The position numbers were made by a program, and so were the translations under genes. From positions 1 to 56,526 of the IMG/VR virus record IMGVR_UViG_3300033571_007182: a stretch of DNA of 56,526 bases. One strand, written 5' to 3'. Within the stretch, counting starts at the first letter, position 1. The number at the start of each line of letters is the position of its first letter. Shown piece by piece: positions 1 through 56,526 of the stretch. The notes beneath the pieces were generated by a model that saw nothing but the letters and a program-made list of their open reading frames with translations, was not told the origin of the DNA and did no database searches. The DNA comes from a virus.

Positions 1-64
1 ACAAATAGGCGCAATCACCTTCATTACCTCTATTATGATTGTAATACTAATAACATTGATATAA
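1..64 (+). CDS. C-terminal end of a membrane protein (partial)
   Basis: Frame 2 is open from the left edge and ends at TAA (62-64), directly abutting the ATG of the next gene. The 20 visible residues are almost all hydrophobic (IGAITFITSIMIVILITLI) and look like a terminal transmembrane helix with no cytoplasmic tail. The rest of the gene lies outside the window. It precedes a lysis-type gene (280-894), so a holin or other small membrane protein is possible, but nothing visible proves it. Confidence 0.45.
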   Translation, partial: QIGAITFITSIMIVILITLI

Positions 65-283
65 ATGGCAAATAAGACCGCACTACAGACTCTGATAGAA
101 TGGGGTGACAAGATGATGTTGGAGCATCCTATGAAGACATTATCTTTTGCTGAAGCCATTGACAAGGCTGTGGAACTCCTTGAGATGGAAAAGGAGCAGT
201 TGATTGATGCTTGGGCACATGGAGCAATAGGTGACAAACATGAAACAGCAAAAGAATACTACAACGAAACGTACAAAAAATGA
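65..283 (+). CDS. Small conserved phage protein, function unknown
   Basis: A 72-residue soluble, mostly helical protein. Its start abuts the TAA of the upstream gene, and its TGA overlaps the next gene by four bases (ATGA), so it is co-translated in an operon. The pattern of an N-terminal 'TALQTLIEW', a central 'AVELLEMEKEQLIDAW' helix and a C-terminal 'ETAKEYYNETY' is one I associate with short uncharacterised proteins of many tailed phages. No catalytic residues are visible, so I assign no function. Confidence 0.7.
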   Translation: MANKTALQTLIEWGDKMMLEHPMKTLSFAEAIDKAVELLEMEKEQLIDAWAHGAIGDKHETAKEYYNETYKK

Positions 284-894
284 ATAAAAGAATTCTAATT
301 GTGGGCAGTATAGTACTGCCTTTATTGTATCAATCCTGTGAGAATATCTCAGGCAGGGATGTAATGAGTTATAGGGATACTACTGTCCACTCTGATCTGG
401 CAAATGCAGCAGTGGATATTATTGACAATGACATAGTATATGACGCTTCATACAGGCTGATTGATTATCCAAATGGGGATGTCCCATCTGGCACAGGTGT
501 ATGTAGTGATGTGGTAATCAGAAGCTATAGAAAAGTAGGAATAGACCTTCAACAGCTAGTCCATGAAGACATGTCTCAGAATTTTGAAGACTACCCAAAC
601 AAGTGGGGTTTGACAAAGCCTGACAATAACATTGATCACAGACGAGTGCCTAATCTGATGACTTTCTTCACTAGAATGGGTGTTTCCTTACCTATTACTC
701 AAGATGGTAAAGACTATATGCCTGGAGATGTTGTTTGTTGGACCCTTGGCGGAGGCACTACCCACACAGGTATGGTATCCAATATCAAATCCCATAAGCA
801 TGAGGGTTATCAAATAGTTCACAACATAGGTTCAGGACAAGAGCTTGATGACTGTTTGTTTGACTATAAGATTATTGGACATTATAGGTATTAA
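280..894 (+). CDS. DUF1287 protein with lipoprotein-like signal; candidate lysis enzyme
   Basis: 204 residues. Residues 1-20 form a lysine-containing, hydrophobic signal ending 'LYQSC', a loose lipobox, so the mature protein may be a lipoprotein exported by the host. The body closely follows the DUF1287 family: 'YPNGDVPSGTGVCSDVVIR', 'HEDM', 'WGLTKPDNNIDHRRVPNL', 'PGDVVCW', 'THTGMV', 'HNIG', 'GHYRY'. DUF1287 belongs to the NlpC/P60-like cysteine peptidase/amidase group. The Cys of 'GVCSD' and the His of 'THTGMV' would be catalytic. I infer a peptidoglycan-cleaving endolysin or periplasmic hydrolase, although it heads the plus-strand replication block rather than sitting with the late lysis genes. 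Family assignment is firm; the lysis role is inference. Confidence 0.8.
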   Translation: MNKRILIVGSIVLPLLYQSCENISGRDVMSYRDTTVHSDLANAAVDIIDNDIVYDASYRLIDYPNGDVPSGTGVCSDVVIRSYRKVGIDLQQLVHEDMSQNFEDYPNKWGLTKPDNNIDHRRVPNLMTFFTRMGVSLPITQDGKDYMPGDVVCWTLGGGTTHTGMVSNIKSHKHEGYQIVHNIGSGQELDDCLFDYKIIGHYRY

Positions 895-905
895 ATCGCA
901 TTAAA

Positions 906-2027
906 ATGACAGAAGAAGTAACAGAATCCAAACGCGAAGTTGTACAACAAAGAGCCTTGGACATAGCCAAGAAGATGACCAGATGTGGCCTAGCTGTAAG
1001 CATGGGTGTAGGCAAGACCTACATAGGCCTGCAACACATGGATTGGTATTTGAAGGAGGTAAATCCTGATGCCAAATTCCTTGTGGTAGCTCCCAAGAAA
1101 AGTATATTTGGGAGTTGGTTTGATGATATGTTCAAATTTGGCTTATCTCACCTTAAAGACAGGGTTGTAGTCACAACTTACTTATCTTTAACTAAACAAT
1201 CGCCGTCCTATGATGTGCTTTACCTTGACGAGTGCCACAGCCTTCTTTATTCTCACATGTATTGGCTTGATATGTATCGCGGCAGAATTGTTGGCCTCAC
1301 TGGCACTCCTCCTCGCATTAAAAACAGCGAAAAGGGGGAAATGGTGGGCAAGTTCTGTCCTATCTCTTATTACTACCTTACTGATGATGCTATTGGCGAT
1401 AGGATACTTAATGATTACAGGATTATCATCCACTCTATAAACCTAGGCACTAAGATGGATTTCTTTGTCAGAACCAAGACAGGGGAGTTTAAGACCAGCG
1501 AAAAAGCCAATTATGACTATTGGACAGAGAGAATTCATAATGCCACCAATCCCAAGGATGATCAGTATTTCAGGATTGCCAGGATGCGCAGCATGATGAC
1601 CTACAAGAGTAAGGAAGACTATGTGGTTAACCTGATGTCCAATATGGAAGACAAATGCATTGTCTTTGCCAATACCCAAGAACAAGCTGAAAAGCTATGT
1701 AAATACAGCTACCACAGCCAGAATCCAAACAGTGAAGCAAATCTAACAATGTTAAAGGATGGAACTATTGACAGACTATCTTGCGTATTACAGCTCAATG
1801 AGGGTGTTAATGTTCCTGGGCTTCGTAATGCTGTTATTATGCATGCTTATGGCAACGAGAGGAAAGCAGCGCAAAGAATAGGTAGGGTACTGAGGCTCTC
1901 ACCAGATGAGGTAGCTACAGTCCACATCCTGATGTACAACAAGACAGTGGATGAGAACTGGGTTCGCAAGGCACTGCAGGATTTTGATAAAGAGAAAATA
2001 AAATACAAGTATGTATACGATAATTGA
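906..2027 (+). CDS. SF2 helicase, SNF2-like
   Basis: 373 residues holding both RecA-like lobes with little else. Walker A is MGVGKT (33-38), motif II is DECH (108-111), motif III is 'GLTGTPP', and motif VI is 'QRIGRVLRL' beginning near residue 323. ATP-dependent DNA translocation or remodelling during replication or recombination is expected. SNF2-type helicases of this compact size are part of the usual crAss-like replication set. There is no SD sequence; the leader is AT-rich. The stop codon lies inside the next gene, so the two are translationally linked. The first lobe retains all ATPase residues, so it should be active. Confidence 0.9.
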   Translation: MTEEVTESKREVVQQRALDIAKKMTRCGLAVSMGVGKTYIGLQHMDWYLKEVNPDAKFLVVAPKKSIFGSWFDDMFKFGLSHLKDRVVVTTYLSLTKQSPSYDVLYLDECHSLLYSHMYWLDMYRGRIVGLTGTPPRIKNSEKGEMVGKFCPISYYYLTDDAIGDRILNDYRIIIHSINLGTKMDFFVRTKTGEFKTSEKANYDYWTERIHNATNPKDDQYFRIARMRSMMTYKSKEDYVVNLMSNMEDKCIVFANTQEQAEKLCKYSYHSQNPNSEANLTMLKDGTIDRLSCVLQLNEGVNVPGLRNAVIMHAYGNERKAAQRIGRVLRLSPDEVATVHILMYNKTVDENWVRKALQDFDKEKIKYKYVYDN

Positions 2028-2406
2028 ATACACTATGGAACCAGGGGGTAAACTATCCCCTGGCTCAGAAAAGGAGAAGCATAAGTATGAGCGCATGCTC
2101 AGCCACCTGAAACCAGGCACCAAGGTTCATGCGATGTATGAAGTCATCAAAGATGACCATAGTCTGGTACAGCTTGCCAAAGTTCATGCTCTTATCAGAG
2201 AATTAGCCCATTGCACAGGTAATGAGTTTGAAGATGTAAAACTCGAAGTTAAGAGAAAAGCTGGTCTTACAGTCAAAACCAAAGATTCAGAAGGTACTGC
2301 TTTGGAATATGTCAAAAGCTTTGCTGATTGTAGCAAAGAACAACTGTCCATGGCCATAGAAGCCTGCATCCTCATAGGTGAGGAAGTAGGGTGTATTCTT
2401 TACTGA
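2011..2406 (+). CDS. Hypothetical protein following the helicase gene
   Basis: 131 residues, overlapping the end of the helicase gene by 17 bases. A second in-frame ATG at 2035 would remove the overlap and give 123 residues. The middle carries 'DDHSLVQLAKVHALIRELA' followed by 'VKLEVKRKAGL'. This is slightly reminiscent of the 'S..QNA..' helix of NinB/Orf-type recombination mediators, but too weak to name. The C-terminus is a helix ending in 'GCILY'. It converges with a minus-strand gene, and the two coding ends overlap by seven bases (2400-2406), leaving no room for a separate terminator. Confidence 0.7.
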   Translation: MYTIIEYTMEPGGKLSPGSEKEKHKYERMLSHLKPGTKVHAMYEVIKDDHSLVQLAKVHALIRELAHCTGNEFEDVKLEVKRKAGLTVKTKDSEGTALEYVKSFADCSKEQLSMAIEACILIGEEVGCILY

Positions 2407-2747
2407 GGAGCGCTGTCCTGACTAGGGAAGTTAGCTAGGTATTCCTGCTGCCTTTGCTCAGACTCAGCCTTGAATTGCTCTAAATCACGTATTTCAATGA
2501 GGTTATTCTCCTTGCAATAGTCCTCGCAGGCTTTAATCAAATACAGCATGGTTTCATAATTGAAAACCCACATCTCACTGATGTTCTTGTCTTCAATCTG
2601 TTTAGCAGCAGCAATCATCTCATCATTAGACTTACCTGCTATGATTTCTTGTAGGATAATAGTAAGTCTGACGTAAAAGTCTCTATTTAACTTAATGGTG
2701 ATCACAGCCTCTGGCTTGATTACCTCAATTGTACTAGCTTGTTCCAT
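2400..2747 (-). CDS. Small minus-strand protein A, function unknown
   Basis: 115 residues from ATG at 2747. I prefer this start because it overlaps the stop of the upstream minus-strand gene as TAATG. The longer reading (start 2834) would cover a third of that gene. The core 'AVITIKLNRDFYVRLTIILQEII' resembles the 'EVIVSFTNEDVVKLQSILF' of its neighbour, and both continue into a helix with 'Y/W..(I/M)L.L...(C/I)ED', so the pair may be diverged paralogues. The tail is acidic and glutamine-rich. Its place inside the replication operon on the opposite strand suggests separate regulation. Confidence 0.7.
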   Translation of the reverse strand: MEQASTIEVIKPEAVITIKLNRDFYVRLTIILQEIIAGKSNDEMIAAAKQIEDKNISEMWVFNYETMLYLIKACEDYCKENNLIEIRDLEQFKAESEQRQQEYLANFPSQDSAPQ

Positions 2748-2968
2748 TAGAATTTGATTTCTTTTGATTCCATCTTGCCCTGTGTTTTCGCACAGTCTTC
2801 TATTTTGGAACAAAGATCGAGAATTGTGGTCCAAGAATCATCATCCAACTGGTTTTGCTTGCTCATATGCTTGAACAAGATCGATTGTAGTTTAACGACA
2901 TCTTCATTGGTAAAACTGACTATTACCTCAGCGCCTAGTTTGAACATGTCCACATAAGTCTTTGCCAT
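2747..2968 (-). CDS. Small minus-strand protein B, function unknown
   Basis: 73 residues, first gene of a two-gene minus-strand unit. The start lies only 22 bases from the divergent start of the uracil-DNA glycosylase gene, so any promoter must overlap coding sequence on one side. The protein appears mixed alpha/beta, with a strand 'AEVIVSFTNEDVVKLQSILF' and a helix 'WTTILDLCSKIEDCAKTQ'. It shows likely distant similarity to protein A (2400-2747). No catalytic motif is visible. Confidence 0.7.
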   Translation of the reverse strand: MAKTYVDMFKLGAEVIVSFTNEDVVKLQSILFKHMSKQNQLDDDSWTTILDLCSKIEDCAKTQGKMESKEIKF

Positions 2969-2990
2969 AATTTAAATTTTAGAAGTTTAC

Positions 2991-3725
2991 ATGAGCGAAA
3001 TTAAAGAAAAATTATCAGCGGAGCAAATCCGCGAAAAATTAATTGAAAAGCTTGGTCCTAGTGGCTGGGCAGACTTCCTCAAAGGCTTCCTTAGATCAGG
3101 GGACTTTGATAATATAGTAAAGTTCTTGGTTCAAGAGAATGAGTCTGGACGCAGGTTTACCCCTGCCCTCAAACAGCTCTTTACAGCCTTTGAACTATGT
3201 CCTGTGGACAGTGTCAAGGTAGTTCTGATAGGTCAAGATCCTTATCCCCAGCCCAGGGTAGCTGATGGTATGGCATTTAGTTGTAGCAATACCCAAAAGC
3301 CAGAAGCCAGCCTTAGATATATGCTTAGGGCTATTGAAAGTACTGTACCTACAGAGCAAAGACAGGAGGTAGATGATATATCCAAATGTAATCTGGATAG
3401 ATGGGCCAAGCAAGGCGTACTCCTTCTTAATACAGCCCTGACTACAGAAGTCACCAAGACAGGTAAACATACAGATATATGGCGTCCTTTCTTAGAATAT
3501 GTCATTGATATGCTCAACTTCAAACAGTCAGGACTTGTATGGGTGCTTATGGGTAAACAAGCCCAGTCATTTGATGGTATTATAGGAGACCATCACATGG
3601 TTAGTACCACTACCCATCCCGCCTTTGCAGCCTATCAAAGACTCCATGAATGGGATTGTAGTGATGTATTCAATAAGGTGAATGCTCAACTTGCTGAGTT
3701 CAAGAAAGAAATAATTTTATGGTAA
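2991..3725 (+). CDS. ung: Uracil-DNA glycosylase, family 1
   Basis: 244 residues, close to the usual length. The water-activating loop is 'VLIGQDPYPQP' with the catalytic Asp at residue 83. 'DGMAFSCS' forms the uracil pocket, 'GVLLLNTALTTE' follows, and the minor-groove loop is 'THPAFAAYQR' with the catalytic His at 209. The enzyme removes uracil from DNA. A Ung-like protein is a regular member of crAss-like replication modules. The HPSPLS loop of bacterial Ung reads HPAFAAY here, so DNA intercalation may differ somewhat. It is the first plus-strand gene after the divergent switch at 2969-2990. Confidence 0.93.
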   Translation: MSEIKEKLSAEQIREKLIEKLGPSGWADFLKGFLRSGDFDNIVKFLVQENESGRRFTPALKQLFTAFELCPVDSVKVVLIGQDPYPQPRVADGMAFSCSNTQKPEASLRYMLRAIESTVPTEQRQEVDDISKCNLDRWAKQGVLLLNTALTTEVTKTGKHTDIWRPFLEYVIDMLNFKQSGLVWVLMGKQAQSFDGIIGDHHMVSTTTHPAFAAYQRLHEWDCSDVFNKVNAQLAEFKKEIILW

Positions 3726-3727
3726 AC

Positions 3728-3758
3728 TTTGAAAGTTTAAATTTTCTATCTATATTTA
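3728..3758 (+). promoter_or_regulatory. Candidate Bacteroidota-type promoter before the DnaB gene
   Basis: TTTG at 3728-3731, a 19-base spacer, then TATATTTA at 3751-3758. This matches the Bacteroidota sigma consensus TTTG/N19-21/TAnnTTTG at all defined positions but the last. The weakness is distance: the ATG at 3763 lies only four bases beyond the -7 box, so a transcript would be leaderless or nearly so. The spacer holds TTTAAATTTT (3736-3745), also found just before the ung gene at 2971-2980. Confidence 0.3.
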
Positions 3759-3762
3759 TGCC

Positions 3763-4695
3763 ATGGCCAAAAGTCTAAAAGAACAAGGTTTTATTCACAT
3801 TTCAGAAGCCTATGACCAGGCAATCAACTACGCTAAAAAGCGTAAGACTGGGGAGATAAAGAGTATCAAAACCCCATGGCAGAAGTTCAATGAGAAGTCT
3901 ATGGATGGACTTGAGTGGAACAGTCTGACAGTGATTGCAGGTAGACCAGGCAGTGGGAAGACACTTGTAGGGAGTATGATTAGCAGAGAAGCATTCAGAC
4001 TTAATCCAGACCAGGATTTCTGTGTATTGGATTTTCAGTTTGAGATGCTTGCCCGCAACATAGCCCTGCGTGAGATTAGTGGACATACAGGAATCAATGT
4101 AAGAAAGCTTTCATCTGTAGGAGGTGAACTTGGAGATGATGATTTGGACTCTGCAATCAAATATTGCGATGAGAACAAACACAAGGAGATCTATACATAT
4201 GAGAGACCCCTGGATGTCGAAGGAATGCGTAATAAAATCTTTGACTTTTACGAGGTCAAGAAAAAACCAATGCTTATAACCCTTGATCACAGCCTATTGA
4301 TAAAGAGAAGCGCTAGTGAGAAAGATAGAATAGAGTCCTTATACAACCTGGGTAACATGCTCGCTGAGACCAGGCGCAGGTTACCCGTAGCATTCATCGT
4401 GCTTAGTCAATTAAACAGGGAGATCGAAAGTGTTGACAGGGTCAAGAATGCCAGTATTGGCAACTTTGTCAAAGACAGCGATGTCTTCGGGGCAGATGCC
4501 CTTTTACAATTCACTGATATTCTTATTGGTATTAACAGACCCGCTAAGTACGGGATAGAGCAATATGGGCCTAAGAAGATCCCAGTAGACATCAATACCC
4601 TTGCTGTGCATTTCTTAAAGGTGCGCAATGGTGAGCCATGTTTGACTCTCTTCAAAGCTGATTTTGCCAAAAGCAAGATTCACCAAATCCTATAA
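3763..4695 (+). CDS. dnaB: DnaB-like replicative helicase (C-terminal ATPase domain only)
   Basis: 310 residues, much shorter than bacterial DnaB (about 450-470), because the N-terminal primase-interaction domain is missing. The RecA-type core begins with Walker A 'GRPGSGKT' (60-67). Motif H1a follows ('FCVLDFQFEM'), then a Walker B-like strand 'LITLDHSLL', 'VLSQLNREIE' (motif H3) and a C-terminal arginine/lysine finger region 'LKVRNGE'. It should unwind the fork as a hexamer with the primase at 6758-7705. The gene is preceded by 37 bases that hold a promoter-like sequence and an AT-rich 10-mer shared with the ung leader. Confidence 0.9.
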   Translation: MAKSLKEQGFIHISEAYDQAINYAKKRKTGEIKSIKTPWQKFNEKSMDGLEWNSLTVIAGRPGSGKTLVGSMISREAFRLNPDQDFCVLDFQFEMLARNIALREISGHTGINVRKLSSVGGELGDDDLDSAIKYCDENKHKEIYTYERPLDVEGMRNKIFDFYEVKKKPMLITLDHSLLIKRSASEKDRIESLYNLGNMLAETRRRLPVAFIVLSQLNREIESVDRVKNASIGNFVKDSDVFGADALLQFTDILIGINRPAKYGIEQYGPKKIPVDINTLAVHFLKVRNGEPCLTLFKADFAKSKIHQIL

Positions 4696-4698
4696 TCT

Positions 4699-5247
4699 AT
4701 GAAAAAACAAAAATCTCCCTGGCAAATCGCCAAGGACAAAATCGCAGAGAGGGCAATCAAAGAACTCTCTGAGAATTATGGCGTAAGCGCCTCGTATGGA
4801 CAGATAGCACCCAAGGTCTATAGGGATAACCCAGACCATGTGTTGCTCTTTACAGAAGAGTTCTCCTCTGACTTGATCTATGTCATGTACAGAAAGGACT
4901 ATGTTAACTTTTGTGACCAGATTGGAGCCCTGTCACAGGATCCTATCTATTTTATTCTTGACAAGATTAAGGTTGCAAATAGTGAGTATGCCAAAGTAAC
5001 CCATGGAAGCACCAAGTCATGGGTAGTACCTGTAGATGACCTTAAGAGATTAGAGAAAAAACCAAAAGTATCTGCAGTAGTGGAGATTCCCTTTGAATAT
5101 GAACAAGAGGAGGACACCATGGAAGATCAGAATATCTCTAGCATGACTATCCGCGATTTCTATGCAATCTTGTCAAATCGTCCAGTCAGTTCAAAACATT
5201 GGTTAAACACTTTAATACAGAAGAACAATGGAAGAAAAGAAAATTGA
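4699..5247 (+). CDS. Hypothetical protein of the replication operon
   Basis: 182 residues, three bases after the helicase stop and overlapping the next gene by 20 bases. The N-terminus is basic and helical (KSPWQIAKDKIAERAIKEL). The middle is alpha/beta with many aromatic residues. An acidic linker (EYEQEEDTMEDQ) leads to a short C-terminal module 'MTIRDFYAILSNRPVS..WLN.LI'. I have the impression that this C-terminal module recurs in other Bacteroidota phage proteins, but I cannot verify it here. The position between DnaB and the Sak4-like ATPase suggests a replication or recombination accessory role. No enzyme motif is visible. Confidence 0.75.
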   Translation: MKKQKSPWQIAKDKIAERAIKELSENYGVSASYGQIAPKVYRDNPDHVLLFTEEFSSDLIYVMYRKDYVNFCDQIGALSQDPIYFILDKIKVANSEYAKVTHGSTKSWVVPVDDLKRLEKKPKVSAVVEIPFEYEQEEDTMEDQNISSMTIRDFYAILSNRPVSSKHWLNTLIQKNNGRKEN

Positions 5248-5977
5248 GCTTCCAATGAAACCTGTCAAGGCACTTACCCAGTCGCCTAAGGAACTTATCA
5301 TCTTCAGTAAACCCAAAGTGGGAAAGACCACATTGCTTGCTGGATTGGAGAACTGTTTGATACTTGACTTTGAGAATGGCTCTGATTATGTCGAAGCCCT
5401 CAAGATGAAAGTGGATAGCATAGAAACACTCAAGTCCATAGGCAAGGCTATCAAAGAAGCAGGACATCCTTACAAGTATATAGCCATTGATACAGTTACA
5501 GCTCTTGAGGAGTTCTGTATCACATATGCTGAGGATCTGTATTCCAAGTCAAGCATGGGAATGAACTGGTACACACAAGGTAAAGCCAAGTATGGTACCA
5601 TCACCAACATGCCCAATGGCGCAGGATACCAATGGTTGCGTACTGCATATATGAAAGTGCTTGACTATGTGCGTGGATTGGCTCCAAGGATCATCCTAAT
5701 GGGACACGTAAAAGATACATTGCTTGAGAAGTCTGGCAATGAATTCACTAGTATGGATCTGGATCTCACAGGAAAAATAAAGCGTATAACCGCAAGTGGT
5801 TCAGATGCTATTGGTTATCTTTACAGGAAGGGTAACACCAATATCCTTAGTTTCAAAACCAATGATGAGATCTCCTGCGGAGCCAGGCCAGAGCATCTTA
5901 GGAATAAGGATGTAATTCTTTCAGAAGTTACAGAAGACGGCGTCCACACATATTGGGACCGTATATATTTAGATTAA
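5228..5977 (+). CDS. Sak4-like RecA/AAA ATPase (recombination)
   Basis: 249 residues with a RecA-like nucleotide-binding fold. The P-loop is 'KPKVGKTTLL' (Lys33, Thr34), a strand 'CLILDFENGS' follows, Walker B is 'YIAIDTVTALEEF', and 'RIILMGHVKD' is a motif-3-like strand. This matches the phage AAA_24/Sak4 group of Rad51-like single-strand annealing and recombination ATPases. The next gene encodes a probable ssDNA-binding protein, the usual partner of Sak4. The gene overlaps the preceding reading frame by 20 bases, implying translational coupling. Confidence 0.82.
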   Translation: MEEKKIELPMKPVKALTQSPKELIIFSKPKVGKTTLLAGLENCLILDFENGSDYVEALKMKVDSIETLKSIGKAIKEAGHPYKYIAIDTVTALEEFCITYAEDLYSKSSMGMNWYTQGKAKYGTITNMPNGAGYQWLRTAYMKVLDYVRGLAPRIILMGHVKDTLLEKSGNEFTSMDLDLTGKIKRITASGSDAIGYLYRKGNTNILSFKTNDEISCGARPEHLRNKDVILSEVTEDGVHTYWDRIYLD

Positions 5978-6016
5978 TTATTCAATTCATTATTAACCAA
6001 TTAAATTATCATTGAC

Positions 6017-6691
6017 ATGTTTAGCAGCAAAGAAGCAGACAAAAAGATGGGTGCCAGCATGACGCCCAAAGTAATCCAACCAGGCATCGTGATTGCCAGA
6101 GTAATTGACATTTCATTAGATGTACCACCTTATGATGCCTCGGCATTTAATATGGTGTTACAATTAGAAACCCAACCTATTGGTGATGGTTTCGAAGGAT
6201 TGCCTATCAACAAGGATACTCCTGAACTAGGTAACTACCAAGGTCAGGTTGCTAGGGTACAAACCCAGCAGTATTCTTATAGTGACTACACCAACAAGGA
6301 TGGTAATACTACCTTGAAGGAAGACATGATTTTCAAGTGGATTTGGAACTTTGCCAAAGAAATCGGCGTTGCTGATGTTCTTAAGGAGAAAGACATCCAA
6401 GGTGCCACCATCGAAGAGTATCTGAACAATGCCAAACCATACCTTGTAAGCAAGGATAGATGGTTCCATTTCTGTGTTGCAGGTTCAGAGTATGAGAATA
6501 AGAGTGGATACACTCAGTACAGACTTTTCCTTCCCAAGAATGAAGGAAGCAAGAAGGGTTTTCAGTTGTATGTTGAAGGACAACAGCCTTCTAAGTTGAT
6601 TCAATTCAGTGAGTCAGACCATATCAAGAAAAAGAAGCCAGTTGATTCCTTTGCAGGAAGAGACAGCGGCAGCGATCTTGACTTGAACTAA
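6017..6691 (+). CDS. Probable phage single-stranded DNA-binding protein
   Basis: 224 residues. It starts with beta-rich segments typical of an OB-like fold (IVIARVIDISLDVP, AFNMVLQLETQPI) and holds aromatic- and lysine-rich segments in the middle. It ends after a basic stretch (HIKKKKPVDSF) in a short acidic tail, 'SGSDLDLN'. Acidic tails that recruit partners are characteristic of phage ssDNA-binding proteins, and the gene sits next to the Sak4-like ATPase. A hairpin follows the stop codon. The assignment rests on context, the acidic tail and my recollection of similar crAss-like proteins, since SSB sequences diverge strongly. Confidence 0.65.
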   Translation: MFSSKEADKKMGASMTPKVIQPGIVIARVIDISLDVPPYDASAFNMVLQLETQPIGDGFEGLPINKDTPELGNYQGQVARVQTQQYSYSDYTNKDGNTTLKEDMIFKWIWNFAKEIGVADVLKEKDIQGATIEEYLNNAKPYLVSKDRWFHFCVAGSEYENKSGYTQYRLFLPKNEGSKKGFQLYVEGQQPSKLIQFSESDHIKKKKPVDSFAGRDSGSDLDLN

Positions 6692-6713
6692 TTGTTTTAG
6701 TGTTGCTTTGTGA

Positions 6714-6740
6714 AGGGGAGGAGAGCCATTGTCCTCCCCT
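6714..6740 (+). terminator. Intergenic hairpin after the SSB-like gene
   Basis: AGGGGAGGA (6714-6722) and TCCTCCCCT (6732-6740) form a perfect nine-pair GC-rich stem with a nine-base loop, 22 bases after the SSB-like stop. What follows is AT-rich (cactaatttattt) but lacks a clean T-run. It could be a partial terminator or an mRNA-stabilising 3' structure that sets different levels of SSB and primase. Confidence 0.5.
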
Positions 6741-6757
6741 CACTAATTTATTTGCCC

Positions 6758-7705
6758 ATGTTTTCAAGCAGAAACGCAGTGACTGGGATAGATGATATTC
6801 CTGTCACTTGGATATATGAATATTATTTGAAATTGAGCCAAAAGCTGGTGGGGCAGACTATAAAGATCAACAGTGTATTCAACTCATTGGACAGAACCCC
6901 CAGTATGTGTGTATATGTTCCCAATGATGTCAAGAGTTATAGGTTTTGTTGTTTTTCCACAGGCATAAAAGGCAACGCCACTGATCTGGTTGGCCATATG
7001 TTTTCACTCTCTTTCAGGGATGCTGTACTGAAAATAATGGATGACTATAGGGAGTATCTCAAAAACAATGGTATATATGAGATTCAACCATCAAAACCCC
7101 AGAAAAAGTGGGAAGTGGAGAATTATACAGTACGCCCTTGGAGCAAGAGTGATGTGGATTTTTGGAGTCCATACAATATTGGCAGCAAAATACTAGACAA
7201 ATACAATGTCAAAGCATTGTCCAAACTGGTGTTAGTCAAAGGTGAGGAGAGGATGGAAATGGTCATGAAATGCTTTACCTACGCATACCTTACAGGTACT
7301 GGAGAGCTTTACAAGGTATATCAGCCTTATAAGCAGGACCAGAAGTTCATGACTTTCAAGAACTATATCCAAGGCTGGGACCAGATCAAAGGCAAACCCA
7401 GATTATTTATATGCAGTTCCCTCAAGGATATCATGTCCATGAGTTCACTAGGCATAGACGGGGACTATATTGCTCCCCAAAGCGAGAATTCAGGATTGGA
7501 GCGTATCATTGATTGGATACTTGAATATCCTGAAAAGTATATTATATTTGACAACGACCAAGCTGGCATCAGGATGATGGAAAAGTACCGCCAAACTCAT
7601 GGAATACCTTTTCTGCATTTGAAGATGGCCAAAGATGTGAGCGACTCTATCAAAGAGTTTGGAGCATCTAAGGTAAAAGAGCAGTTGAAATCGTTGTTAG
7701 GATGA
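6758..7705 (+). CDS. DnaG-family primase with Toprim domain
   Basis: I place the start at ATG 6758 (315 residues). A GTG at 6710 would extend it through the stem of the 6714-6740 hairpin. The N-terminal part resembles a CHC2-type zinc-binding domain that has lost its clear zinc ligands (SLDRTPSMCVY, FCCFSTG). The Toprim part includes 'LFICSSLKDIMSMSSLGI', 'APQSEN' and the metal-binding 'IIFDNDQAGI'. The 'SSLKD' strand replaces the usual Toprim Glu-containing strand, a pattern I recall from phage primases of this type. It should lay down primers for the family B polymerase with the DnaB-like helicase. The stop overlaps the resolvase start. Confidence 0.85.
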   Translation: MFSSRNAVTGIDDIPVTWIYEYYLKLSQKLVGQTIKINSVFNSLDRTPSMCVYVPNDVKSYRFCCFSTGIKGNATDLVGHMFSLSFRDAVLKIMDDYREYLKNNGIYEIQPSKPQKKWEVENYTVRPWSKSDVDFWSPYNIGSKILDKYNVKALSKLVLVKGEERMEMVMKCFTYAYLTGTGELYKVYQPYKQDQKFMTFKNYIQGWDQIKGKPRLFICSSLKDIMSMSSLGIDGDYIAPQSENSGLERIIDWILEYPEKYIIFDNDQAGIRMMEKYRQTHGIPFLHLKMAKDVSDSIKEFGASKVKEQLKSLLG

Positions 7706-8148
7706 AATCAAAACCATTATTCATACCAGGAGCCGTGCCTTCCAGCAAGAACAGCAGGATTATGACACGCTCAGGATTATTCATAGCGAGCAAGCAAACT
7801 CAGAAGTATCGCAAACTATCTGCAGCATATTGGATGATGCACAAGCCAGCCTTCAAGGCAGCGCTATCAGGCATGTCCAAACCTATAATCATAGGAATGC
7901 ATTTTGTAAGGGCTAGTCGTCATAAGTGGGATTTTATCAATCCTGCTCAGACGATCCAAGACGAGATGACAAAAGCTGGATGGATTGATGATGACAATGT
8001 GGAAGAGATACTACCAGTACCTCTTTACATTGATGGGTTGCCATGGAGCTATGACAAGACAAATCCTGGCGTATATATTGCTGTTCTGGACTCCTTCTGT
8101 GAAGCAGTAGACTTAAAAACAGAAGATCCAGATGAAACCCTTCCTTAA
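7702..8148 (+). CDS. rusA: RusA-like Holliday junction resolvase
   Basis: 148 residues. The N-terminal 'IPGAVPSSKNSRIMTRSG' is the usual start of phage RusA-fold enzymes. The acidic catalytic region is present as 'HKWDFINPAQTIQDEMTKA' followed by 'GWIDDDNVEEI', supplying the Asp residues that bind metal. RusA enzymes cut four-way junctions as dimers and resolve recombination and replication intermediates before packaging. It overlaps the primase gene by four bases and the exonuclease gene by 17, so it is embedded in the operon. Confidence 0.85.
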   Translation: MKSKPLFIPGAVPSSKNSRIMTRSGLFIASKQTQKYRKLSAAYWMMHKPAFKAALSGMSKPIIIGMHFVRASRHKWDFINPAQTIQDEMTKAGWIDDDNVEEILPVPLYIDGLPWSYDKTNPGVYIAVLDSFCEAVDLKTEDPDETLP

Positions 8149-9199
8149 CCCCTATGAATTAGACCTCGTAGAGAAGTTAAAACTCGAAGACGAGTTTTTT
8201 GCGCAAGGATTCCTGATGTCCTATTCAGGATTGAACAGGTTACTGTTCAGCCCAGGCGCGTTTTACCAACATTATGTCCTTAGACAAAGGGACGACACCA
8301 CAGACAAAGCAATGGCTGAAGGTAAACTGATCCATTGCATGCTGCTCAATCCTGAAAACTTCCAGGATGAGTTTGTAGTGTTACCCAATGCTTTCCCAAG
8401 TGACAATCCCAAGCGTGTGATGGAGCGATTGCATAGTCATATTGCAGAAGCTTATCCTCAAATCAGAGATGTCAAAGAAAGCATCCTTCCCTATTTAGAG
8501 AATGTACAGAATGCCATGCTTGATATCCTCAAGGATGAGAATCTGCATCAGACCCTCAAGACAGACCAGCAGCGCTTAGATCGCATGCTCACTGACAAGA
8601 ACATGGAGTACTTAGACTTTCTTCTCAAGAAGAATGGTCGCACTGTTGTTGACAGGGACATGGTTGTATTTGCTGAAAGGGTGCGAGAGACATTTACCAA
8701 CAACATAGCCATGCGTAAGCTAATGGGCATGGATAGCTTGGAATCAACTGTTCACAATGAGACTGAGCTGGTGATGTTTGCTGATTATGAGTTTGGCATA
8801 CGCGGTATCATTGACAATCTAGTCATAGACCATGATGAAAAAGTGATCCGCGTGAATGACTTGAAGAAAACATCCAAGCCCTTGTCACAGTTCCCAGATA
8901 CAGTGGAGTATTACAAGTATTGGTTACAGGCAGCCATCTACAAGATGATTGTAGATAATGTCAAGATGACTACATATGGTGTGGATTACCCAGTGGAGTT
9001 CAGGTTTCTTGTAGTAGATCCCTATATGCAGATTGCACCTTTTAGGATATCTGAGAAAAGCATGGAGGAGTATACCCAAAAGACTTTGGAAGCATTACAG
9101 ATGGCTGACAAGCATTTTGTAAATAAGGACTTCAATCTCCCCTATCACACACTTACCATAGCACACGATAAGTCTGACTACCAAGAATTCCTTCTATGA
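8132..9199 (+). CDS. PD-(D/E)XK exonuclease, RecB/RecE-like
   Basis: 355 residues. 'SYSGLNRLLFSPGAFYQHYV' followed by 'GKLIHCMLLNPENF' is the characteristic N-terminal helix and motif I region of phage exonucleases of the DUF3799/RecB-like group. The catalytic core is 'IRGIIDNLV' (Asp228), 'NDLKKTS' (Asp243, Lys245) and the motif III helix 'YWLQAAIYKMI'. It should resect DNA ends to feed single strands to the SSB and Sak4-like ATPase. The start lies inside the resolvase gene, and the stop overlaps the next start by four bases. Confidence 0.87.
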   Translation: MKPFLNPYELDLVEKLKLEDEFFAQGFLMSYSGLNRLLFSPGAFYQHYVLRQRDDTTDKAMAEGKLIHCMLLNPENFQDEFVVLPNAFPSDNPKRVMERLHSHIAEAYPQIRDVKESILPYLENVQNAMLDILKDENLHQTLKTDQQRLDRMLTDKNMEYLDFLLKKNGRTVVDRDMVVFAERVRETFTNNIAMRKLMGMDSLESTVHNETELVMFADYEFGIRGIIDNLVIDHDEKVIRVNDLKKTSKPLSQFPDTVEYYKYWLQAAIYKMIVDNVKMTTYGVDYPVEFRFLVVDPYMQIAPFRISEKSMEEYTQKTLEALQMADKHFVNKDFNLPYHTLTIAHDKSDYQEFLL

Positions 9200-9810
9200 C
9201 CTATCAACTGAAAAAGTTGTATTCAAGGTATTTCCAGAAGTCAAGGAGTTTTCTGGCACCTGTGCTTGGTCTGAAAAAGACAGCCAAGTTTCCATTCAAG
9301 CAATCGTATCTACAATTGGAAGGATTGTATACAGTGGATGACCAGCGGATAATACTGACTTTTGACAACCCGCATGATGATCCTGCTTGGGATAAGTACC
9401 AGCTGGATTCATTAGTGCAAAGTCCCATGTTTGATGAAATCCATAATATTGGAGATAGTCAAGTAGCTATGTCATTTGACTTGCATTGTATCAGGGAGGA
9501 TTACAGTCTTGTCCTTCAGGGCAAGTACAGTAAGTTATCCAAGCTGGTCAAAAACAAGATCAGAGAGTTTTATGGGCATGACAGCCCTGAATGGATCTAT
9601 ATGGAAAGTTTCCTCTTTCCTGAGAGGTATGTAAAATTGTACAGTGAAATCCTTGCAGTTGACGAGGAACATATTAGATTTACAGGCGAATTGTGCGACC
9701 TGCCAAATCTGGAAAAGGAAACCTTAAAACCAAAACTATATGCAAAAATCAATGATGCTTATTCATTCCTCTTGGAACAGAGGGAAGACCTTCAGAATGA
9801 TCCCAGTTGA
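9196..9810 (+). CDS. Hypothetical protein between exonuclease and polymerase genes
   Basis: 204 residues with a basic N-terminus (QLKKLYSRYFQKSRSF) and alternating strands and helices ('EGLYTVDDQRIILTF', 'QVAMSFDLHCIRE', 'LVLQGKYSKLSKLVKNKI'). I recognise no family. It overlaps the exonuclease by four bases and the next gene by 14, so it is made together with replication proteins. Nothing suggests secretion or membrane association. Confidence 0.7.
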   Translation: MTYQLKKLYSRYFQKSRSFLAPVLGLKKTAKFPFKQSYLQLEGLYTVDDQRIILTFDNPHDDPAWDKYQLDSLVQSPMFDEIHNIGDSQVAMSFDLHCIREDYSLVLQGKYSKLSKLVKNKIREFYGHDSPEWIYMESFLFPERYVKLYSEILAVDEEHIRFTGELCDLPNLEKETLKPKLYAKINDAYSFLLEQREDLQNDPS

Positions 9811-10132
9811 GATGGAGTGTCCATACAATGAGGTGATTTATGACAAAGACCAAGGTGTCCTTGCTGTGATCAGTAAAGAGTGCAAAGAAGCATTCCAACT
9901 TGTCCCAAAAATGACTGAGAAAGGAGACGTAAGTTACCTTAGAGCAGCTAGGGAAAATGGCAAAAACTACTCTGAAGAACGCAGGGTATTGGATACCTGG
10001 TATGAGTACTATGTAGAATCAAGAGAAGATATCGAAGCACTGATTGCCCGCTTTGCAGTGAATGATGAGTCATTTGATTACAAACAATACCTGGATGAAA
10101 AGCCAGCTATAGAACCACCTATTGTACGATGA
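9797..10132 (+). CDS. Hypothetical replication-operon protein
   Basis: 111 residues from ATG 9797, giving a 14-base overlap typical of this operon. An upstream ATG at 9740 would give 130 residues but a 71-base overlap with the preceding gene. The sequence has an N-terminal beta part ('EVIYDKDQGVLAVIS') and a C-terminal part 'KNYSEERRVLDTWYEYYVE' plus 'FAVNDESFDYKQYLDE' that looks like a conserved protein-interaction end. The stop overlaps the DNA polymerase start by four bases, so an accessory role to the polymerase is plausible but unproven. Confidence 0.65.
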   Translation: MIPVEMECPYNEVIYDKDQGVLAVISKECKEAFQLVPKMTEKGDVSYLRAARENGKNYSEERRVLDTWYEYYVESREDIEALIARFAVNDESFDYKQYLDEKPAIEPPIVR

Positions 10133-12051
10133 CCACAAAACATTGGGTATATGACTTAGAGACCCTGGTGAATTGCTTCATCGGGGTCTTCGAGTCTTAT
10201 GTGAGTACTGAGCGCAGGGTATTTGTAGTAAGTCCCCTTAGGAATGACATTGAACACCTTGTTGAGTTTCTTAAGGAGTGCAGGATAAATCAAACCTGGA
10301 TGTTCGGATTCAATAATCTGGCATTTGACGCCCAGATTATAGAGTTCATACTCAAAAAAGCTGACAGACTCTCTGTCATCTCAGGTGAACATGCTTCATC
10401 TGAGATATATGCATATGCCCAAAGTGTTATTGAAAAATCCAATAAAGGTGAGTTTGCAGATTATCCTGAATGGAAGCTAAGTATGCCACAAGTAGATATA
10501 TTTAAGCTCAACCACTGGGATAGCGAAGCCAAAAGATGCGGACTCAAGTGGATTCAATACAGCATGGATTGGGATAATGTAGAAGAAATGCCACATCCTC
10601 ACTACAAACCTGTAGAGGATGAAGCGCAATTACAAGCTGTAATCAGCTATTGCATGAATGACGTATCCAGCACCAAAGGGATATTCTTGCTTGGAGATAT
10701 GAAAAAGCAGATCAACCTGAGGGCTAAACTGAGCAAAGAATATGGCTTAAAGCTTCATTCAGCCAGCGAGCCGCGCATAAGCAAGGAGATGTTCATCCAC
10801 TTTCTGAGCCAAAAGCTTGATATGGATAAGAAAACCATCAAGGCCCTACGCACAGAGAGAAAGAATGTGCCTATCAAGGATCTTATCTTGCCTTATGTAC
10901 GATTCAAAACACCTGAATTCTGTAACATGCTTGCATGGTTTAGAAAGCTGGATGTGCAAATCACAGATGGTAAGATCAAGGGACCTCAGCATATGATGAG
11001 AGCCTTTGGAGTGGATACCGTGTATGCATTGGGTGGCGTGCATGGTTGTATCAGTTCAGGAGTGTATGACTCCGATGATCAGCATGTCATAGTCACAGCA
11101 GATGTCACCAGTTTCTATCCCAATCTAGCTATCCGCAATCAGTGGTCTCCCGCCCATATTCCCAAAGATGACTTCTGTGAGCTGTATGAGTGGTTCTTCG
11201 AGGAGCGTAAGAAGTATGACAAGAAGAATCCCCTGAACTATCTGTTCAAGATTATTCTCAATAGTACATACGGTCTAAGCAAGAACAAACACAGCTTCCT
11301 GTATGATCCAGAGTTGACCTTCCGCATTACTGTCAATGGTCAACTGCTGCTGAGTATACTCTATGAGAATGTGATGCTGGCCATACCTGATGCACAACCC
11401 CTCATGCAAAATACTGATGGCCTTGAGTTTCGTATACCTAGAGACCAGATGCCTGCATTTGAGAAAGTATGCAAGGAGTGGGAAGAGATGACCAGCCTAC
11501 AGCTTGAGGTAGATACCTACCAGAAGATGATTATTGCAGATGTAAACAACTACATCGCTGTCTATGGTAAAGGTAAAGAGCCTAAGTGCAAGGGCAGGTT
11601 CGAGTGGAAGGATATTGCCCTACACAAAAACAAAAGCTTTCTTGTGGTATCCAAAGCACTGTATGAGTATTTTGTCAATGGTGTAAAGCCTGAGGATTAT
11701 CTGGCGTCCAATACAAACATCTTTGACTACTGTGGAGGTGTTAAAATCCGCGGCGAATGGTGCTTTGTACAGCGCTATGTCAAAGATGGAATATATACCC
11801 AAGACAAGCTTCAGAAGCTAGTGCGGTACTATATCGCAGAATCTGGTGTCAAGCTATTCAAATGCCATCCTGATGGTAGAGAGATACAACTAGAGGCAGG
11901 CCACTGGATACAACGGGTATTCAACAAATTCGAGGATAAACCCTTTGAAGAATATGGTATCAATACCAAGTATTACTTGGAACAGATTTACCAGGAAATT
12001 GCTAATATTGAGGGTGCTAGAAAAGGTTATATACAAACAACATTGTTCTAA
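10129..12051 (+). CDS. Family B DNA polymerase with 3'-5' exonuclease
   Basis: 640 residues, compact for family B. Proofreading motifs: Exo I 'VYDLETL' (Asp9, Glu11), Exo II 'FNNLAFD', Exo III 'YCMNDV'. Polymerase motifs: A 'DVTSFYPNL' (Asp325), B 'KIILNSTYG' (Lys374, Asn378, Tyr381), C 'QNTDGLEF' (Asp430). In motif C the first Asp of the usual DTDS is Asn, a variant I recall from other phage family B enzymes. Only about 50 residues separate motifs A and B. crAss-like phages carry either a family A or a family B polymerase; this one has family B. The gene is the last large gene of the replication operon. Confidence 0.9.
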   Translation: MTTKHWVYDLETLVNCFIGVFESYVSTERRVFVVSPLRNDIEHLVEFLKECRINQTWMFGFNNLAFDAQIIEFILKKADRLSVISGEHASSEIYAYAQSVIEKSNKGEFADYPEWKLSMPQVDIFKLNHWDSEAKRCGLKWIQYSMDWDNVEEMPHPHYKPVEDEAQLQAVISYCMNDVSSTKGIFLLGDMKKQINLRAKLSKEYGLKLHSASEPRISKEMFIHFLSQKLDMDKKTIKALRTERKNVPIKDLILPYVRFKTPEFCNMLAWFRKLDVQITDGKIKGPQHMMRAFGVDTVYALGGVHGCISSGVYDSDDQHVIVTADVTSFYPNLAIRNQWSPAHIPKDDFCELYEWFFEERKKYDKKNPLNYLFKIILNSTYGLSKNKHSFLYDPELTFRITVNGQLLLSILYENVMLAIPDAQPLMQNTDGLEFRIPRDQMPAFEKVCKEWEEMTSLQLEVDTYQKMIIADVNNYIAVYGKGKEPKCKGRFEWKDIALHKNKSFLVVSKALYEYFVNGVKPEDYLASNTNIFDYCGGVKIRGEWCFVQRYVKDGIYTQDKLQKLVRYYIAESGVKLFKCHPDGREIQLEAGHWIQRVFNKFEDKPFEEYGINTKYYLEQIYQEIANIEGARKGYIQTTLF

Positions 12052-12236
12052 TGAGTAAAACAATCATTGATCGCGTAGTCGAACAGATTATAGACGATAT
12101 TTGCAATTACAACGATACTGCAGCGCTGGAGGAGTTTCTCCAGTTGCTGCATAATGAAAAAACACACAAGTTCTTCCAAGGCTATCTTCCTGAGGAAGAA
12201 TGGAAAGACTATCCAGATTATGACAAAGATGAATGA
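12051..12236 (+). CDS. Small acidic protein, function unknown
   Basis: 61 residues. Its ATG shares one base with the polymerase stop (TAATG). It is helical and acidic ('DRVVEQIIDDICNYND', 'ALEEFLQLL') and ends 'GYLPEEEWKDYPDYDKDE'. Short proteins ending in a similar LPEEE-like segment are, from memory, common near phage polymerase genes, without known function. Tight coupling to the polymerase suggests a role in replication or its regulation. Confidence 0.65.
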   Translation: MSKTIIDRVVEQIIDDICNYNDTAALEEFLQLLHNEKTHKFFQGYLPEEEWKDYPDYDKDE

Positions 12237-12600
12237 TCTTAGGGATGTGATCTATCTCAATGCCAAAAAAAAAGGATTTTGGGATAATGAACGCAACATT
12301 GCTGAAGCTTTGATGCTAGTAGTAACAGAACTTGCAGAGGCTGTAGAAGTGCACAGGCGAGAAGGCTATGTGCATACTCTCAGTCCTGAAATCAAGGAAC
12401 AGTTCAATGATATGAATGATGCTGAATTTGCAGAACACTTTACCCTTTTGGTAAAAGACCAGTTTGCAGATGAGATGGCTGATTCCATCATTAGAATACT
12501 GGATCTTTGCGGTGGACTCAATATTGACATAGACTGGCACATCCATGCCAAAATCAGGTATAATGCAACAAGAGAACGGTTACATGGAAAAAAGTACTGA
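12220..12600 (+). CDS. MazG-like nucleotide pyrophosphohydrolase
   Basis: 126 residues from ATG 12220, which overlaps the preceding gene by 17 bases. ATG 12229 is an equally reasonable start, while a longer reading from 12154 would overlap too much. The all-alpha MazG fold shows in 'LMLVVTELAEAVEVHRREG' (metal-binding ExxE-type helix) and 'DEMADSIIRILDLCGGLNID' (ExxD helix). These enzymes hydrolyse (d)NTPs to monophosphates. In phages they may clean up aberrant nucleotides or dampen host (p)ppGpp signalling; the substrate cannot be told from the sequence. Confidence 0.78.
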   Translation: MTKMNDLRDVIYLNAKKKGFWDNERNIAEALMLVVTELAEAVEVHRREGYVHTLSPEIKEQFNDMNDAEFAEHFTLLVKDQFADEMADSIIRILDLCGGLNIDIDWHIHAKIRYNATRERLHGKKY

Positions 12601-12862
12601 GTATCTGATAGAAGAAGTCTGTGACCAAATTAAAGTCCTATTACTCTCCAAGAGCAAGGCTTATGGGGATGCTGTACATCAGCAGGGCCCGCTTTTCAAT
12701 ATTGATCCTGAGATAGGTATACAAGCTAGGATCAATGACAAGTTAAGACGTATACAAAATATGGGGATTACCCCAGATACTGAAGATAGCATTGATGATC
12801 TAATAGGTTATCTGGTGCATCTCAAGATTGCAAGGTTGCGCAAGAGTCCTAAGATATTCTAA
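12584..12862 (+). CDS. DUF1599-like (nucleotide-modification-associated) protein
   Basis: 92 residues from ATG 12584, giving a 17-base overlap with the MazG-like gene. ATGs at 12563 or 12545 are possible. The pattern 'LLLSKSKAYGDAV', 'IQARINDKLRRIQNMG' and 'EDSIDDLIGYLVHLKIA' resembles DUF1599, an all-alpha domain distantly akin to MazG-type helices and associated with nucleotide modification. It would form a nucleotide-pool module with its neighbour. It is the last gene of the plus-strand block, and a strong hairpin follows. Confidence 0.65.
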   Translation: MEKSTEYLIEEVCDQIKVLLLSKSKAYGDAVHQQGPLFNIDPEIGIQARINDKLRRIQNMGITPDTEDSIDDLIGYLVHLKIARLRKSPKIF

Positions 12863-12870
12863 AAGGAAAA

Positions 12871-12895
12871 CCCCTACAGAGAGCATCTGTAGGGG
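12871..12895 (-). terminator. Strong hairpin terminator between convergent blocks
   Basis: CCCCTACAGA (12871-12880) and TCTGTAGGGG (12886-12895) pair perfectly over ten bases with a five-base loop. Read on the minus strand the stem is followed by TTTTCCTTTT, so it is a good intrinsic terminator for the tail-fibre operon. On the plus strand the T-tract is absent, but the stem may still protect or pause the end of the replication transcript. Confidence 0.85.
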
Positions 12896-12927
12896 CAACC
12901 AACCAATAATCAAACAACCCAAACAAA

Positions 12928-15186
12928 TCAGGGTATTCTTACTGCTCCAATGGAGTTAGTGGTCTGGTCATGATATAAGTATGTACCAGTTGTAGCACCA
13001 GGAGCTATGATCACAGCAGACGCAGCTGCATAATTCAAATATGAAGGAAGACAGTCATTGGAGATGATGGTGGAGTTAGGAATTGCATTGTTAGCTCCAG
13101 CACCATTACCAAGGGCAAGTACATAGTTCACAGTGTTGGTTTGAGCAGCACCTGAACCAAGTGCGACAACAAAGTCTCCAGCATTACCTGCACCTGCAAG
13201 TACACCCATTGCATGAAGTTTGTCTCCAGTATTGGCATTACCTGCGCTCTTACCTATCGCCACCACTTCGATTCCAATGTTGTTGAATCCAGCACCTTGA
13301 CCAATGAGGATGGCATCAGCACCTGTCTGGTTCTGACCTGCGTTCTCACCAATTGCAATAGCATCACTACCTGTATTACCTGAGAGTGCATTGTTACCTA
13401 TGGCTACTACATCACTTCCTGTGTTGGTCAATGCTGCACTGTTACCAAGTGCAACCACATCAATTCCACTGTTTCCACTAGCTGCATCAGAACCAAGTCC
13501 GATCACATCACTGGCACCTGTGTTGGATACACCAGCATCGGTTCCAATAAACAAAAGACCATCTGCAATATCCTGACCTGCGGCAAGCGTATCTTGTATG
13601 TTACAGCATGCAGAAAGAGGATTATTGTAAATTAAATCAGATATTGAAGGAATAGTGGCAGGTGCAATCGTTACCCATAAATTATTTGTAGGATTTACAA
13701 TTGCTGCGGCATTCACTGAAGGATCACCGCCAAAGTCTACAGTTTGAAAATCCCAAATTGTGCTTCCTACATTTCTGAACATTGTAGGCCATAGTCCAGT
13801 AGTAGTATTTACAGGCAATGTAGGAGCTGTAGGATAAGTCGAGTAAACAGGAATATTCCTAAGCTCGATTATTGGATTTCTTCCAGGAACAGACGCCGTT
13901 TCTTCAATGTTTATAATTGAAGTTGGAGAAAGATTGTATGGGAAAATAGTATATAATATGTATACAGTATCAAGGAGGTATCGATTATTCGATGTGGCTT
14001 TTACTGTGACAAGTGCATTGTTCCATCCCTGGGTAACCTGTGGATTTGTATTGCTTTGTATGTAATTTACATCATAAACTTTTGATGCTTTCAAGTTAAA
14101 ACCCTGAAGTGTTGGAGACCCTGAGTCAAGGTAGATACCATGATCGAATTTGCTTGTACCTGTCAGTACAATATGTTCTATTTCTACACCAGCACCGTCA
14201 ATTACTTTGATACATTCAGATTGACTTATTGTATCAAGGACATTTACCTGATTTATTTTTAGATTAGTGCATCCTACTGAAGGAGTTGCACCAGGCCAAG
14301 AACCACTTGAAGTACGTATGCTATTGGTAGCAATGCCTGTAGTGTTTATTTTTTGAATCATTGCTGAATCACACCACTCCATTCTAACACCAATATCAAA
14401 ATTCTGAATGGTTAGATTCTCAACCAAAGCATTATTTGAAGCAGTCAATGTCAGAAATGAATATCCACTTCCTTGCCATACTCCTCCCAAACCGTCAGCA
14501 TTGAAATTCTTAAAGGTCACACTTGCCTTTTTCATTTCAATGGCATCATTGGGATTGGATGGATTTGAAGGATAACGATTGAAGAAATCAAACTGGTTAT
14601 TGTTTGCTTTCTTAATCGTGGCTCCATTGCCATCAATGATGATTGATATGTCGTTTGTTACAAAAGGAGGAAGAATGGTATTGGATCCTCTTGGAAGAGT
14701 TACCATTCTTGTAAGATAGTATGTCTTAGGTTCAAATGTCAATGAGTTTGCATTTACGGGAAGACTTGCCCCAGAACTTGGAGTAGCATTCAATGCAATC
14801 ATGTCGTCCATGAACTTCATTGCATACCTGATAGCTGTAGTATCATAGTTATCAGTGGTGGTTGCAAAGCCAGGTCCATAATAAGAATCCAAAGTGAGCT
14901 GATTTACACCAAGCTGAGCATAGGTGTTAGGAATGCTTACACTGTTTTGACATCCAAACCAGCTTACTGAGATTGGACCATCAAATGAGCGCAGCCAGTA
15001 TCCTGTAACAGCATTCACAGGTTTGATTCTGACACCAGGAATATTAGTGATGGTGCTGTTGTTAACTCCACCTACCCAGCGGAAGATGCCTCCACCTGTA
15101 GTTGTATTGCGATCAAACGCCCCAATCACATGTGAGGAGTAAGTTGTGGAATTAGCGAGATCCCAGAAATGTCTATAAAATGCCAT
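12928..15186 (-). CDS. Beta-helix tail fibre/spike with trimeric-adhesin-like repeats
   Basis: 752 residues. The N-terminus has the typical tail-spike entry pattern ('GGGIFRWVGG', 'GYWLRSFDGPISVSWFG'). About residues 100-480 form a right-handed parallel beta-helix of the pectate-lyase superfamily ('ISIIIDGNGATIKKA', 'VENLTIQNFDIGVRMEW'). From 541 to 701 come ten 16-residue repeats of the form G.D.VAIGN.A..GNT, as in YadA-type trimeric adhesin heads. A 51-residue cap ends the chain. It is probably a trimeric receptor-binding protein, and possibly a polysaccharide depolymerase. It lies seven bases below another beta-helix gene and is last in its operon. Confidence 0.85.
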   Translation of the reverse strand: MAFYRHFWDLANSTTYSSHVIGAFDRNTTTGGGIFRWVGGVNNSTITNIPGVRIKPVNAVTGYWLRSFDGPISVSWFGCQNSVSIPNTYAQLGVNQLTLDSYYGPGFATTTDNYDTTAIRYAMKFMDDMIALNATPSSGASLPVNANSLTFEPKTYYLTRMVTLPRGSNTILPPFVTNDISIIIDGNGATIKKANNNQFDFFNRYPSNPSNPNDAIEMKKASVTFKNFNADGLGGVWQGSGYSFLTLTASNNALVENLTIQNFDIGVRMEWCDSAMIQKINTTGIATNSIRTSSGSWPGATPSVGCTNLKINQVNVLDTISQSECIKVIDGAGVEIEHIVLTGTSKFDHGIYLDSGSPTLQGFNLKASKVYDVNYIQSNTNPQVTQGWNNALVTVKATSNNRYLLDTVYILYTIFPYNLSPTSIINIEETASVPGRNPIIELRNIPVYSTYPTAPTLPVNTTTGLWPTMFRNVGSTIWDFQTVDFGGDPSVNAAAIVNPTNNLWVTIAPATIPSISDLIYNNPLSACCNIQDTLAAGQDIADGLLFIGTDAGVSNTGASDVIGLGSDAASGNSGIDVVALGNSAALTNTGSDVVAIGNNALSGNTGSDAIAIGENAGQNQTGADAILIGQGAGFNNIGIEVVAIGKSAGNANTGDKLHAMGVLAGAGNAGDFVVALGSGAAQTNTVNYVLALGNGAGANNAIPNSTIISNDCLPSYLNYAAASAVIIAPGATTGTYLYHDQTTNSIGAVRIP
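13084..13566 (-). repeat. Ten-copy 48-bp coding repeat (YadA-head-like)
   Basis: The array encodes residues 541-701 of the fibre. Nine units are 16 residues and one is 17. Each carries a hydrophobic-Ala-x-Gly core, for example 'GSDVVAIGNNALSGNT' then 'GSDAIAIGENAGQNQT'. The DNA copies are diverged, so the array is old rather than a recent expansion. The pattern predicts a left-handed parallel beta-roll trimer. Copy number could change by recombination. Confidence 0.8.
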
Positions 15187-15192
15187 GGTTGT

Positions 15193-16347
15193 TTAGATAT
15201 ATTTGTTGTTTACAAAGATTGAATCTGCAAGTATGATCTTCGACTCATCGAAGAACTCAGCATACCTATGATAAGGTATGAGACTATTATACCATCTTCC
15301 AGGACCAAAGATATTACGCCCGTCGTATATTTCCTTGAATTCCCAAGTCACTACATTATCAGGAGGAGCTACAGGACAATTTACAGGAGAAGGTATGCCC
15401 CCTGCAGTTTTGAACTTAGCATTTGGTGGAAGATATGGTACATTCTCCACATATAAGTGTGGGTTGAATGTAGAAGTAAGCACATAAGCATTGGCTTCTA
15501 CGATGATCATGCCACCTGTCACAGGAACACCTGTGGAGGTTATATAAAGACCATCTATCTTGACAAAGCCATCAGTCAAGTGTAAGTATATCATCGCTGT
15601 ATCCGCAGATGGAGCTTTGAAATTCCTGATCTGTACATTGTTTACTACATTGGGAGGAGTAGCTCCTGTGCCACCTGCGCTGTCAAAGTTGATACAATAA
15701 CCAACTCTTCCTAAAGTGGCACATTGATAATATGCTAAACCAGCTGTAGCATAAGATGAGAACCCTATGATATTGCTAGGATTGGTATCTAGACTAATAA
15801 CCTTACAATTGGTGTAGGTTATGTCATTACACAAAGTATTAAGTGGATGTACAAAGGCAGGATCTACCCCGTCTCTGAATCCTACTGACTTTACATTATA
15901 TGCCCTGCAATTATTGATGGCAGCCCTGTCTACATTAGCTAAGGACATGCCTACCTTGCAATTGTCAAACTTACAGTTCTCAATGATCACATTGGATGCG
16001 CTGAACAATTCCAAAGCATACATAGGATAATTTCTACAGTCAAAGTAGACATCCCTGATTACAATTGAACAGGTCTTGATGTCAGTACCAATTCCATTGT
16101 TTCTCCTGATCAATGAGGTATCAGTGCCAAAGTTACTTGCAGGCTGTAAAGTGATACCATTGCCTTCGATGATCAAAGTCCTGGAAGCATTACCTACAAA
16201 GTCAGCAGGAATGTTCAGTGTAGATGTCAGTTGTATGATATCTGTATTGGACTCTATGGAAATGCAGGTAGTGTCATTGGTAGCAGCAGCCGCTATGGCT
16301 GCGCTCAATGTAGCTGCATTTGTTACTACTATCTTGTTTGCTGACAT
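15193..16347 (-). CDS. Parallel beta-helix tail protein
   Basis: 384 residues. Regular strand repeats ('RTLIIEGNGITLQP', 'CSIVIRDVYFDCRNY', 'SNVIIENCKFDNCKVG', 'RAAINNCRAYNVKSVG') show a right-handed beta-helix with asparagine/cysteine ladders of the pectate-lyase type. There is no signal peptide. It follows the spanin candidate with a one-base gap and precedes the larger fibre by five bases, so the two are likely partner receptor-binding proteins on the tail. The aromatic-rich C-terminus (FGPGRWYNSLIPYHRYAEFF) may be the tip or an attachment part. Enzymatic activity cannot be judged from the sequence. Confidence 0.75.
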   Translation of the reverse strand: MSANKIVVTNAATLSAAIAAAATNDTTCISIESNTDIIQLTSTLNIPADFVGNASRTLIIEGNGITLQPASNFGTDTSLIRRNNGIGTDIKTCSIVIRDVYFDCRNYPMYALELFSASNVIIENCKFDNCKVGMSLANVDRAAINNCRAYNVKSVGFRDGVDPAFVHPLNTLCNDITYTNCKVISLDTNPSNIIGFSSYATAGLAYYQCATLGRVGYCINFDSAGGTGATPPNVVNNVQIRNFKAPSADTAMIYLHLTDGFVKIDGLYITSTGVPVTGGMIIVEANAYVLTSTFNPHLYVENVPYLPPNAKFKTAGGIPSPVNCPVAPPDNVVTWEFKEIYDGRNIFGPGRWYNSLIPYHRYAEFFDESKIILADSIFVNNKYI

Positions 16348-16348
16348 T

Positions 16349-16900
16349 TCAGAATGGTTTTATTGTTTTCATATATATTCTCAATCCTACAGCTACAAGA
16401 ATCGCCCCCAAAACTACACCTAAGGACCATTTGAATCTATTAAGGCTCTTGGTCAGTTTATTGATCTGTTCATTATATACAACAAGCATACCCTGCTGTT
16501 GGCTTATCTTGCTCTCCCTGTCAAGGATGTCCTTTTTAAGGATGTCTTCATGCTTGGTATCCCTGATGTAATTATCTACTGTCTTGATCACTTCCCTAGT
16601 ACGCTCTTTGACAACCTCACTGACCATAAGATAACCCTCTTCTAAGCGTATCCAGGTACCTGATGCCAGGACTGTATCCAATTCACACTGAGTACCTACA
16701 AATATAGTGTCTGAATTGATTGTAGTGTACACATATACAGTATCTTTTACAGTAATTACCTTGGTGGTGTCATTTACACAATACCCACGCCTAACCACTT
16801 CTTGGGCCACCTGCTCAAACTTCTCACTGTCTTTGAGAACCTTCTTCACAGGGTTGCAAGAGAACATCAATATGGCCACTATGTATATTAGATACTTCAA
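16349..16900 (-). CDS. Candidate unimolecular spanin (lipoprotein plus C-terminal TM)
   Basis: 183 residues starting at TTG 16900, which overlaps the upstream stop as TTGA. The only nearby ATG would cut away most of the signal peptide, so TTG is needed. The N-terminus is a lipoprotein signal 'YLIYIVAILMFSC' followed by NPVKK. The middle has beta-rich and long helical parts ('HEDILKKDILDRESKISQQQ'). Near the C-terminus is one transmembrane helix ('WSLGVVLGAILVAVGLRIYM'). An outer-membrane lipid anchor plus an inner-membrane helix in one chain is the layout of u-spanins, which fuse the membranes at lysis. The preceding gene encodes a single-TM protein, so this is a probable lysis cassette. Confidence 0.65.
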   Translation of the reverse strand: MKYLIYIVAILMFSCNPVKKVLKDSEKFEQVAQEVVRRGYCVNDTTKVITVKDTVYVYTTINSDTIFVGTQCELDTVLASGTWIRLEEGYLMVSEVVKERTREVIKTVDNYIRDTKHEDILKKDILDRESKISQQQGMLVVYNEQINKLTKSLNRFKWSLGVVLGAILVAVGLRIYMKTIKPF

Positions 16901-17217
16901 ATGGTGTGTTCTTTTGGTTTAGGGACCTCAAGCTCATCTTCTTTCTTGGCAATCATTTTATACCAAGGTAATGAAATTGGAGTATTATATCCTAGAGGTT
17001 TAGTATCATTGCAAACCTGCTGTCTGACACGATCAATCTCCTTCTCCAGCATATCAATCTTCATTGTAGAGGCTGCATCGCGTGCTAATAGGGTCTTTAC
17101 ATCATTCTTGAGTTCGGACAGCTCTGCCCACAACATGACTCCTAGTATGGTAATCAACCCTGGGGTGATGTATTCTTTGACCCTGGATACAACAGGGTCC
17201 TTACCTGAACTGCTCAT
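16897..17217 (-). CDS. Single-TM protein with coiled coil; holin candidate
   Basis: 106 residues. A short N-terminus is followed by a hydrophobic helix 'YITPGLITILGVMLWAEL' (about 16-33), then a charged coiled coil ('SELKNDVKTLL', 'IDMLEKEIDRVRQQV'), then a proline/lysine-rich tail. Single-helix proteins with a coiled coil next to a spanin are often holins or pore regulators, but a scaffold or anchor is also possible. It is the first gene of a minus-strand operon starting at the divergent region 17218-17284. Confidence 0.6.
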   Translation of the reverse strand: MSSSGKDPVVSRVKEYITPGLITILGVMLWAELSELKNDVKTLLARDAASTMKIDMLEKEIDRVRQQVCNDTKPLGYNTPISLPWYKMIAKKEDELEVPKPKEHTI

Positions 17218-17284
17218 TTTCTTTTAGATACATATATAGTCTACAGTAAGAATTTAATAAAAAAACAGTTAAAAACCAAATATC
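17218..17284. promoter_or_regulatory. Divergent intergenic region (switch point)
   Basis: 67 bases, strongly AT-rich, between a minus-strand lysis/tail operon and a plus-strand two-gene island, so it must serve or flank promoters for both. On the minus strand TTTG (17277-17280) lies 20 bases before TAAATTCT, a weak match to the Bacteroidota promoter pattern. No clear plus-strand promoter box is visible. The DNA-binding protein encoded at 17285 could act here. Confidence 0.4.
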
Positions 17285-17785
17285 ATGAGTGATTTATGCG
17301 TACCAAATTCAGCCCTGGAATCCCCTGAGGAGTTCTACAGCTGGTATATGAGGATGTCCCTTAGGTTATTCCCTGATATCCAAAAAGTCTATGTGCCTCA
17401 GTTAGAGGAGAAATTTATTATAGGGGAACTCAAGAAGACATTTGAAAGAGTCCTATCTTGGGCAAACTTTATATACAACAACGATTGGTCAATAGTTCCC
17501 TACAAGAATAAAGAGGGGCAAAATGTATCCAAGAAGTGTAAAGTAAAAGGTGCCACCAGCAGCATCACGGATATTATATCCGTAACAGTCAATATTATAA
17601 TAAGTAATTACAACATCATTCAACAGAAACTTGCTACTGTTATTGGTGTAGATCGCTCATCTATAACGTATTACATAAAGAGACACCATGCCAATTGCAT
17701 GTATAAGGATTATCTAAAGAAGTATTACAAATTACTAACATCCCTACGAGATGAAGGAATTATTTCAACTGTTGAAGAAGTATAA
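17285..17785 (+). CDS. DNA-binding protein with DnaA-C-like helix-turn-helix
   Basis: 166 residues. The C-terminal part 'QQKLATVIGVDRSSITYYIKRH' followed by 'YKDYLKKYYKLLTSL' matches the DnaA domain IV / Trp-repressor-like HTH layout, in which 'DRSSITYYI' is the recognition helix. The N-terminal 90 residues contain aromatic helices and a lysine-rich loop of unknown role. There is no ATPase domain, so it is not an initiator like DnaA. It could be a transcription regulator, an origin-binding protein or a small-terminase-like packaging protein. It is one of only two plus-strand genes inside minus-strand territory. Confidence 0.65.
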   Translation: MSDLCVPNSALESPEEFYSWYMRMSLRLFPDIQKVYVPQLEEKFIIGELKKTFERVLSWANFIYNNDWSIVPYKNKEGQNVSKKCKVKGATSSITDIISVTVNIIISNYNIIQQKLATVIGVDRSSITYYIKRHHANCMYKDYLKKYYKLLTSLRDEGIISTVEEV

Positions 17786-18335
17786 TCTGACCCCCAATGG
17801 TCACTATTTGCTCTATTGCCTAGAACATAACTGCGCTCTGAACCTACCTATTGCGCACAGTACTGAAATACACAAGCTTAAACTACAGGGCTTCTTGGAT
17901 GAAGAATCCAGACTCACCCCCTTGGCCAAGACTGTCCTAGTGGAGTTGAGTAAGGACTACTTCACTAAACAGAAGACATCCAAGATAGAGTCTACCACAG
18001 ACTTCCAAGAGAATCTATTGAAGTATAGGGATCTGTTTCCTAGCTCCAAGGACGCTGGCAGACCTGTGCGCAATAGCTTGACAGAGTTGGAGCAGCGAAT
18101 GCTGTGGTTTATCAAGACCTATCCTGACTATGACTGGGATACTATCTTGAATGCCACCAGTAGGTATATCAACTCTATGGCTGGGGAGTATCGCTATTGC
18201 ATGACCTCAGCCTATTTCATTAAGAAAAATGACAAGAGTGGGAACTGGGTATCCACCCTGGCAAGCTGGTGTGAGTCTATGGAAGATGAGCCACCCAGCG
18301 AAAATCCTTTTGAAGGATTCAATCAACTGGCATAA
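17751..18335 (+). CDS. Hypothetical protein of the plus-strand island
   Basis: 194 residues, overlapping the HTH gene by 35 bases. The N-terminal 65 residues look like a winged-helix-type fold ('LLKKYNLTPNGHYLLYCLEH', 'KLKLQGFLDEESRLTPLAKTVL'). The C-terminal half has 'LTELEQRMLWFIKTYPDYDW', 'INSMAGEYRYCMTSAYFI' and 'GNWVSTLASWCE', a pattern I recall from unannotated phage proteins near packaging or late-control genes. It probably acts together with the HTH protein upstream. A strong hairpin follows six bases after the stop codon. Confidence 0.6.
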   Translation: MKELFQLLKKYNLTPNGHYLLYCLEHNCALNLPIAHSTEIHKLKLQGFLDEESRLTPLAKTVLVELSKDYFTKQKTSKIESTTDFQENLLKYRDLFPSSKDAGRPVRNSLTELEQRMLWFIKTYPDYDWDTILNATSRYINSMAGEYRYCMTSAYFIKKNDKSGNWVSTLASWCESMEDEPPSENPFEGFNQLA

Positions 18336-18340
18336 AATGA

Positions 18341-18371
18341 CAAGGGCTCCCAAGATAAGCGGGAGCCCTTG
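18341..18371 (+). terminator. Hairpin terminator of the plus-strand island
   Basis: CAAGGGCTCCC (18341-18351) and GGGAGCCCTTG (18361-18371) form a perfect 11-pair GC-rich stem with a nine-base loop, just after the island's last stop codon and before the end of the convergent small-gene operon (18390). No clear T-run follows on the plus strand; TCATTTTAT follows on the minus strand. It probably stops transcription from both sides. Confidence 0.75.
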
Positions 18372-18389
18372 CTTCAAAGACCAAAGTGA

Positions 18390-18554
18390 TCAATGTTCCC
18401 CATAGTGGCAGGGCATTACTTTGGCTTTAGGATTCACATTGACTTTTACGCCATTGCTGCCTGGTTGTTTTTGGACTGAAACCTTGGGATTCAGACCTAC
18501 AAAAGTTCCATTGCTACCAGGAACCTTTTGTACTGTTGCTTTTTGGTTCTTCAT
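18390..18554 (-). CDS. 54-aa protein made of two tandem repeats
   Basis: A tiny gene read from ATG 18554 to TGA. Most of the chain is a duplicated unit of about 19 residues: 'VQKVPGSNGTFVGLNPKVS' then 'VQKQPGSNGVKVNVNPKAKV', followed by MPCHYGEH. It is basic and probably beta-structured. The gene starts two bases after the stop of the upstream small gene and is last in the operon. It may be a small virion component like its neighbours; the function is unknown. Confidence 0.6.
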   Translation of the reverse strand: MKNQKATVQKVPGSNGTFVGLNPKVSVQKQPGSNGVKVNVNPKAKVMPCHYGEH

Positions 18555-18556
18555 GA

Positions 18557-18727
18557 TTACATACCTTTTTTGCCACCAATCTTGTACTTACCACCCATAC
18601 CCATTTTCTTGGATGGTACAGCTTTCATGGGGACTTTGTTCATTTTCTTTTTAACGCCACCTGGCTTCATGTATTGCATGTTTTCACCAGTGCCCATTCC
18701 TTTTTTTGATTTGGTCATTCCTGCCAT
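18557..18727 (-). CDS. 56-aa lysine/methionine/glycine-rich basic protein
   Basis: Read from ATG 18727 to TAA. The sequence is low-complexity and strongly basic with repeated Met-Gly and Lys runs ('MTKSKKGMGTGENMQYM', 'VKKKMNKVPMKAVPSKKMGM', 'GGKKGM'). It is preceded by CTAACTAATTAA at exactly the same distance (11 bases) as before the next gene upstream. It is probably a small DNA-condensing or internal virion protein; its composition suggests nucleic-acid binding but no fold. Confidence 0.6.
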   Translation of the reverse strand: MAGMTKSKKGMGTGENMQYMKPGGVKKKMNKVPMKAVPSKKMGMGGKYKIGGKKGM

Positions 18728-18738
18728 TTTCTTGAGTT

Positions 18739-18750
18739 TTAATTAGTTAG
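18739..18750 (-). promoter_or_regulatory. 12-base leader element CTAACTAATTAA (copy 1)
   Basis: On the minus strand CTAACTAATTAA ends 11 bases before the ATG at 18727. An identical copy stands at the same distance before the ATG at 19052, and the bases between also agree largely (TCAAGAAA versus TCAATAAA). It is probably a translation-enhancing AT-rich leader or a promoter part, since Bacteroidota rarely use SD sequences. Confidence 0.4.
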
Positions 18751-18752
18751 TA

Positions 18753-19052
18753 TTACTTCTTTTTCTTTGCAGCCATTTTCTTCTTAGGGGCAGCCATCAT
18801 CTTTTTCTTAGTGCCTCCCATCTTCATGGTGCCACCATTTTTTTGTTGACCCATTTTTATCCTTTGCTCTGCAGACACATTAAGCAAATCCAAAGCTGCT
18901 TTGCCCTCTGCAGAATTTGGGTTAAGAATATTTCCCTTGGAATCTTTAACTACATTTCCGCTCTTACTCAATGTGTATTTAGGCGTAGAAGTGCTATCTG
19001 AAACTTGACTACCATTTGTACCTTGGTACTTCTTAATTGTTTTCTTTTTCAT
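18753..19052 (-). CDS. 99-aa basic protein with low-complexity tail
   Basis: The N-terminus is 'MKKKTIKKYQGTNGSQVSDS'. A short ordered segment follows ('PKYTLSKSGNVVKDSKGNIL', 'AEGKAALDLLNVSAEQRIKM'), then a tail of repeated 'GGTMKMGGTKKK' and 'APKKKMAAKKKK'. The tail repeats the Met-Lys-Gly style of the gene below, suggesting duplication or common selection. It is probably a virion-packaged DNA-binding protein. Confidence 0.7.
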   Translation of the reverse strand: MKKKTIKKYQGTNGSQVSDSTSTPKYTLSKSGNVVKDSKGNILNPNSAEGKAALDLLNVSAEQRIKMGQQKNGGTMKMGGTKKKMMAAPKKKMAAKKKK

Positions 19053-19063
19053 TTTATTGATTG

Positions 19064-19075
19064 TTAATTAGTTAG
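19064..19075 (-). promoter_or_regulatory. 12-base leader element CTAACTAATTAA (copy 2)
   Basis: Identical to the copy at 18739-18750 and also placed exactly 11 bases before its start codon (19052), inside the short gap between two small basic genes. The two whole leaders align from the upstream stop codon to the ATG with few differences, as if one leader were copied. Confidence 0.4.
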
Positions 19076-19078
19076 ATA

Positions 19079-19351
19079 TTATTTTTTCTTATTCTTCTTA
19101 GCTCCCGCAATGCGATCAGCTGCTGTAATCTTATCATAAGGAGGAGCTAAAGCTGCAAACTTCTTAGCTTTAGTGCTGCCACCTTTCTTATACATGGCAT
19201 AGTTACTCATGGTATCACCTGAGATAGCCATAGGTTCTTTTGGTGAACGTTTATCTAATGTAGCACGCTTGGGGATACCTGCAGTACTCTTTGTTGACTT
19301 CCCTGTTTTTCTGGCGGGTGAAGTCTTCGCCTTTCCTTTGTTCTGTGACAT
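19079..19351 (-). CDS. 90-aa basic protein, small virion-protein type
   Basis: The N-terminus is Lys/Ser/Thr-rich and disordered ('KGKAKTSPARKTGKSTKS'). A short ordered C-terminal module 'AKKFAALAPPYDKITAADRIAGAKK' follows, ending in a Lys tail. In other large phages the 'FAALAPP..KIT.AD.I.GA' segment occurs, from memory, at the end of similar glycine- and lysine-rich proteins, possibly as an anchoring or packaging tag. It starts one base after the stop of a further small gene in the same operon. Confidence 0.7.
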   Translation of the reverse strand: MSQNKGKAKTSPARKTGKSTKSTAGIPKRATLDKRSPKEPMAISGDTMSNYAMYKKGGSTKAKKFAALAPPYDKITAADRIAGAKKNKKK

Positions 19352-19352
19352 G

Positions 19353-19541
19353 TTATTTCTTTTTACGCATTTTACCTAGTGTTTGAGCCAGTGCAGCTTG
19401 ACGCTTGGTACGAGTACTGGCCTTGCTGCCCTCTTTTAATACGGATTTAGCATATGCTGCAGTAGACTTACCTGCCGCCTTAGCCTTGGCTGTAAAGGCA
19501 CCTGGGCGTTTGATAGCCTTCTGTATCCACTTTTCAGCCAT
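19353..19541 (-). CDS. 62-aa lysine/alanine-rich basic protein
   Basis: Begins 'MAEKWIQKAIKRPGAFTAKA', continues with alanine- and lysine-rich helices and ends 'TKRQAALAQTLGKMRKKK'. I recognise the 'EKWIQKAIK.PG...' start and the 'R..LA.TL.KM.KK' end as a very common layout of short basic proteins in large environmental phages. Histone-like composition suggests DNA binding in the capsid. It is tightly spaced within the operon. Confidence 0.75.
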   Translation of the reverse strand: MAEKWIQKAIKRPGAFTAKAKAAGKSTAAYAKSVLKEGSKASTRTKRQAALAQTLGKMRKKK

Positions 19542-19543
19542 GA

Positions 19544-19747
19544 TTATTTCTTCTTTGTGGTCTTACCTGTGGTCTTACCACCCATTACAAGTTTGTTCAG
19601 ATCCATAGCTGCTTGTCGTACAGCATTCATCCTAGATGCATCCTGTTGAATCTCTCCAGCTCTTTGAAGAGTGCGTAGATCATCTTCTGTTCTCCAGCGC
19701 TTTTCTTCCTTAGACATTTTGATAGGTGTGGGTTTTAGCTTTGCCAT
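19544..19747 (-). CDS. 67-aa basic helical protein
   Basis: 'MAKLKPTPIKMSKEEKRWRT' followed by a long amphipathic helix ('EDDLRTLQRAGEIQQDASRM', 'VRQAAMDLNKLVMGG') and a 'KTTGKTTKKK' tail. The central 'R..DD.RTLQRA.EI..D..R...' helix is, from memory, conserved in small phage virion proteins. A 29-base gap separates it from the gene upstream. It is probably structural or DNA-associated. Confidence 0.7.
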   Translation of the reverse strand: MAKLKPTPIKMSKEEKRWRTEDDLRTLQRAGEIQQDASRMNAVRQAAMDLNKLVMGGKTTGKTTKKK

Positions 19748-19776
19748 GATTTGGTTGGTTTAGACCGTAAATATAA

Positions 19777-20058
19777 TTAGCAATTCCATTTTCGCAAAGA
19801 CTTATTGATCCTTGAGTTAGGATCATTAGCGGTCTTAGCTGAGGTCAGCCTCTTTTTCATACCTGACATTCGAGCGCAAAATGACTTCCTCCTTTTGGCG
19901 TCCTTGCTCCCCTTCTTGATCTTGGAAGGTTTGGTGGTGACTGCTGTCTGAAGTTTGCTTCCAGGGTTTGCTCTCCTGTAGGATGCGACACCTTTTGCAT
20001 TCAGACCACCCTTGGGATCTTTCCCTTCTTTGCGTTGCCATGCTGCGGACTTAGCCAT
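19777..20058 (-). CDS. DUF6321-like small basic phage protein
   Basis: 93 residues: 'SAAWQRKEGKDPKGGLNAKG', 'SYRRANPGSKLQ', 'KGSKDAKRRKSFCARMSGM' and the closing 'SRINKSLRKWNC'. This combination is the hallmark of a widespread small protein family of large phages that I know as DUF6321. The paired cysteines (in 'FCARM' and at the very C-terminus) are kept and could bind metal or form a disulfide. It is strongly basic, and a virion or DNA-packaging role is likely but unproven. Confidence 0.75.
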   Translation of the reverse strand: MAKSAAWQRKEGKDPKGGLNAKGVASYRRANPGSKLQTAVTTKPSKIKKGSKDAKRRKSFCARMSGMKKRLTSAKTANDPNSRINKSLRKWNC

Positions 20059-20060
20059 GG

Positions 20061-20213
20061 TTATTTTTTTGATTTAGCTTTAATCTTACGCTCCTGCTTG
20101 AGCATCTGAGCTGTAGGTTTCTTGCCTGATCCTTTGTTGGCGCGGATATTATCCCACAATCCCCTTTGGGAGTAGGAGCCATCAGCACGCTTGATCATCT
20201 GTTTCTTTTTCAT
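20061..20213 (-). CDS. 50-aa basic protein (RADGSYSQRGLWDNI family)
   Basis: A tiny gene from ATG 20213 to TAA. The start overlaps the stop of the 278-aa gene as ATGA, and the stop lies two bases before the next start. The sequence holds 'RADGSYSQRGLWDNIRANKG' and 'KKPTAQMLKQERKIK'. The 'GLWDNI......G.KPT..ML.QE.KI' pattern recurs, from memory, in small basic proteins of large phages. Function unknown; probably a structural or DNA-binding companion. Confidence 0.65.
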   Translation of the reverse strand: MKKKQMIKRADGSYSQRGLWDNIRANKGSGKKPTAQMLKQERKIKAKSKK

Positions 20214-21046
20214 GGACAAGTTATTTCAATAGAATTGAAAGTAGACCAAGTTGGCGAATAAGCCAAATAGGCATCCTTTATTTGTACAATGTATTGATCA
20301 TTTATAATATCATAAGTGGATGTTATCGTTGTAGAGGCTCCACTCAATTGTTTATAGTATGCTTCTGCTGCAGCAATATCTGAAGGGTTAGCAACATCTA
20401 GATTAGAACCCCATGTTTTCACAGGGTATATACTGTTAACAATAAAATCAACACCTGAGATTATATCACCTATGAAACTGAAAGCTGATGGAATCTGAAG
20501 CTCATAGCAAGTCTTGGTACATAATGTTCTCCAAGTCAATGTTATTGGACTACCTATATTATCTAAGATTGTGAAAACAGGATCAACAGTACCATAATAC
20601 CAAATGATAACTTCTTGGCCGAAAAACAGTTCACTTATATTTGTAACAGGCGTATTTACATTGCAACCCTCAGAGGCCGCAACTGAAATGTAATTTAGAT
20701 CAAAATCAAGACCATTAATTGTCCAACCAGTAAAATTGTAAAGCGATGCCCCAAGAACAGATGATACTGTAGCATACCTGAAGTTATCACACGGAGGAAC
20801 AAATGCGATAGAATTGTAAATCTTTCCTTTATACCAAGGATAAATCATATACCTGTACTTACCCTCATTAAGGAGTCTCCAAGCAGCTGTAGGTTCATTG
20901 GCATCACCATAGACCACAAGCTTCTCATACAGCTTACGCAGTTCACGCTGAGTCCAATTATAGACACCACCCCTTGGACCTCTCCAAGGCATAGACCGCA
21001 TCTTACTAATGCAGTTCCATAACTGTTGTTTTTCAGTAGGGGTCAT
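20210..21046 (-). CDS. Hypothetical beta-rich protein, possible minor virion protein
   Basis: 278 residues. A helical N-terminus ('PTEKQQLWNCISKMRSM', 'TQRELRKLYEKLVVYGD') is followed by a long beta-rich part with many Asn/Thr/aromatic residues and ends 'IEITCP'. There is no signal peptide or membrane helix. Both ends overlap neighbouring tiny genes by four bases (ATGA), so it belongs to the small basic protein operon although it is itself not lysine-rich. It could be a minor capsid, decoration or tail accessory protein; I do not recognise the family. Confidence 0.65.
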   Translation of the reverse strand: MTPTEKQQLWNCISKMRSMPWRGPRGGVYNWTQRELRKLYEKLVVYGDANEPTAAWRLLNEGKYRYMIYPWYKGKIYNSIAFVPPCDNFRYATVSSVLGASLYNFTGWTINGLDFDLNYISVAASEGCNVNTPVTNISELFFGQEVIIWYYGTVDPVFTILDNIGSPITLTWRTLCTKTCYELQIPSAFSFIGDIISGVDFIVNSIYPVKTWGSNLDVANPSDIAAAEAYYKQLSGASTTITSTYDIINDQYIVQIKDAYLAYSPTWSTFNSIEITCP

Positions 21047-21186
21047 CTACCTTGTCCTCGGTATTGTTTCTTGTATAACTTACTGGACTTCAGCTTACTA
21101 CTTTTAGTTTTAGCATGAATACCAGGTCTATTAACTTCAGTTTTGACAACGGTCTTGACGCTGTCTGTCTTTTTAGGTTTGGCCAT
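21043..21186 (-). CDS. 47-aa basic protein (NRPGIHAKTK family)
   Basis: A tiny gene from ATG 21186 to TGA. It is very basic: 'VNRPGIHAKTKSSKLKSSK' then 'YKKQYRGQGR'. The 'NRPG(I/V)H.KTK.S..K.SK.Y.K.YRGQG' pattern is one I recall as a common tiny protein of Bacteroidota and other environmental phages. The stop overlaps the start of the 278-aa gene by four bases. It is first in the small-gene operon below the giant genes. Confidence 0.65.
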   Translation of the reverse strand: MAKPKKTDSVKTVVKTEVNRPGIHAKTKSSKLKSSKLYKKQYRGQGR

Positions 21187-21225
21187 ACTATAATATAAGC
21201 AAAATTTAGTTGGAAATCAATTGTA

Positions 21226-24200
21226 TTACTTCATTTTAAGGTTGGCTTTAGCAGCTTCATATGGCTCAAATGTATCTACAACGTTGGACCAACCTGTAAG
21301 ATCATAGAGATTCTTCAACACTTTGGCATCTCCTTCTTCAAACCTGGCTGTATCCCTTTGATAGAACCCACGCTCATAGGCAAACATACTTCCTGTAGTG
21401 TGGTAATTTGCCCAGAAGAATGCATTATTACCCAGTTCCCAGATAGTCTTACCCTCCCTGAAAGCTGAAGTAAAGCTGCCAAAGTTGTCAATGTAATCCC
21501 CAGGCTTACCAACCACAAACAAAGGCACCATAGACCGTGATTCATTACTCACTTTTACAAGCGCACGCATCATACTCAGTTCAGCATAAGTGAAATCTTC
21601 CTCATCCCCATCATATAAAGCACTCCTGAGGGTTTGATAAAGCATGTAGAAAGCAATAGCTATAAGGATTTCACGCCCAGCCATAGCTGCACGCCCCCTA
21701 TAGAAGTCATGTTGCTCAATACCAGTATCCGCATTTATCTTCTTTTTAACCAGTCCTGGCAGAAGAGTATCATAGAGAAGTGTCTTAGTCGCTTTACCCA
21801 GGCCATAGTACTGATACATTCTTCCAAGTGCCATATACCAACCCATGTAAGCTTCCTGGGTATCCCAAGAATACATGGATCCAACTCCCTCGCGTTTACC
21901 TAAATGGAAGCGAACTGATACAGCTGGGATAAGATACTTACGATAGAACTCATAGAGTGAACCCAGCATTGTACTACCAAACTTACTTTTGGTATAGTTG
22001 GCATAGTTACCCTGGTGCCTATATATCTCACCCATTATCAATGACTTAAGACTGTTGATCTCTTGTTGGGAGATGTTCACATTCTTCTTGGGTGCTATGC
22101 TGTTGTTTTCATCTATACCAAACGCATCTATGGCATTCACATATACGATACTTCCATCAGGATTCTTTTTGACAACCCTGTTGCCTTGATCATCCATCAG
22201 TAAATTACCCTGGCTATCTGTATCAAATACCTCATAGCGGCGACCATCCATGATCATCAACATAGTGGTAAGTCCTATTTCAATCTCACCTTTATCCTGT
22301 AAAGCCATGGACAAGTCAGTGATGTTGAAAATCCTGTTACCAAGCCTTCTCATCTTACTCACTGTATTGGCATCAAACAACCTGTCCAGATCTTTGGACA
22401 ATGGATTCATATATCTAAACAACTTGGTCTCAAAACTTGCATCAGATACAGTACCCCAGTCTGCAATCATCTTAGGGAACCATCTGGTGTATATCATCTT
22501 TTTAGCGTTCAGATAGTTCTGAGTACTGGCATGTCTATGGTTGGAAGTTGAAAGGAATGCCTGAACGTTTCCAGATAACATGTTACCAAACTGCATAGGC
22601 ACATCAAATGCCATACGAGCAAAGCTGGCCACACCCATGAACAGACGCATGGTTTTTCTATTGAACACACTGTTCTCAGAATCTCCCTTTTCAAACAGCT
22701 TTCCAAATATGAACTTGTCTTTGTTGTATTCAATCTGGGTGATGATTGAGTTTATAGCCTCAAGCCTTTGAGCATGGGATTCCTTATTGGCATCCTGTAG
22801 ACCTGCGCTTTGATCCTGTATCTGACGCTGAATGTCTTTCAAGAATGTCAAGACTGCCGACATCTCATTGGATATCATAGCCATCTTTCTATTGGTGTAG
22901 TACCCCGCATTCCAATTCACAATGGCACCTATGCCATCAGTGGTGGTAAGTGCTGCAGGAACAAGGTGGTTCTCTTTGAACAACACCCGCTGTTGTCCTG
23001 CTATACCTGATTCATTGGTTGCTTTCTCTAGCTCACTGTTCTGATATGAAATCTCCTGGAGTTTCTCCTGATACTCCCTAGCCATACCATCCATCCCTTT
23101 TGCCATGACATTCTCTAGTGCGAGCTGTTGGACATAAGGAAGATTAAAGCCTAGTCTTTTACCACTGGCATTCTTCTGCTTAATCAGATACTGCTCTATA
23201 ATCCACTTCTTGTAGAAATCCTTTGCTATAGGATTATTCTGCACAGTCATGAAGTTTGGATTCACGAACTTGGCACTAGGTGATATCTCAAACTCATTGA
23301 TGGTTTCATTGAACCTGATGCCTTTTGGCATAGGATACATGCCCCCACCCATCCTGTCCTCCACAAAGGAGTTCTGATACTTGGGATTGTATGACTCAGA
23401 CTTCAGACGCTTGATGCGATACTTCTTGTTAGGGAATCTCTCCATGTCAGCAGGATTCTTAGGCTGCTTGACAAACAGATAAGAGTTGGGAAGTTCCTTC
23501 AATGCTTTTCTTTCAGCAATGATGTTCTCTCCCAAGGTATACTTGCTCTGGTTATTCTTATTGAAGAAATCTGCAAACTCCCTTTCTGTCTTTTCATAGT
23601 GACTCTGGGCAGCATCAAGCTGATCACGTAAGCCAATGGACTCTGGTGCCTCAGTGAATTTCTTCTTGGCTTCATTCAATGCAGCGTATGCTTTGCGTAC
23701 AGTATCTTTCAATTGATCCCTTTGACGTATGTATCTTGGATCAAGGACTTTGATTTCTATATTGGCAAGCCTTTGTGTGACTATTGTCAAGTCCGCCGCC
23801 TCACCCTCTGTCAAAGGAGATGTTTCCCTCAAGTATGCCAACCTATTGGATATCTGCTCGTCCAAAGCATGATACCTATCAATGTCTTCCTGGTTAAGGT
23901 AGTTGAAATTAAACTTGCCTCTGATCTTTGCCTTGGCTTTGATAAGGGATCTCTCACGATACAGATTACCTAACACCTCATCCTTACCAAGGATGTCCAT
24001 CATGTCCTCATACAACTTTTCCCTGGCTTGATTCCAATCTTCAGTAGGAACTTCATTGGTGTTATTGTAATCCCACCTTTCCAAAGCCTTCTTGTCGCCG
24101 CTGGCTTCAATAGCAACACGCTTCTTTGCCCACAGGGTATAGTTATAATCAAACTCAAAGTACTCCAATAAAGCATCAATCCTTTCTTGTGCTTCAGGAT

Positions 24201-27200
24201 TGTCTTTGATAGTCTCAGTCCTGATCCTTGATATCTCAGCTTCCAGATAATCAATCTGCTCTTGTTGGTCTTCAGAGAGATTCTCTTCACCACCCGCAGC
24301 ATTTATGATTGCATTGATTTGACTATAGTTCTCAGTGATCTGACTGTTGGTAAAGCCACTACCATGCATTAGCATGAGTACTTCTGGTTTGATTCTGGTC
24401 TCAGTGTTGTCAATCCTCCACTGTGTCCACTCCAAACTCAAAGCCTCTTCCTCCTTGATGAGTTCTTTAAGCTGTTGATCCAGGATAGCAGCCTTTACAG
24501 GATCTACCTCGTTTCTTTTCTCAACACTCTTCTCACGTATCAGTTTGGAATACTTACGCAGGTTTGACCTGTATTTGTCGTGTGTCTTATAAAAGTCTTC
24601 AAGCACAGGATCCACATATTGTCTATATGTTTCCTTCAACTCAGGTTCACCATTCTCATCAAACTCAGTCACTACTTCTACTTCCTGAGTCAATATCTTG
24701 TTGGCCTGTTGCAATCCTCCCAAGGATTCTATGGCAGCTCTTTTAAGCTCATCTATACCCAAGCTATCAGCCCATCTTAATGCTTCAATCCTGGCATCTT
24801 CAGTCATGTTCCTCATGTATTGGAACATGGCACTGACAATCATTTCAGAGTCCGCGTTGGAACCTATGATATCACTCATGCTTATACCCAAGACATTTCC
24901 CATGGTCTGACCCATGGAGAAACTTGAGTTGTCATCATTCAAGATGCCATCCAAATAGGTATCCAAAGTTGCATCAGTAAGCTGATTGATATCCATCATC
25001 CTGGCAATCTTGTTTCTCTCTTCTTCTAAGAGTTGTAGCCTTTCCTTAGGGTTTTGAACCTGCTTGAATATGCTGGCAAGCACACGCCTTGCCTTCAGAC
25101 CCATGGTATCAGCAGGAGCTTCTCCTTTCTTTATCTTCTCAATAGTCCTGTCCAACCAAGCAAGTCTTGGTGCCAGCACCTTCTTGACTTCCCCAAACAC
25201 CTTCTCAAAGTTCTTAGTCCCAATAGTCTCCATGATAATGGCTTTGGTAATACTCTTACCTATGTTGACCATCTTCTGGTTTTGGGCGTCTATTGTGAAA
25301 AGCTTGTCGTCGAAGTATCGGATCAGATCCTTCTTCAGTGCCTCATCCTTTTGTGAATCTGGATCAAGGGTGGTTGCAAGTATCGTATTCTTGAATCCTT
25401 GCAGGTAATCAGCCATGTTATCCATGGATGTGAGATATGACTGCAATGTTGCAATAGCAGTCCTGTTCTCATCACTGCCTAGTTTATATGTGGCAGGTAT
25501 GTCAATGTCTTCATTTATCTTTCTAGAGATGGTGGATATCTCATTGGAGAATACATCCAACGCCGCTTTTATTATCACAGCCCTTGAAGCTGCAAGGCTT
25601 TCGCTGGATGCAGGATTGGAGATTGCAAGCTTCAGTTTTTCTGACATGTCCACAAGACCAGCCTTCCTCTTGGTAAGGATCTTTATCAGGTTGTTCTTCT
25701 CGTCCTTGTCAATCAAGTCATTCTTTTCAATTTCAGAACGCTCTTTCTCAATAGTTGCCAGCTGATCAGTTGCGAGTTTGATGAGTCTGTTGATCAAGTC
25801 TTCCTGGACATCCTTACTCATCCTTGCAAAAGGACCTGGGTCTGTCTCAGCAGCCGCATCTTCATCTATCTCTTCTTCACGTCCATTGAATGCCAGTCTA
25901 GCAGCAGTGTCTATGATTCGTCCTTCATCTGATGCTTTTTGACCATTGAAAGCAAAAGTGTAGAAACTGCTATCATCAAATACATGAAATGCTGTCTGGA
26001 CTACAGTCTGTTGATCAGCTTCTTTCCCTTGAACCCTATAAGCTAATGCAAGGACATTTCTTGAAGACACTACTATACCCAGCTTTTTCAACATCTCTCC
26101 ATACAGTGCAAGCTGCATGTGGTAGGTGTTCATCTTTGTTCTATTGAGGATATCTGCAAAGAACTCTGAAACCCCGTCTTTCCATCCATTCTTATTAGTG
26201 TAACTTACACTGAGGTCTATCATTGGGAACATTGGACCACCATTCAAGTTGACCAAAGAGTGTGCTGACTTTGATGTTTTCAAGTCCATTACAGAAACCC
26301 TACCTAATTCATCCAGTGCCATAAGATCCAACCTACCCAGTATCAAAGTACCTTGGGCATCTTCAACAGCCACTGATATCTCTGGCAATAGGATCTTACC
26401 ACGTAAGAACTCAGAAGACAAAGCTTGTGATATCTCTAACCCTGCATCAAACAGCAGTTGTTTGTCAACATCCTTGAACTGGATCATCTTCTTATGTTTC
26501 TCATAGAATGCATCAAACCATTCTTGAGTATAGAGCTTGGTAGGATTAATACCATTCTCCATGTAGCTATCCTGTAAGTCTTCAATCAGCGTATGGAAGA
26601 ATGTACCAAAGTTGGCACCCATCTCTGCTGTTTTGTTATCCAAGGATTCAGTGTCCTCTGACCCCTTGTACTTGGTGATACTGACTGTAGCACGCCCAGC
26701 TTCAAGTTCAGTGACTTGGTAGTTGGCATTGTCAATCAATATATCTATGACAGCAATTTGATTCTCACGCTGCTTGTTGTTGGGCTTAGTTCGCAAAACA
26801 AAAGCCTTCATCTTATTCAACTTCTCTACATTCTCCTTAGCTCTTTGTAGATTGAGCTCTTGAGCAGTCTTCTTTTTTCTTTGTGTCTCACCTATGGGAT
26901 TCAGTTCTTCTGCAGCATCCCTGTCTTCAGGATCGAAGTTGGCATTGGGATCAGCATTGTAATACAGATATGGCTCAGTAGGAAGCTCCATTTCTGTGTA
27001 CTTGCTATTAAGATGTGCAGCTATGTCCTGCAAAGTCATCTTGGGGTCTATCCTAGGCATACCAAGGGCATTGGCCAACCAATCAAAAAACCTTTTGAAG
27101 AGCTTACCCAAAGGAGATAAAGGTCTTCCTTCTGGATTCATTTCCAACTCAGCCTTCAACGCAGTGGCAAGATTCCTGGCAATGAATTCACTTTGAGCAA

Positions 27201-28038
27201 CGACCTTTAGATCATTCATGAATAATTTATTCTCAGCTCTCAGTCCTTCAAATATGGCAACATACTCAGCTGCATACTTAGGATCATTCTTAAGGGATTC
27301 AAAAAGACCTTTGAACAGAGCAGGGCGATCTTGTCTGAGGAACTCCACAAACACGTGGCTTATCTCTTCCAGTGCAATCTGGGGAGTAACCCTTCCCTCA
27401 ACCAGATATATCACATTGTCTTTTACAAAGGAGTTGATCCTTCGTATGTCAGTATAGTGCTCAGTCTGTTTAAGTTGATTTGGAGATATCCATTGATATG
27501 AAACCCCAGGGAACTTGCGGATCATATACTCCATTATAGGAGTGATCTTTTCCTTCTGTCTTTGTATCTCTTCCTTGGTATAGTTAGGAGCATATGAAAA
27601 GATGCTGGACAATGCAGTTACTTTGGCATAGCCAGGTTCAGCACGGCTTTCTTCAAGTTTGTATCTGGATCCAGGTATGGCTTTTTCAAGACTGTTCTTT
27701 ATCCTGACAGCTTCCCTGAAAGGAATGTATCCTGTTTTGCGGGCGATGCTCTTATATCTAGGATCCCTCAGTACATCATATACACTGAGGAATACCATGC
27801 TGGATATAGGTTCTCCATTGGCATCCAAAGACACCTTTGAAGGTTCATTTATCCAGTCTCCATAATACCCCATGAACTCAGGAGTATATGCCGCAGCCCA
27901 GGCAAGTATGGCTTTGTCAGCATTTTGACCAAATGCAACAAGCGCATCCTGGTATAGGATGGAGGGCTCACCATTAGGAGCATACACATTAACAACTTTC
28001 CCAGAATCGGGATCTCTTAGTATAGCACAATTTGACAT
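21226..28038 (-). CDS. Giant polyvalent virion protein with PD-(D/E)XK nuclease domain
   Basis: 2,270 residues. Around 195-290 is a zincin-like segment 'ALEEISHVFVEFLRQ' (224-228 reads EEISH instead of HExxH, so the first zinc His is lost), with the candidate third ligand Glu284, then an amphipathic stretch 'LGKLFKRFFDWLANALG'. At about 480-660 lies a PD-(D/E)XK nuclease: 'FGTFFHTLIED', 'GRLDLMAL' (Asp571), 'VMDLKTS' (Asp585, Lys587), 'HMQLALYGEML'. The centre is long coiled coil. Near the C-terminus is one hydrophobic helix ('AGREILIAIAFYMLY'). Such mixtures match phage polyvalent proteins delivered with the genome. The gene lies two bases after the RNA polymerase gene. Confidence 0.75.
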   Translation of the reverse strand: MSNCAILRDPDSGKVVNVYAPNGEPSILYQDALVAFGQNADKAILAWAAAYTPEFMGYYGDWINEPSKVSLDANGEPISSMVFLSVYDVLRDPRYKSIARKTGYIPFREAVRIKNSLEKAIPGSRYKLEESRAEPGYAKVTALSSIFSYAPNYTKEEIQRQKEKITPIMEYMIRKFPGVSYQWISPNQLKQTEHYTDIRRINSFVKDNVIYLVEGRVTPQIALEEISHVFVEFLRQDRPALFKGLFESLKNDPKYAAEYVAIFEGLRAENKLFMNDLKVVAQSEFIARNLATALKAELEMNPEGRPLSPLGKLFKRFFDWLANALGMPRIDPKMTLQDIAAHLNSKYTEMELPTEPYLYYNADPNANFDPEDRDAAEELNPIGETQRKKKTAQELNLQRAKENVEKLNKMKAFVLRTKPNNKQRENQIAVIDILIDNANYQVTELEAGRATVSITKYKGSEDTESLDNKTAEMGANFGTFFHTLIEDLQDSYMENGINPTKLYTQEWFDAFYEKHKKMIQFKDVDKQLLFDAGLEISQALSSEFLRGKILLPEISVAVEDAQGTLILGRLDLMALDELGRVSVMDLKTSKSAHSLVNLNGGPMFPMIDLSVSYTNKNGWKDGVSEFFADILNRTKMNTYHMQLALYGEMLKKLGIVVSSRNVLALAYRVQGKEADQQTVVQTAFHVFDDSSFYTFAFNGQKASDEGRIIDTAARLAFNGREEEIDEDAAAETDPGPFARMSKDVQEDLINRLIKLATDQLATIEKERSEIEKNDLIDKDEKNNLIKILTKRKAGLVDMSEKLKLAISNPASSESLAASRAVIIKAALDVFSNEISTISRKINEDIDIPATYKLGSDENRTAIATLQSYLTSMDNMADYLQGFKNTILATTLDPDSQKDEALKKDLIRYFDDKLFTIDAQNQKMVNIGKSITKAIIMETIGTKNFEKVFGEVKKVLAPRLAWLDRTIEKIKKGEAPADTMGLKARRVLASIFKQVQNPKERLQLLEEERNKIARMMDINQLTDATLDTYLDGILNDDNSSFSMGQTMGNVLGISMSDIIGSNADSEMIVSAMFQYMRNMTEDARIEALRWADSLGIDELKRAAIESLGGLQQANKILTQEVEVVTEFDENGEPELKETYRQYVDPVLEDFYKTHDKYRSNLRKYSKLIREKSVEKRNEVDPVKAAILDQQLKELIKEEEALSLEWTQWRIDNTETRIKPEVLMLMHGSGFTNSQITENYSQINAIINAAGGEENLSEDQQEQIDYLEAEISRIRTETIKDNPEAQERIDALLEYFEFDYNYTLWAKKRVAIEASGDKKALERWDYNNTNEVPTEDWNQAREKLYEDMMDILGKDEVLGNLYRERSLIKAKAKIRGKFNFNYLNQEDIDRYHALDEQISNRLAYLRETSPLTEGEAADLTIVTQRLANIEIKVLDPRYIRQRDQLKDTVRKAYAALNEAKKKFTEAPESIGLRDQLDAAQSHYEKTEREFADFFNKNNQSKYTLGENIIAERKALKELPNSYLFVKQPKNPADMERFPNKKYRIKRLKSESYNPKYQNSFVEDRMGGGMYPMPKGIRFNETINEFEISPSAKFVNPNFMTVQNNPIAKDFYKKWIIEQYLIKQKNASGKRLGFNLPYVQQLALENVMAKGMDGMAREYQEKLQEISYQNSELEKATNESGIAGQQRVLFKENHLVPAALTTTDGIGAIVNWNAGYYTNRKMAMISNEMSAVLTFLKDIQRQIQDQSAGLQDANKESHAQRLEAINSIITQIEYNKDKFIFGKLFEKGDSENSVFNRKTMRLFMGVASFARMAFDVPMQFGNMLSGNVQAFLSTSNHRHASTQNYLNAKKMIYTRWFPKMIADWGTVSDASFETKLFRYMNPLSKDLDRLFDANTVSKMRRLGNRIFNITDLSMALQDKGEIEIGLTTMLMIMDGRRYEVFDTDSQGNLLMDDQGNRVVKKNPDGSIVYVNAIDAFGIDENNSIAPKKNVNISQQEINSLKSLIMGEIYRHQGNYANYTKSKFGSTMLGSLYEFYRKYLIPAVSVRFHLGKREGVGSMYSWDTQEAYMGWYMALGRMYQYYGLGKATKTLLYDTLLPGLVKKKINADTGIEQHDFYRGRAAMAGREILIAIAFYMLYQTLRSALYDGDEEDFTYAELSMMRALVKVSNESRSMVPLFVVGKPGDYIDNFGSFTSAFREGKTIWELGNNAFFWANYHTTGSMFAYERGFYQRDTARFEEGDAKVLKNLYDLTGWSNVVDTFEPYEAAKANLKMK

Positions 28039-28040
28039 TA

Positions 28041-31000
28041 TTATCCTCCGTTACAATTTCTTGATTCGTCTTCTTTTTGTTTAAGTACATCCTGTGCCTG
28101 CTGATTGAGCTTTACAATGTCCATAGCTCTTTTTTCAGTGGTAGGAGCTTGGGTAAAGTTAAAACCAATACTTTCTAATGTCTTCCTACTGCTTTCCAAT
28201 TTTCCATAATAATTCAAAGTATTACTTAGTAACTCTACTATTTCATCTTTTCTTGCACTATTACCATCAACTGTACCTCTTAGTGGTAGTTTAAGTTTAG
28301 ATGTGTTATCTATGATAATCCACCCCTCTTTGTCCTTATAGACAAATAGATCAACACTAGGTTGATTTTTTATAACTAGACTATATCCTTTTACAGCGTC
28401 CAATCCTTCAGCTCTTTCAAATGTTTCTAACTTCTTTGACTTAAAGGTTATATCTTCCGCTTTAATATCTGTTACAGCAGGTTGAGCACTTACAGGAACT
28501 TGGGTAGGTGCTGTCACTTGAGGTGTTGTAGGTGCTGAAGACAATGGCTGAGCAGTTGGAGAGGTAGGATCCCCATTGTTTAATTCGTAAAGAAACAAAT
28601 TCTCTTTGCCACTAACAAAGTCCTTGAAGCGTTCGCTGTTGGATAGTTCACCCCAGGTGCTGAATCCAACCCTTTGAGCAAACAGATCCATCTGTTCTTG
28701 CTTCACACCTCTTGCAGCTGGCTCATTATTCAGATACTGAAACAACTCCCCACCAACCATTTTGAACCTTGAGAACTTACCAGTGGTCTCTACAATGCTC
28801 ATGTTGATGGTAGACATGGTCTTGTTAGTGTAGGCTCCTGAAGGATTCTTCTGGGTTCTCAACTCATACATCCTGTTCTGCTCCCTGACAATTGTCATAG
28901 ACCTTGGTACTTCCATCATCCTGGTATCTGATATCTGCTGGATACCATTGACAATGTTCTTGATCACCGCCGCTTCCTGAGAAGTAAATGCCAAAGGAGA
29001 TATCTTACTTACACCTTGTTCTGGAACTACTTCATATACAGCAGTTTCACCTGTAAGTTGTAACTCCTGGACATTGGTGAATGGTGTAAGATACAAGGTT
29101 TCCATCAGCTTTTGACCAACAGGATTGCCATTGATGCGTTTTAACATCATCAGCTGACCGTATATGTTGATCCTATATAAAGGGAACCTGTAGTTCTTGT
29201 CCTTGTAGTTAGGGGTTATACCATATGCCCTGAGCATCTTCGTTTCAAAAGGCTGGGTTACATCTGCAAGATCAAGAAAAAGTACCCCGTCAACGCCAGT
29301 GAATAACTCATACTCATCTGATGCAACCTTGTACTGAGCCTCTAGAGTAGACACCCTTAAACCTTTACTGTCTATGATTGAAGGTGCATTTGCAGGAGCA
29401 ATCTTGTTGAAGAATTTAACCATATCCTCCATAGTCACAGTTTCATCTAGTTGCTGTGATATTTTTCTAAGAGAAGTGACCCGCTTGAATGGCGTCATAG
29501 TTCCATCTGCAAGCTTCATGCTCACAATCTTTATAACTGCATCCTGGATGATGTCATCAATACCCATCTGACCAAAGTTCTTGGATATGGCAGCAGTAAG
29601 CATCTTTAGATATTCTTCTTCTGCTTGTGGTTCTGCACGTAGATTTCCATCTACATCCTCAAATACATCATACTTGTTCTTGATGTAGTTATCCATCTTT
29701 ACCAGATCCCTTTGGAAGCTATCCAAGGCAGTGCTCATGGGTTTGGAAAGCACAGCAGGCACTAATTCAAAGAATCCGCCACGCACCTTTTGAGCACCTG
29801 ATTTCACCATGCCATGGTATGCAATCCTGAATGCACGCTCCTTATCCAGTACACGCATCACCTCTCCATTTACACCCATCTCTTCTGTGGCATATCCCTC
29901 ACCCAATAACTTGAGCAAGTCAGAGTATACCATCTCACGCATCTCAGGAGAGAGCTTGCTGGATATTGCTTCCAATACCCTTACAGGTCTAGAGGTAGTA
30001 CCTATATCCACAATCCTCAAAGCCTGGATGAACTTGTTACCAGGATACCTGGACTTGAGTTGGTTATAGTCAGCAATGACATCCCCATTGAGGAATGTCT
30101 CAGGATTCACCTGCTCCAAGAACATCTTATTCATGAATGACTCAGGCTCGCGTTGTGCCATTGCACGCTGCAATTGAAGTCCAATGAAAGCCTTGATGTC
30201 CTTACGTATCTCTGAACTTTCATACCCATAGATATTACCTATGAGTGCAGACATACCTTTAATCAAACTAGTACGCTCAAGTAGCACTTTGCTGGACATG
30301 TTGTCCATGTACTTCAATGCTTCATAAGACTCTCGCAATACAGGATACATCTGAAACAAGTCCTGGATTGACTTTTTACTCAACATCAATTCTTCAGGAC
30401 GAGTCCTGACTATATCAAAGGTATTTACCAACCTGTCGAAGGTATCCATGTCAGGCTTGATAGACTTCAATGCATCTGTAAGCTTGGTGATCTTAAAGCT
30501 GATCTCCGAGGCCAAGTTGCTATAGTTTTTGAACTCATTGAGAATGATGAAGTCCTCGATGTCCCTGGTAAATGCAATGTTCTTTTTGTTGTAAAGCTCA
30601 AATCCAAAAGTGTTCAAGGGCTGATCTTTGCTAGATCCAAACTCAGGATCGTCCTTTTTGATCTGGTTATTCCACACAAGCTTGTAGGAATCCTTATCAA
30701 AGTTGGCTCCAGTCTTACTCAAATACATGATGTCTTGATCCAATAACTCCTCAATCCCTATGCGTTCTTCAAGCTCATTAATCATATCCCTGAGGAATGT
30801 ATCAAATCGCATATCCTTGGAATAAGGATTCTTTTTATAGGCACTGCCATACTCCATAGTATATTCAGCCACTATCTTTTGGATTATAGGTAGTGACTGG
30901 AACATGATTGCCATACGCTGTGGCATGCCTACGGTGAACATGGCAAGCATTACAGGAACAGTATGACTGTTCAAATGCAATGGACCTGGATATGGATTAT

Positions 31001-34000
31001 TAGCAGCATCCGCCGCAACACCGATATAACCACCCACAATCTTCACAGATTCATCAACAACTTTGTCTGTGACAATACTCTGCTCTGGATTACCCTTGGC
31101 ATTGGGTTCATATACAGTCCCCACTTTTCCTTTGAGTTCTGCCTGCACAGTAGCCAGCATACTCACACCCTTGTTGAAGCTTGCCGCTATACCCAAAGAA
31201 TCTTTGGATTCAGAGTTCAAACCTCTAGCCACAACCATGGCTGTAGGAGTATATATATTTTGTTTGTTATATATTTCTGTTTCACTCAGTCCTCTTTCTG
31301 AAACTGCAGCCTTGTAAGGATCCGCAGCCACATCAGCCCTGTTTGATGATTCTTCCATGAACTTCTTATATACAGCCTCATTGGATAGGATATTCATCTT
31401 GGCTTGCAAGATTTTGTTCTGAATAAGTGGGATCACAGGAGAACCATTCTTCTTAGTCTCTTTCTCAAGACTGTCAGGATCTGATGGAAGATTGGATTTC
31501 TTCAAATCTTCCAGCACATTGAATACAGCAATAACTCTCTTGAAGGTATCTATGGATTCCTGTTCTGAGTCACTCTCTACTTCCCCCTTTTCCATAGTGG
31601 ATGCATTCTTTGAGAAGAACTCTTCAAGCTTACCGCCAAAGAGACTTCCAAAGTTCCTGGCCTGCTCTTGCTTATAACCTGCTTCGTAGTTAATCCTTCT
31701 AAGTTCTGACTGCAAAAGTGGCTGCATTACAGGATCCTTGGATAGATACACCAGGTATTCCATAAACTTGGCATCCTTCTCAGACATATCATACTTCTCT
31801 ATGTAATGAGAATAGTCTCCATACAATACCTTTTTTCCATCAGGAGTCCTATAGGATGACTTGACGTGGGCATATAGCGCATCAATGTCAAAGTCAGATC
31901 CTGCAAGCATGTGCGCTTGGGGAGGAACAATGATACCAGAACCATAGGCCTCATCCATATAGTCAACCACCTTGGCTACAATCATGGAACGCTGACCCTC
32001 AGTAGGGATACGAGTAGCAAAGAACTCACTCATATACTTCTCAAGGAACTCTTGGTCAAGAGACTGAAGCTCTTTGGGAATGATCACTTCCACTTCATAC
32101 TTGTAAGTACCATCAGCAAGTTTGGTCTTGGTATAACTCAAAGGTCTTACCTTGGCTTCACCCGCAGCAATGGCTTTGTCATACTTAGACTTGTTACGCT
32201 TATACTCAGAAGTAGTTATCACCTTACCATCCATCTCGATTACATTGTAACCCATGGAACTGACATGGTAATACTTCCTACCTGCTATCTTTTTATCAAA
32301 CAGGTTATTGTTGAATATTGAAAAGAAGTAGTTGGCAATGGTGGACTGCACAACCATCAAATTTGGATTGTACTTGGGACTACCATTTGGATTCAGTTCA
32401 AAGTACTGGAGTATGGTACTGTCCGCACCTTGCTGCTTAAGACCTGCAGAGATGACCTGATAGATCTTACCTATCACCTCTGTGTCTTTGGTGTTGAACA
32501 TCCTTTGAAGCACTTTCAACTGGGTCTTCACCATCTGGGCAAGACCTGTGTTGTATGTGTTTATGTCATCCTTGATAGAGGCATACTCAGGATTCTCCGC
32601 GGCAATCTGTGCAGCAAGCAACAGCTTCTGTTGGATACCTTGGGTAACCATGTTGGCATCCTTTTCAGTAGAGACCTGGATGAATGTGAATTCATTAGGT
32701 AGATCCATTACTGCCTGATCAAGGTTGTAATAAGTCATTCCTGTAGTAGAAGGTTGTAAGTCAACCTCCACAGGATTGATGGTCATCTTCTTACTTGCAT
32801 TAGGATCAAACATCTGGTCAATCCTATGGAGTTCCATGGAATTGAGCATGTGATGCATGAATGCATGTTGAGGTATGGGCTCGAAATAAGAATGAGCCTG
32901 GGTCACAGCTTCTTTGTATAATTCAGATACAAGCCTTTCCCTGTTGTTTGAAGGATCAAACACCATCTCATCCCTGCCAGCCTGCAGCATATAACTATAA
33001 TCCATGATGCGATCATAGAGTACATCCAGCTCTTGCATGGCAGTATTATAGTCAACACCCTCTTTGAGAGTACTGACATCTTTTCTCATAATAGTATGCT
33101 CTGACTGTTTGACGTATTCAATACGACCTGCAGTCACAGTCTTCAAGCTGTTGAAGACAATACCTCTCTTGTTGAGTTTGCGTACATTCTTAGCATACTG
33201 GGAAGTGTCTTCTGTTTCATACATCATGCGCTTAAGCATTCTGTAAGATTCATTGTCAAGCCTTCCCCTGCTGTCAGCCACATTGACCATCCTAGCAATG
33301 GTATTGTAGGACTGACCATCAATCATCTTCACTTCTACATTGCGCTTGTCACCCTTCTCATAGTAAGGAGTGAAGCTCGCAGGCTTGGTAAGATCAGAGT
33401 CATCTAGATACATGACAATCTCTTTTATCACAGCAGCCCTGTATGTCTTACTCACACCATATTTGTTCACATGGGGATTGAATAAGCTAGGACCAGCAGC
33501 AGCACCAGCCTTCTGGCGTTTGAAGAAGTTGGCAAAGTTCTTTACACCCACCGCTACTGGACCATCAAAGATCTGGTTCAATGAAAGAGAGTTTATCCAG
33601 TTATTGAAGAAGAACTCCCTGAGAACAGTGGTTGGATTTGCATTCTGGAATACCTGAGCCTCTTCATCAAATACATCTGTCACATACAATGGAATATGTG
33701 TCTCATCCAATCCCAGGCTTTGAAACTTATCCCTGAATGTCACATACTGATTCTGGGCATATTTGTGCAGGTTATTGAGCATGTCATCCACCAGGACTTT
33801 CTCAGACTTGGAAGCCATGATGGCATCAAATGACAATCCCTCCTTGGCAGCCATGATCAACTCTTTGGCAAGATCAGGATTGGCATCTGCAAAGTCAGCA
33901 AGCACATTGAACCTGAAACCCCTGTCTTTGGGGAACCCTGTCTTCTCGTCTATGGCAGAGTTGATGTTGTAGTTGAGGTACTTCTTGGTGTTTGCATCAT

Positions 34001-37000
34001 TGGTTCTTTCCTGCTCGTAGTTAGTACGAATCAATTCATACTCCTGCTTGAGGACATTGACAAGATCCCATAGGTATTTAGGACGACCATTTTCTGAAAG
34101 TACATTGCCAGATGCATTGTCAAAATATCTTCTAAGTACACCATTGGTGACCATACTGGTACCAGTGGCTTCATATACTGTAAGAATCCTTTTGAATGAT
34201 GTGATGTAACTCTTGGTCTCAGGTACATATATCCTTTCCTGACTGACAAACAGTGAGAGCATGGACATCAAAAAGGCAGCATCATCAATATCTTTGAATG
34301 TCCTAGGGTCACCCATCTTGACACCCCCATCTGGCATGTTGAATCTTTGTTGGAATCCAGCAAAGACTTCCATGCGCATGTTCTGAAGGAACGCGCGCAC
34401 TTCTGGATCATTGGTGTCCAACATAGGATTGTTCTCATAGAAATGCTCGAATCCATCATTAAGAACTGCAGCAAGACCTTCTTCAATATTATCAAAAGAT
34501 TTGAGCTTTTGAAGAATGATCATCTCCTTGTTAGGATCCACATACTTGTATATGGTGTCACCATTGGCATTCTTAGTGCTTGATCCAGCAATTGTAGGGT
34601 CATGCTTTATAATATACTCACCATAGGCAGCCACATACGGAGTAGTGAACCTCTTCAATGCTGTAGTCAATGCCTCATTGTTCATGCGCATCTTGGACTC
34701 ATTGGATGCTTCCACGGAAGCTTCGATCGCATTGACAAGATTGTGATACCAGAAGTCATGTTTTACCTTGGAGAAATCTTGAAAGAAATCCTTATTTAAA
34801 CTCAATGACCTTCTGAAGTCACTGTTCTGGGGAAACATGGCCAGGTTCTTACCCATGGCCATATAGACCGTATGACCTATTGCATTATACAGAAGCGAGT
34901 AAGGTATGTCTAAATTGAAAGCTGACAGTGTGATATATACATCATCAATGAAGTTCCTGAAAGCATGGTCATTGATCACACCACTATCTGTGAAGAAAGT
35001 ATCCAGCATGTTGTCAATGGCAGACTGCTTGGTTATATTAAGCAGCTTGGCCAGCTCACGCAACTTCTGCAAGTGAGGTTTTGCCTGATCCTTAGTCATG
35101 TCTATTGACAATATGGAATCACGCAGCGAACTCCTTATCTTATTGATATCATAAAGCGTGACAATATCTGACACAGCAGACTCAGGTGTAGGAACAGGTA
35201 CTGGCTTTTTGTTCTGGTCGAACTCTATCTCAGTAGTAACCTCGGCTTGGATAAGCTTGATGTTGGTTTTTGAGAATACAGTGGAGAACTGCTTAAGTAC
35301 ATGCTCGTTTCGAGTTGCCTCGAAGTCTTCATTGAGACCTACGATGTTATCTATGGTATCATATACCGCCTTGAGACTGTCCCTGAGCTTGATGGCCTTG
35401 TCATAACTTATTGGAATGACATTAGGGTTTGGCAGTTTGCTTTGTACATTCTCCCTGAAGTATTTGATCTGGGAGTCCAGCTCTTGTATCTTATCACTTA
35501 TGGCTTGAATGGCATTACCCTTTGACTCTGTTGAGGCAATCTTGGTAATGGTACTGAATATCAAAGCAGAGTTTACCATCCTGCGCACCTTGATGCCAAG
35601 GACAGGATCTATCTCTTCATAAGTAATCAAACGAATCATCCTGCGGAAAGCAGCATTGCCCTCATTGGGTTTTATACCAACAAAGCCTGCGCCCTCATAG
35701 AATGAATCCTTGATTTCAACCTCTTCATCTTGCTTGTTGAAGTCTTCTTCAAAATTCTCATCATCCGCTACATCTTCAAGATCTTCAAGCTTATTGTACT
35801 CCTCTATAACTGTAGACTTCAATCTTTTAAGGTTGGCTATGACAATATCATTCTGCTTTTTACTTGTAGTAGCTTGATTATCATACTCCTGTGCATTGGT
35901 CAAGTTTCTATATGTAAAGGTCTCACCCTCTAGCATGGCTCCTAAAAGCCATCTTGCAGTGGCAAACTCCTCGCCATACTTAGCCAAGATCTCAGCTTCT
36001 TGTTCTGGAGACTGGGATATCAAGGTATTGATGTCCTTCATCTTAAGCACCTCCATCCTGGCCAAGTCAAACAACTGAGAAGCAGACATGTCAGGATTCT
36101 TGATAGACAATGCAGCCATACCTTGAAGTATGAAGTCCTTCACCTCCAAGGATATTTCAGAACCTATGATCTGGTTGTTGGTGATCACTTTACCAGTGGT
36201 TTCAACATATGCCATAGGTATACCCCTGAAGTCAAGGCTATACACCTTCTCCATATTAGGACCTTGGTTGTCTATGATCGGAGCATTCCTGAACTTACCC
36301 AGGCTGATGTCATAGAACAGATTGTCAATCCTGCCACCTTTCTTGAACAGGTTGAGCAGCTTCTTGAGATATGCAAACAGCTTTTGCATCCATGTCCTTG
36401 GAACCTTGTTGGTTCCCATGAAGTCAGCAAAGGAATCAGCAAGGTATTCTTCATATATGAGGAATCGTATCTGGTCATCATTGAGGTGACCATACTTACG
36501 GCGCTGACGAAAGTCATTGGCATATATCTTCTTGCCCCGTACACTGATGTACTTACCCTTGTCATCTGTCTTATATCCACCAAGGGCTTCTTCTACCTTG
36601 TTAAGATAGAAGTCCTGTTGTGACTTGGAAAGCACTTTGCGGAATATACCATGGAATCCTTCGTGATATGCTACACCTTTTGCACGCAGAGTCTCATTGA
36701 GATAGATGAACATATCCTGCATGTAACCAAGCACATGACCATCCACATTCATACCATTGAGACCTGTGCTTACAAAAGTGAAAGCATCAGGCATGAGATC
36801 CTTCATGGCTTGTATCTCAGAAGAGAAATCTTCATTTGAGAGTGTCAAGAAGGATTCAATATCTTCTACAAGGGAGAAAGGATTTTCATTATTCTGCTCA
36901 TCAATCTCATTAAGATTGACAGGCTGGTTCAAAGGATTCTCTACAGAAGTAGGATCCACCAGCACTTTACGAGCTGGCTTTGGTACTTGTATGGGTGCAC

Positions 37001-39689
37001 TGTATGGAGCCTCCTTCATAGGTTCTTCAAGCAGTCTGTTAGGAATACTTGATAAAACCCTGGTTGATGACTCATTTGCAGTAACAGTCAGCTTCTTTTG
37101 GTCATTGGTCTCCAACCTGTCATAGGCATCCAGGATATCAGTCTTCTCTGTTCTACGCTTTACCTTCATGATGTTGCCATCAAACATGGAAAAGTCCTTG
37201 AACTTGGAAGTGAATATGGGCATGGCCAGATCACCATCATGGACATCACTGTCATGCTTGGTCATGGTCTGGGCATACTTCCTTTTTATATCAGCAGAAA
37301 GATCCTGTACAAGATCACTTATCTTTTTCACAAGCGCATGTTCCGAGCCAAGGATATTCATGGCTTCCATGGCACTCATGTTAAGTTGTTTCACAGATGC
37401 GTTTTCTGGAATCTTCACCCCAGCTTCCTTAATCATCTGGTCCAACGCTGTGAACAAGGAGTTCATCATATCAGAACTGAACTCGATATCATAGTTCTTG
37501 CCTTTCTTATCAAGCATCTCAGCTCTCTCAGGGTCATTGTTCTGAAGCTCTGGCAGACCAAAGAACCTGATACCATAGGTCTTCTTGCCACCCACTTCTT
37601 TCAATACTGTGAACTGAGCTCTGGTATCATCCATCACATCAAATCCCCACAATATATTGTTAAGGTCAGCAGTGGCAGTGTTACCTTCTTTTATGCTAGC
37701 CTGCATAAAGCTGTATACAAGACTACTTGCAAAGTCCACAGCATCCTTGCTGTTGCGCACGCGCTTGTCATACATCAAAGGAATGATCCTTGGATTCAAT
37801 CTATTCCCTACATACTGAAAGGAGAGATATACAGCCTGGTTATTACCAAAGTTGGATGTGATCTCCTGGGTATAATCGACCCCTTCTGATTTCAGATAGT
37901 TCTCAATACTCCTGTACTTGGTGCCATCCCTGCCTACAATAACAGTATTCTTGGGAAGAGTGCTCTCAATTGTCCACACACCTTTCTGCTTACGAAGAAC
38001 AATGTATATCCTACCTGAGTAAGGTTGTGCATTTTCCTGATCTGTGCTTTGCAGCATTACAGGCAATGAGCCATCATTCTCTTCAATGAACTCACGTAAG
38101 CTAGTCTTAGGCTTGGCATCTGAGATAAGTTCAGAAGTCTGGATGTTATTACTTAGGTTATAATACCTATTGAATATATCCTTGATGTCCACATCAGAGC
38201 TATTCTCTTGCTCCATACGCTCCATCACTTCTTTTTCAAATGCTTTGTATCGAATCAAAGACTCTTTCAACTGCTCAAACTGATTGTCAGTCATGGAGCC
38301 ATATGTCTCAGGTCCAGTCTTGGTTTCAACATTGGCCCTGAGGATATTGACATGCTCAGTGTTGTTTATATCAAAAGGAACTACACTATTGTCAGGATAT
38401 ACTATTGCAAGATTAGCCAGAGTATCCAGATCAAATCCATTATTACCCAGCTGATCATTGATCCTTATGGTGAATCCTGATACAGGCCTGTATAATGTTA
38501 TGATGGGACCATTGCCATTCCTAAGCATCTCACGCTGATTAGGTCTTTCCATTGTCTCAAGAGTCCTATTGACATCAGGATATTCCTGAGCCAGTCTTTC
38601 AACGCGTGATGCATTTAACTCCACAGTATTGGTATGGGCACGAACTGTCACTGAAGATTGGAATGGTGCACCTATTGGAGCATTTTGGGAAATTGCCTCA
38701 GCTCTTTCACCTTGTATCTTGTCATTCTCATAAGGTATGGATACCCCTGTAAACAATTGATCAGGTTGTATGCGTAATGCACCAGTGTTAGGATTGGTTA
38801 CATATAAGTTATCTTTTTGTGGAAACACTTTAGTAGCATGATCACTTTTATCTTGAATATAAGGTTCAAGATGCTCTTGTGTTCCTGGAGACCAGTATAC
38901 ATCAATTCCCTTTTCAGGTGAATACACTACTTGTATATTTTCACCATTGGGTTTAGTGACTATCTTAATTGGATAACCATTGTGCATGCTTATGCCTTCT
39001 ACCGCGGCCAAGTCAAAATACTTTGAACCTTGGGTGGCGGATTGAAGCATGTTGTCAATAGCATAGTTCACATTCTCCAAGACTGATACCTTGGTGGATG
39101 AGTCCTCTCTTTTTGACAATACTTCTTTGAGGTACTTAAGCATGTTGCCCACAGCTGTTGTCTGAGGATCCAGGACAACTTCATTAAGCTCCACAGCATT
39201 GTCAGTAATCATCTTAATGATGTCATTGACATGACTGGAAAGATCAGATTCTGTAATCTGTGATGTTTCAGCTATGGCATCATTGATTCTTTCTGACAGA
39301 CTGCGGTCATCGGATTCAATTACTTCAACAGGAGCTGCTGGTGCTGGAGTAACTTCTGGTGTCACTGGAGCAAGTAACTCATTGATCTTACCAAGAAGCA
39401 TATCATAATCAAACGCCTGCTCTCCATTGAGGAAAGGTTTGAGGTAGTTATGCAACTTCCTATATGCACCATCACTCCACTGTTGGGTTTGCAACTCAGG
39501 AATGTTCTGGGCAGCAGTATCCACAAAGCCAGCATAGAACCATACAGCATGGATCTTGGCTTCTGGGGAAAGACTAGTGCCCATTACAGAGCCAATCACT
39601 GCGGATAACTCTTTGAACTTGTTGAAATCACTCCTGTATGCGGCCAGCAAGGTATTCTGAAGGCTATCATATGGTACGAAACAACTCAT
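28041..39689 (-). CDS. Giant virion RNA polymerase polyprotein (crAss-like)
   Basis: 3,882 residues, about 1,700 more than the characterised crAss-like RNA polymerase of phage phi14:2 (gp66, about 2,180). 'IIVPPQAHMLAGSDFDIDAL' holds the catalytic metal-binding motif DFDID at 2599-2603, as in single-chain polymerases related to RNAi-type (QDE-1) enzymes. Upstream is a zincin domain: 'AYHEGFHGIF' (HEGFH, 1009-1013) with the third-ligand helix 'YEEYLADSFADFM' (Glu1080/1081), then a hydrophobic/basic helix. Pro/Ala/Thr linkers lie near 107-122 and 3706-3739 and set off terminal domains. It is probably packaged, injected and used to transcribe early genes; the protease domain may cleave this or other cargo proteins. 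Confidence 0.85.
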   Translation of the reverse strand: MSCFVPYDSLQNTLLAAYRSDFNKFKELSAVIGSVMGTSLSPEAKIHAVWFYAGFVDTAAQNIPELQTQQWSDGAYRKLHNYLKPFLNGEQAFDYDMLLGKINELLAPVTPEVTPAPAAPVEVIESDDRSLSERINDAIAETSQITESDLSSHVNDIIKMITDNAVELNEVVLDPQTTAVGNMLKYLKEVLSKREDSSTKVSVLENVNYAIDNMLQSATQGSKYFDLAAVEGISMHNGYPIKIVTKPNGENIQVVYSPEKGIDVYWSPGTQEHLEPYIQDKSDHATKVFPQKDNLYVTNPNTGALRIQPDQLFTGVSIPYENDKIQGERAEAISQNAPIGAPFQSSVTVRAHTNTVELNASRVERLAQEYPDVNRTLETMERPNQREMLRNGNGPIITLYRPVSGFTIRINDQLGNNGFDLDTLANLAIVYPDNSVVPFDINNTEHVNILRANVETKTGPETYGSMTDNQFEQLKESLIRYKAFEKEVMERMEQENSSDVDIKDIFNRYYNLSNNIQTSELISDAKPKTSLREFIEENDGSLPVMLQSTDQENAQPYSGRIYIVLRKQKGVWTIESTLPKNTVIVGRDGTKYRSIENYLKSEGVDYTQEITSNFGNNQAVYLSFQYVGNRLNPRIIPLMYDKRVRNSKDAVDFASSLVYSFMQASIKEGNTATADLNNILWGFDVMDDTRAQFTVLKEVGGKKTYGIRFFGLPELQNNDPERAEMLDKKGKNYDIEFSSDMMNSLFTALDQMIKEAGVKIPENASVKQLNMSAMEAMNILGSEHALVKKISDLVQDLSADIKRKYAQTMTKHDSDVHDGDLAMPIFTSKFKDFSMFDGNIMKVKRRTEKTDILDAYDRLETNDQKKLTVTANESSTRVLSSIPNRLLEEPMKEAPYSAPIQVPKPARKVLVDPTSVENPLNQPVNLNEIDEQNNENPFSLVEDIESFLTLSNEDFSSEIQAMKDLMPDAFTFVSTGLNGMNVDGHVLGYMQDMFIYLNETLRAKGVAYHEGFHGIFRKVLSKSQQDFYLNKVEEALGGYKTDDKGKYISVRGKKIYANDFRQRRKYGHLNDDQIRFLIYEEYLADSFADFMGTNKVPRTWMQKLFAYLKKLLNLFKKGGRIDNLFYDISLGKFRNAPIIDNQGPNMEKVYSLDFRGIPMAYVETTGKVITNNQIIGSEISLEVKDFILQGMAALSIKNPDMSASQLFDLARMEVLKMKDINTLISQSPEQEAEILAKYGEEFATARWLLGAMLEGETFTYRNLTNAQEYDNQATTSKKQNDIVIANLKRLKSTVIEEYNKLEDLEDVADDENFEEDFNKQDEEVEIKDSFYEGAGFVGIKPNEGNAAFRRMIRLITYEEIDPVLGIKVRRMVNSALIFSTITKIASTESKGNAIQAISDKIQELDSQIKYFRENVQSKLPNPNVIPISYDKAIKLRDSLKAVYDTIDNIVGLNEDFEATRNEHVLKQFSTVFSKTNIKLIQAEVTTEIEFDQNKKPVPVPTPESAVSDIVTLYDINKIRSSLRDSILSIDMTKDQAKPHLQKLRELAKLLNITKQSAIDNMLDTFFTDSGVINDHAFRNFIDDVYITLSAFNLDIPYSLLYNAIGHTVYMAMGKNLAMFPQNSDFRRSLSLNKDFFQDFSKVKHDFWYHNLVNAIEASVEASNESKMRMNNEALTTALKRFTTPYVAAYGEYIIKHDPTIAGSSTKNANGDTIYKYVDPNKEMIILQKLKSFDNIEEGLAAVLNDGFEHFYENNPMLDTNDPEVRAFLQNMRMEVFAGFQQRFNMPDGGVKMGDPRTFKDIDDAAFLMSMLSLFVSQERIYVPETKSYITSFKRILTVYEATGTSMVTNGVLRRYFDNASGNVLSENGRPKYLWDLVNVLKQEYELIRTNYEQERTNDANTKKYLNYNINSAIDEKTGFPKDRGFRFNVLADFADANPDLAKELIMAAKEGLSFDAIMASKSEKVLVDDMLNNLHKYAQNQYVTFRDKFQSLGLDETHIPLYVTDVFDEEAQVFQNANPTTVLREFFFNNWINSLSLNQIFDGPVAVGVKNFANFFKRQKAGAAAGPSLFNPHVNKYGVSKTYRAAVIKEIVMYLDDSDLTKPASFTPYYEKGDKRNVEVKMIDGQSYNTIARMVNVADSRGRLDNESYRMLKRMMYETEDTSQYAKNVRKLNKRGIVFNSLKTVTAGRIEYVKQSEHTIMRKDVSTLKEGVDYNTAMQELDVLYDRIMDYSYMLQAGRDEMVFDPSNNRERLVSELYKEAVTQAHSYFEPIPQHAFMHHMLNSMELHRIDQMFDPNASKKMTINPVEVDLQPSTTGMTYYNLDQAVMDLPNEFTFIQVSTEKDANMVTQGIQQKLLLAAQIAAENPEYASIKDDINTYNTGLAQMVKTQLKVLQRMFNTKDTEVIGKIYQVISAGLKQQGADSTILQYFELNPNGSPKYNPNLMVVQSTIANYFFSIFNNNLFDKKIAGRKYYHVSSMGYNVIEMDGKVITTSEYKRNKSKYDKAIAAGEAKVRPLSYTKTKLADGTYKYEVEVIIPKELQSLDQEFLEKYMSEFFATRIPTEGQRSMIVAKVVDYMDEAYGSGIIVPPQAHMLAGSDFDIDALYAHVKSSYRTPDGKKVLYGDYSHYIEKYDMSEKDAKFMEYLVYLSKDPVMQPLLQSELRRINYEAGYKQEQARNFGSLFGGKLEEFFSKNASTMEKGEVESDSEQESIDTFKRVIAVFNVLEDLKKSNLPSDPDSLEKETKKNGSPVIPLIQNKILQAKMNILSNEAVYKKFMEESSNRADVAADPYKAAVSERGLSETEIYNKQNIYTPTAMVVARGLNSESKDSLGIAASFNKGVSMLATVQAELKGKVGTVYEPNAKGNPEQSIVTDKVVDESVKIVGGYIGVAADAANNPYPGPLHLNSHTVPVMLAMFTVGMPQRMAIMFQSLPIIQKIVAEYTMEYGSAYKKNPYSKDMRFDTFLRDMINELEERIGIEELLDQDIMYLSKTGANFDKDSYKLVWNNQIKKDDPEFGSSKDQPLNTFGFELYNKKNIAFTRDIEDFIILNEFKNYSNLASEISFKITKLTDALKSIKPDMDTFDRLVNTFDIVRTRPEELMLSKKSIQDLFQMYPVLRESYEALKYMDNMSSKVLLERTSLIKGMSALIGNIYGYESSEIRKDIKAFIGLQLQRAMAQREPESFMNKMFLEQVNPETFLNGDVIADYNQLKSRYPGNKFIQALRIVDIGTTSRPVRVLEAISSKLSPEMREMVYSDLLKLLGEGYATEEMGVNGEVMRVLDKERAFRIAYHGMVKSGAQKVRGGFFELVPAVLSKPMSTALDSFQRDLVKMDNYIKNKYDVFEDVDGNLRAEPQAEEEYLKMLTAAISKNFGQMGIDDIIQDAVIKIVSMKLADGTMTPFKRVTSLRKISQQLDETVTMEDMVKFFNKIAPANAPSIIDSKGLRVSTLEAQYKVASDEYELFTGVDGVLFLDLADVTQPFETKMLRAYGITPNYKDKNYRFPLYRINIYGQLMMLKRINGNPVGQKLMETLYLTPFTNVQELQLTGETAVYEVVPEQGVSKISPLAFTSQEAAVIKNIVNGIQQISDTRMMEVPRSMTIVREQNRMYELRTQKNPSGAYTNKTMSTINMSIVETTGKFSRFKMVGGELFQYLNNEPAARGVKQEQMDLFAQRVGFSTWGELSNSERFKDFVSGKENLFLYELNNGDPTSPTAQPLSSAPTTPQVTAPTQVPVSAQPAVTDIKAEDITFKSKKLETFERAEGLDAVKGYSLVIKNQPSVDLFVYKDKEGWIIIDNTSKLKLPLRGTVDGNSARKDEIVELLSNTLNYYGKLESSRKTLESIGFNFTQAPTTEKRAMDIVKLNQQAQDVLKQKEDESRNCNGG

Positions 39690-39695
39690 GGTATC

Positions 39696-42600
39696 TTATG
39701 TATTACAAGCTTGTTTTAATGATTCAAATGGATTCTCACCCTGCGGCTCGAAGATTTCAGATGTTTTAGATGCTGCTATGGATTGCTGTATAGTATCCAG
39801 CTTCTTGGCTGTGATATTATTGGCCATCCTTGTTCCAGGACCTAGACTGGCTTTCTGTTGTGTGTCAGCAACAGCTGAAGATTTCGTCTCAGACTTACCT
39901 CTCTTGGATGCCTTCTTCTCAGCCTTCTTGTCTACTGACTCTACAGCAGTCTTTACTGATCTTGGCTTGGGCTTTTTTCCTTCAGGTTCGACTCCAGCTT
40001 CCTTAGCACCTCGTTTGCCTTTTCTGGGGGCAAGAGCTTGATCAAGCTGTTCAATTCGCTCCTTTTCTTTAGCACCTCGTTTTGTAGCTCTTTTAGGTTT
40101 TGTTCGTTCTGTGGCATCTGCATCTATTATTTCAGATATGGGATTGACATACTCCTGGATCAACTCAGCCATGGTTCCTTCCAAGACTCTGTTGCCCATG
40201 TATATTGTAAACTTACTTTTTATCTTGTTACGAAGGTCAGAAGCCCACATGAATAATTTCATCAAGTCTTCTTGAGTCATATCAGCTCTGGTCTCAGAGT
40301 TATTCCACTGATGTATCAAGAAGTTGATATCAGGAGTCTTACTGTCCCTGATAATCTTATTCACTTGATACTGAGCCATTAACTCATCACTGCGAAGTTT
40401 GCGCTCCTCCATTGACATGACTTCCTGAGTGGCTTGGGCAATAGCCATATCAAGACTCTCAATCTCAGTAGCAGCATCCATTACGTTATCTGGAATGGCA
40501 CGAGTCATCATAAGAAAGGCATTGACCCTGCGGATGTAGTCTTGAACCTTTGGATCAGTACCAAACATCTTTTGGACCTTTCTCTTACCTTTCTTATTAA
40601 CAGTGGTCCTGTTAAATCCTATAATCTCTCCCGCTTGATTTCTATCTACACTCCAGGTCACATTGTTTATAGTGACTTCATTAGGGTTGTTTGTAGATAT
40701 TTCCATAGTAACTACCCCAGACTCCTGGACATCTACCTTGGCAGCAACTGTATTAGACACCACTGTGGCATTCTCAGGGGACTGCTTTACATAGGAACGT
40801 GAAAGATCTGTAAATGAGTCAAATGAAGCTTCCTCAGATACAGGGCCCAACAGAACCATGTCTCCATTATCATATTCCAGAATAAACTGGTCATCGATGA
40901 TTCGCAAGGTACCTGATGTTCCATTGAGAACTACAGGAGTACCTACGAAGTTTATCAGCTTGGCCTTCTCATTATCTACAGCAGTAACAGTTTCTGTTGT
41001 CTGTTGGGAGTTTTGGATGATCTCATTGCCCTTCTGGTTTACAAACAGACCATACTCATACTCCATGAGAAAATGGAACAGGGCATTGTAATTATCAATA
41101 GCAGTATCTACTGGTACATGCTCTTGATTTTCATCAAGTATTTTTTGATTGTTTGCATCATAAGGATACAGCTCACTTCTGAGTTTAATCCTTAAAGCCC
41201 TGGGGAACTCAACCCTCTCACCATTGGCTCCTATATAATATCTTTTTACAACCCTTTGAGCAAGATCTTCACTGGCAAATGGGAAGTTGTCCCGCAACCC
41301 ATCAAGATCATAACGCATGGCCATGAACTCAAGGGCAAGGTGTGTAGTGGCAGGATCTTCATATAATGATATGATATCCACATAGTCCCTACTCTGGTCT
41401 GAAGCTGCCTGTTTTTGAGCTCTCTCCTTTTCAACTGCCTCTTGCTTAGCTTTCTCTTCCTGGGTACGCTGAGCTTCAAACTCAGATGATTTACCAGCAA
41501 GTTTACTGCGAAGCTGCTCTATCTTCTGAAGGTTTTCAAATGTGCCTGAAGGATTCTTACTGATCTTGAGTAGTTCCTCAAGAGCTTGTTTTTGTTCAGG
41601 AGCTTCTACCCACTCTCTTGCAACTTCACTTATCTCACCAAGCTTTTGATATTGATCATATATCAATCTGGCAAAAGCACCCGCCCTGGCATCTTGCATC
41701 TTTGCAATATGATTGGTGAATGTCTCAGGATCATTTAGCAAATTTATAGCCTGTACATACTCAGCATGATCTCTACCTAGAGCTACATAGTCCAGAATTG
41801 TGTCCAAGGCATCGTATACTTCCTGTTCATTTACAGGAGTTTTTACACCATTCTGTTCATTCTTGGTTTGCAGATATCTAGAAAGAACAGTAGCAATACC
41901 TTTTCTAAGTCCTGCTTGATCCTTGAGTGCCATACGAACATCCCAAAGAGTTATCTTTTTGGAAGGATCATTTGGATCTTTAGCAATTTGAGGATCATAC
42001 ATGAACATTTTAAGTATGCTCAAGTCATCTATCTCTTGATTTTTACCCTCAATGGCTTTCTTGGTCTGGTCTGTTTGCTCTATATCACTTAGAGTCTTTA
42101 TCTCATTTTGAAGAAGGAGCAGTTGATTGTCGATCTCATCTGGGTCGATGATGGTATTGAATGCTCCAGACAGACTACTGCCTATTGAAGCATAGGAGGC
42201 AATCTCCTGCAGCATTTGTTTTTGGCGTTCAACACTTTGTTGACCCTTAGCTTCCATGAAGGATACTGTTTCAATGGCATCTAATAACGCCGCCTTCTTG
42301 ATTCCAAACCTTTGTTTGGCTCCAGGATCCTTCATGTATTCATCCATGCCCAAGTACAAACCAAACTTGGTCATGTTCTTGTCATAGATATCAGAGAACT
42401 TCTTTACAGAATTGGATATATCTCCCATGACTTCAGAAGGAGATGACTTGCCTAACTCCTGAGGAGTGTAATTGAAAGCCTCTTGAAATTCCTTTTCACT
42501 AAAATTCTCACCATATCCTTTTATAAAGGAGCTTAGATGATCCATGGTTCCAGTTCTTCTTGCATGCATCACCGCAGCTATCAAAGCTGAATCTCTGTTG

Positions 42601-44558
42601 TTATAGTATTGCAGCTTATCCTGTGTATTAAGCGCTTCCACCATACCGTCATTATAAGCTGTCTGAAGCTTGATGTTTTTGACAGTCTCCTTCAATACAT
42701 TCTCATGCCCGCTAGTGAAGAAGTTATTCATGGCTTCCACACTCCTGGATACGCTTTCACGGTGGTTCTTCAAGTTTGGATTAATACCAGAAGCCGCCGC
42801 ACCATATTGTATGGTATTCACCACAGGATTCACAAACAATCCTGTCATGGCACCCATTAAGAATGTCTTTGCTCCACGCTTGGTCATCTGGGAATCCACA
42901 GCTTCATCAAATGACTTACCCCAAGTAGCTAAATCACCATTGTATAAATCTGTGTAATAATCTATGAGATATTCATTGGTTCCTTCTTGCAAGTTTTCTT
43001 GAAGACCTTCCAATAGTTGGAATCTAGTCACTCCTTTCAGAGTACTTTTACCGACTTCCCAAGCAGCTCTTTTACCACCAAAAGTTGTAGCAATCTGAGG
43101 AGCAAGACCAAGTGTACCTAAAAGTCCTTTTTGATATAACCTTGTTGTTTCCTTACCAGCCTTACCCATGCCTTTTACAGCAAGTACTCCCGCTTCCTCA
43201 GCCATGTCTTTCATCATGGCACTTCTCAATGCAATAACAGCTTTACTGTCTGGCATGAACTTGCGTATCATGTTTCCAAACATAAGCTTGTTACTTACTG
43301 CAAGAATTGCCACATTGGTTGCAAAATCAGAAGTGGCACTCTGCATAGCCAGGTCTTGTATCTTCTTGTATTCATCTCCCATTGGAAGAGCGCCATTGTT
43401 CTTCTTGGCGTATTCATCAGTAAGAGTAGTAACAATCTGACCATAGTTGCCCCCTGCTTCAATGGATGCCTCACCAGCAGCCATCTGCCATTCTGCAAAT
43501 CCTCTTCTAAGAGCACCTGCTCCTACTTTTGCAATTTCAGCACCTGTAAGTGTACCGTTTCTTCCTGCCCTGATTATACGAGCAGCATCTGCAAAATTCC
43601 CTACTATAGGAGTCTTTGAAGCAAGCTGTAATGCATTATCCAAAATACGGGAACCTCCACCAGTAGCTGGTCCCAGAGTTGATGAAGCAACATCATCTGC
43701 AACACTTCTCCTTATGGCACTTTGTGTGGCTGTAGATGTAATATCATCAACAGCATTTGCAGTAACATTAACACCTGCCTTAGCAGCATCGTCAGCAGCA
43801 CTTCCTACAAAGAACCTTCCCATCTTCTGCCATACAGAAGCTATTCTTCCAAGCTTGACACCTGTTGCTGCAACTTGTGCACCTACAACAGCTCCTGCTG
43901 CTGCAGCTGAAGTACCTCCTGTTGGAGCTGCACCCGCTGTTCCTAAAGCTGCAATTGCTGCTGTTATACCCCACTCTGTAGTAAGCTGCCCCATTGTACC
44001 AAAAGTGAAACCAAGATTCTGAAAAGTCTCAGCCATGAATCCTTTGGTAAGGAAATCATCTTCCGTACCTGGAGCATAGAAGATAGGGTTTTCAAGCCGC
44101 ATCTTCTCCTCATTCATTGCCATCTGAGCAAGTTCTTTCTCAGAAGGCATCAGATAATCAGCATCCAAATTAAAAAGAGCCTTACCCATCCTAGGCCAGG
44201 CCATCCATCCTTCTGAATAAGATGTTTTGAAGTTTTCTATGAAGCCACCGAATCCTGCACCCAGGGCGTCCATCTTATCCCAGTTCTCATAAGCAACCCT
44301 TTCATTATCAGCAGTAGGATCAAAGTAATCATTGTAGATACTAGGATCGCTTTTGTAACGCTCTTTTAACTTAGGGTCATAGCTGCTAACGTCAAACATC
44401 GGCTGCTGACTCATTACAGTGTTGGCAGCTTGATTGACAGCCTCCCCAAGAGAAGGGGATTGAGCAGGTTCAGAGGATCTTCCACCTACGCTTTGTTCAG
44501 GTGTAGGATCTGGTGTTGAGCTTGTATCTGAACTAAACAGGTTAAATGGATCAACCAT
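39696..44558 (-). CDS. Large internal virion (cargo/ejection) protein
   Basis: 1,620 residues. After a disordered Ser/Pro N-terminus the chain has an Ala/Gly-rich hydrophobic segment at about 197-235 ('GITAAIAALGTAGAAPTGG', 'AAAAGAVVGAQVAATGV'), long helical regions, and a lysine/arginine-rich low-complexity tail with repeated 'KRGAKE'. This is what one expects of a packaged protein that inserts into the host membrane during DNA ejection and touches DNA with its basic tail. No enzyme motif is visible. It lies six bases upstream of the polymerase gene, consistent with cargo proteins that travel with the polymerase. Confidence 0.65.
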   Translation of the reverse strand: MVDPFNLFSSDTSSTPDPTPEQSVGGRSSEPAQSPSLGEAVNQAANTVMSQQPMFDVSSYDPKLKERYKSDPSIYNDYFDPTADNERVAYENWDKMDALGAGFGGFIENFKTSYSEGWMAWPRMGKALFNLDADYLMPSEKELAQMAMNEEKMRLENPIFYAPGTEDDFLTKGFMAETFQNLGFTFGTMGQLTTEWGITAAIAALGTAGAAPTGGTSAAAAGAVVGAQVAATGVKLGRIASVWQKMGRFFVGSAADDAAKAGVNVTANAVDDITSTATQSAIRRSVADDVASSTLGPATGGGSRILDNALQLASKTPIVGNFADAARIIRAGRNGTLTGAEIAKVGAGALRRGFAEWQMAAGEASIEAGGNYGQIVTTLTDEYAKKNNGALPMGDEYKKIQDLAMQSATSDFATNVAILAVSNKLMFGNMIRKFMPDSKAVIALRSAMMKDMAEEAGVLAVKGMGKAGKETTRLYQKGLLGTLGLAPQIATTFGGKRAAWEVGKSTLKGVTRFQLLEGLQENLQEGTNEYLIDYYTDLYNGDLATWGKSFDEAVDSQMTKRGAKTFLMGAMTGLFVNPVVNTIQYGAAASGINPNLKNHRESVSRSVEAMNNFFTSGHENVLKETVKNIKLQTAYNDGMVEALNTQDKLQYYNNRDSALIAAVMHARRTGTMDHLSSFIKGYGENFSEKEFQEAFNYTPQELGKSSPSEVMGDISNSVKKFSDIYDKNMTKFGLYLGMDEYMKDPGAKQRFGIKKAALLDAIETVSFMEAKGQQSVERQKQMLQEIASYASIGSSLSGAFNTIIDPDEIDNQLLLLQNEIKTLSDIEQTDQTKKAIEGKNQEIDDLSILKMFMYDPQIAKDPNDPSKKITLWDVRMALKDQAGLRKGIATVLSRYLQTKNEQNGVKTPVNEQEVYDALDTILDYVALGRDHAEYVQAINLLNDPETFTNHIAKMQDARAGAFARLIYDQYQKLGEISEVAREWVEAPEQKQALEELLKISKNPSGTFENLQKIEQLRSKLAGKSSEFEAQRTQEEKAKQEAVEKERAQKQAASDQSRDYVDIISLYEDPATTHLALEFMAMRYDLDGLRDNFPFASEDLAQRVVKRYYIGANGERVEFPRALRIKLRSELYPYDANNQKILDENQEHVPVDTAIDNYNALFHFLMEYEYGLFVNQKGNEIIQNSQQTTETVTAVDNEKAKLINFVGTPVVLNGTSGTLRIIDDQFILEYDNGDMVLLGPVSEEASFDSFTDLSRSYVKQSPENATVVSNTVAAKVDVQESGVVTMEISTNNPNEVTINNVTWSVDRNQAGEIIGFNRTTVNKKGKRKVQKMFGTDPKVQDYIRRVNAFLMMTRAIPDNVMDAATEIESLDMAIAQATQEVMSMEERKLRSDELMAQYQVNKIIRDSKTPDINFLIHQWNNSETRADMTQEDLMKLFMWASDLRNKIKSKFTIYMGNRVLEGTMAELIQEYVNPISEIIDADATERTKPKRATKRGAKEKERIEQLDQALAPRKGKRGAKEAGVEPEGKKPKPRSVKTAVESVDKKAEKKASKRGKSETKSSAVADTQQKASLGPGTRMANNITAKKLDTIQQSIAASKTSEIFEPQGENPFESLKQACNT

Positions 44559-44560
44559 AA

Positions 44561-47332
44561 TTAAAATGGATTACTGCTCCAAAAATTACTTCCAGAAGAG
44601 CCAGCAGACATCCTGTTTTCATTTATGGCATTATGTGAAGAAGACATTGCTGCCCTTTGTAAGTTGTAGACAGAATTTTCAACAGTCTGTCTTAGTTTAA
44701 AATCATATGACGTAGGATCAGCTCTCAATTGACTAGCCGTAATACCTAGGACTTGAGTAAGATTAACATTTTGTTTTATGCCATCATCATTTAGAATCTG
44801 CAAACTTATCTCATTGCCAGTTATACTGAGATTTCCATTTTCAACAGAACCTTTGAGATAGTCTGGAAAAGTCACATTGTTGGAATTCATAAGACCTTCG
44901 CTAACCCAACTCGTGTTGTCATCAACAAGTGACCTGCCTGCAAGATCATTGATCATGTCTCCAAGATACTGCTGTTCACCCATCAGTCCTCCAGTGTAAG
45001 GATTGATATTCATATCCTTGACTCCGCCAAGATTATCAGCCTTTCCAAGAGGCACTAACATTTCAACTTTGTTTTGTGCAGTCATCTCCTGACTCAAATA
45101 TCCGAACTGTTTGGCAATAGATGTGGAGGTTTCTCCAGAAGTTCTCAGAAGAGGAATGGTCACTTTAATGTATTCTTGACCATTGACAATCTTGCGCTCA
45201 TACATGGTACCTTTTGGATCAAAGGCTTGTTTCATGTTTTGACCACCTGATGTTTGACTTCTAAACGCTGCAGTCGCCGTCTCATCCAGTTTTATAAAAC
45301 TACCTGAAGTAGGATCAGTGTATCCTATTTGTTCAGCATTATTGATTGCAGAACTTAAAATAGAATAATCAAACTTACTTACATCCAAAGGATTAAGCAC
45401 AATGGTATTAGCCTGTGTAGCGCCTTTCTTGGCATAAGCATCATAGTTGCCACCCATCAGTGCCCTATAAGTAACTTCCCTGTCTTCTTCATCAAGGGCA
45501 TTTACCGCAGCCACATTAACAGACTTGTTACCTGAAGCATCTGTTTTTATAAACTTGGTAAGCTCTGGATCAGTGATGGTTGCAAGATGCTTGGTTTCAC
45601 TGTCAAACATCTTTTCGTATTGCTGTCTAGCAAGATTTGCTTCATTAACACTAGTCCATGCAGCAGCACCATACTCAGGATTCAGTTTGGAATTAGTGCG
45701 AATAGCATTGGTAATCATGCTCTGCATTTCTGTAAAAGTTACAGCATTGGGATTTATCCTAGAGTTAGGAGATACCATATTGAAATATCTGGTAAGAGCT
45801 ACACTTTGAGCTCCTGTCAATGCCTTACCTGATGCTTTTGCTTCCATTGCAGATTGTACAACCTGCATGTCTGGTTCATTTGCATCTGTTTTTACAGTGC
45901 CATTTTTATCAATTTTTATGTTAGCAGCTACTGCTAGAACCTTATCATTGATATACGCATTGGTGCTTTTAGTAAAGTTCTCTGAGATAGTCCTACTGTA
46001 AGTCTCATATGCACCCAGTACACCCACATCTGTCTTTTGACCAATGCCTGCACCTGTACCTTTTAGCTCACCCTTGGCAAGGGAAAGATTGTAATCCCAC
46101 TGTGCTTTAAGCTTGTTCTGCTCAGCAGTAAATTGCTGCTGATCTTCCTGCATGGCTCTTTGGAAAGCTTGGCTGCTTTTATGCATCCAAATCTGGTTAG
46201 GCTCATACTTGAGCTCCATCTTACCATATGCCTGGTTGTAGGCAAACCTGTCAGCATACCTGTTCCTTACCTGTCCTACATACACACTTGAAGGACTGCT
46301 CATGAATATGTCAGAAGCCTTCTTTTGAAGCTGAGCATCATCCACCTTTCCAGTACGCATGTCATCAAGCTGCTTTTGAAGAATATCCTTCTGCTGCTTC
46401 ATGGCATTGTTCTGATCAACAACTTGCTGGCTAGGATTGGGATACCTTTTCTCTAACTTCTTCCTTTGGGAATTCAGGTTGTTAATTTGGGATTCCAAAG
46501 AAGACATGTCATCGTTGTAATCCTTGACATATGTTGTAGAGTACTCCTGCGCCATTTGTTGCATCACAGTGCCCCTGTCCAATTTGGTTTCAGCCATTTT
46601 GGATCTGATGGCATTCTCTGTATCAACTTCCGCCTCAATCCTGAATTGATTGTCAAACTTACTGCCTATGGTATTCTTAAACCAATTCCTATAGGTATCA
46701 ACAGTTTTACCACCATTTACTTCAGTGACTAACCATTCTCCATTAGGAGTGTTGGTTTTAATCTCAAGACCTTGGTCTTTTGCAGTAGTCCTAGCATACT
46801 CTAAAGGATCCTGCCAAGGACTGAACATGTTCACAGTAGCATTTTCTATGGAACCATTACCCCTTTTCATCTCAGAAAGACGCTGCATACCTATACCCAT
46901 GTATTGCTCCATTATAGGATTGTACTGGGCTTGTAGCTTGGGATCAGTGCTGTTCTTGAACTGATTCATCTTTGTAAACTGCTGGCGCTGGGTCTTGGTC
47001 AGATACAGGTCTCTGACATACTCTTGGTCATTCACAAGAGGATCAAAGATGGTCATCGCTTGCTGAAGGTTTGCACCATTGGCAAGATCAATGCCTGCGA
47101 CCTGACTAAGTGCAGCATCTGCCTTTTTCATGTAGTCAGCCCTAAACTGCTCGTTGTCAGTAGATGAAAGCTCTGCACTAAGCAGAGAATTATACATGGA
47201 CTTCCAACTCTTATATGCACTGTCATATCTTCCTTGAAGTGCAGTAAGAGATTTGGAAAGCAGGTCGTAATCTAACTTGACTTCTGGTTGCTTAGGGATT
47301 ACATCCGTTACACCTTTAAGATATGTTGCCAT
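44561..47332 (-). CDS. Large internal virion protein
   Basis: 923 residues. The N-terminus 'LSKSLTALQGRYDSAYKSWK' with 'YMKKADAALSQVAGIDLANG' and 'DPLVNDQEYVRDLYLTK' is a layout I recall from internal proteins of large Bacteroidota phages. A coiled coil spans roughly 275-345 ('SSLESQINNLNSQRKKLEKR'). The rest is mixed and glutamine/asparagine-rich. It has no signal peptide or catalytic motif. The start shares one base with the previous stop (TAATG), and its stop is two bases before the next gene. It is probably a capsid-internal or ejection-channel protein. Confidence 0.65.
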   Translation of the reverse strand: MATYLKGVTDVIPKQPEVKLDYDLLSKSLTALQGRYDSAYKSWKSMYNSLLSAELSSTDNEQFRADYMKKADAALSQVAGIDLANGANLQQAMTIFDPLVNDQEYVRDLYLTKTQRQQFTKMNQFKNSTDPKLQAQYNPIMEQYMGIGMQRLSEMKRGNGSIENATVNMFSPWQDPLEYARTTAKDQGLEIKTNTPNGEWLVTEVNGGKTVDTYRNWFKNTIGSKFDNQFRIEAEVDTENAIRSKMAETKLDRGTVMQQMAQEYSTTYVKDYNDDMSSLESQINNLNSQRKKLEKRYPNPSQQVVDQNNAMKQQKDILQKQLDDMRTGKVDDAQLQKKASDIFMSSPSSVYVGQVRNRYADRFAYNQAYGKMELKYEPNQIWMHKSSQAFQRAMQEDQQQFTAEQNKLKAQWDYNLSLAKGELKGTGAGIGQKTDVGVLGAYETYSRTISENFTKSTNAYINDKVLAVAANIKIDKNGTVKTDANEPDMQVVQSAMEAKASGKALTGAQSVALTRYFNMVSPNSRINPNAVTFTEMQSMITNAIRTNSKLNPEYGAAAWTSVNEANLARQQYEKMFDSETKHLATITDPELTKFIKTDASGNKSVNVAAVNALDEEDREVTYRALMGGNYDAYAKKGATQANTIVLNPLDVSKFDYSILSSAINNAEQIGYTDPTSGSFIKLDETATAAFRSQTSGGQNMKQAFDPKGTMYERKIVNGQEYIKVTIPLLRTSGETSTSIAKQFGYLSQEMTAQNKVEMLVPLGKADNLGGVKDMNINPYTGGLMGEQQYLGDMINDLAGRSLVDDNTSWVSEGLMNSNNVTFPDYLKGSVENGNLSITGNEISLQILNDDGIKQNVNLTQVLGITASQLRADPTSYDFKLRQTVENSVYNLQRAAMSSSHNAINENRMSAGSSGSNFWSSNPF

Positions 47333-50300
47333 TAACTAACTGGTTTTTGAGAACCCCAAACCGTAGACATAGGGTCATAATTGAAAGCATTGTCATTCAA
47401 CTTCATCTGTGCAGCAACAAGAGCAGCTGCCTTGTTAGGATCTATGCCTTTATTGATATAGTTATCAAGTAAATCATCTGCCGAACTACTTGCTGTTGCA
47501 TTTGGATTGTAACCAGGCTTGAACATGATATTGCCATAGTTATCAAACATGTAGTTAGGGTTTTGTACATTCAAGGCATTCTTTTCCCTGAAGTCTTTTG
47601 CCCCACGCTCATATTGATAAGCCACATTGGCTTGAGATTCTTTTAACGCATTCAAGTAATTCTGTCTGCGGACAGCAAGCTCATCCTGGAACTCTTCACG
47701 CTTGGCAGCACTTGTCATCTGTGCTTGATTGCTTATTGCAGCACGCTGTCCTTCATAGGTGTTTGCAATAGTGGCATTAGCCTGGTCATACTTGGCCATG
47801 ATGTCACTGATTGGCTCAGCTGTTTTTGCAGCACTGGCAATGATGTTTGCTCTACCCACAGTAGGACTAGACATACCCGCAATCATCTCAGCTTGCTGAT
47901 TCTGCAGTGCAAGTTGATTCATGATATTGGCTCTAGGATCCATAAACACAGGACGACCTAAGTCAGGGAATGCTTGAGTAAAAGGAGGAAGGGCACCTGG
48001 CTCAACTTGGTTCGCCATCCCCATTGCTGTAGCAAGATTCAATGTACTGTAGTCAGTCCAGCCTCCTGGATAGCCAGCTGTATATTTTGGAGTAGGAACA
48101 TCAGCTGGAGGAGTATTAACAGGAGGTGTTTCAACAGGAGGTTGTACAGGTGGTACATCATCAACAGGCGTATCTTCAGGAGCAAGATACTTTGTTCCTG
48201 TAAGTACATCAAATCCTGTGACATCCCATCCTGTTGTACCTTTATCAGTTTGACTAGGAGGAGCGGCTAACCCAAGCTTGGTAGCTCTTTCAGTATTGAT
48301 TTCATCAACCTTGCCAAGCATCCATGAAGTAGCATGCCTGTGTTTCTTACCACTGTTATCCCAAGTCTTTAAGTCATTTTTAAACTTGGTCATGCCATCT
48401 GTCTCATCCTTGGCAGTGTTACCATCAGCATCTACATACTTGGAGAAGTCCATTCCTTGACTCTTATGCCATTTGATAAGATCATCAGGACCTGTATATC
48501 CACTGATACCCGCGCTTGGTATAATCTCTCCTGTAGCAGATTTTTTAAATCTTGGATCTTTTGAAGGATTTTGTTCACCAATGCTCATCATACCTGTAGC
48601 CCAACTAGGTAGAACTAACTTTAACTTATTCTGATTAGCATAGTCCCTAAAATTCTTATCATAGATATTAAATGCCTTTACACCTCCTTTAGTCTGATAC
48701 TTATCAAGCATTATATTGTTCGTAGGATCATATACATATGTCATTCCTCCTTTAGCATATTTATTCTGCTGTATCATCTCAGGAGTAATATCATTTGGAT
48801 CAATACCAATACTTATAAGTCTCTGCCTAATTGTTTCATCAGACTCTTCAGTTTTAGAAGGAGCAGTTGTTGCGCGCTGTTGAGTAGATCGGGAAGAAGA
48901 ACTACTACGAGTAGGAGCAGGGTTGCCAGCACCAGATATATCAATACCTGCTGCTTCAAGATCAGGTAGAAGATCTCGAGGTACTTCATTTACAGAATAT
49001 TTACCACTTTTAATACCACTAATCCATTGATTAAGACTTTCTTTATTAGATTGAGTTCCTGCATTTTCTTGTTCTTGTCTTTGTTGTTCTGTTTTAATAG
49101 CCTTAGTATCTACAAGATCGTCATATGCTTTTTTTATTATACCAACTGGCTTGCTATACAGACTGTTCCAAGTTTCTGGATTAAGTTGATGTAGATTTAA
49201 ATTTTCTGCTGGTTTAAGTGGTGCTTCAAAAAAGGACTTTTCATCTCTCAAAAGCCCACGCCAAAAATCTTCACCTTTATATTCACTGATAAACTCTCCA
49301 GCTTTATATACTAAATCTGGAGAATATGCTTCAGGATTTTTAAGTATTTCCTCAGCTTTTGAAACTACTTCATCTTTCTTTTTACCATACTCTTCTATCT
49401 TAGGTAGTAAATTTTTCGCATTAGAAGAAGTTGCTGACATCTTCTCTTTGTCTTCAATAAAATTTTCAAGCATGCGACCCATCTCATATATTTTATCTTG
49501 CCAAGTCCATGCTCCAGAAGGAGCTCTTTGTGCCAATGCTCTTTCAGCTCGTTGTGCAGCTCCCCTCATATTTATATACATGTCCGTAGCAGGAATATCT
49601 TCTAAAGGTGTGTTAAACTCTTTAAAAACAGGTGATACAACATCAAACATTAAGTTCCCAAGACCTTGTTGAAAATTCTTCCATCCTTTAGAAAGCCATG
49701 GACCAGGAGTTGAGAAGCCTTCAATATCCATCTTAAAAAGAGCGTCAGATGCATTTTTCATAGCTTTTACATCTCCACTTTTCAAAGCATCGTTATAGAT
49801 CTTAATAGCATTAGCAACTTGCTGTCGCTTGATACTTTCATCTTCATCTGGAAGGGCATTAGGATCTACTAATCCTCTTTGGATATATTGCTGCCATTCA
49901 GGATAAAATTCTTCTACTAATACTTCAGGAAGCCTATAACCTGATTCAGATGAAAATACTTCACCATAATCTTGATGTTTTGGAAGTTTCTTTCCACCCC
50001 TTCTCATGATCTGTCCACCAAACTTGGCTTGTGGCATCTCTTGCATAGGCTGAGCCACTGCAATGTCACTACCAAAAAGAGGAAGAGCAATGTCTGGAAT
50101 ACCATCAGGGAATCCTTTCATGCCTTCTTGTACCAAAGCCAATTGCCCCAGCTTTTTCATGTTGTTGTCAAGCATGAGCTGCGCAGTCTTCTTAGATAAG
50201 AAGTCAGACTCAGGATCATTCAATATCTCATTGTACTGATTCAGGTCATATCGCTGGGCAACCTTGGCAGGAGTCACAGCCTTCTTGCTGTTCATACCAA

Positions 50301-50637
50301 AGATGTTCTTAAGCAACTCCTTGTTCTTGATCAATAGAGCCCTAGTGTCTGAAAAGACAAAAGCTCCATCTGGAATATCCAATGGGGTTCCTCCATGAGT
50401 ATGTCTTTTACCACCAATCTTGGCATGGGTAATCTGTCCATCCTTGTCTGGATATATAACAGTCTCCCCACGCTCAGCTTCTATGGTTGCTTGATCCCTG
50501 TCCACAGCCCCTAGTGTATCAGAGACTTCGTTTGTGGATGGCTTATCCTCATAGTTCCAGATGCTGCCTGTTACCAAACCATAGTTGCGCTGGTCGCCCA
50601 TGCTACCCCCGCGAACTCTATTTACCTTGACGTTCAT
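47332..50637 (-). CDS. Large virion protein with conserved GKRHTHGGTPL module
   Basis: 1,101 residues. Near the N-terminus: 'DTLGAVDRDQATIEAERGET', 'HAKIGGKRHTHGGTPLDIPD', 'GAFVFSDTR'. I know this module from structural proteins of Bacteroidota phages, without a defined function. Next comes the 'RRGGKKLPKHQDYG' motif (Lys220), then helical and proline-rich sections (for example 'PVDDVPPVQPPVETPPVNTP'), and a helical C-terminus. It is preceded by a 67-base gap containing a promoter-like sequence, so it may begin its own late transcript. Virion role inferred from context. Confidence 0.65.
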   Translation of the reverse strand: MNVKVNRVRGGSMGDQRNYGLVTGSIWNYEDKPSTNEVSDTLGAVDRDQATIEAERGETVIYPDKDGQITHAKIGGKRHTHGGTPLDIPDGAFVFSDTRALLIKNKELLKNIFGMNSKKAVTPAKVAQRYDLNQYNEILNDPESDFLSKKTAQLMLDNNMKKLGQLALVQEGMKGFPDGIPDIALPLFGSDIAVAQPMQEMPQAKFGGQIMRRGGKKLPKHQDYGEVFSSESGYRLPEVLVEEFYPEWQQYIQRGLVDPNALPDEDESIKRQQVANAIKIYNDALKSGDVKAMKNASDALFKMDIEGFSTPGPWLSKGWKNFQQGLGNLMFDVVSPVFKEFNTPLEDIPATDMYINMRGAAQRAERALAQRAPSGAWTWQDKIYEMGRMLENFIEDKEKMSATSSNAKNLLPKIEEYGKKKDEVVSKAEEILKNPEAYSPDLVYKAGEFISEYKGEDFWRGLLRDEKSFFEAPLKPAENLNLHQLNPETWNSLYSKPVGIIKKAYDDLVDTKAIKTEQQRQEQENAGTQSNKESLNQWISGIKSGKYSVNEVPRDLLPDLEAAGIDISGAGNPAPTRSSSSSRSTQQRATTAPSKTEESDETIRQRLISIGIDPNDITPEMIQQNKYAKGGMTYVYDPTNNIMLDKYQTKGGVKAFNIYDKNFRDYANQNKLKLVLPSWATGMMSIGEQNPSKDPRFKKSATGEIIPSAGISGYTGPDDLIKWHKSQGMDFSKYVDADGNTAKDETDGMTKFKNDLKTWDNSGKKHRHATSWMLGKVDEINTERATKLGLAAPPSQTDKGTTGWDVTGFDVLTGTKYLAPEDTPVDDVPPVQPPVETPPVNTPPADVPTPKYTAGYPGGWTDYSTLNLATAMGMANQVEPGALPPFTQAFPDLGRPVFMDPRANIMNQLALQNQQAEMIAGMSSPTVGRANIIASAAKTAEPISDIMAKYDQANATIANTYEGQRAAISNQAQMTSAAKREEFQDELAVRRQNYLNALKESQANVAYQYERGAKDFREKNALNVQNPNYMFDNYGNIMFKPGYNPNATASSSADDLLDNYINKGIDPNKAAALVAAQMKLNDNAFNYDPMSTVWGSQKPVS

Positions 50638-50677
50638 AAACTTTTGAGATTTATTTTCTTATTGAAAACCACCTACT

Positions 50678-50709
50678 TAAATTTAACAAATTTTCGTGAA
50701 GATATCAAA
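50678..50709 (-). promoter_or_regulatory. Candidate Bacteroidota-type promoter before the 1,101-aa gene
   Basis: On the minus strand TTTG (50706-50709), a 20-base spacer and TAAATTTA (50678-50685) fit TTTG/N19-21/TAnnTTTG except for the last base. The start codon at 50637 lies about 40 bases downstream, leaving a normal AT-rich leader. It sits in the longest gap (67 bases) of the giant-gene block, and the -33 box overlaps the upstream stop codon. Confidence 0.45.
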
Positions 50710-53527
50710 TAAACTCCACTGAGCCGCCTGCTTCCATGATGAGTCTGATGGTATCCTCATCCAGGTCATAGACCCCTCCATCCTCAAGAAAGTCCAGGAT
50801 TCTTCCTCCTAGCTTTGCATTGTACATTTGATTGAAGGTATTGTAGAAGGAAGTCTGGTCTGTCATGCTTCGTCCAGAATCCTGAGCTTCTACATATTCA
50901 TTAGGTCTGAACTTTCCACTATTGGTTGCAAAGTCTCCACGATCTCTATTTTGACTTACACCCATGGTAGCAGAAGTATTCACACCCATCTTCTTCAACT
51001 GATCTTCCATATACTCTTGATTACCAGTTCTAAAGAAGTCAGCTATACCCTGGGTTGCACCCACCATCCTTGCAGCTTTGGCATGATCAAAGCGAGCATT
51101 GGGGTCTGACCAGAAGTCTTTTCTCTGCTGCTTACTAGCATTCTTGTACTCATCAGTCTGTTTAAAGTCCTTCCAATCCTGCTTAAGCTCGCGTCTGTTG
51201 CTTCTATCTTCTTGACGAATCTGTCTATTGGTAAGTCCTGCAGGACCTAAGTCTTGTGAACTCATTTGAGGCTGCATCTGTGGAGCAGGAGTGCTAGGAG
51301 TTATACTACCAATACTTCTCATAGGAGCCATGCTCATTGGTCCATCTGGGTTGTATGCTTCTGATGCTTTAGGTATAGACATCTCATCCGCAATTGGACC
51401 TTCCCCAGGCATTTGCAGACCTAAGTTCATTTGAGACATCGCAGATGCTCCAATGGGTTGCATATCTACTTGAGGAGAAGGGATCTGGGTAATAGGATTC
51501 ATAGGTTGAAGAGGTTCATTAAATGACATACCTGAACCCTGGACTTGAGTCATCCCCCTGTTTTGTGCAATCTGAGCTGCTATATTAGGATCCACACCTG
51601 AAAGCTGCGGCATTTGAAACTGAGCTTTTGGTAATGACTTCTTACGACCACCTTTCTTTGCAGTAGGAGGAGGACCAATGGTTCCAGGTGCAGGCTCTAC
51701 TGAGTATGGAACTTTATTTTGAAATTGCTCAAAAAGACCTACATATGGATTTGCTATTGATTCTTTACTACCTGGTTGATTAGAACTTGCAAAGTCTCCC
51801 ACCAAAGAAGCTACATTACCAAAAAGTCCCAATAGACTACTCTTACCACCTGTTGCAGTGTTTATTGCATTTAGATACATTGCTGGTGGAATACCTGGAC
51901 GAGCTGGTATTGTAGTTGAATAACCACCTTTTGGACTAACTGTCTCATTACGGTTGACTATCTTATTTGCACTAAGCTCACCCTTATAAGCACCTTGGTC
52001 TGCAGTCTTTATAGTAGGTACTGCAGTTGTGCTAGTAGCACCAGTAGACCAAGAATATCCTGCAGGTGCAGTAGAAGCATTTGCTGTCAATACCGCAGGT
52101 GCACTAGCACTAGCATTGGTCATAGTATTACCAGCTGCTACGTTTGTAGTTGCATTTGCTGTAGTATCATCAGGATAATCAAATCGTGGGTCATTGTTAT
52201 AACCACTATAACCTGTAGTACTTTGATTGATACCTTGGAACTCTTTTAGAGAACCGCCGCTGAGGTATTGCTGAAATTCCTCAGAACTTAGCTCCTCCCC
52301 CCTTTTTTTTTTGGCGTTAACCGCAAGGCCACCGCTTCTCATCATCCTATAGATTGTATCCAGATCTGGCTGCCCTCCAAACTCATCCTTAGAGCCTCCT
52401 TGGGCAAACATAAAATTAGGTCTGGTTTCACCTGGCCTGTCATAAGGAAGATATGTCTGAGCTTGTGGGAAGGCTTCCCCCCCTTGGGCATACATGGTAC
52501 CTGAATAACCAGCCCATTCTTCTGGATACTTATTGGCTTGAGGGAATGCTTCACCACCAGTCATATAGCGCTGAACAGCATCTTTGACCATGGAGTCAAC
52601 AACCCCGCGGAGTTGATGTATTGATAATCCTCCACCCGCACGCTGCTTCTTTAAAGAAGGATCCTGATTTATAATGTTTTCTCTGGTTTTGGCAGAATTA
52701 TAAACAGGCATTGGAAGATCAAATTTCTTCAATGCGGTTTGAAGATCATTAAGGCTATACTCAGGTACCTTACTTACACCTTCATTGATAAGTCTCGATG
52801 CGTCAATGACATCTTGTTGATTACTATAATCCACATTTGTGCAATCAAGACACATGTTCAAAGAACCATCTTCATTTACTAAAGCTGGATCAGCTTTCCA
52901 TGCTGCCTCAGGACCAGACATAAAGTTCTTACGATCTGACAATACTCGATTGTAAAGATTTATGTTTCCTACATCTTGAGCTTTGAGCAATCCTCCATTC
53001 TTGGCAGTTTTATAAAACCACTCTAAGTTTTGGGCTTGTGGATATGCATCCATTATTCCACCCTTGCCAGCCATAGGCATACCACCAGGCTGCTCTTGCT
53101 GGGCAGCTTGTTGCTGCTGAGCCATTGCATTCTGAACCTCAGATGCCATAAGCTCAAAAGACTTCTGCTGTTCTTCTTGAGGAAGAGCTTGGATCTCCTG
53201 GATCAATTGATTAGGATCTACACCCTTTATCTGGGCATACATCTGTATGATCTGCATGATCTGAGCCTGTTGATCATCTCCACCAGCTTGTGCACCCATT
53301 TGAGCCATAGGCAACTCCACTACTGTGTTTCCAGCAAAGGAATAGTTCTGGTTAGGACTCATCTGTGTAGCACCATATGGTGTCAGGGCTATTTGGGGTC
53401 TTGTGTTCTTCATAGTTATATCTGTGCCTGGAGATATCTTCTTAGACTCAATTACTGTGGGTTGACCTGGAAATAGGATCTGACCCATCTCATGTGTAAA
53501 GATATCCTTCATTTTCTTCTGTGCCAT
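50705..53527 (-). CDS. Large Gln/Pro-rich virion protein with GG..LPKAQ-type motifs
   Basis: 940 residues. The N-terminus 'MKDIFTHEMGQILFPGQP' is followed by glutamine-rich helices ('MQIIQMYAQIKGVDPNQLIQ', 'QQQQAAQQEQPGG'). Short glycine-rich modules recur: 'GGEAFPQA' twice (52451-52494 and 52532-52565) and 'GGRKKSLPKAQFQMP' (Lys634). The middle is Thr/Ala-rich low complexity, and the C-terminus ends in acidic repeats ('FLEDGGVYDLDEDTIRLIME'). No catalytic motif is seen. It is probably an internal or scaffolding virion protein related in style to its two neighbours. A long A10G6 tract occurs inside the gene. Confidence 0.65.
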   Translation of the reverse strand: MAQKKMKDIFTHEMGQILFPGQPTVIESKKISPGTDITMKNTRPQIALTPYGATQMSPNQNYSFAGNTVVELPMAQMGAQAGGDDQQAQIMQIIQMYAQIKGVDPNQLIQEIQALPQEEQQKSFELMASEVQNAMAQQQQAAQQEQPGGMPMAGKGGIMDAYPQAQNLEWFYKTAKNGGLLKAQDVGNINLYNRVLSDRKNFMSGPEAAWKADPALVNEDGSLNMCLDCTNVDYSNQQDVIDASRLINEGVSKVPEYSLNDLQTALKKFDLPMPVYNSAKTRENIINQDPSLKKQRAGGGLSIHQLRGVVDSMVKDAVQRYMTGGEAFPQANKYPEEWAGYSGTMYAQGGEAFPQAQTYLPYDRPGETRPNFMFAQGGSKDEFGGQPDLDTIYRMMRSGGLAVNAKKKRGEELSSEEFQQYLSGGSLKEFQGINQSTTGYSGYNNDPRFDYPDDTTANATTNVAAGNTMTNASASAPAVLTANASTAPAGYSWSTGATSTTAVPTIKTADQGAYKGELSANKIVNRNETVSPKGGYSTTIPARPGIPPAMYLNAINTATGGKSSLLGLFGNVASLVGDFASSNQPGSKESIANPYVGLFEQFQNKVPYSVEPAPGTIGPPPTAKKGGRKKSLPKAQFQMPQLSGVDPNIAAQIAQNRGMTQVQGSGMSFNEPLQPMNPITQIPSPQVDMQPIGASAMSQMNLGLQMPGEGPIADEMSIPKASEAYNPDGPMSMAPMRSIGSITPSTPAPQMQPQMSSQDLGPAGLTNRQIRQEDRSNRRELKQDWKDFKQTDEYKNASKQQRKDFWSDPNARFDHAKAARMVGATQGIADFFRTGNQEYMEDQLKKMGVNTSATMGVSQNRDRGDFATNSGKFRPNEYVEAQDSGRSMTDQTSFYNTFNQMYNAKLGGRILDFLEDGGVYDLDEDTIRLIMEAGGSVEFI
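52297..52312 (-). repeat. A10G6 homopolymer tract inside a gene
   Basis: Read on the coding strand the bases are ten A followed by six G, encoding 'AKKKRGEE' in the 940-aa protein. Such tracts are prone to polymerase slippage and ribosomal frameshifting, as well as to sequencing-length error. In the present reading the frame is open on both sides. Confidence 0.8.
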
Positions 53528-53528
53528 C

Positions 53529-56526
53529 TTATTTTGATTTTTTTATTCTGACTTTCAATGTTTTAGTAGGTCCACCTAGCTTTTGTTCAGGAAGATCATA
53601 AATGGTTTCAGCACCCAATGTTCCTAAAGCGCCTCGATTATAATTCAATCCACGACGTATTACAGGATTATTTCGAAGATGAGGATAAGCTGTCAATGGT
53701 CTATAGGTACCTGACCTAGACCCAAGACTTGCAATCCTATCAGCCATTGAACCTGGAACTGTATTATACATATCCCTTGTATAACCTTTGGAAGCCAGCA
53801 ATCCAGATAAACTTGCGGATGCCAAGTTAGCAGCCATTGCATCATAATTACCAAGAGCATATTGCTGACCAGCTTGATATGAATCTATAACTGATCCCAG
53901 ACCACTACCTAGAAGTCCAACACTTTGACCTATAGGATGAGGTACAAAATATCCATATTGCATGAGATCAGAAACAACATCTGCTGCATCTAAAACGCCT
54001 TCCGTGCCTGATACAACATATGGAGTATTACCTTTTACCTTTTGTGGATTTACAGAAGTCTCATCTCGTTTAGCCCAAGTGTTTTGTTGGTCCTGTTGTA
54101 ATCTTTTGTTCTGCTCAGCAGTAGCATGTGCCTCTTGAACAAGTCTTTGGACACCTTGTGTATTAAGCCCAGCCTGAGCTTTGGGTAATGATCCTCCCTC
54201 TTTTCTCTGGTTAGTAGCGTTGTAATCCTGAATACCTTTTGAAACATCTTCATAAGTTTCTCGCAAAGTATTAGCAAAGGTCCCTAGTGCAACAGGAATA
54301 GGTATTCCCATCCAACTTTGATCTAAAGGATGGGCTCCTGATTTGCCAACAGTCTTTGATCCAAAACTCAAAGCTGTTGGAATCAAAGGTGCTCCAGTTG
54401 CTACTGCCAATGCTGCTTCTATTGGACTAGCTGTTGACTCAGCTTTTCCTGTAGCTACAGGTTGATTATTATGCTTAAACCTAAGCGTTCCAGTCTTGTC
54501 TTTATAGTAAAGTCCAGACTGAGCTTTGGGTAAAGGACCGCCATCCCTGTAAGCTTCTGGTAGATGGGATGGTAGCTTTGATCCGCCTGTTTTATTATAT
54601 TGAATAGCATTAGGATTTTGAAGCTCAGGCGTATTAAACACAGGAAGAAAAAAAGCTCCTTTCATAAAAAGATCCAACATAGGGGTTTTCATGTTTGGAT
54701 CAGTTAATTTATCCCATAAAGACTGTTGATCTTTCTTCTTTTCTTTGACAGAAGGTATATAGTTCTCATTGATAGAATCAGTCATTGCAGATCTACCAGT
54801 CTGTGCCTTGGGTAAAGGTCCACCATCGCGACGAATAGTAGGTGGATTTGTGATCATGGTATCACTCGACATTGGAATATACTCCAACATCTTATTCCCA
54901 TAATCCCTTACACCTTGAACATATGCATTAGTGCCTTCTCCTAAGATAGAACCTTTTTTTGATTGACTTTCCTCATCTGTTCTACGAAGCCAACCTTGTT
55001 GGTTCATTACATAAGGTAAATAGTCAACATAGTTAGCAGGAGTCATGTTCTGTCTTTCACCTTCCTGATTTGCCAGATTCCTGACCATCCTCATGTTTTC
55101 AGCAAGATATCGCATTGCCACATCTGATGACTTTACAGGATCATACATGAAATCAATGAACTCCTGCCTACTCTTATTGCTGACTCCTCGCTTTGGAATT
55201 ATCTCTTTTGTCTTTTCTCCAAGCTGACTGTAGTTTATTTGGAAAGGACCTACACTCTTTTTTGAAAGATCGGCACCTAATGCAGTGGACAGTTTAGCCA
55301 AACCTTTATTTTCAGGAATCCTGAATCCACTTTGCCAATCAGTGCCTCCTTGGGATTCCATCATGTACTGACCAATCATGGTCTTAACCATTGCGTTATA
55401 CTCAGCGTCACTGATGTTATAATCCCGCATGATCATCTTCTTGTACTCAGGATTATTGACCTGATCTACAATTTCAGGAATTTTGCTTTCACGTAAATCA
55501 ATAAACTCCTTATCGTCCTTGTTAGAAACCATCTTACCTTGTTCAGATGAGAAGCTTTCAGGAAGAAGAAATTGACCAGGTTGGTAATCAACATCATACC
55601 TGGTAGGTTTCTCAGGAGTGAAATAATCAGAGTCAATGTCCAAAATTTGTTTTTTGACCCCTTCCCTTTCTTTCAAAAGGCTGTTCATTTCAGGATTACT
55701 CCATATGTCATTATCCTTGTAGTATACCAATAGAGGCCTGTCTTTAGCATTCTCACTAGCCGATTCAATTACAATATAGTCTGAATCCTTGTTATAAACA
55801 TTACCTTCCTTGTCTACATCATATTCCTTTGTAATCTGCGTTGATTCTGGATTATACATATTCCCTGTGTTTTGCACAGTATGTATTCTTTTTCTACCAT
55901 TGGAGAGTTTTTCAACATCATATACATACATGTTATGAAGAGACTGATAAGAAGGCTTGGATCTTTGCTTGGTATTTCCTTCTTCATCTTCATAATACTC
56001 TTCAAGCGTTTGTTGTTGAAGATATGATCCTGGATGCAGGTTGGAATAAATATCATTTGAGGTAACCCCAAATGCAGGATTATTCAATATCTGATCCCTA
56101 AAAGTATTTCCACCTGTAGTAGGAAGAGGAGCTGCATTAGGATAAGTCAATCTAAATGCTGTACTGGCCGCAGTAGTACAATAAGGACCTTTACATGCAG
56201 TACCCAAAGAAGGATTTTCCTCCATCAATGTACTTATAGAACGATCCTTGATATACTTCATTACATCCTCAGGAGCCATGCCTGGATTCTTAGTCTGAGG
56301 AGGATTATCAATTATCCCCTGTATTCTAGATTGAACAGTACTATATCTTTCCTCCAAATCTTTTGGAACAGATTTCTTCAAAGAAGTTCCTGTCTGACTT
56401 TGTTCAGTACCTTGAAAGCGTTTAATAGTACCTTGAAAGCGTTTAATCTCTTGAGGATGTCTTGTTCTTTGTAAGTCCATTGGAAACATATCCCTTACTT
56501 GTTCAGATGCAGGGTAGGTCTCACCT
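53529..56526 (-). CDS. Virion-associated lysin candidate, partial at right edge
   Basis: The frame is open to the edge. An in-window ATG at 56489 gives 986 residues, but 12 further codons upstream are also open (ending 'PASEQVRD'), so the true start is probably outside. Residues about 95-210 look like a papain/CHAP-like amidase ('GPYCTTAASTAF' with Cys104, 'SLHNMYVYDV' with His185, 'IHTVQNTG'). Residues about 365-500 look like a lysozyme-type transglycosylase ('MIGQYMMESQGGTDW' with Glu378, 'VGPFQINYSQLG'). Three copies of 'GG(P/S)LPKAQ(T/S/A)G' follow, at Lys561, Lys655 and Lys770. It would locally open the cell wall during DNA entry. Confidence 0.65.
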   Translation of the reverse strand, partial: GETYPASEQVRDMFPMDLQRTRHPQEIKRFQGTIKRFQGTEQSQTGTSLKKSVPKDLEERYSTVQSRIQGIIDNPPQTKNPGMAPEDVMKYIKDRSISTLMEENPSLGTACKGPYCTTAASTAFRLTYPNAAPLPTTGGNTFRDQILNNPAFGVTSNDIYSNLHPGSYLQQQTLEEYYEDEEGNTKQRSKPSYQSLHNMYVYDVEKLSNGRKRIHTVQNTGNMYNPESTQITKEYDVDKEGNVYNKDSDYIVIESASENAKDRPLLVYYKDNDIWSNPEMNSLLKEREGVKKQILDIDSDYFTPEKPTRYDVDYQPGQFLLPESFSSEQGKMVSNKDDKEFIDLRESKIPEIVDQVNNPEYKKMIMRDYNISDAEYNAMVKTMIGQYMMESQGGTDWQSGFRIPENKGLAKLSTALGADLSKKSVGPFQINYSQLGEKTKEIIPKRGVSNKSRQEFIDFMYDPVKSSDVAMRYLAENMRMVRNLANQEGERQNMTPANYVDYLPYVMNQQGWLRRTDEESQSKKGSILGEGTNAYVQGVRDYGNKMLEYIPMSSDTMITNPPTIRRDGGPLPKAQTGRSAMTDSINENYIPSVKEKKKDQQSLWDKLTDPNMKTPMLDLFMKGAFFLPVFNTPELQNPNAIQYNKTGGSKLPSHLPEAYRDGGPLPKAQSGLYYKDKTGTLRFKHNNQPVATGKAESTASPIEAALAVATGAPLIPTALSFGSKTVGKSGAHPLDQSWMGIPIPVALGTFANTLRETYEDVSKGIQDYNATNQRKEGGSLPKAQAGLNTQGVQRLVQEAHATAEQNKRLQQDQQNTWAKRDETSVNPQKVKGNTPYVVSGTEGVLDAADVVSDLMQYGYFVPHPIGQSVGLLGSGLGSVIDSYQAGQQYALGNYDAMAANLASASLSGLLASKGYTRDMYNTVPGSMADRIASLGSRSGTYRPLTAYPHLRNNPVIRRGLNYNRGALGTLGAETIYDLPEQKLGGPTKTLKVRIKKSK
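56406..56447 (-). repeat. Perfect 21-bp tandem duplication
   Basis: Two adjacent identical 21-base units (56406-56426 and 56427-56447) encode 'IKRFQGT' twice in frame near the visible N-terminus of the lysin candidate. The perfect identity suggests a recent slippage event that preserved the reading frame. Confidence 0.85.

What the first reader, a model, noticed from the sequence alone, without database searches (positions are those of the whole stretch)
28041..39689. RNA polymerase and zinc metallopeptidase signatures in one 3,882-residue reading frame
The frame contains both the DFDID catalytic motif (2599-2603) and, about 1,590 residues earlier, a complete-looking HEGFH zincin motif with an EE..AD third-ligand helix. 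Pro/Ala/Thr linkers near both ends suggest separable domains. The protein is far larger than the characterised phi14:2 enzyme. The protease could release the polymerase from a precursor, mature other cargo proteins, or act on a host target after injection. A protease-activated injected polymerase would be a distinctive mechanism.
Basis: partly seen in the sequence, partly recalled or inferred. Interest (0 to 1): 0.8.

Follow-up and report, generated by a model that had tools for sequence, protein, structure and literature searches.

The report
Phage polymerase-protease with linking end-cysteines
A giant protein that a crAss-like phage probably injects into its host joins a likely zinc protease to an RNA polymerase, and it and its two neighbours carry cysteines just where their ends would meet, as if the proteins were linked into one chain before injection.

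Summary
In detail: one uninterrupted 3,882-residue frame, on the minus strand, holds HEGFH (1009) and DFDID (2599). Residues 931-1150 are confidently predicted as a zincin (pLDDT 87.5); residues about 2399-2941 match the phi14:2 and crAss001 virion RNA polymerases. The fusion is common: 49 of 49 polymerase-baited frames reaching far enough upstream carry the HExxH, and 111 of 160 zincin-baited loci are fused. Public records label comparable proteins "ZnMc_tr" or "peptidase"; zincin processing of injected giant proteins was proposed in 2017. In other lineages zincin and polymerase are separate genes, so cis-release is not essential.

Unexpected: the cargo string A-zincin-polymerase-C is cut into chains at different places in different families, and nearly every cut has a cysteine on both sides (22 of 23 junctions in 17 genomes; the miss looks like an early start call), while free ends have none (0 of 17, 0 of 16). 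The window's three proteins (1,620, 3,882, 2,270 aa) have no other cysteine. I propose disulfide-tethered cargo, threaded through the tail and released by cytoplasmic reduction, with an active zincin beside the polymerase. Disulfides and protease activity are inferred, not shown.

The parts
28041..39689 (-). Link B: 3,882-aa giant cargo protein (N-module, zincin, RNA polymerase, C-module)
   Evidence: Open frame; homologous to crassvirus RNAP proteins; only 2 cysteines, residues 3 and 3879
36240..36899 (-). Zincin metallopeptidase domain, residues 931-1150
   Evidence: AlphaFold2 pLDDT 87.5, pTM 0.87 on a 116-row alignment; structural neighbours are zincins
36651..36665 (-). HEGFH, residues 1009-1013
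   Evidence: conserved
36435..36452 (-). EEYLAD third-ligand helix motif, residues 1080-1085
30867..32495 (-). RNA polymerase region homologous to phi14:2 gp66 1168-1659 (residues about 2399-2941)
   Evidence: hhalign 97.8%, E 1e-12; four control proteins at 0.2% or less
31881..31895 (-). DFDID catalytic motif, residues 2599-2603
   Evidence: DFD[IV]D, DLD[IV]D and DKDID in relatives
39330..39419 (-). Pro-rich linker, residues 91-120
36903..37070 (-). Pro-rich, poorly conserved linker just before the zincin, residues 874-929
28443..28610 (-). Pro/Ala/Thr-rich linker, residues 3694-3749
39681..39683 (-). Terminal cysteine Cys3 of link B (MSC start)
   Evidence: 37 of 37 in the clade
28053..28055 (-). 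Terminal cysteine Cys3879 of link B (NCNGG end)
   Evidence: 44 of 44 in the clade
39696..44558 (-). Link A: 1,620-aa protein encoded just upstream; its only cysteine is residue 1618 (ACNT end)
   Evidence: 34 of 34 in the clade have a Cys in the last 12 aa
39705..39707 (-). Terminal cysteine Cys1618 of link A
21226..28038 (-). Link C: 2,270-aa protein with PD-(D/E)XK nuclease domain (residues 470-591); its only cysteine is residue 4
   Evidence: Pfam PF12705 E 1.3e-5; 43 of 43 in the clade start with a Cys in the first 8 aa
28027..28029 (-). Terminal cysteine Cys4 of link C

Best explanation
The protein is the middle link of a three-protein ejected transcription cargo of a crAss-like phage. 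Shown here by sequence or model: a zincin fold with a complete, conserved HExxH...E site, followed by a crassvirus-type DxDxD RNA polymerase, in one frame; giant partner proteins encoded on either side; and cysteines that sit at the chain ends that would meet and not at the free ends. Inferred: in the virion the C-terminal Cys of A pairs with Cys3 of this protein, and its Cys3879 pairs with Cys4 of C, giving one covalent thread that is extruded through the tail; the reducing host cytoplasm undoes the disulfides and frees the polymerase to transcribe early genes; the zincin, placed N-terminal to the polymerase in this clade, is an active endopeptidase that acts on the cargo (or a host protein) around delivery. 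I give about 0.97 to the domain assignments, 0.85 to the zincin being catalytically active, 0.6 to the disulfide tether, and 0.35-0.4 to cutting in cis.
For: Zincin fold: pLDDT 87.5, order helix, 3 strands, HExxH helix, EE helix; the first 20 VIA-align rows are PPEP-3, IrrE/PprI, Certhrax and anthrax lethal factor chains, Z 6.9-5.5; 14 of 17 PDB profile hits are zinc metalloproteases, though weak (best E 0.08) and 11 of the 14 are versions of one protein, Zmp1/PPEP. Third-ligand motif E-x(2,3)-A-[DE] in 46 of 46 polymerase-baited and 145 of 160 zincin-baited sequences against 12% of random stretches. Polymerase: hhalign to phi14:2 gp66 97.8% and crAss001 gp50 97.8%, controls 0.2% or less. Fusion conserved: 49 of 49 frames that reach, 111 of 160 loci. 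Cysteines: window A, B and C have 1, 2 and 1 Cys in 7,772 residues, all at junction ends. Window clade: 34/34, 37/37, 44/44 and 43/43 junction ends carry Cys. 17 genomes: 22 of 23 junctions have Cys on both sides, free N ends 0 of 17, free C ends 0 of 16, neighbouring proteins 1 of 49 (N) and 3 of 49 (C). Fused chains follow the same rule at their remaining ends. Two of three loci whose break lies inside the polymerase part have cysteines on both sides of it (L148, L158). In crAss001, cr128_1 and cr85_1 A and B lie on opposite strands, so no DNA-junction effect explains it. Inter-protein disulfides are reported in the crAss001 virion (PMC10172136). crAss001 gp47, gp49 and gp50 are virion proteins (PMC10172136; PMC6235969).
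Against: No virion biochemistry: disulfides and protease activity are not shown. Misses: L171 (upstream Cys, none at the next start), L101 (polymerase C-end), next-gene misses L198 and L228, and 8 of 62 fused chains without a C-terminal Cys; of these L164, L183, L194, L225 and L243 end in or beside the catalytic motif or like the cr131_1 break, while L118, L130 and L198 are unexplained. In the same of 81 fused and 5 of 33 unfused zincin proteins do have an N-terminal Cys; I did not inspect them one by one (window-clade loci, where this is expected, are in the set). Intestiviridae and Suoliviridae chains carry several internal cysteines. Foldseek finds no significant PDB match for the zincin (best E 0.52), and Z under 8 can reflect a common arrangement. 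phi14:2 gp67 lacks the upstream zincin. No variable linker or conspicuous conserved site lies between zincin and polymerase (residues 1141-1200), against a simple cut there. N4 delivers its polymerase as one chain, which has no Cys, so tethering is not needed in general.
Confidence: 0.6

Rival explanations
1. Protease-activated polymerase (first reader; general form in Iyer 2017): the zincin cuts the giant chain in cis or trans, before packaging, in the head, or after injection, and this releases an active polymerase.
For: The zincin lies N-terminal to the polymerase in the window clade and Suoliviridae, and at the end of the preceding protein in crAss001, cr128_1, cr85_1 and Dulem virus 41. 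An HExxH motif of unproven kinship sits at the same place in Intestiviridae, and another near the start of the C protein in phi14:2 and some Suoliviridae. A Pro-rich variable linker precedes the zincin. P1 DdrB is processed and carries such a domain (PMC5512222, passage).
Against: Split lineages keep the zincin although the polymerase is already separate. N4 virion RNAP, with an HExxH domain, is packaged uncut (PMC5512222, passage). crAss001 virion gels, run under reducing conditions, have bands at 270 and >300 kDa (PMC6235969, passage; which protein is in which band was not seen). No conspicuous site at 1141-1200.
Confidence: 0.35
2. Host-directed effector: the zincin is delivered with the polymerase to cut a host protein (defence factor or host RNAP factor), and its attachment to the polymerase only serves delivery.
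For: Zincins in polyvalent proteins and polymorphic toxins are proposed or known to act as effectors (PMC5512222, passage). The domain is retained whether or not fused to the polymerase. Structural neighbours include the ArdC antirestriction protein, Z 4.6.
Against: Its place beside the polymerase is kept across distant phage families and its core residues are strongly conserved, which suits a cargo substrate at least as well as a varied host target.
Confidence: 0.3
3. Terminal cysteines are not a covalent tether but a packaging or docking signal, a metal-binding pair, or a site of modification at chain ends.
For: Only one Cys per end; its position drifts by a few residues. No biochemical data.
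Against: A general signal would be expected on free ends too; they have none (0 of 17, 0 of 16). When a break moves, the cysteines mostly move with it (L148 and L158 yes, L171 on one side only; Suoliviridae, Intestiviridae and Steigviridae compared).
Confidence: 0.3
4. HEGFH is a chance or degenerate motif and the region is not a peptidase.
For: Pfam and PHROG searches see nothing in the window copy at the zincin.
Against: 49 of 49, invariant ligands, confident zincin topology.
Confidence: 0.02

Closest known systems
crAss-like virion RNA polymerase phi14:2 gp66 (PDB 6VR4 as cited in PMC10770324) and crAss001 gp50
   Same: DxDxD polymerase by profile match over 469 and 615 columns; giant virion cargo; giant partner proteins; terminal cysteines at both ends
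   Different: gp66 (2,180 aa) and gp50 (2,412 aa) have no HExxH in the same chain; here a zincin is fused in a 3,882-aa chain
Suoliviridae (delta) giant proteins such as cr4_1 gp26 and cr55_1 gp_05964
   Same: HEA[FW]H then DFD[IV]D in one chain, 1,431-1,773 residues apart in seven genomes; zincins homologous (cr4_1: hhalign 98.2%)
   Different: Zincin lies at 1,665-2,426 because a longer module precedes it; no N-terminal Cys
N4-type virion RNA polymerase (gp50, polyvalent protein)
   Same: Giant ejected single-chain polymerase with an HExxH zincin-like domain (HELVH at 2228; PMC5512222; PMC12633501)
   Different: T7-like polymerase, zincin C-terminal to it, no cysteines in gp50, gp51 or gp52
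Zincin MPTases of polyvalent proteins (Iyer 2017); PPEP/Zmp1, IrrE and lethal-factor-like folds
   Same: Fold order and HExxH plus helix glutamate (against the description); structural neighbours
   Different: No significant sequence-family match; best PDB Z 6.9, Foldseek not significant

Membership tests
Crassvirales virion RNA polymerase | DxDxD catalytic motif in a homologous sequence context | tested here: met
   hhalign 97.8% to phi14:2 gp66 and crAss001 gp50, controls 0.2% or less; tblastn hits
Crassvirales virion RNA polymerase | Two double-psi beta-barrels in one chain | not tested
Crassvirales virion RNA polymerase | Packaged in the virion and active on early genes | not testable with these tools
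   Reported for phi14:2 and crAss001 in papers (passages), not for this phage
Zincin metallopeptidase superfamily | HExxH on a helix | tested here: met
   Residues 1009-1013 on model helix 76-88; conserved
Zincin metallopeptidase superfamily | Third ligand glutamate on a following helix | tested here: met
   E1080/E1081 on model helix 141-163; conserved; distance to the histidines not measured
Zincin metallopeptidase superfamily | Three-stranded sheet with N-terminal helix before the HExxH helix | tested here: met
   H22-35, E41-45, E58-61, E64-68, H76-88
Zincin metallopeptidase superfamily | Significant match to a solved zincin | tested here: inconclusive
   VIA-align Z 6.9 and below, first 20 rows metalloprotease folds, some rows to residues 53-263 of lethal factor; Foldseek best E 0.52
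Zincin metallopeptidase superfamily | Zinc binding and proteolysis | not testable with these tools
   Needs protein
Polyvalent protein (Iyer 2017) | Disparate enzymatic domains in one giant protein delivered with DNA | tested here: inconclusive
   Disparate domains met; delivery inferred from relatives

The most novel reading that the evidence does not exclude
Crassviruses package their transcription machinery as a covalent head-to-tail thread: N-module, protease, polymerase and C-module are joined either by peptide bonds or, wherever the thread is cut into separate gene products, by an inter-chain disulfide between a C-terminal and an N-terminal cysteine. The thread is pulled through the tail as one string and falls apart by reduction in the cytoplasm (helped by the zincin), switching the polymerase on.
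Probability: 0.55. Interest if true: 0.9.

Novelty: new variant of a known kind. Interest (0 to 1): 0.76.

Why it matters
How megadalton cargo is ordered, threaded through constrictions under 50 angstroms and reactivated is an open question for crassviruses, described as the most abundant viruses of the human gut (PMC10172136). A redox-labile tether would explain why the polymerase proteins come in such different fused and split forms, predicts a single ejection unit, and can be tested with one non-reducing gel of a cultured phage. The conserved zincin next to the polymerase gives a second, separable release or effector activity to test.

Tried and rejected
Chance motif: rejected. Sequence families: Pfam and PHROGs gave nothing convincing for the window protein (one PHROG of unknown function at E 0.043, residues 668-693); members of the zincin alignments gave only weak, mixed hits, including Tox-MPTase4 in 3 of 116 (best 3e-4) and Peptidase_M41 in 3 of 116. 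phmmer of the whole protein against PDB gave only a weak DisA match, and a profile of the polymerase core found no polymerase in PDB by sequence. The first structure job with 11 sequences was poor, pLDDT 50.5, and was superseded. Placing the zincin-polymerase junction by homology to split polymerase N-termini failed (at most 3.4% for residues 1100-1600). The HExxH regions of crAss002 gp32, cr8_1, phi14:2 gp65 and cr4_1 gp27 could not be shown to be homologous to this zincin (1.2-10.4%). Bacterial and archaeal genome contigs gave no relative; plasmids gave no near DNA match to crAss001 gp47; phage records gave no near DNA match, and tblastn with the zincin domain gave only chance-level Lactobacillus phage hits. 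In one search, 15 of 160 zincin-baited sequences missed the third-ligand pattern: most have EE..AN or AK instead, L140 and L144 have no such motif in the stretch. In one search a motif pattern undercounted fused loci (74); the profile count (111) replaces it. An in-script control came out empty and was replaced by the control proteins. One search's 35 of 35 accepts any Met in the first 60 residues of the open frame; one search takes the first ATG at or after the upstream stop (minus 60 bases) and is the stricter count.

Rows dropped: loci with an identical polymerase-frame stretch were counted once, but near-identical ones (such as L036/L037) stay; one locus per unique zincin core (134 of 160 loci). 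Of the named genomes read, cr1_1 was left out of the 17 because its proteins have the same lengths and motif positions as cr55_1, and cr131_1 because its polymerase frame is interrupted at the catalytic motif; the cr131_1 B/C junction does have cysteines on both sides. Relatives were capped: searches kept 80 of 156 and 80 of 101.

Literature searches for crAss with zincin, metallopeptidase, protease, disulfide or ZnMc, and virion RNA polymerase with cysteine residues listed no paper on the crassvirus zincin or on terminal cysteines. Several listings were cut (20 of 2,607, 20 of 28, 20 of 3,258, 20 of 153, 12 of 47), and only held open-licence papers were searched. Yutin 2018 and Drobysheva 2021 are not held, and no figure was seen, so a zincin label there cannot be excluded. 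Papers seen: PMC7886860 (passages, part 1 of section 7), PMC10172136, PMC6235969, PMC10136315, PMC12633501, PMC10770324, PMC7824862 (passages), PMC5512222 (abstract and passages), PMC11054128 and PMC12386605 (term counts, all zero).
Full report
WHAT IS THERE. The finding's coordinates hold one open frame on the minus strand: 3,882 residues with no internal stop. The window is an IMG/VR virus record of 56,526 bases. A 21,299-base stretch of it is 100% identical to contig IMGVR_UViG_3300032288_003086, 124,086 bases. Of ten other window proteins scanned, four on the + strand match phage helicase, exonuclease, DNA polymerase and primase families and six on the minus strand match nothing. tblastn of residues 985-3882 against phage records hits 85 records; the 40 listed are crAss-like phages or unannotated faecal phage records, most annotated as putative RNA polymerase.

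THE POLYMERASE. A profile of 35 full-length rows (window and relatives), cut to residues 1700-3000, matches phi14:2 gp66 (97.8%, E 1e-12, residues about 2399-2941 to 1168-1659), crAss001 gp50 (97.8%), crAss002 gp33 (98.7%) and cr8_1 (99.3%); four other giant cargo proteins used as controls give 0.1-0.2%. The catalytic motif, as located by my pattern, varies: DFDID, DFDVD, DLDID, DLDVD and DKDID occur.

THE PROTEASE DOMAIN. On a 116-row alignment AlphaFold2 gives residues 931-1150 a mean pLDDT of 87.5 and pTM 0.87, in the order helix, three strands, HExxH helix, insert, helix with EE. That is the zincin core as described for polyvalent-protein MPTases (PMC5512222, passage). VIA-align puts PPEP-3, IrrE/PprI, Certhrax and anthrax lethal factor chains in the first 20 rows (Z 6.9 to 5.5). 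Some lethal factor rows align to residues 53-263, which from recall is its non-catalytic zincin-like domain. Foldseek sees no significant PDB match, but among predicted viral structures its best hit is the cr4_1 giant protein, E 2e-6. The profile search of PDB sequences is weak (best E 0.08), yet 14 of its 17 rows are zinc metalloproteases, 11 of them versions of Zmp1/PPEP. By analogy with Zmp1/PPEP the third ligand should be E1081; this is recalled, not tested.

HOW COMMON IT IS. To avoid choosing relatives by the protease motif I baited with the polymerase core (alignment A3). Of 55 loci, 6 are cut too short; the other 49 all have HE[AGST]FH in the same frame: 46 lie 1,525-1,730 residues before DxDxD, L065 at 1,496, and in L082/L083 my pattern did not locate DxDxD. 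There are 39 unique zincin sequences among the 46. Baiting with Steigviridae-type and Suoliviridae zincins gave 160 kept loci (some contigs twice; 134 unique cores): 111 fused, 11 with the polymerase on the opposite strand, 4 split on the same strand, and 34 with no polymerase found in the fetched DNA. In named genomes the fusion is present in Suoliviridae cr4_1, cr55_1, cr52_1, cr50_1, cr113_1, cr1_1 and cr7_1. In crAss001, cr128_1 and cr85_1 (Steigviridae) and Dulem virus 41 the zincin is near the end of a separate protein; in Dulem virus 41 the polymerase gene starts 33 bases further on. phi14:2, also Steigviridae, has no HExxH in the protein before its polymerase, but one in the protein after it. 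The window zincin is homologous to those of crAss001 gp47 (98.4%) and cr4_1 (98.2%). Public records hint at such domains: 'ZnMc_tr' in Rudgehvirus jaberico and 'peptidase' in cr107_1, both on the Intestiviridae protein that precedes the polymerase; for two Intestiviridae proteins of that kind (crAss002, cr8_1) I could not show homology to this zincin.

WHAT THE SPLIT LINEAGES SAY. Because the polymerase works as a separate protein in phi14:2 (activity reported in papers of which I saw passages) and is a separate gene in crAss001 and its kin, release by an attached protease cannot be a general need. Yet in crAss001, cr128_1, cr85_1 and Dulem virus 41 the zincin is kept, with its HExxH, on the same side of the polymerase. 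No variable linker or conspicuous conserved site lies between zincin and polymerase (residues 1141-1200), while a Pro-rich, variable linker lies just before the zincin (874-929). If the zincin does cut its own chain, that linker is the more likely place.

TERMINAL CYSTEINES. While checking N-termini I saw that 35 of 35 polymerase frames of the clade have a start of the form M-x(1-3)-C, against 4 of 5,290 internal methionines followed by Cys within three residues. The window's three giant proteins have 1, 2 and 1 cysteines: A at its end, B at both ends, C at its start. Across the clade, with a stricter start rule and identical loci counted once, junction ends carry Cys in 34 of 34 (A end), 37 of 37 (B start), 44 of 44 (B end) and 43 of 43 (C start). 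The flanking letters and exact positions vary, so it is the cysteine that is kept. In 17 genomes (window, Steigviridae, Dulem virus 41, Intestiviridae, Suoliviridae) 22 of 23 junctions have it on both sides. The one miss, crAss002 gp33, has MSCTPSNPKLDKL 32 residues after its annotated start; cr107_1's protein, 32 residues shorter, begins MSCTPSNPKLDKLL. Free N ends: 0 of 17. Free C ends: 0 of 16. Neighbouring proteins: 1 of 49 at the N end and 3 of 49 at the C end.

TESTS OF THE TETHER IDEA. In fused lineages the remaining ends follow the rule: Suoliviridae A+B chains have no N-terminal Cys but a C-terminal one, and Intestiviridae B+C chains have only the N-terminal one (with the crAss002 start as above). 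Of three loci split inside the polymerase part, L148 (VHCK / MSINC) and L158 (KKCTTV / MANNC) have cysteines on both sides; L171 has only the upstream one. The cr131_1 frame break at the catalytic motif, with a small ORF of unknown function between, has none, as expected if it is an intron rather than a protein end. Unfused zincin proteins end with Cys in 27 of 27; fused ones in 54 of 62; the next same-strand gene starts with Cys in 29 of 31 (fused) and 3 of 4 (unfused); opposite-strand polymerases end with Cys in 10 of 11 and their next gene starts with it in 11 of 11. Zincin proteins lack an N-terminal Cys in 72 of 81 fused and 28 of 33 unfused cases; the other 14 were not inspected, and window-clade loci, which should have one, are in the set. 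In crAss001, cr128_1 and cr85_1 the partners lie on opposite strands, so this is not an effect of gene overlap. A single Cys in a 2,341-residue protein (crAss001 gp47) cannot make an internal disulfide. N4, which delivers its polymerase as one chain, has no Cys in gp50, gp51 or gp52. Inter-protein disulfides are reported in the crAss001 virion tail and gp57 dimer (PMC10172136, passages), so disulfides can form in such a particle.

MECHANISM. Most likely the three giant proteins form one disulfide-linked thread in the mature virion, pass through the tail partly unfolded (proposed for crassvirus cargo in PMC10172136), and separate in the reducing cytoplasm, where the polymerase transcribes early genes. 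The zincin adds a proteolytic step whose target is open: the cargo itself, or a host protein. The disulfides, the reduction and the proteolysis are inference; the sequence pattern and the folds are the results.

NOVELTY. The fusion itself is a new member of a known kind, and zincin processing of injected polymerase proteins is a 2017 proposal. The junction-only cysteines were not found in the papers listed by my searches, which do not cover most subscription journals. I score the whole as a new variant of a known kind, with a bolder reading that would be new if confirmed.

Noticed in passing
Link C proteins: L009 (phi14:2 gp65, HEIMH 245), L007 (cr4_1 gp27, HEILH 342), L087 (cr55_1, HELVH 517), L092 (cr7_1, HEIMH 251), L093 (cr131_1, HELLH 343): A second HExxH motif, not detectably homologous where tested (phi14:2, cr4_1), lies near the start of the protein that follows the polymerase; zincins may bracket the polymerase on both sides.
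   Followed up: partly
L006:30414-30683 (cr8_1) and L256:25256-25531 (Rudgehvirus jaberico): Genes annotated as thioredoxin or TRX lie a few genes from the polymerase gene; of possible interest if cargo links are reduced.
   Followed up: no
L093:19073-19868 (cr131_1); L183, L194, L225, L243: Polymerase frames interrupted at or beside the DxDxD motif, in cr131_1 with a 242-aa ORF between, look like possible intron insertions.
   Followed up: partly
L005:16065 (crAss002 gp33): Annotated start is probably 32 residues too early; the true start is likely the MSC methionine, as in cr107_1.
   Followed up: yes
L038, L041: The catalytic motif, as located by my pattern, reads DKDID instead of DFDID in two polymerase loci.
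   Followed up: no
window 21226-28038: PD-(D/E)XK nuclease domain (residues 470-591, E 1.3e-5) inside the 2,270-aa link C protein.
   Followed up: no
L257 (phage N4 gp50, gp51, gp52): These three proteins contain no cysteine at all, 4,294 residues together.
   Followed up: no
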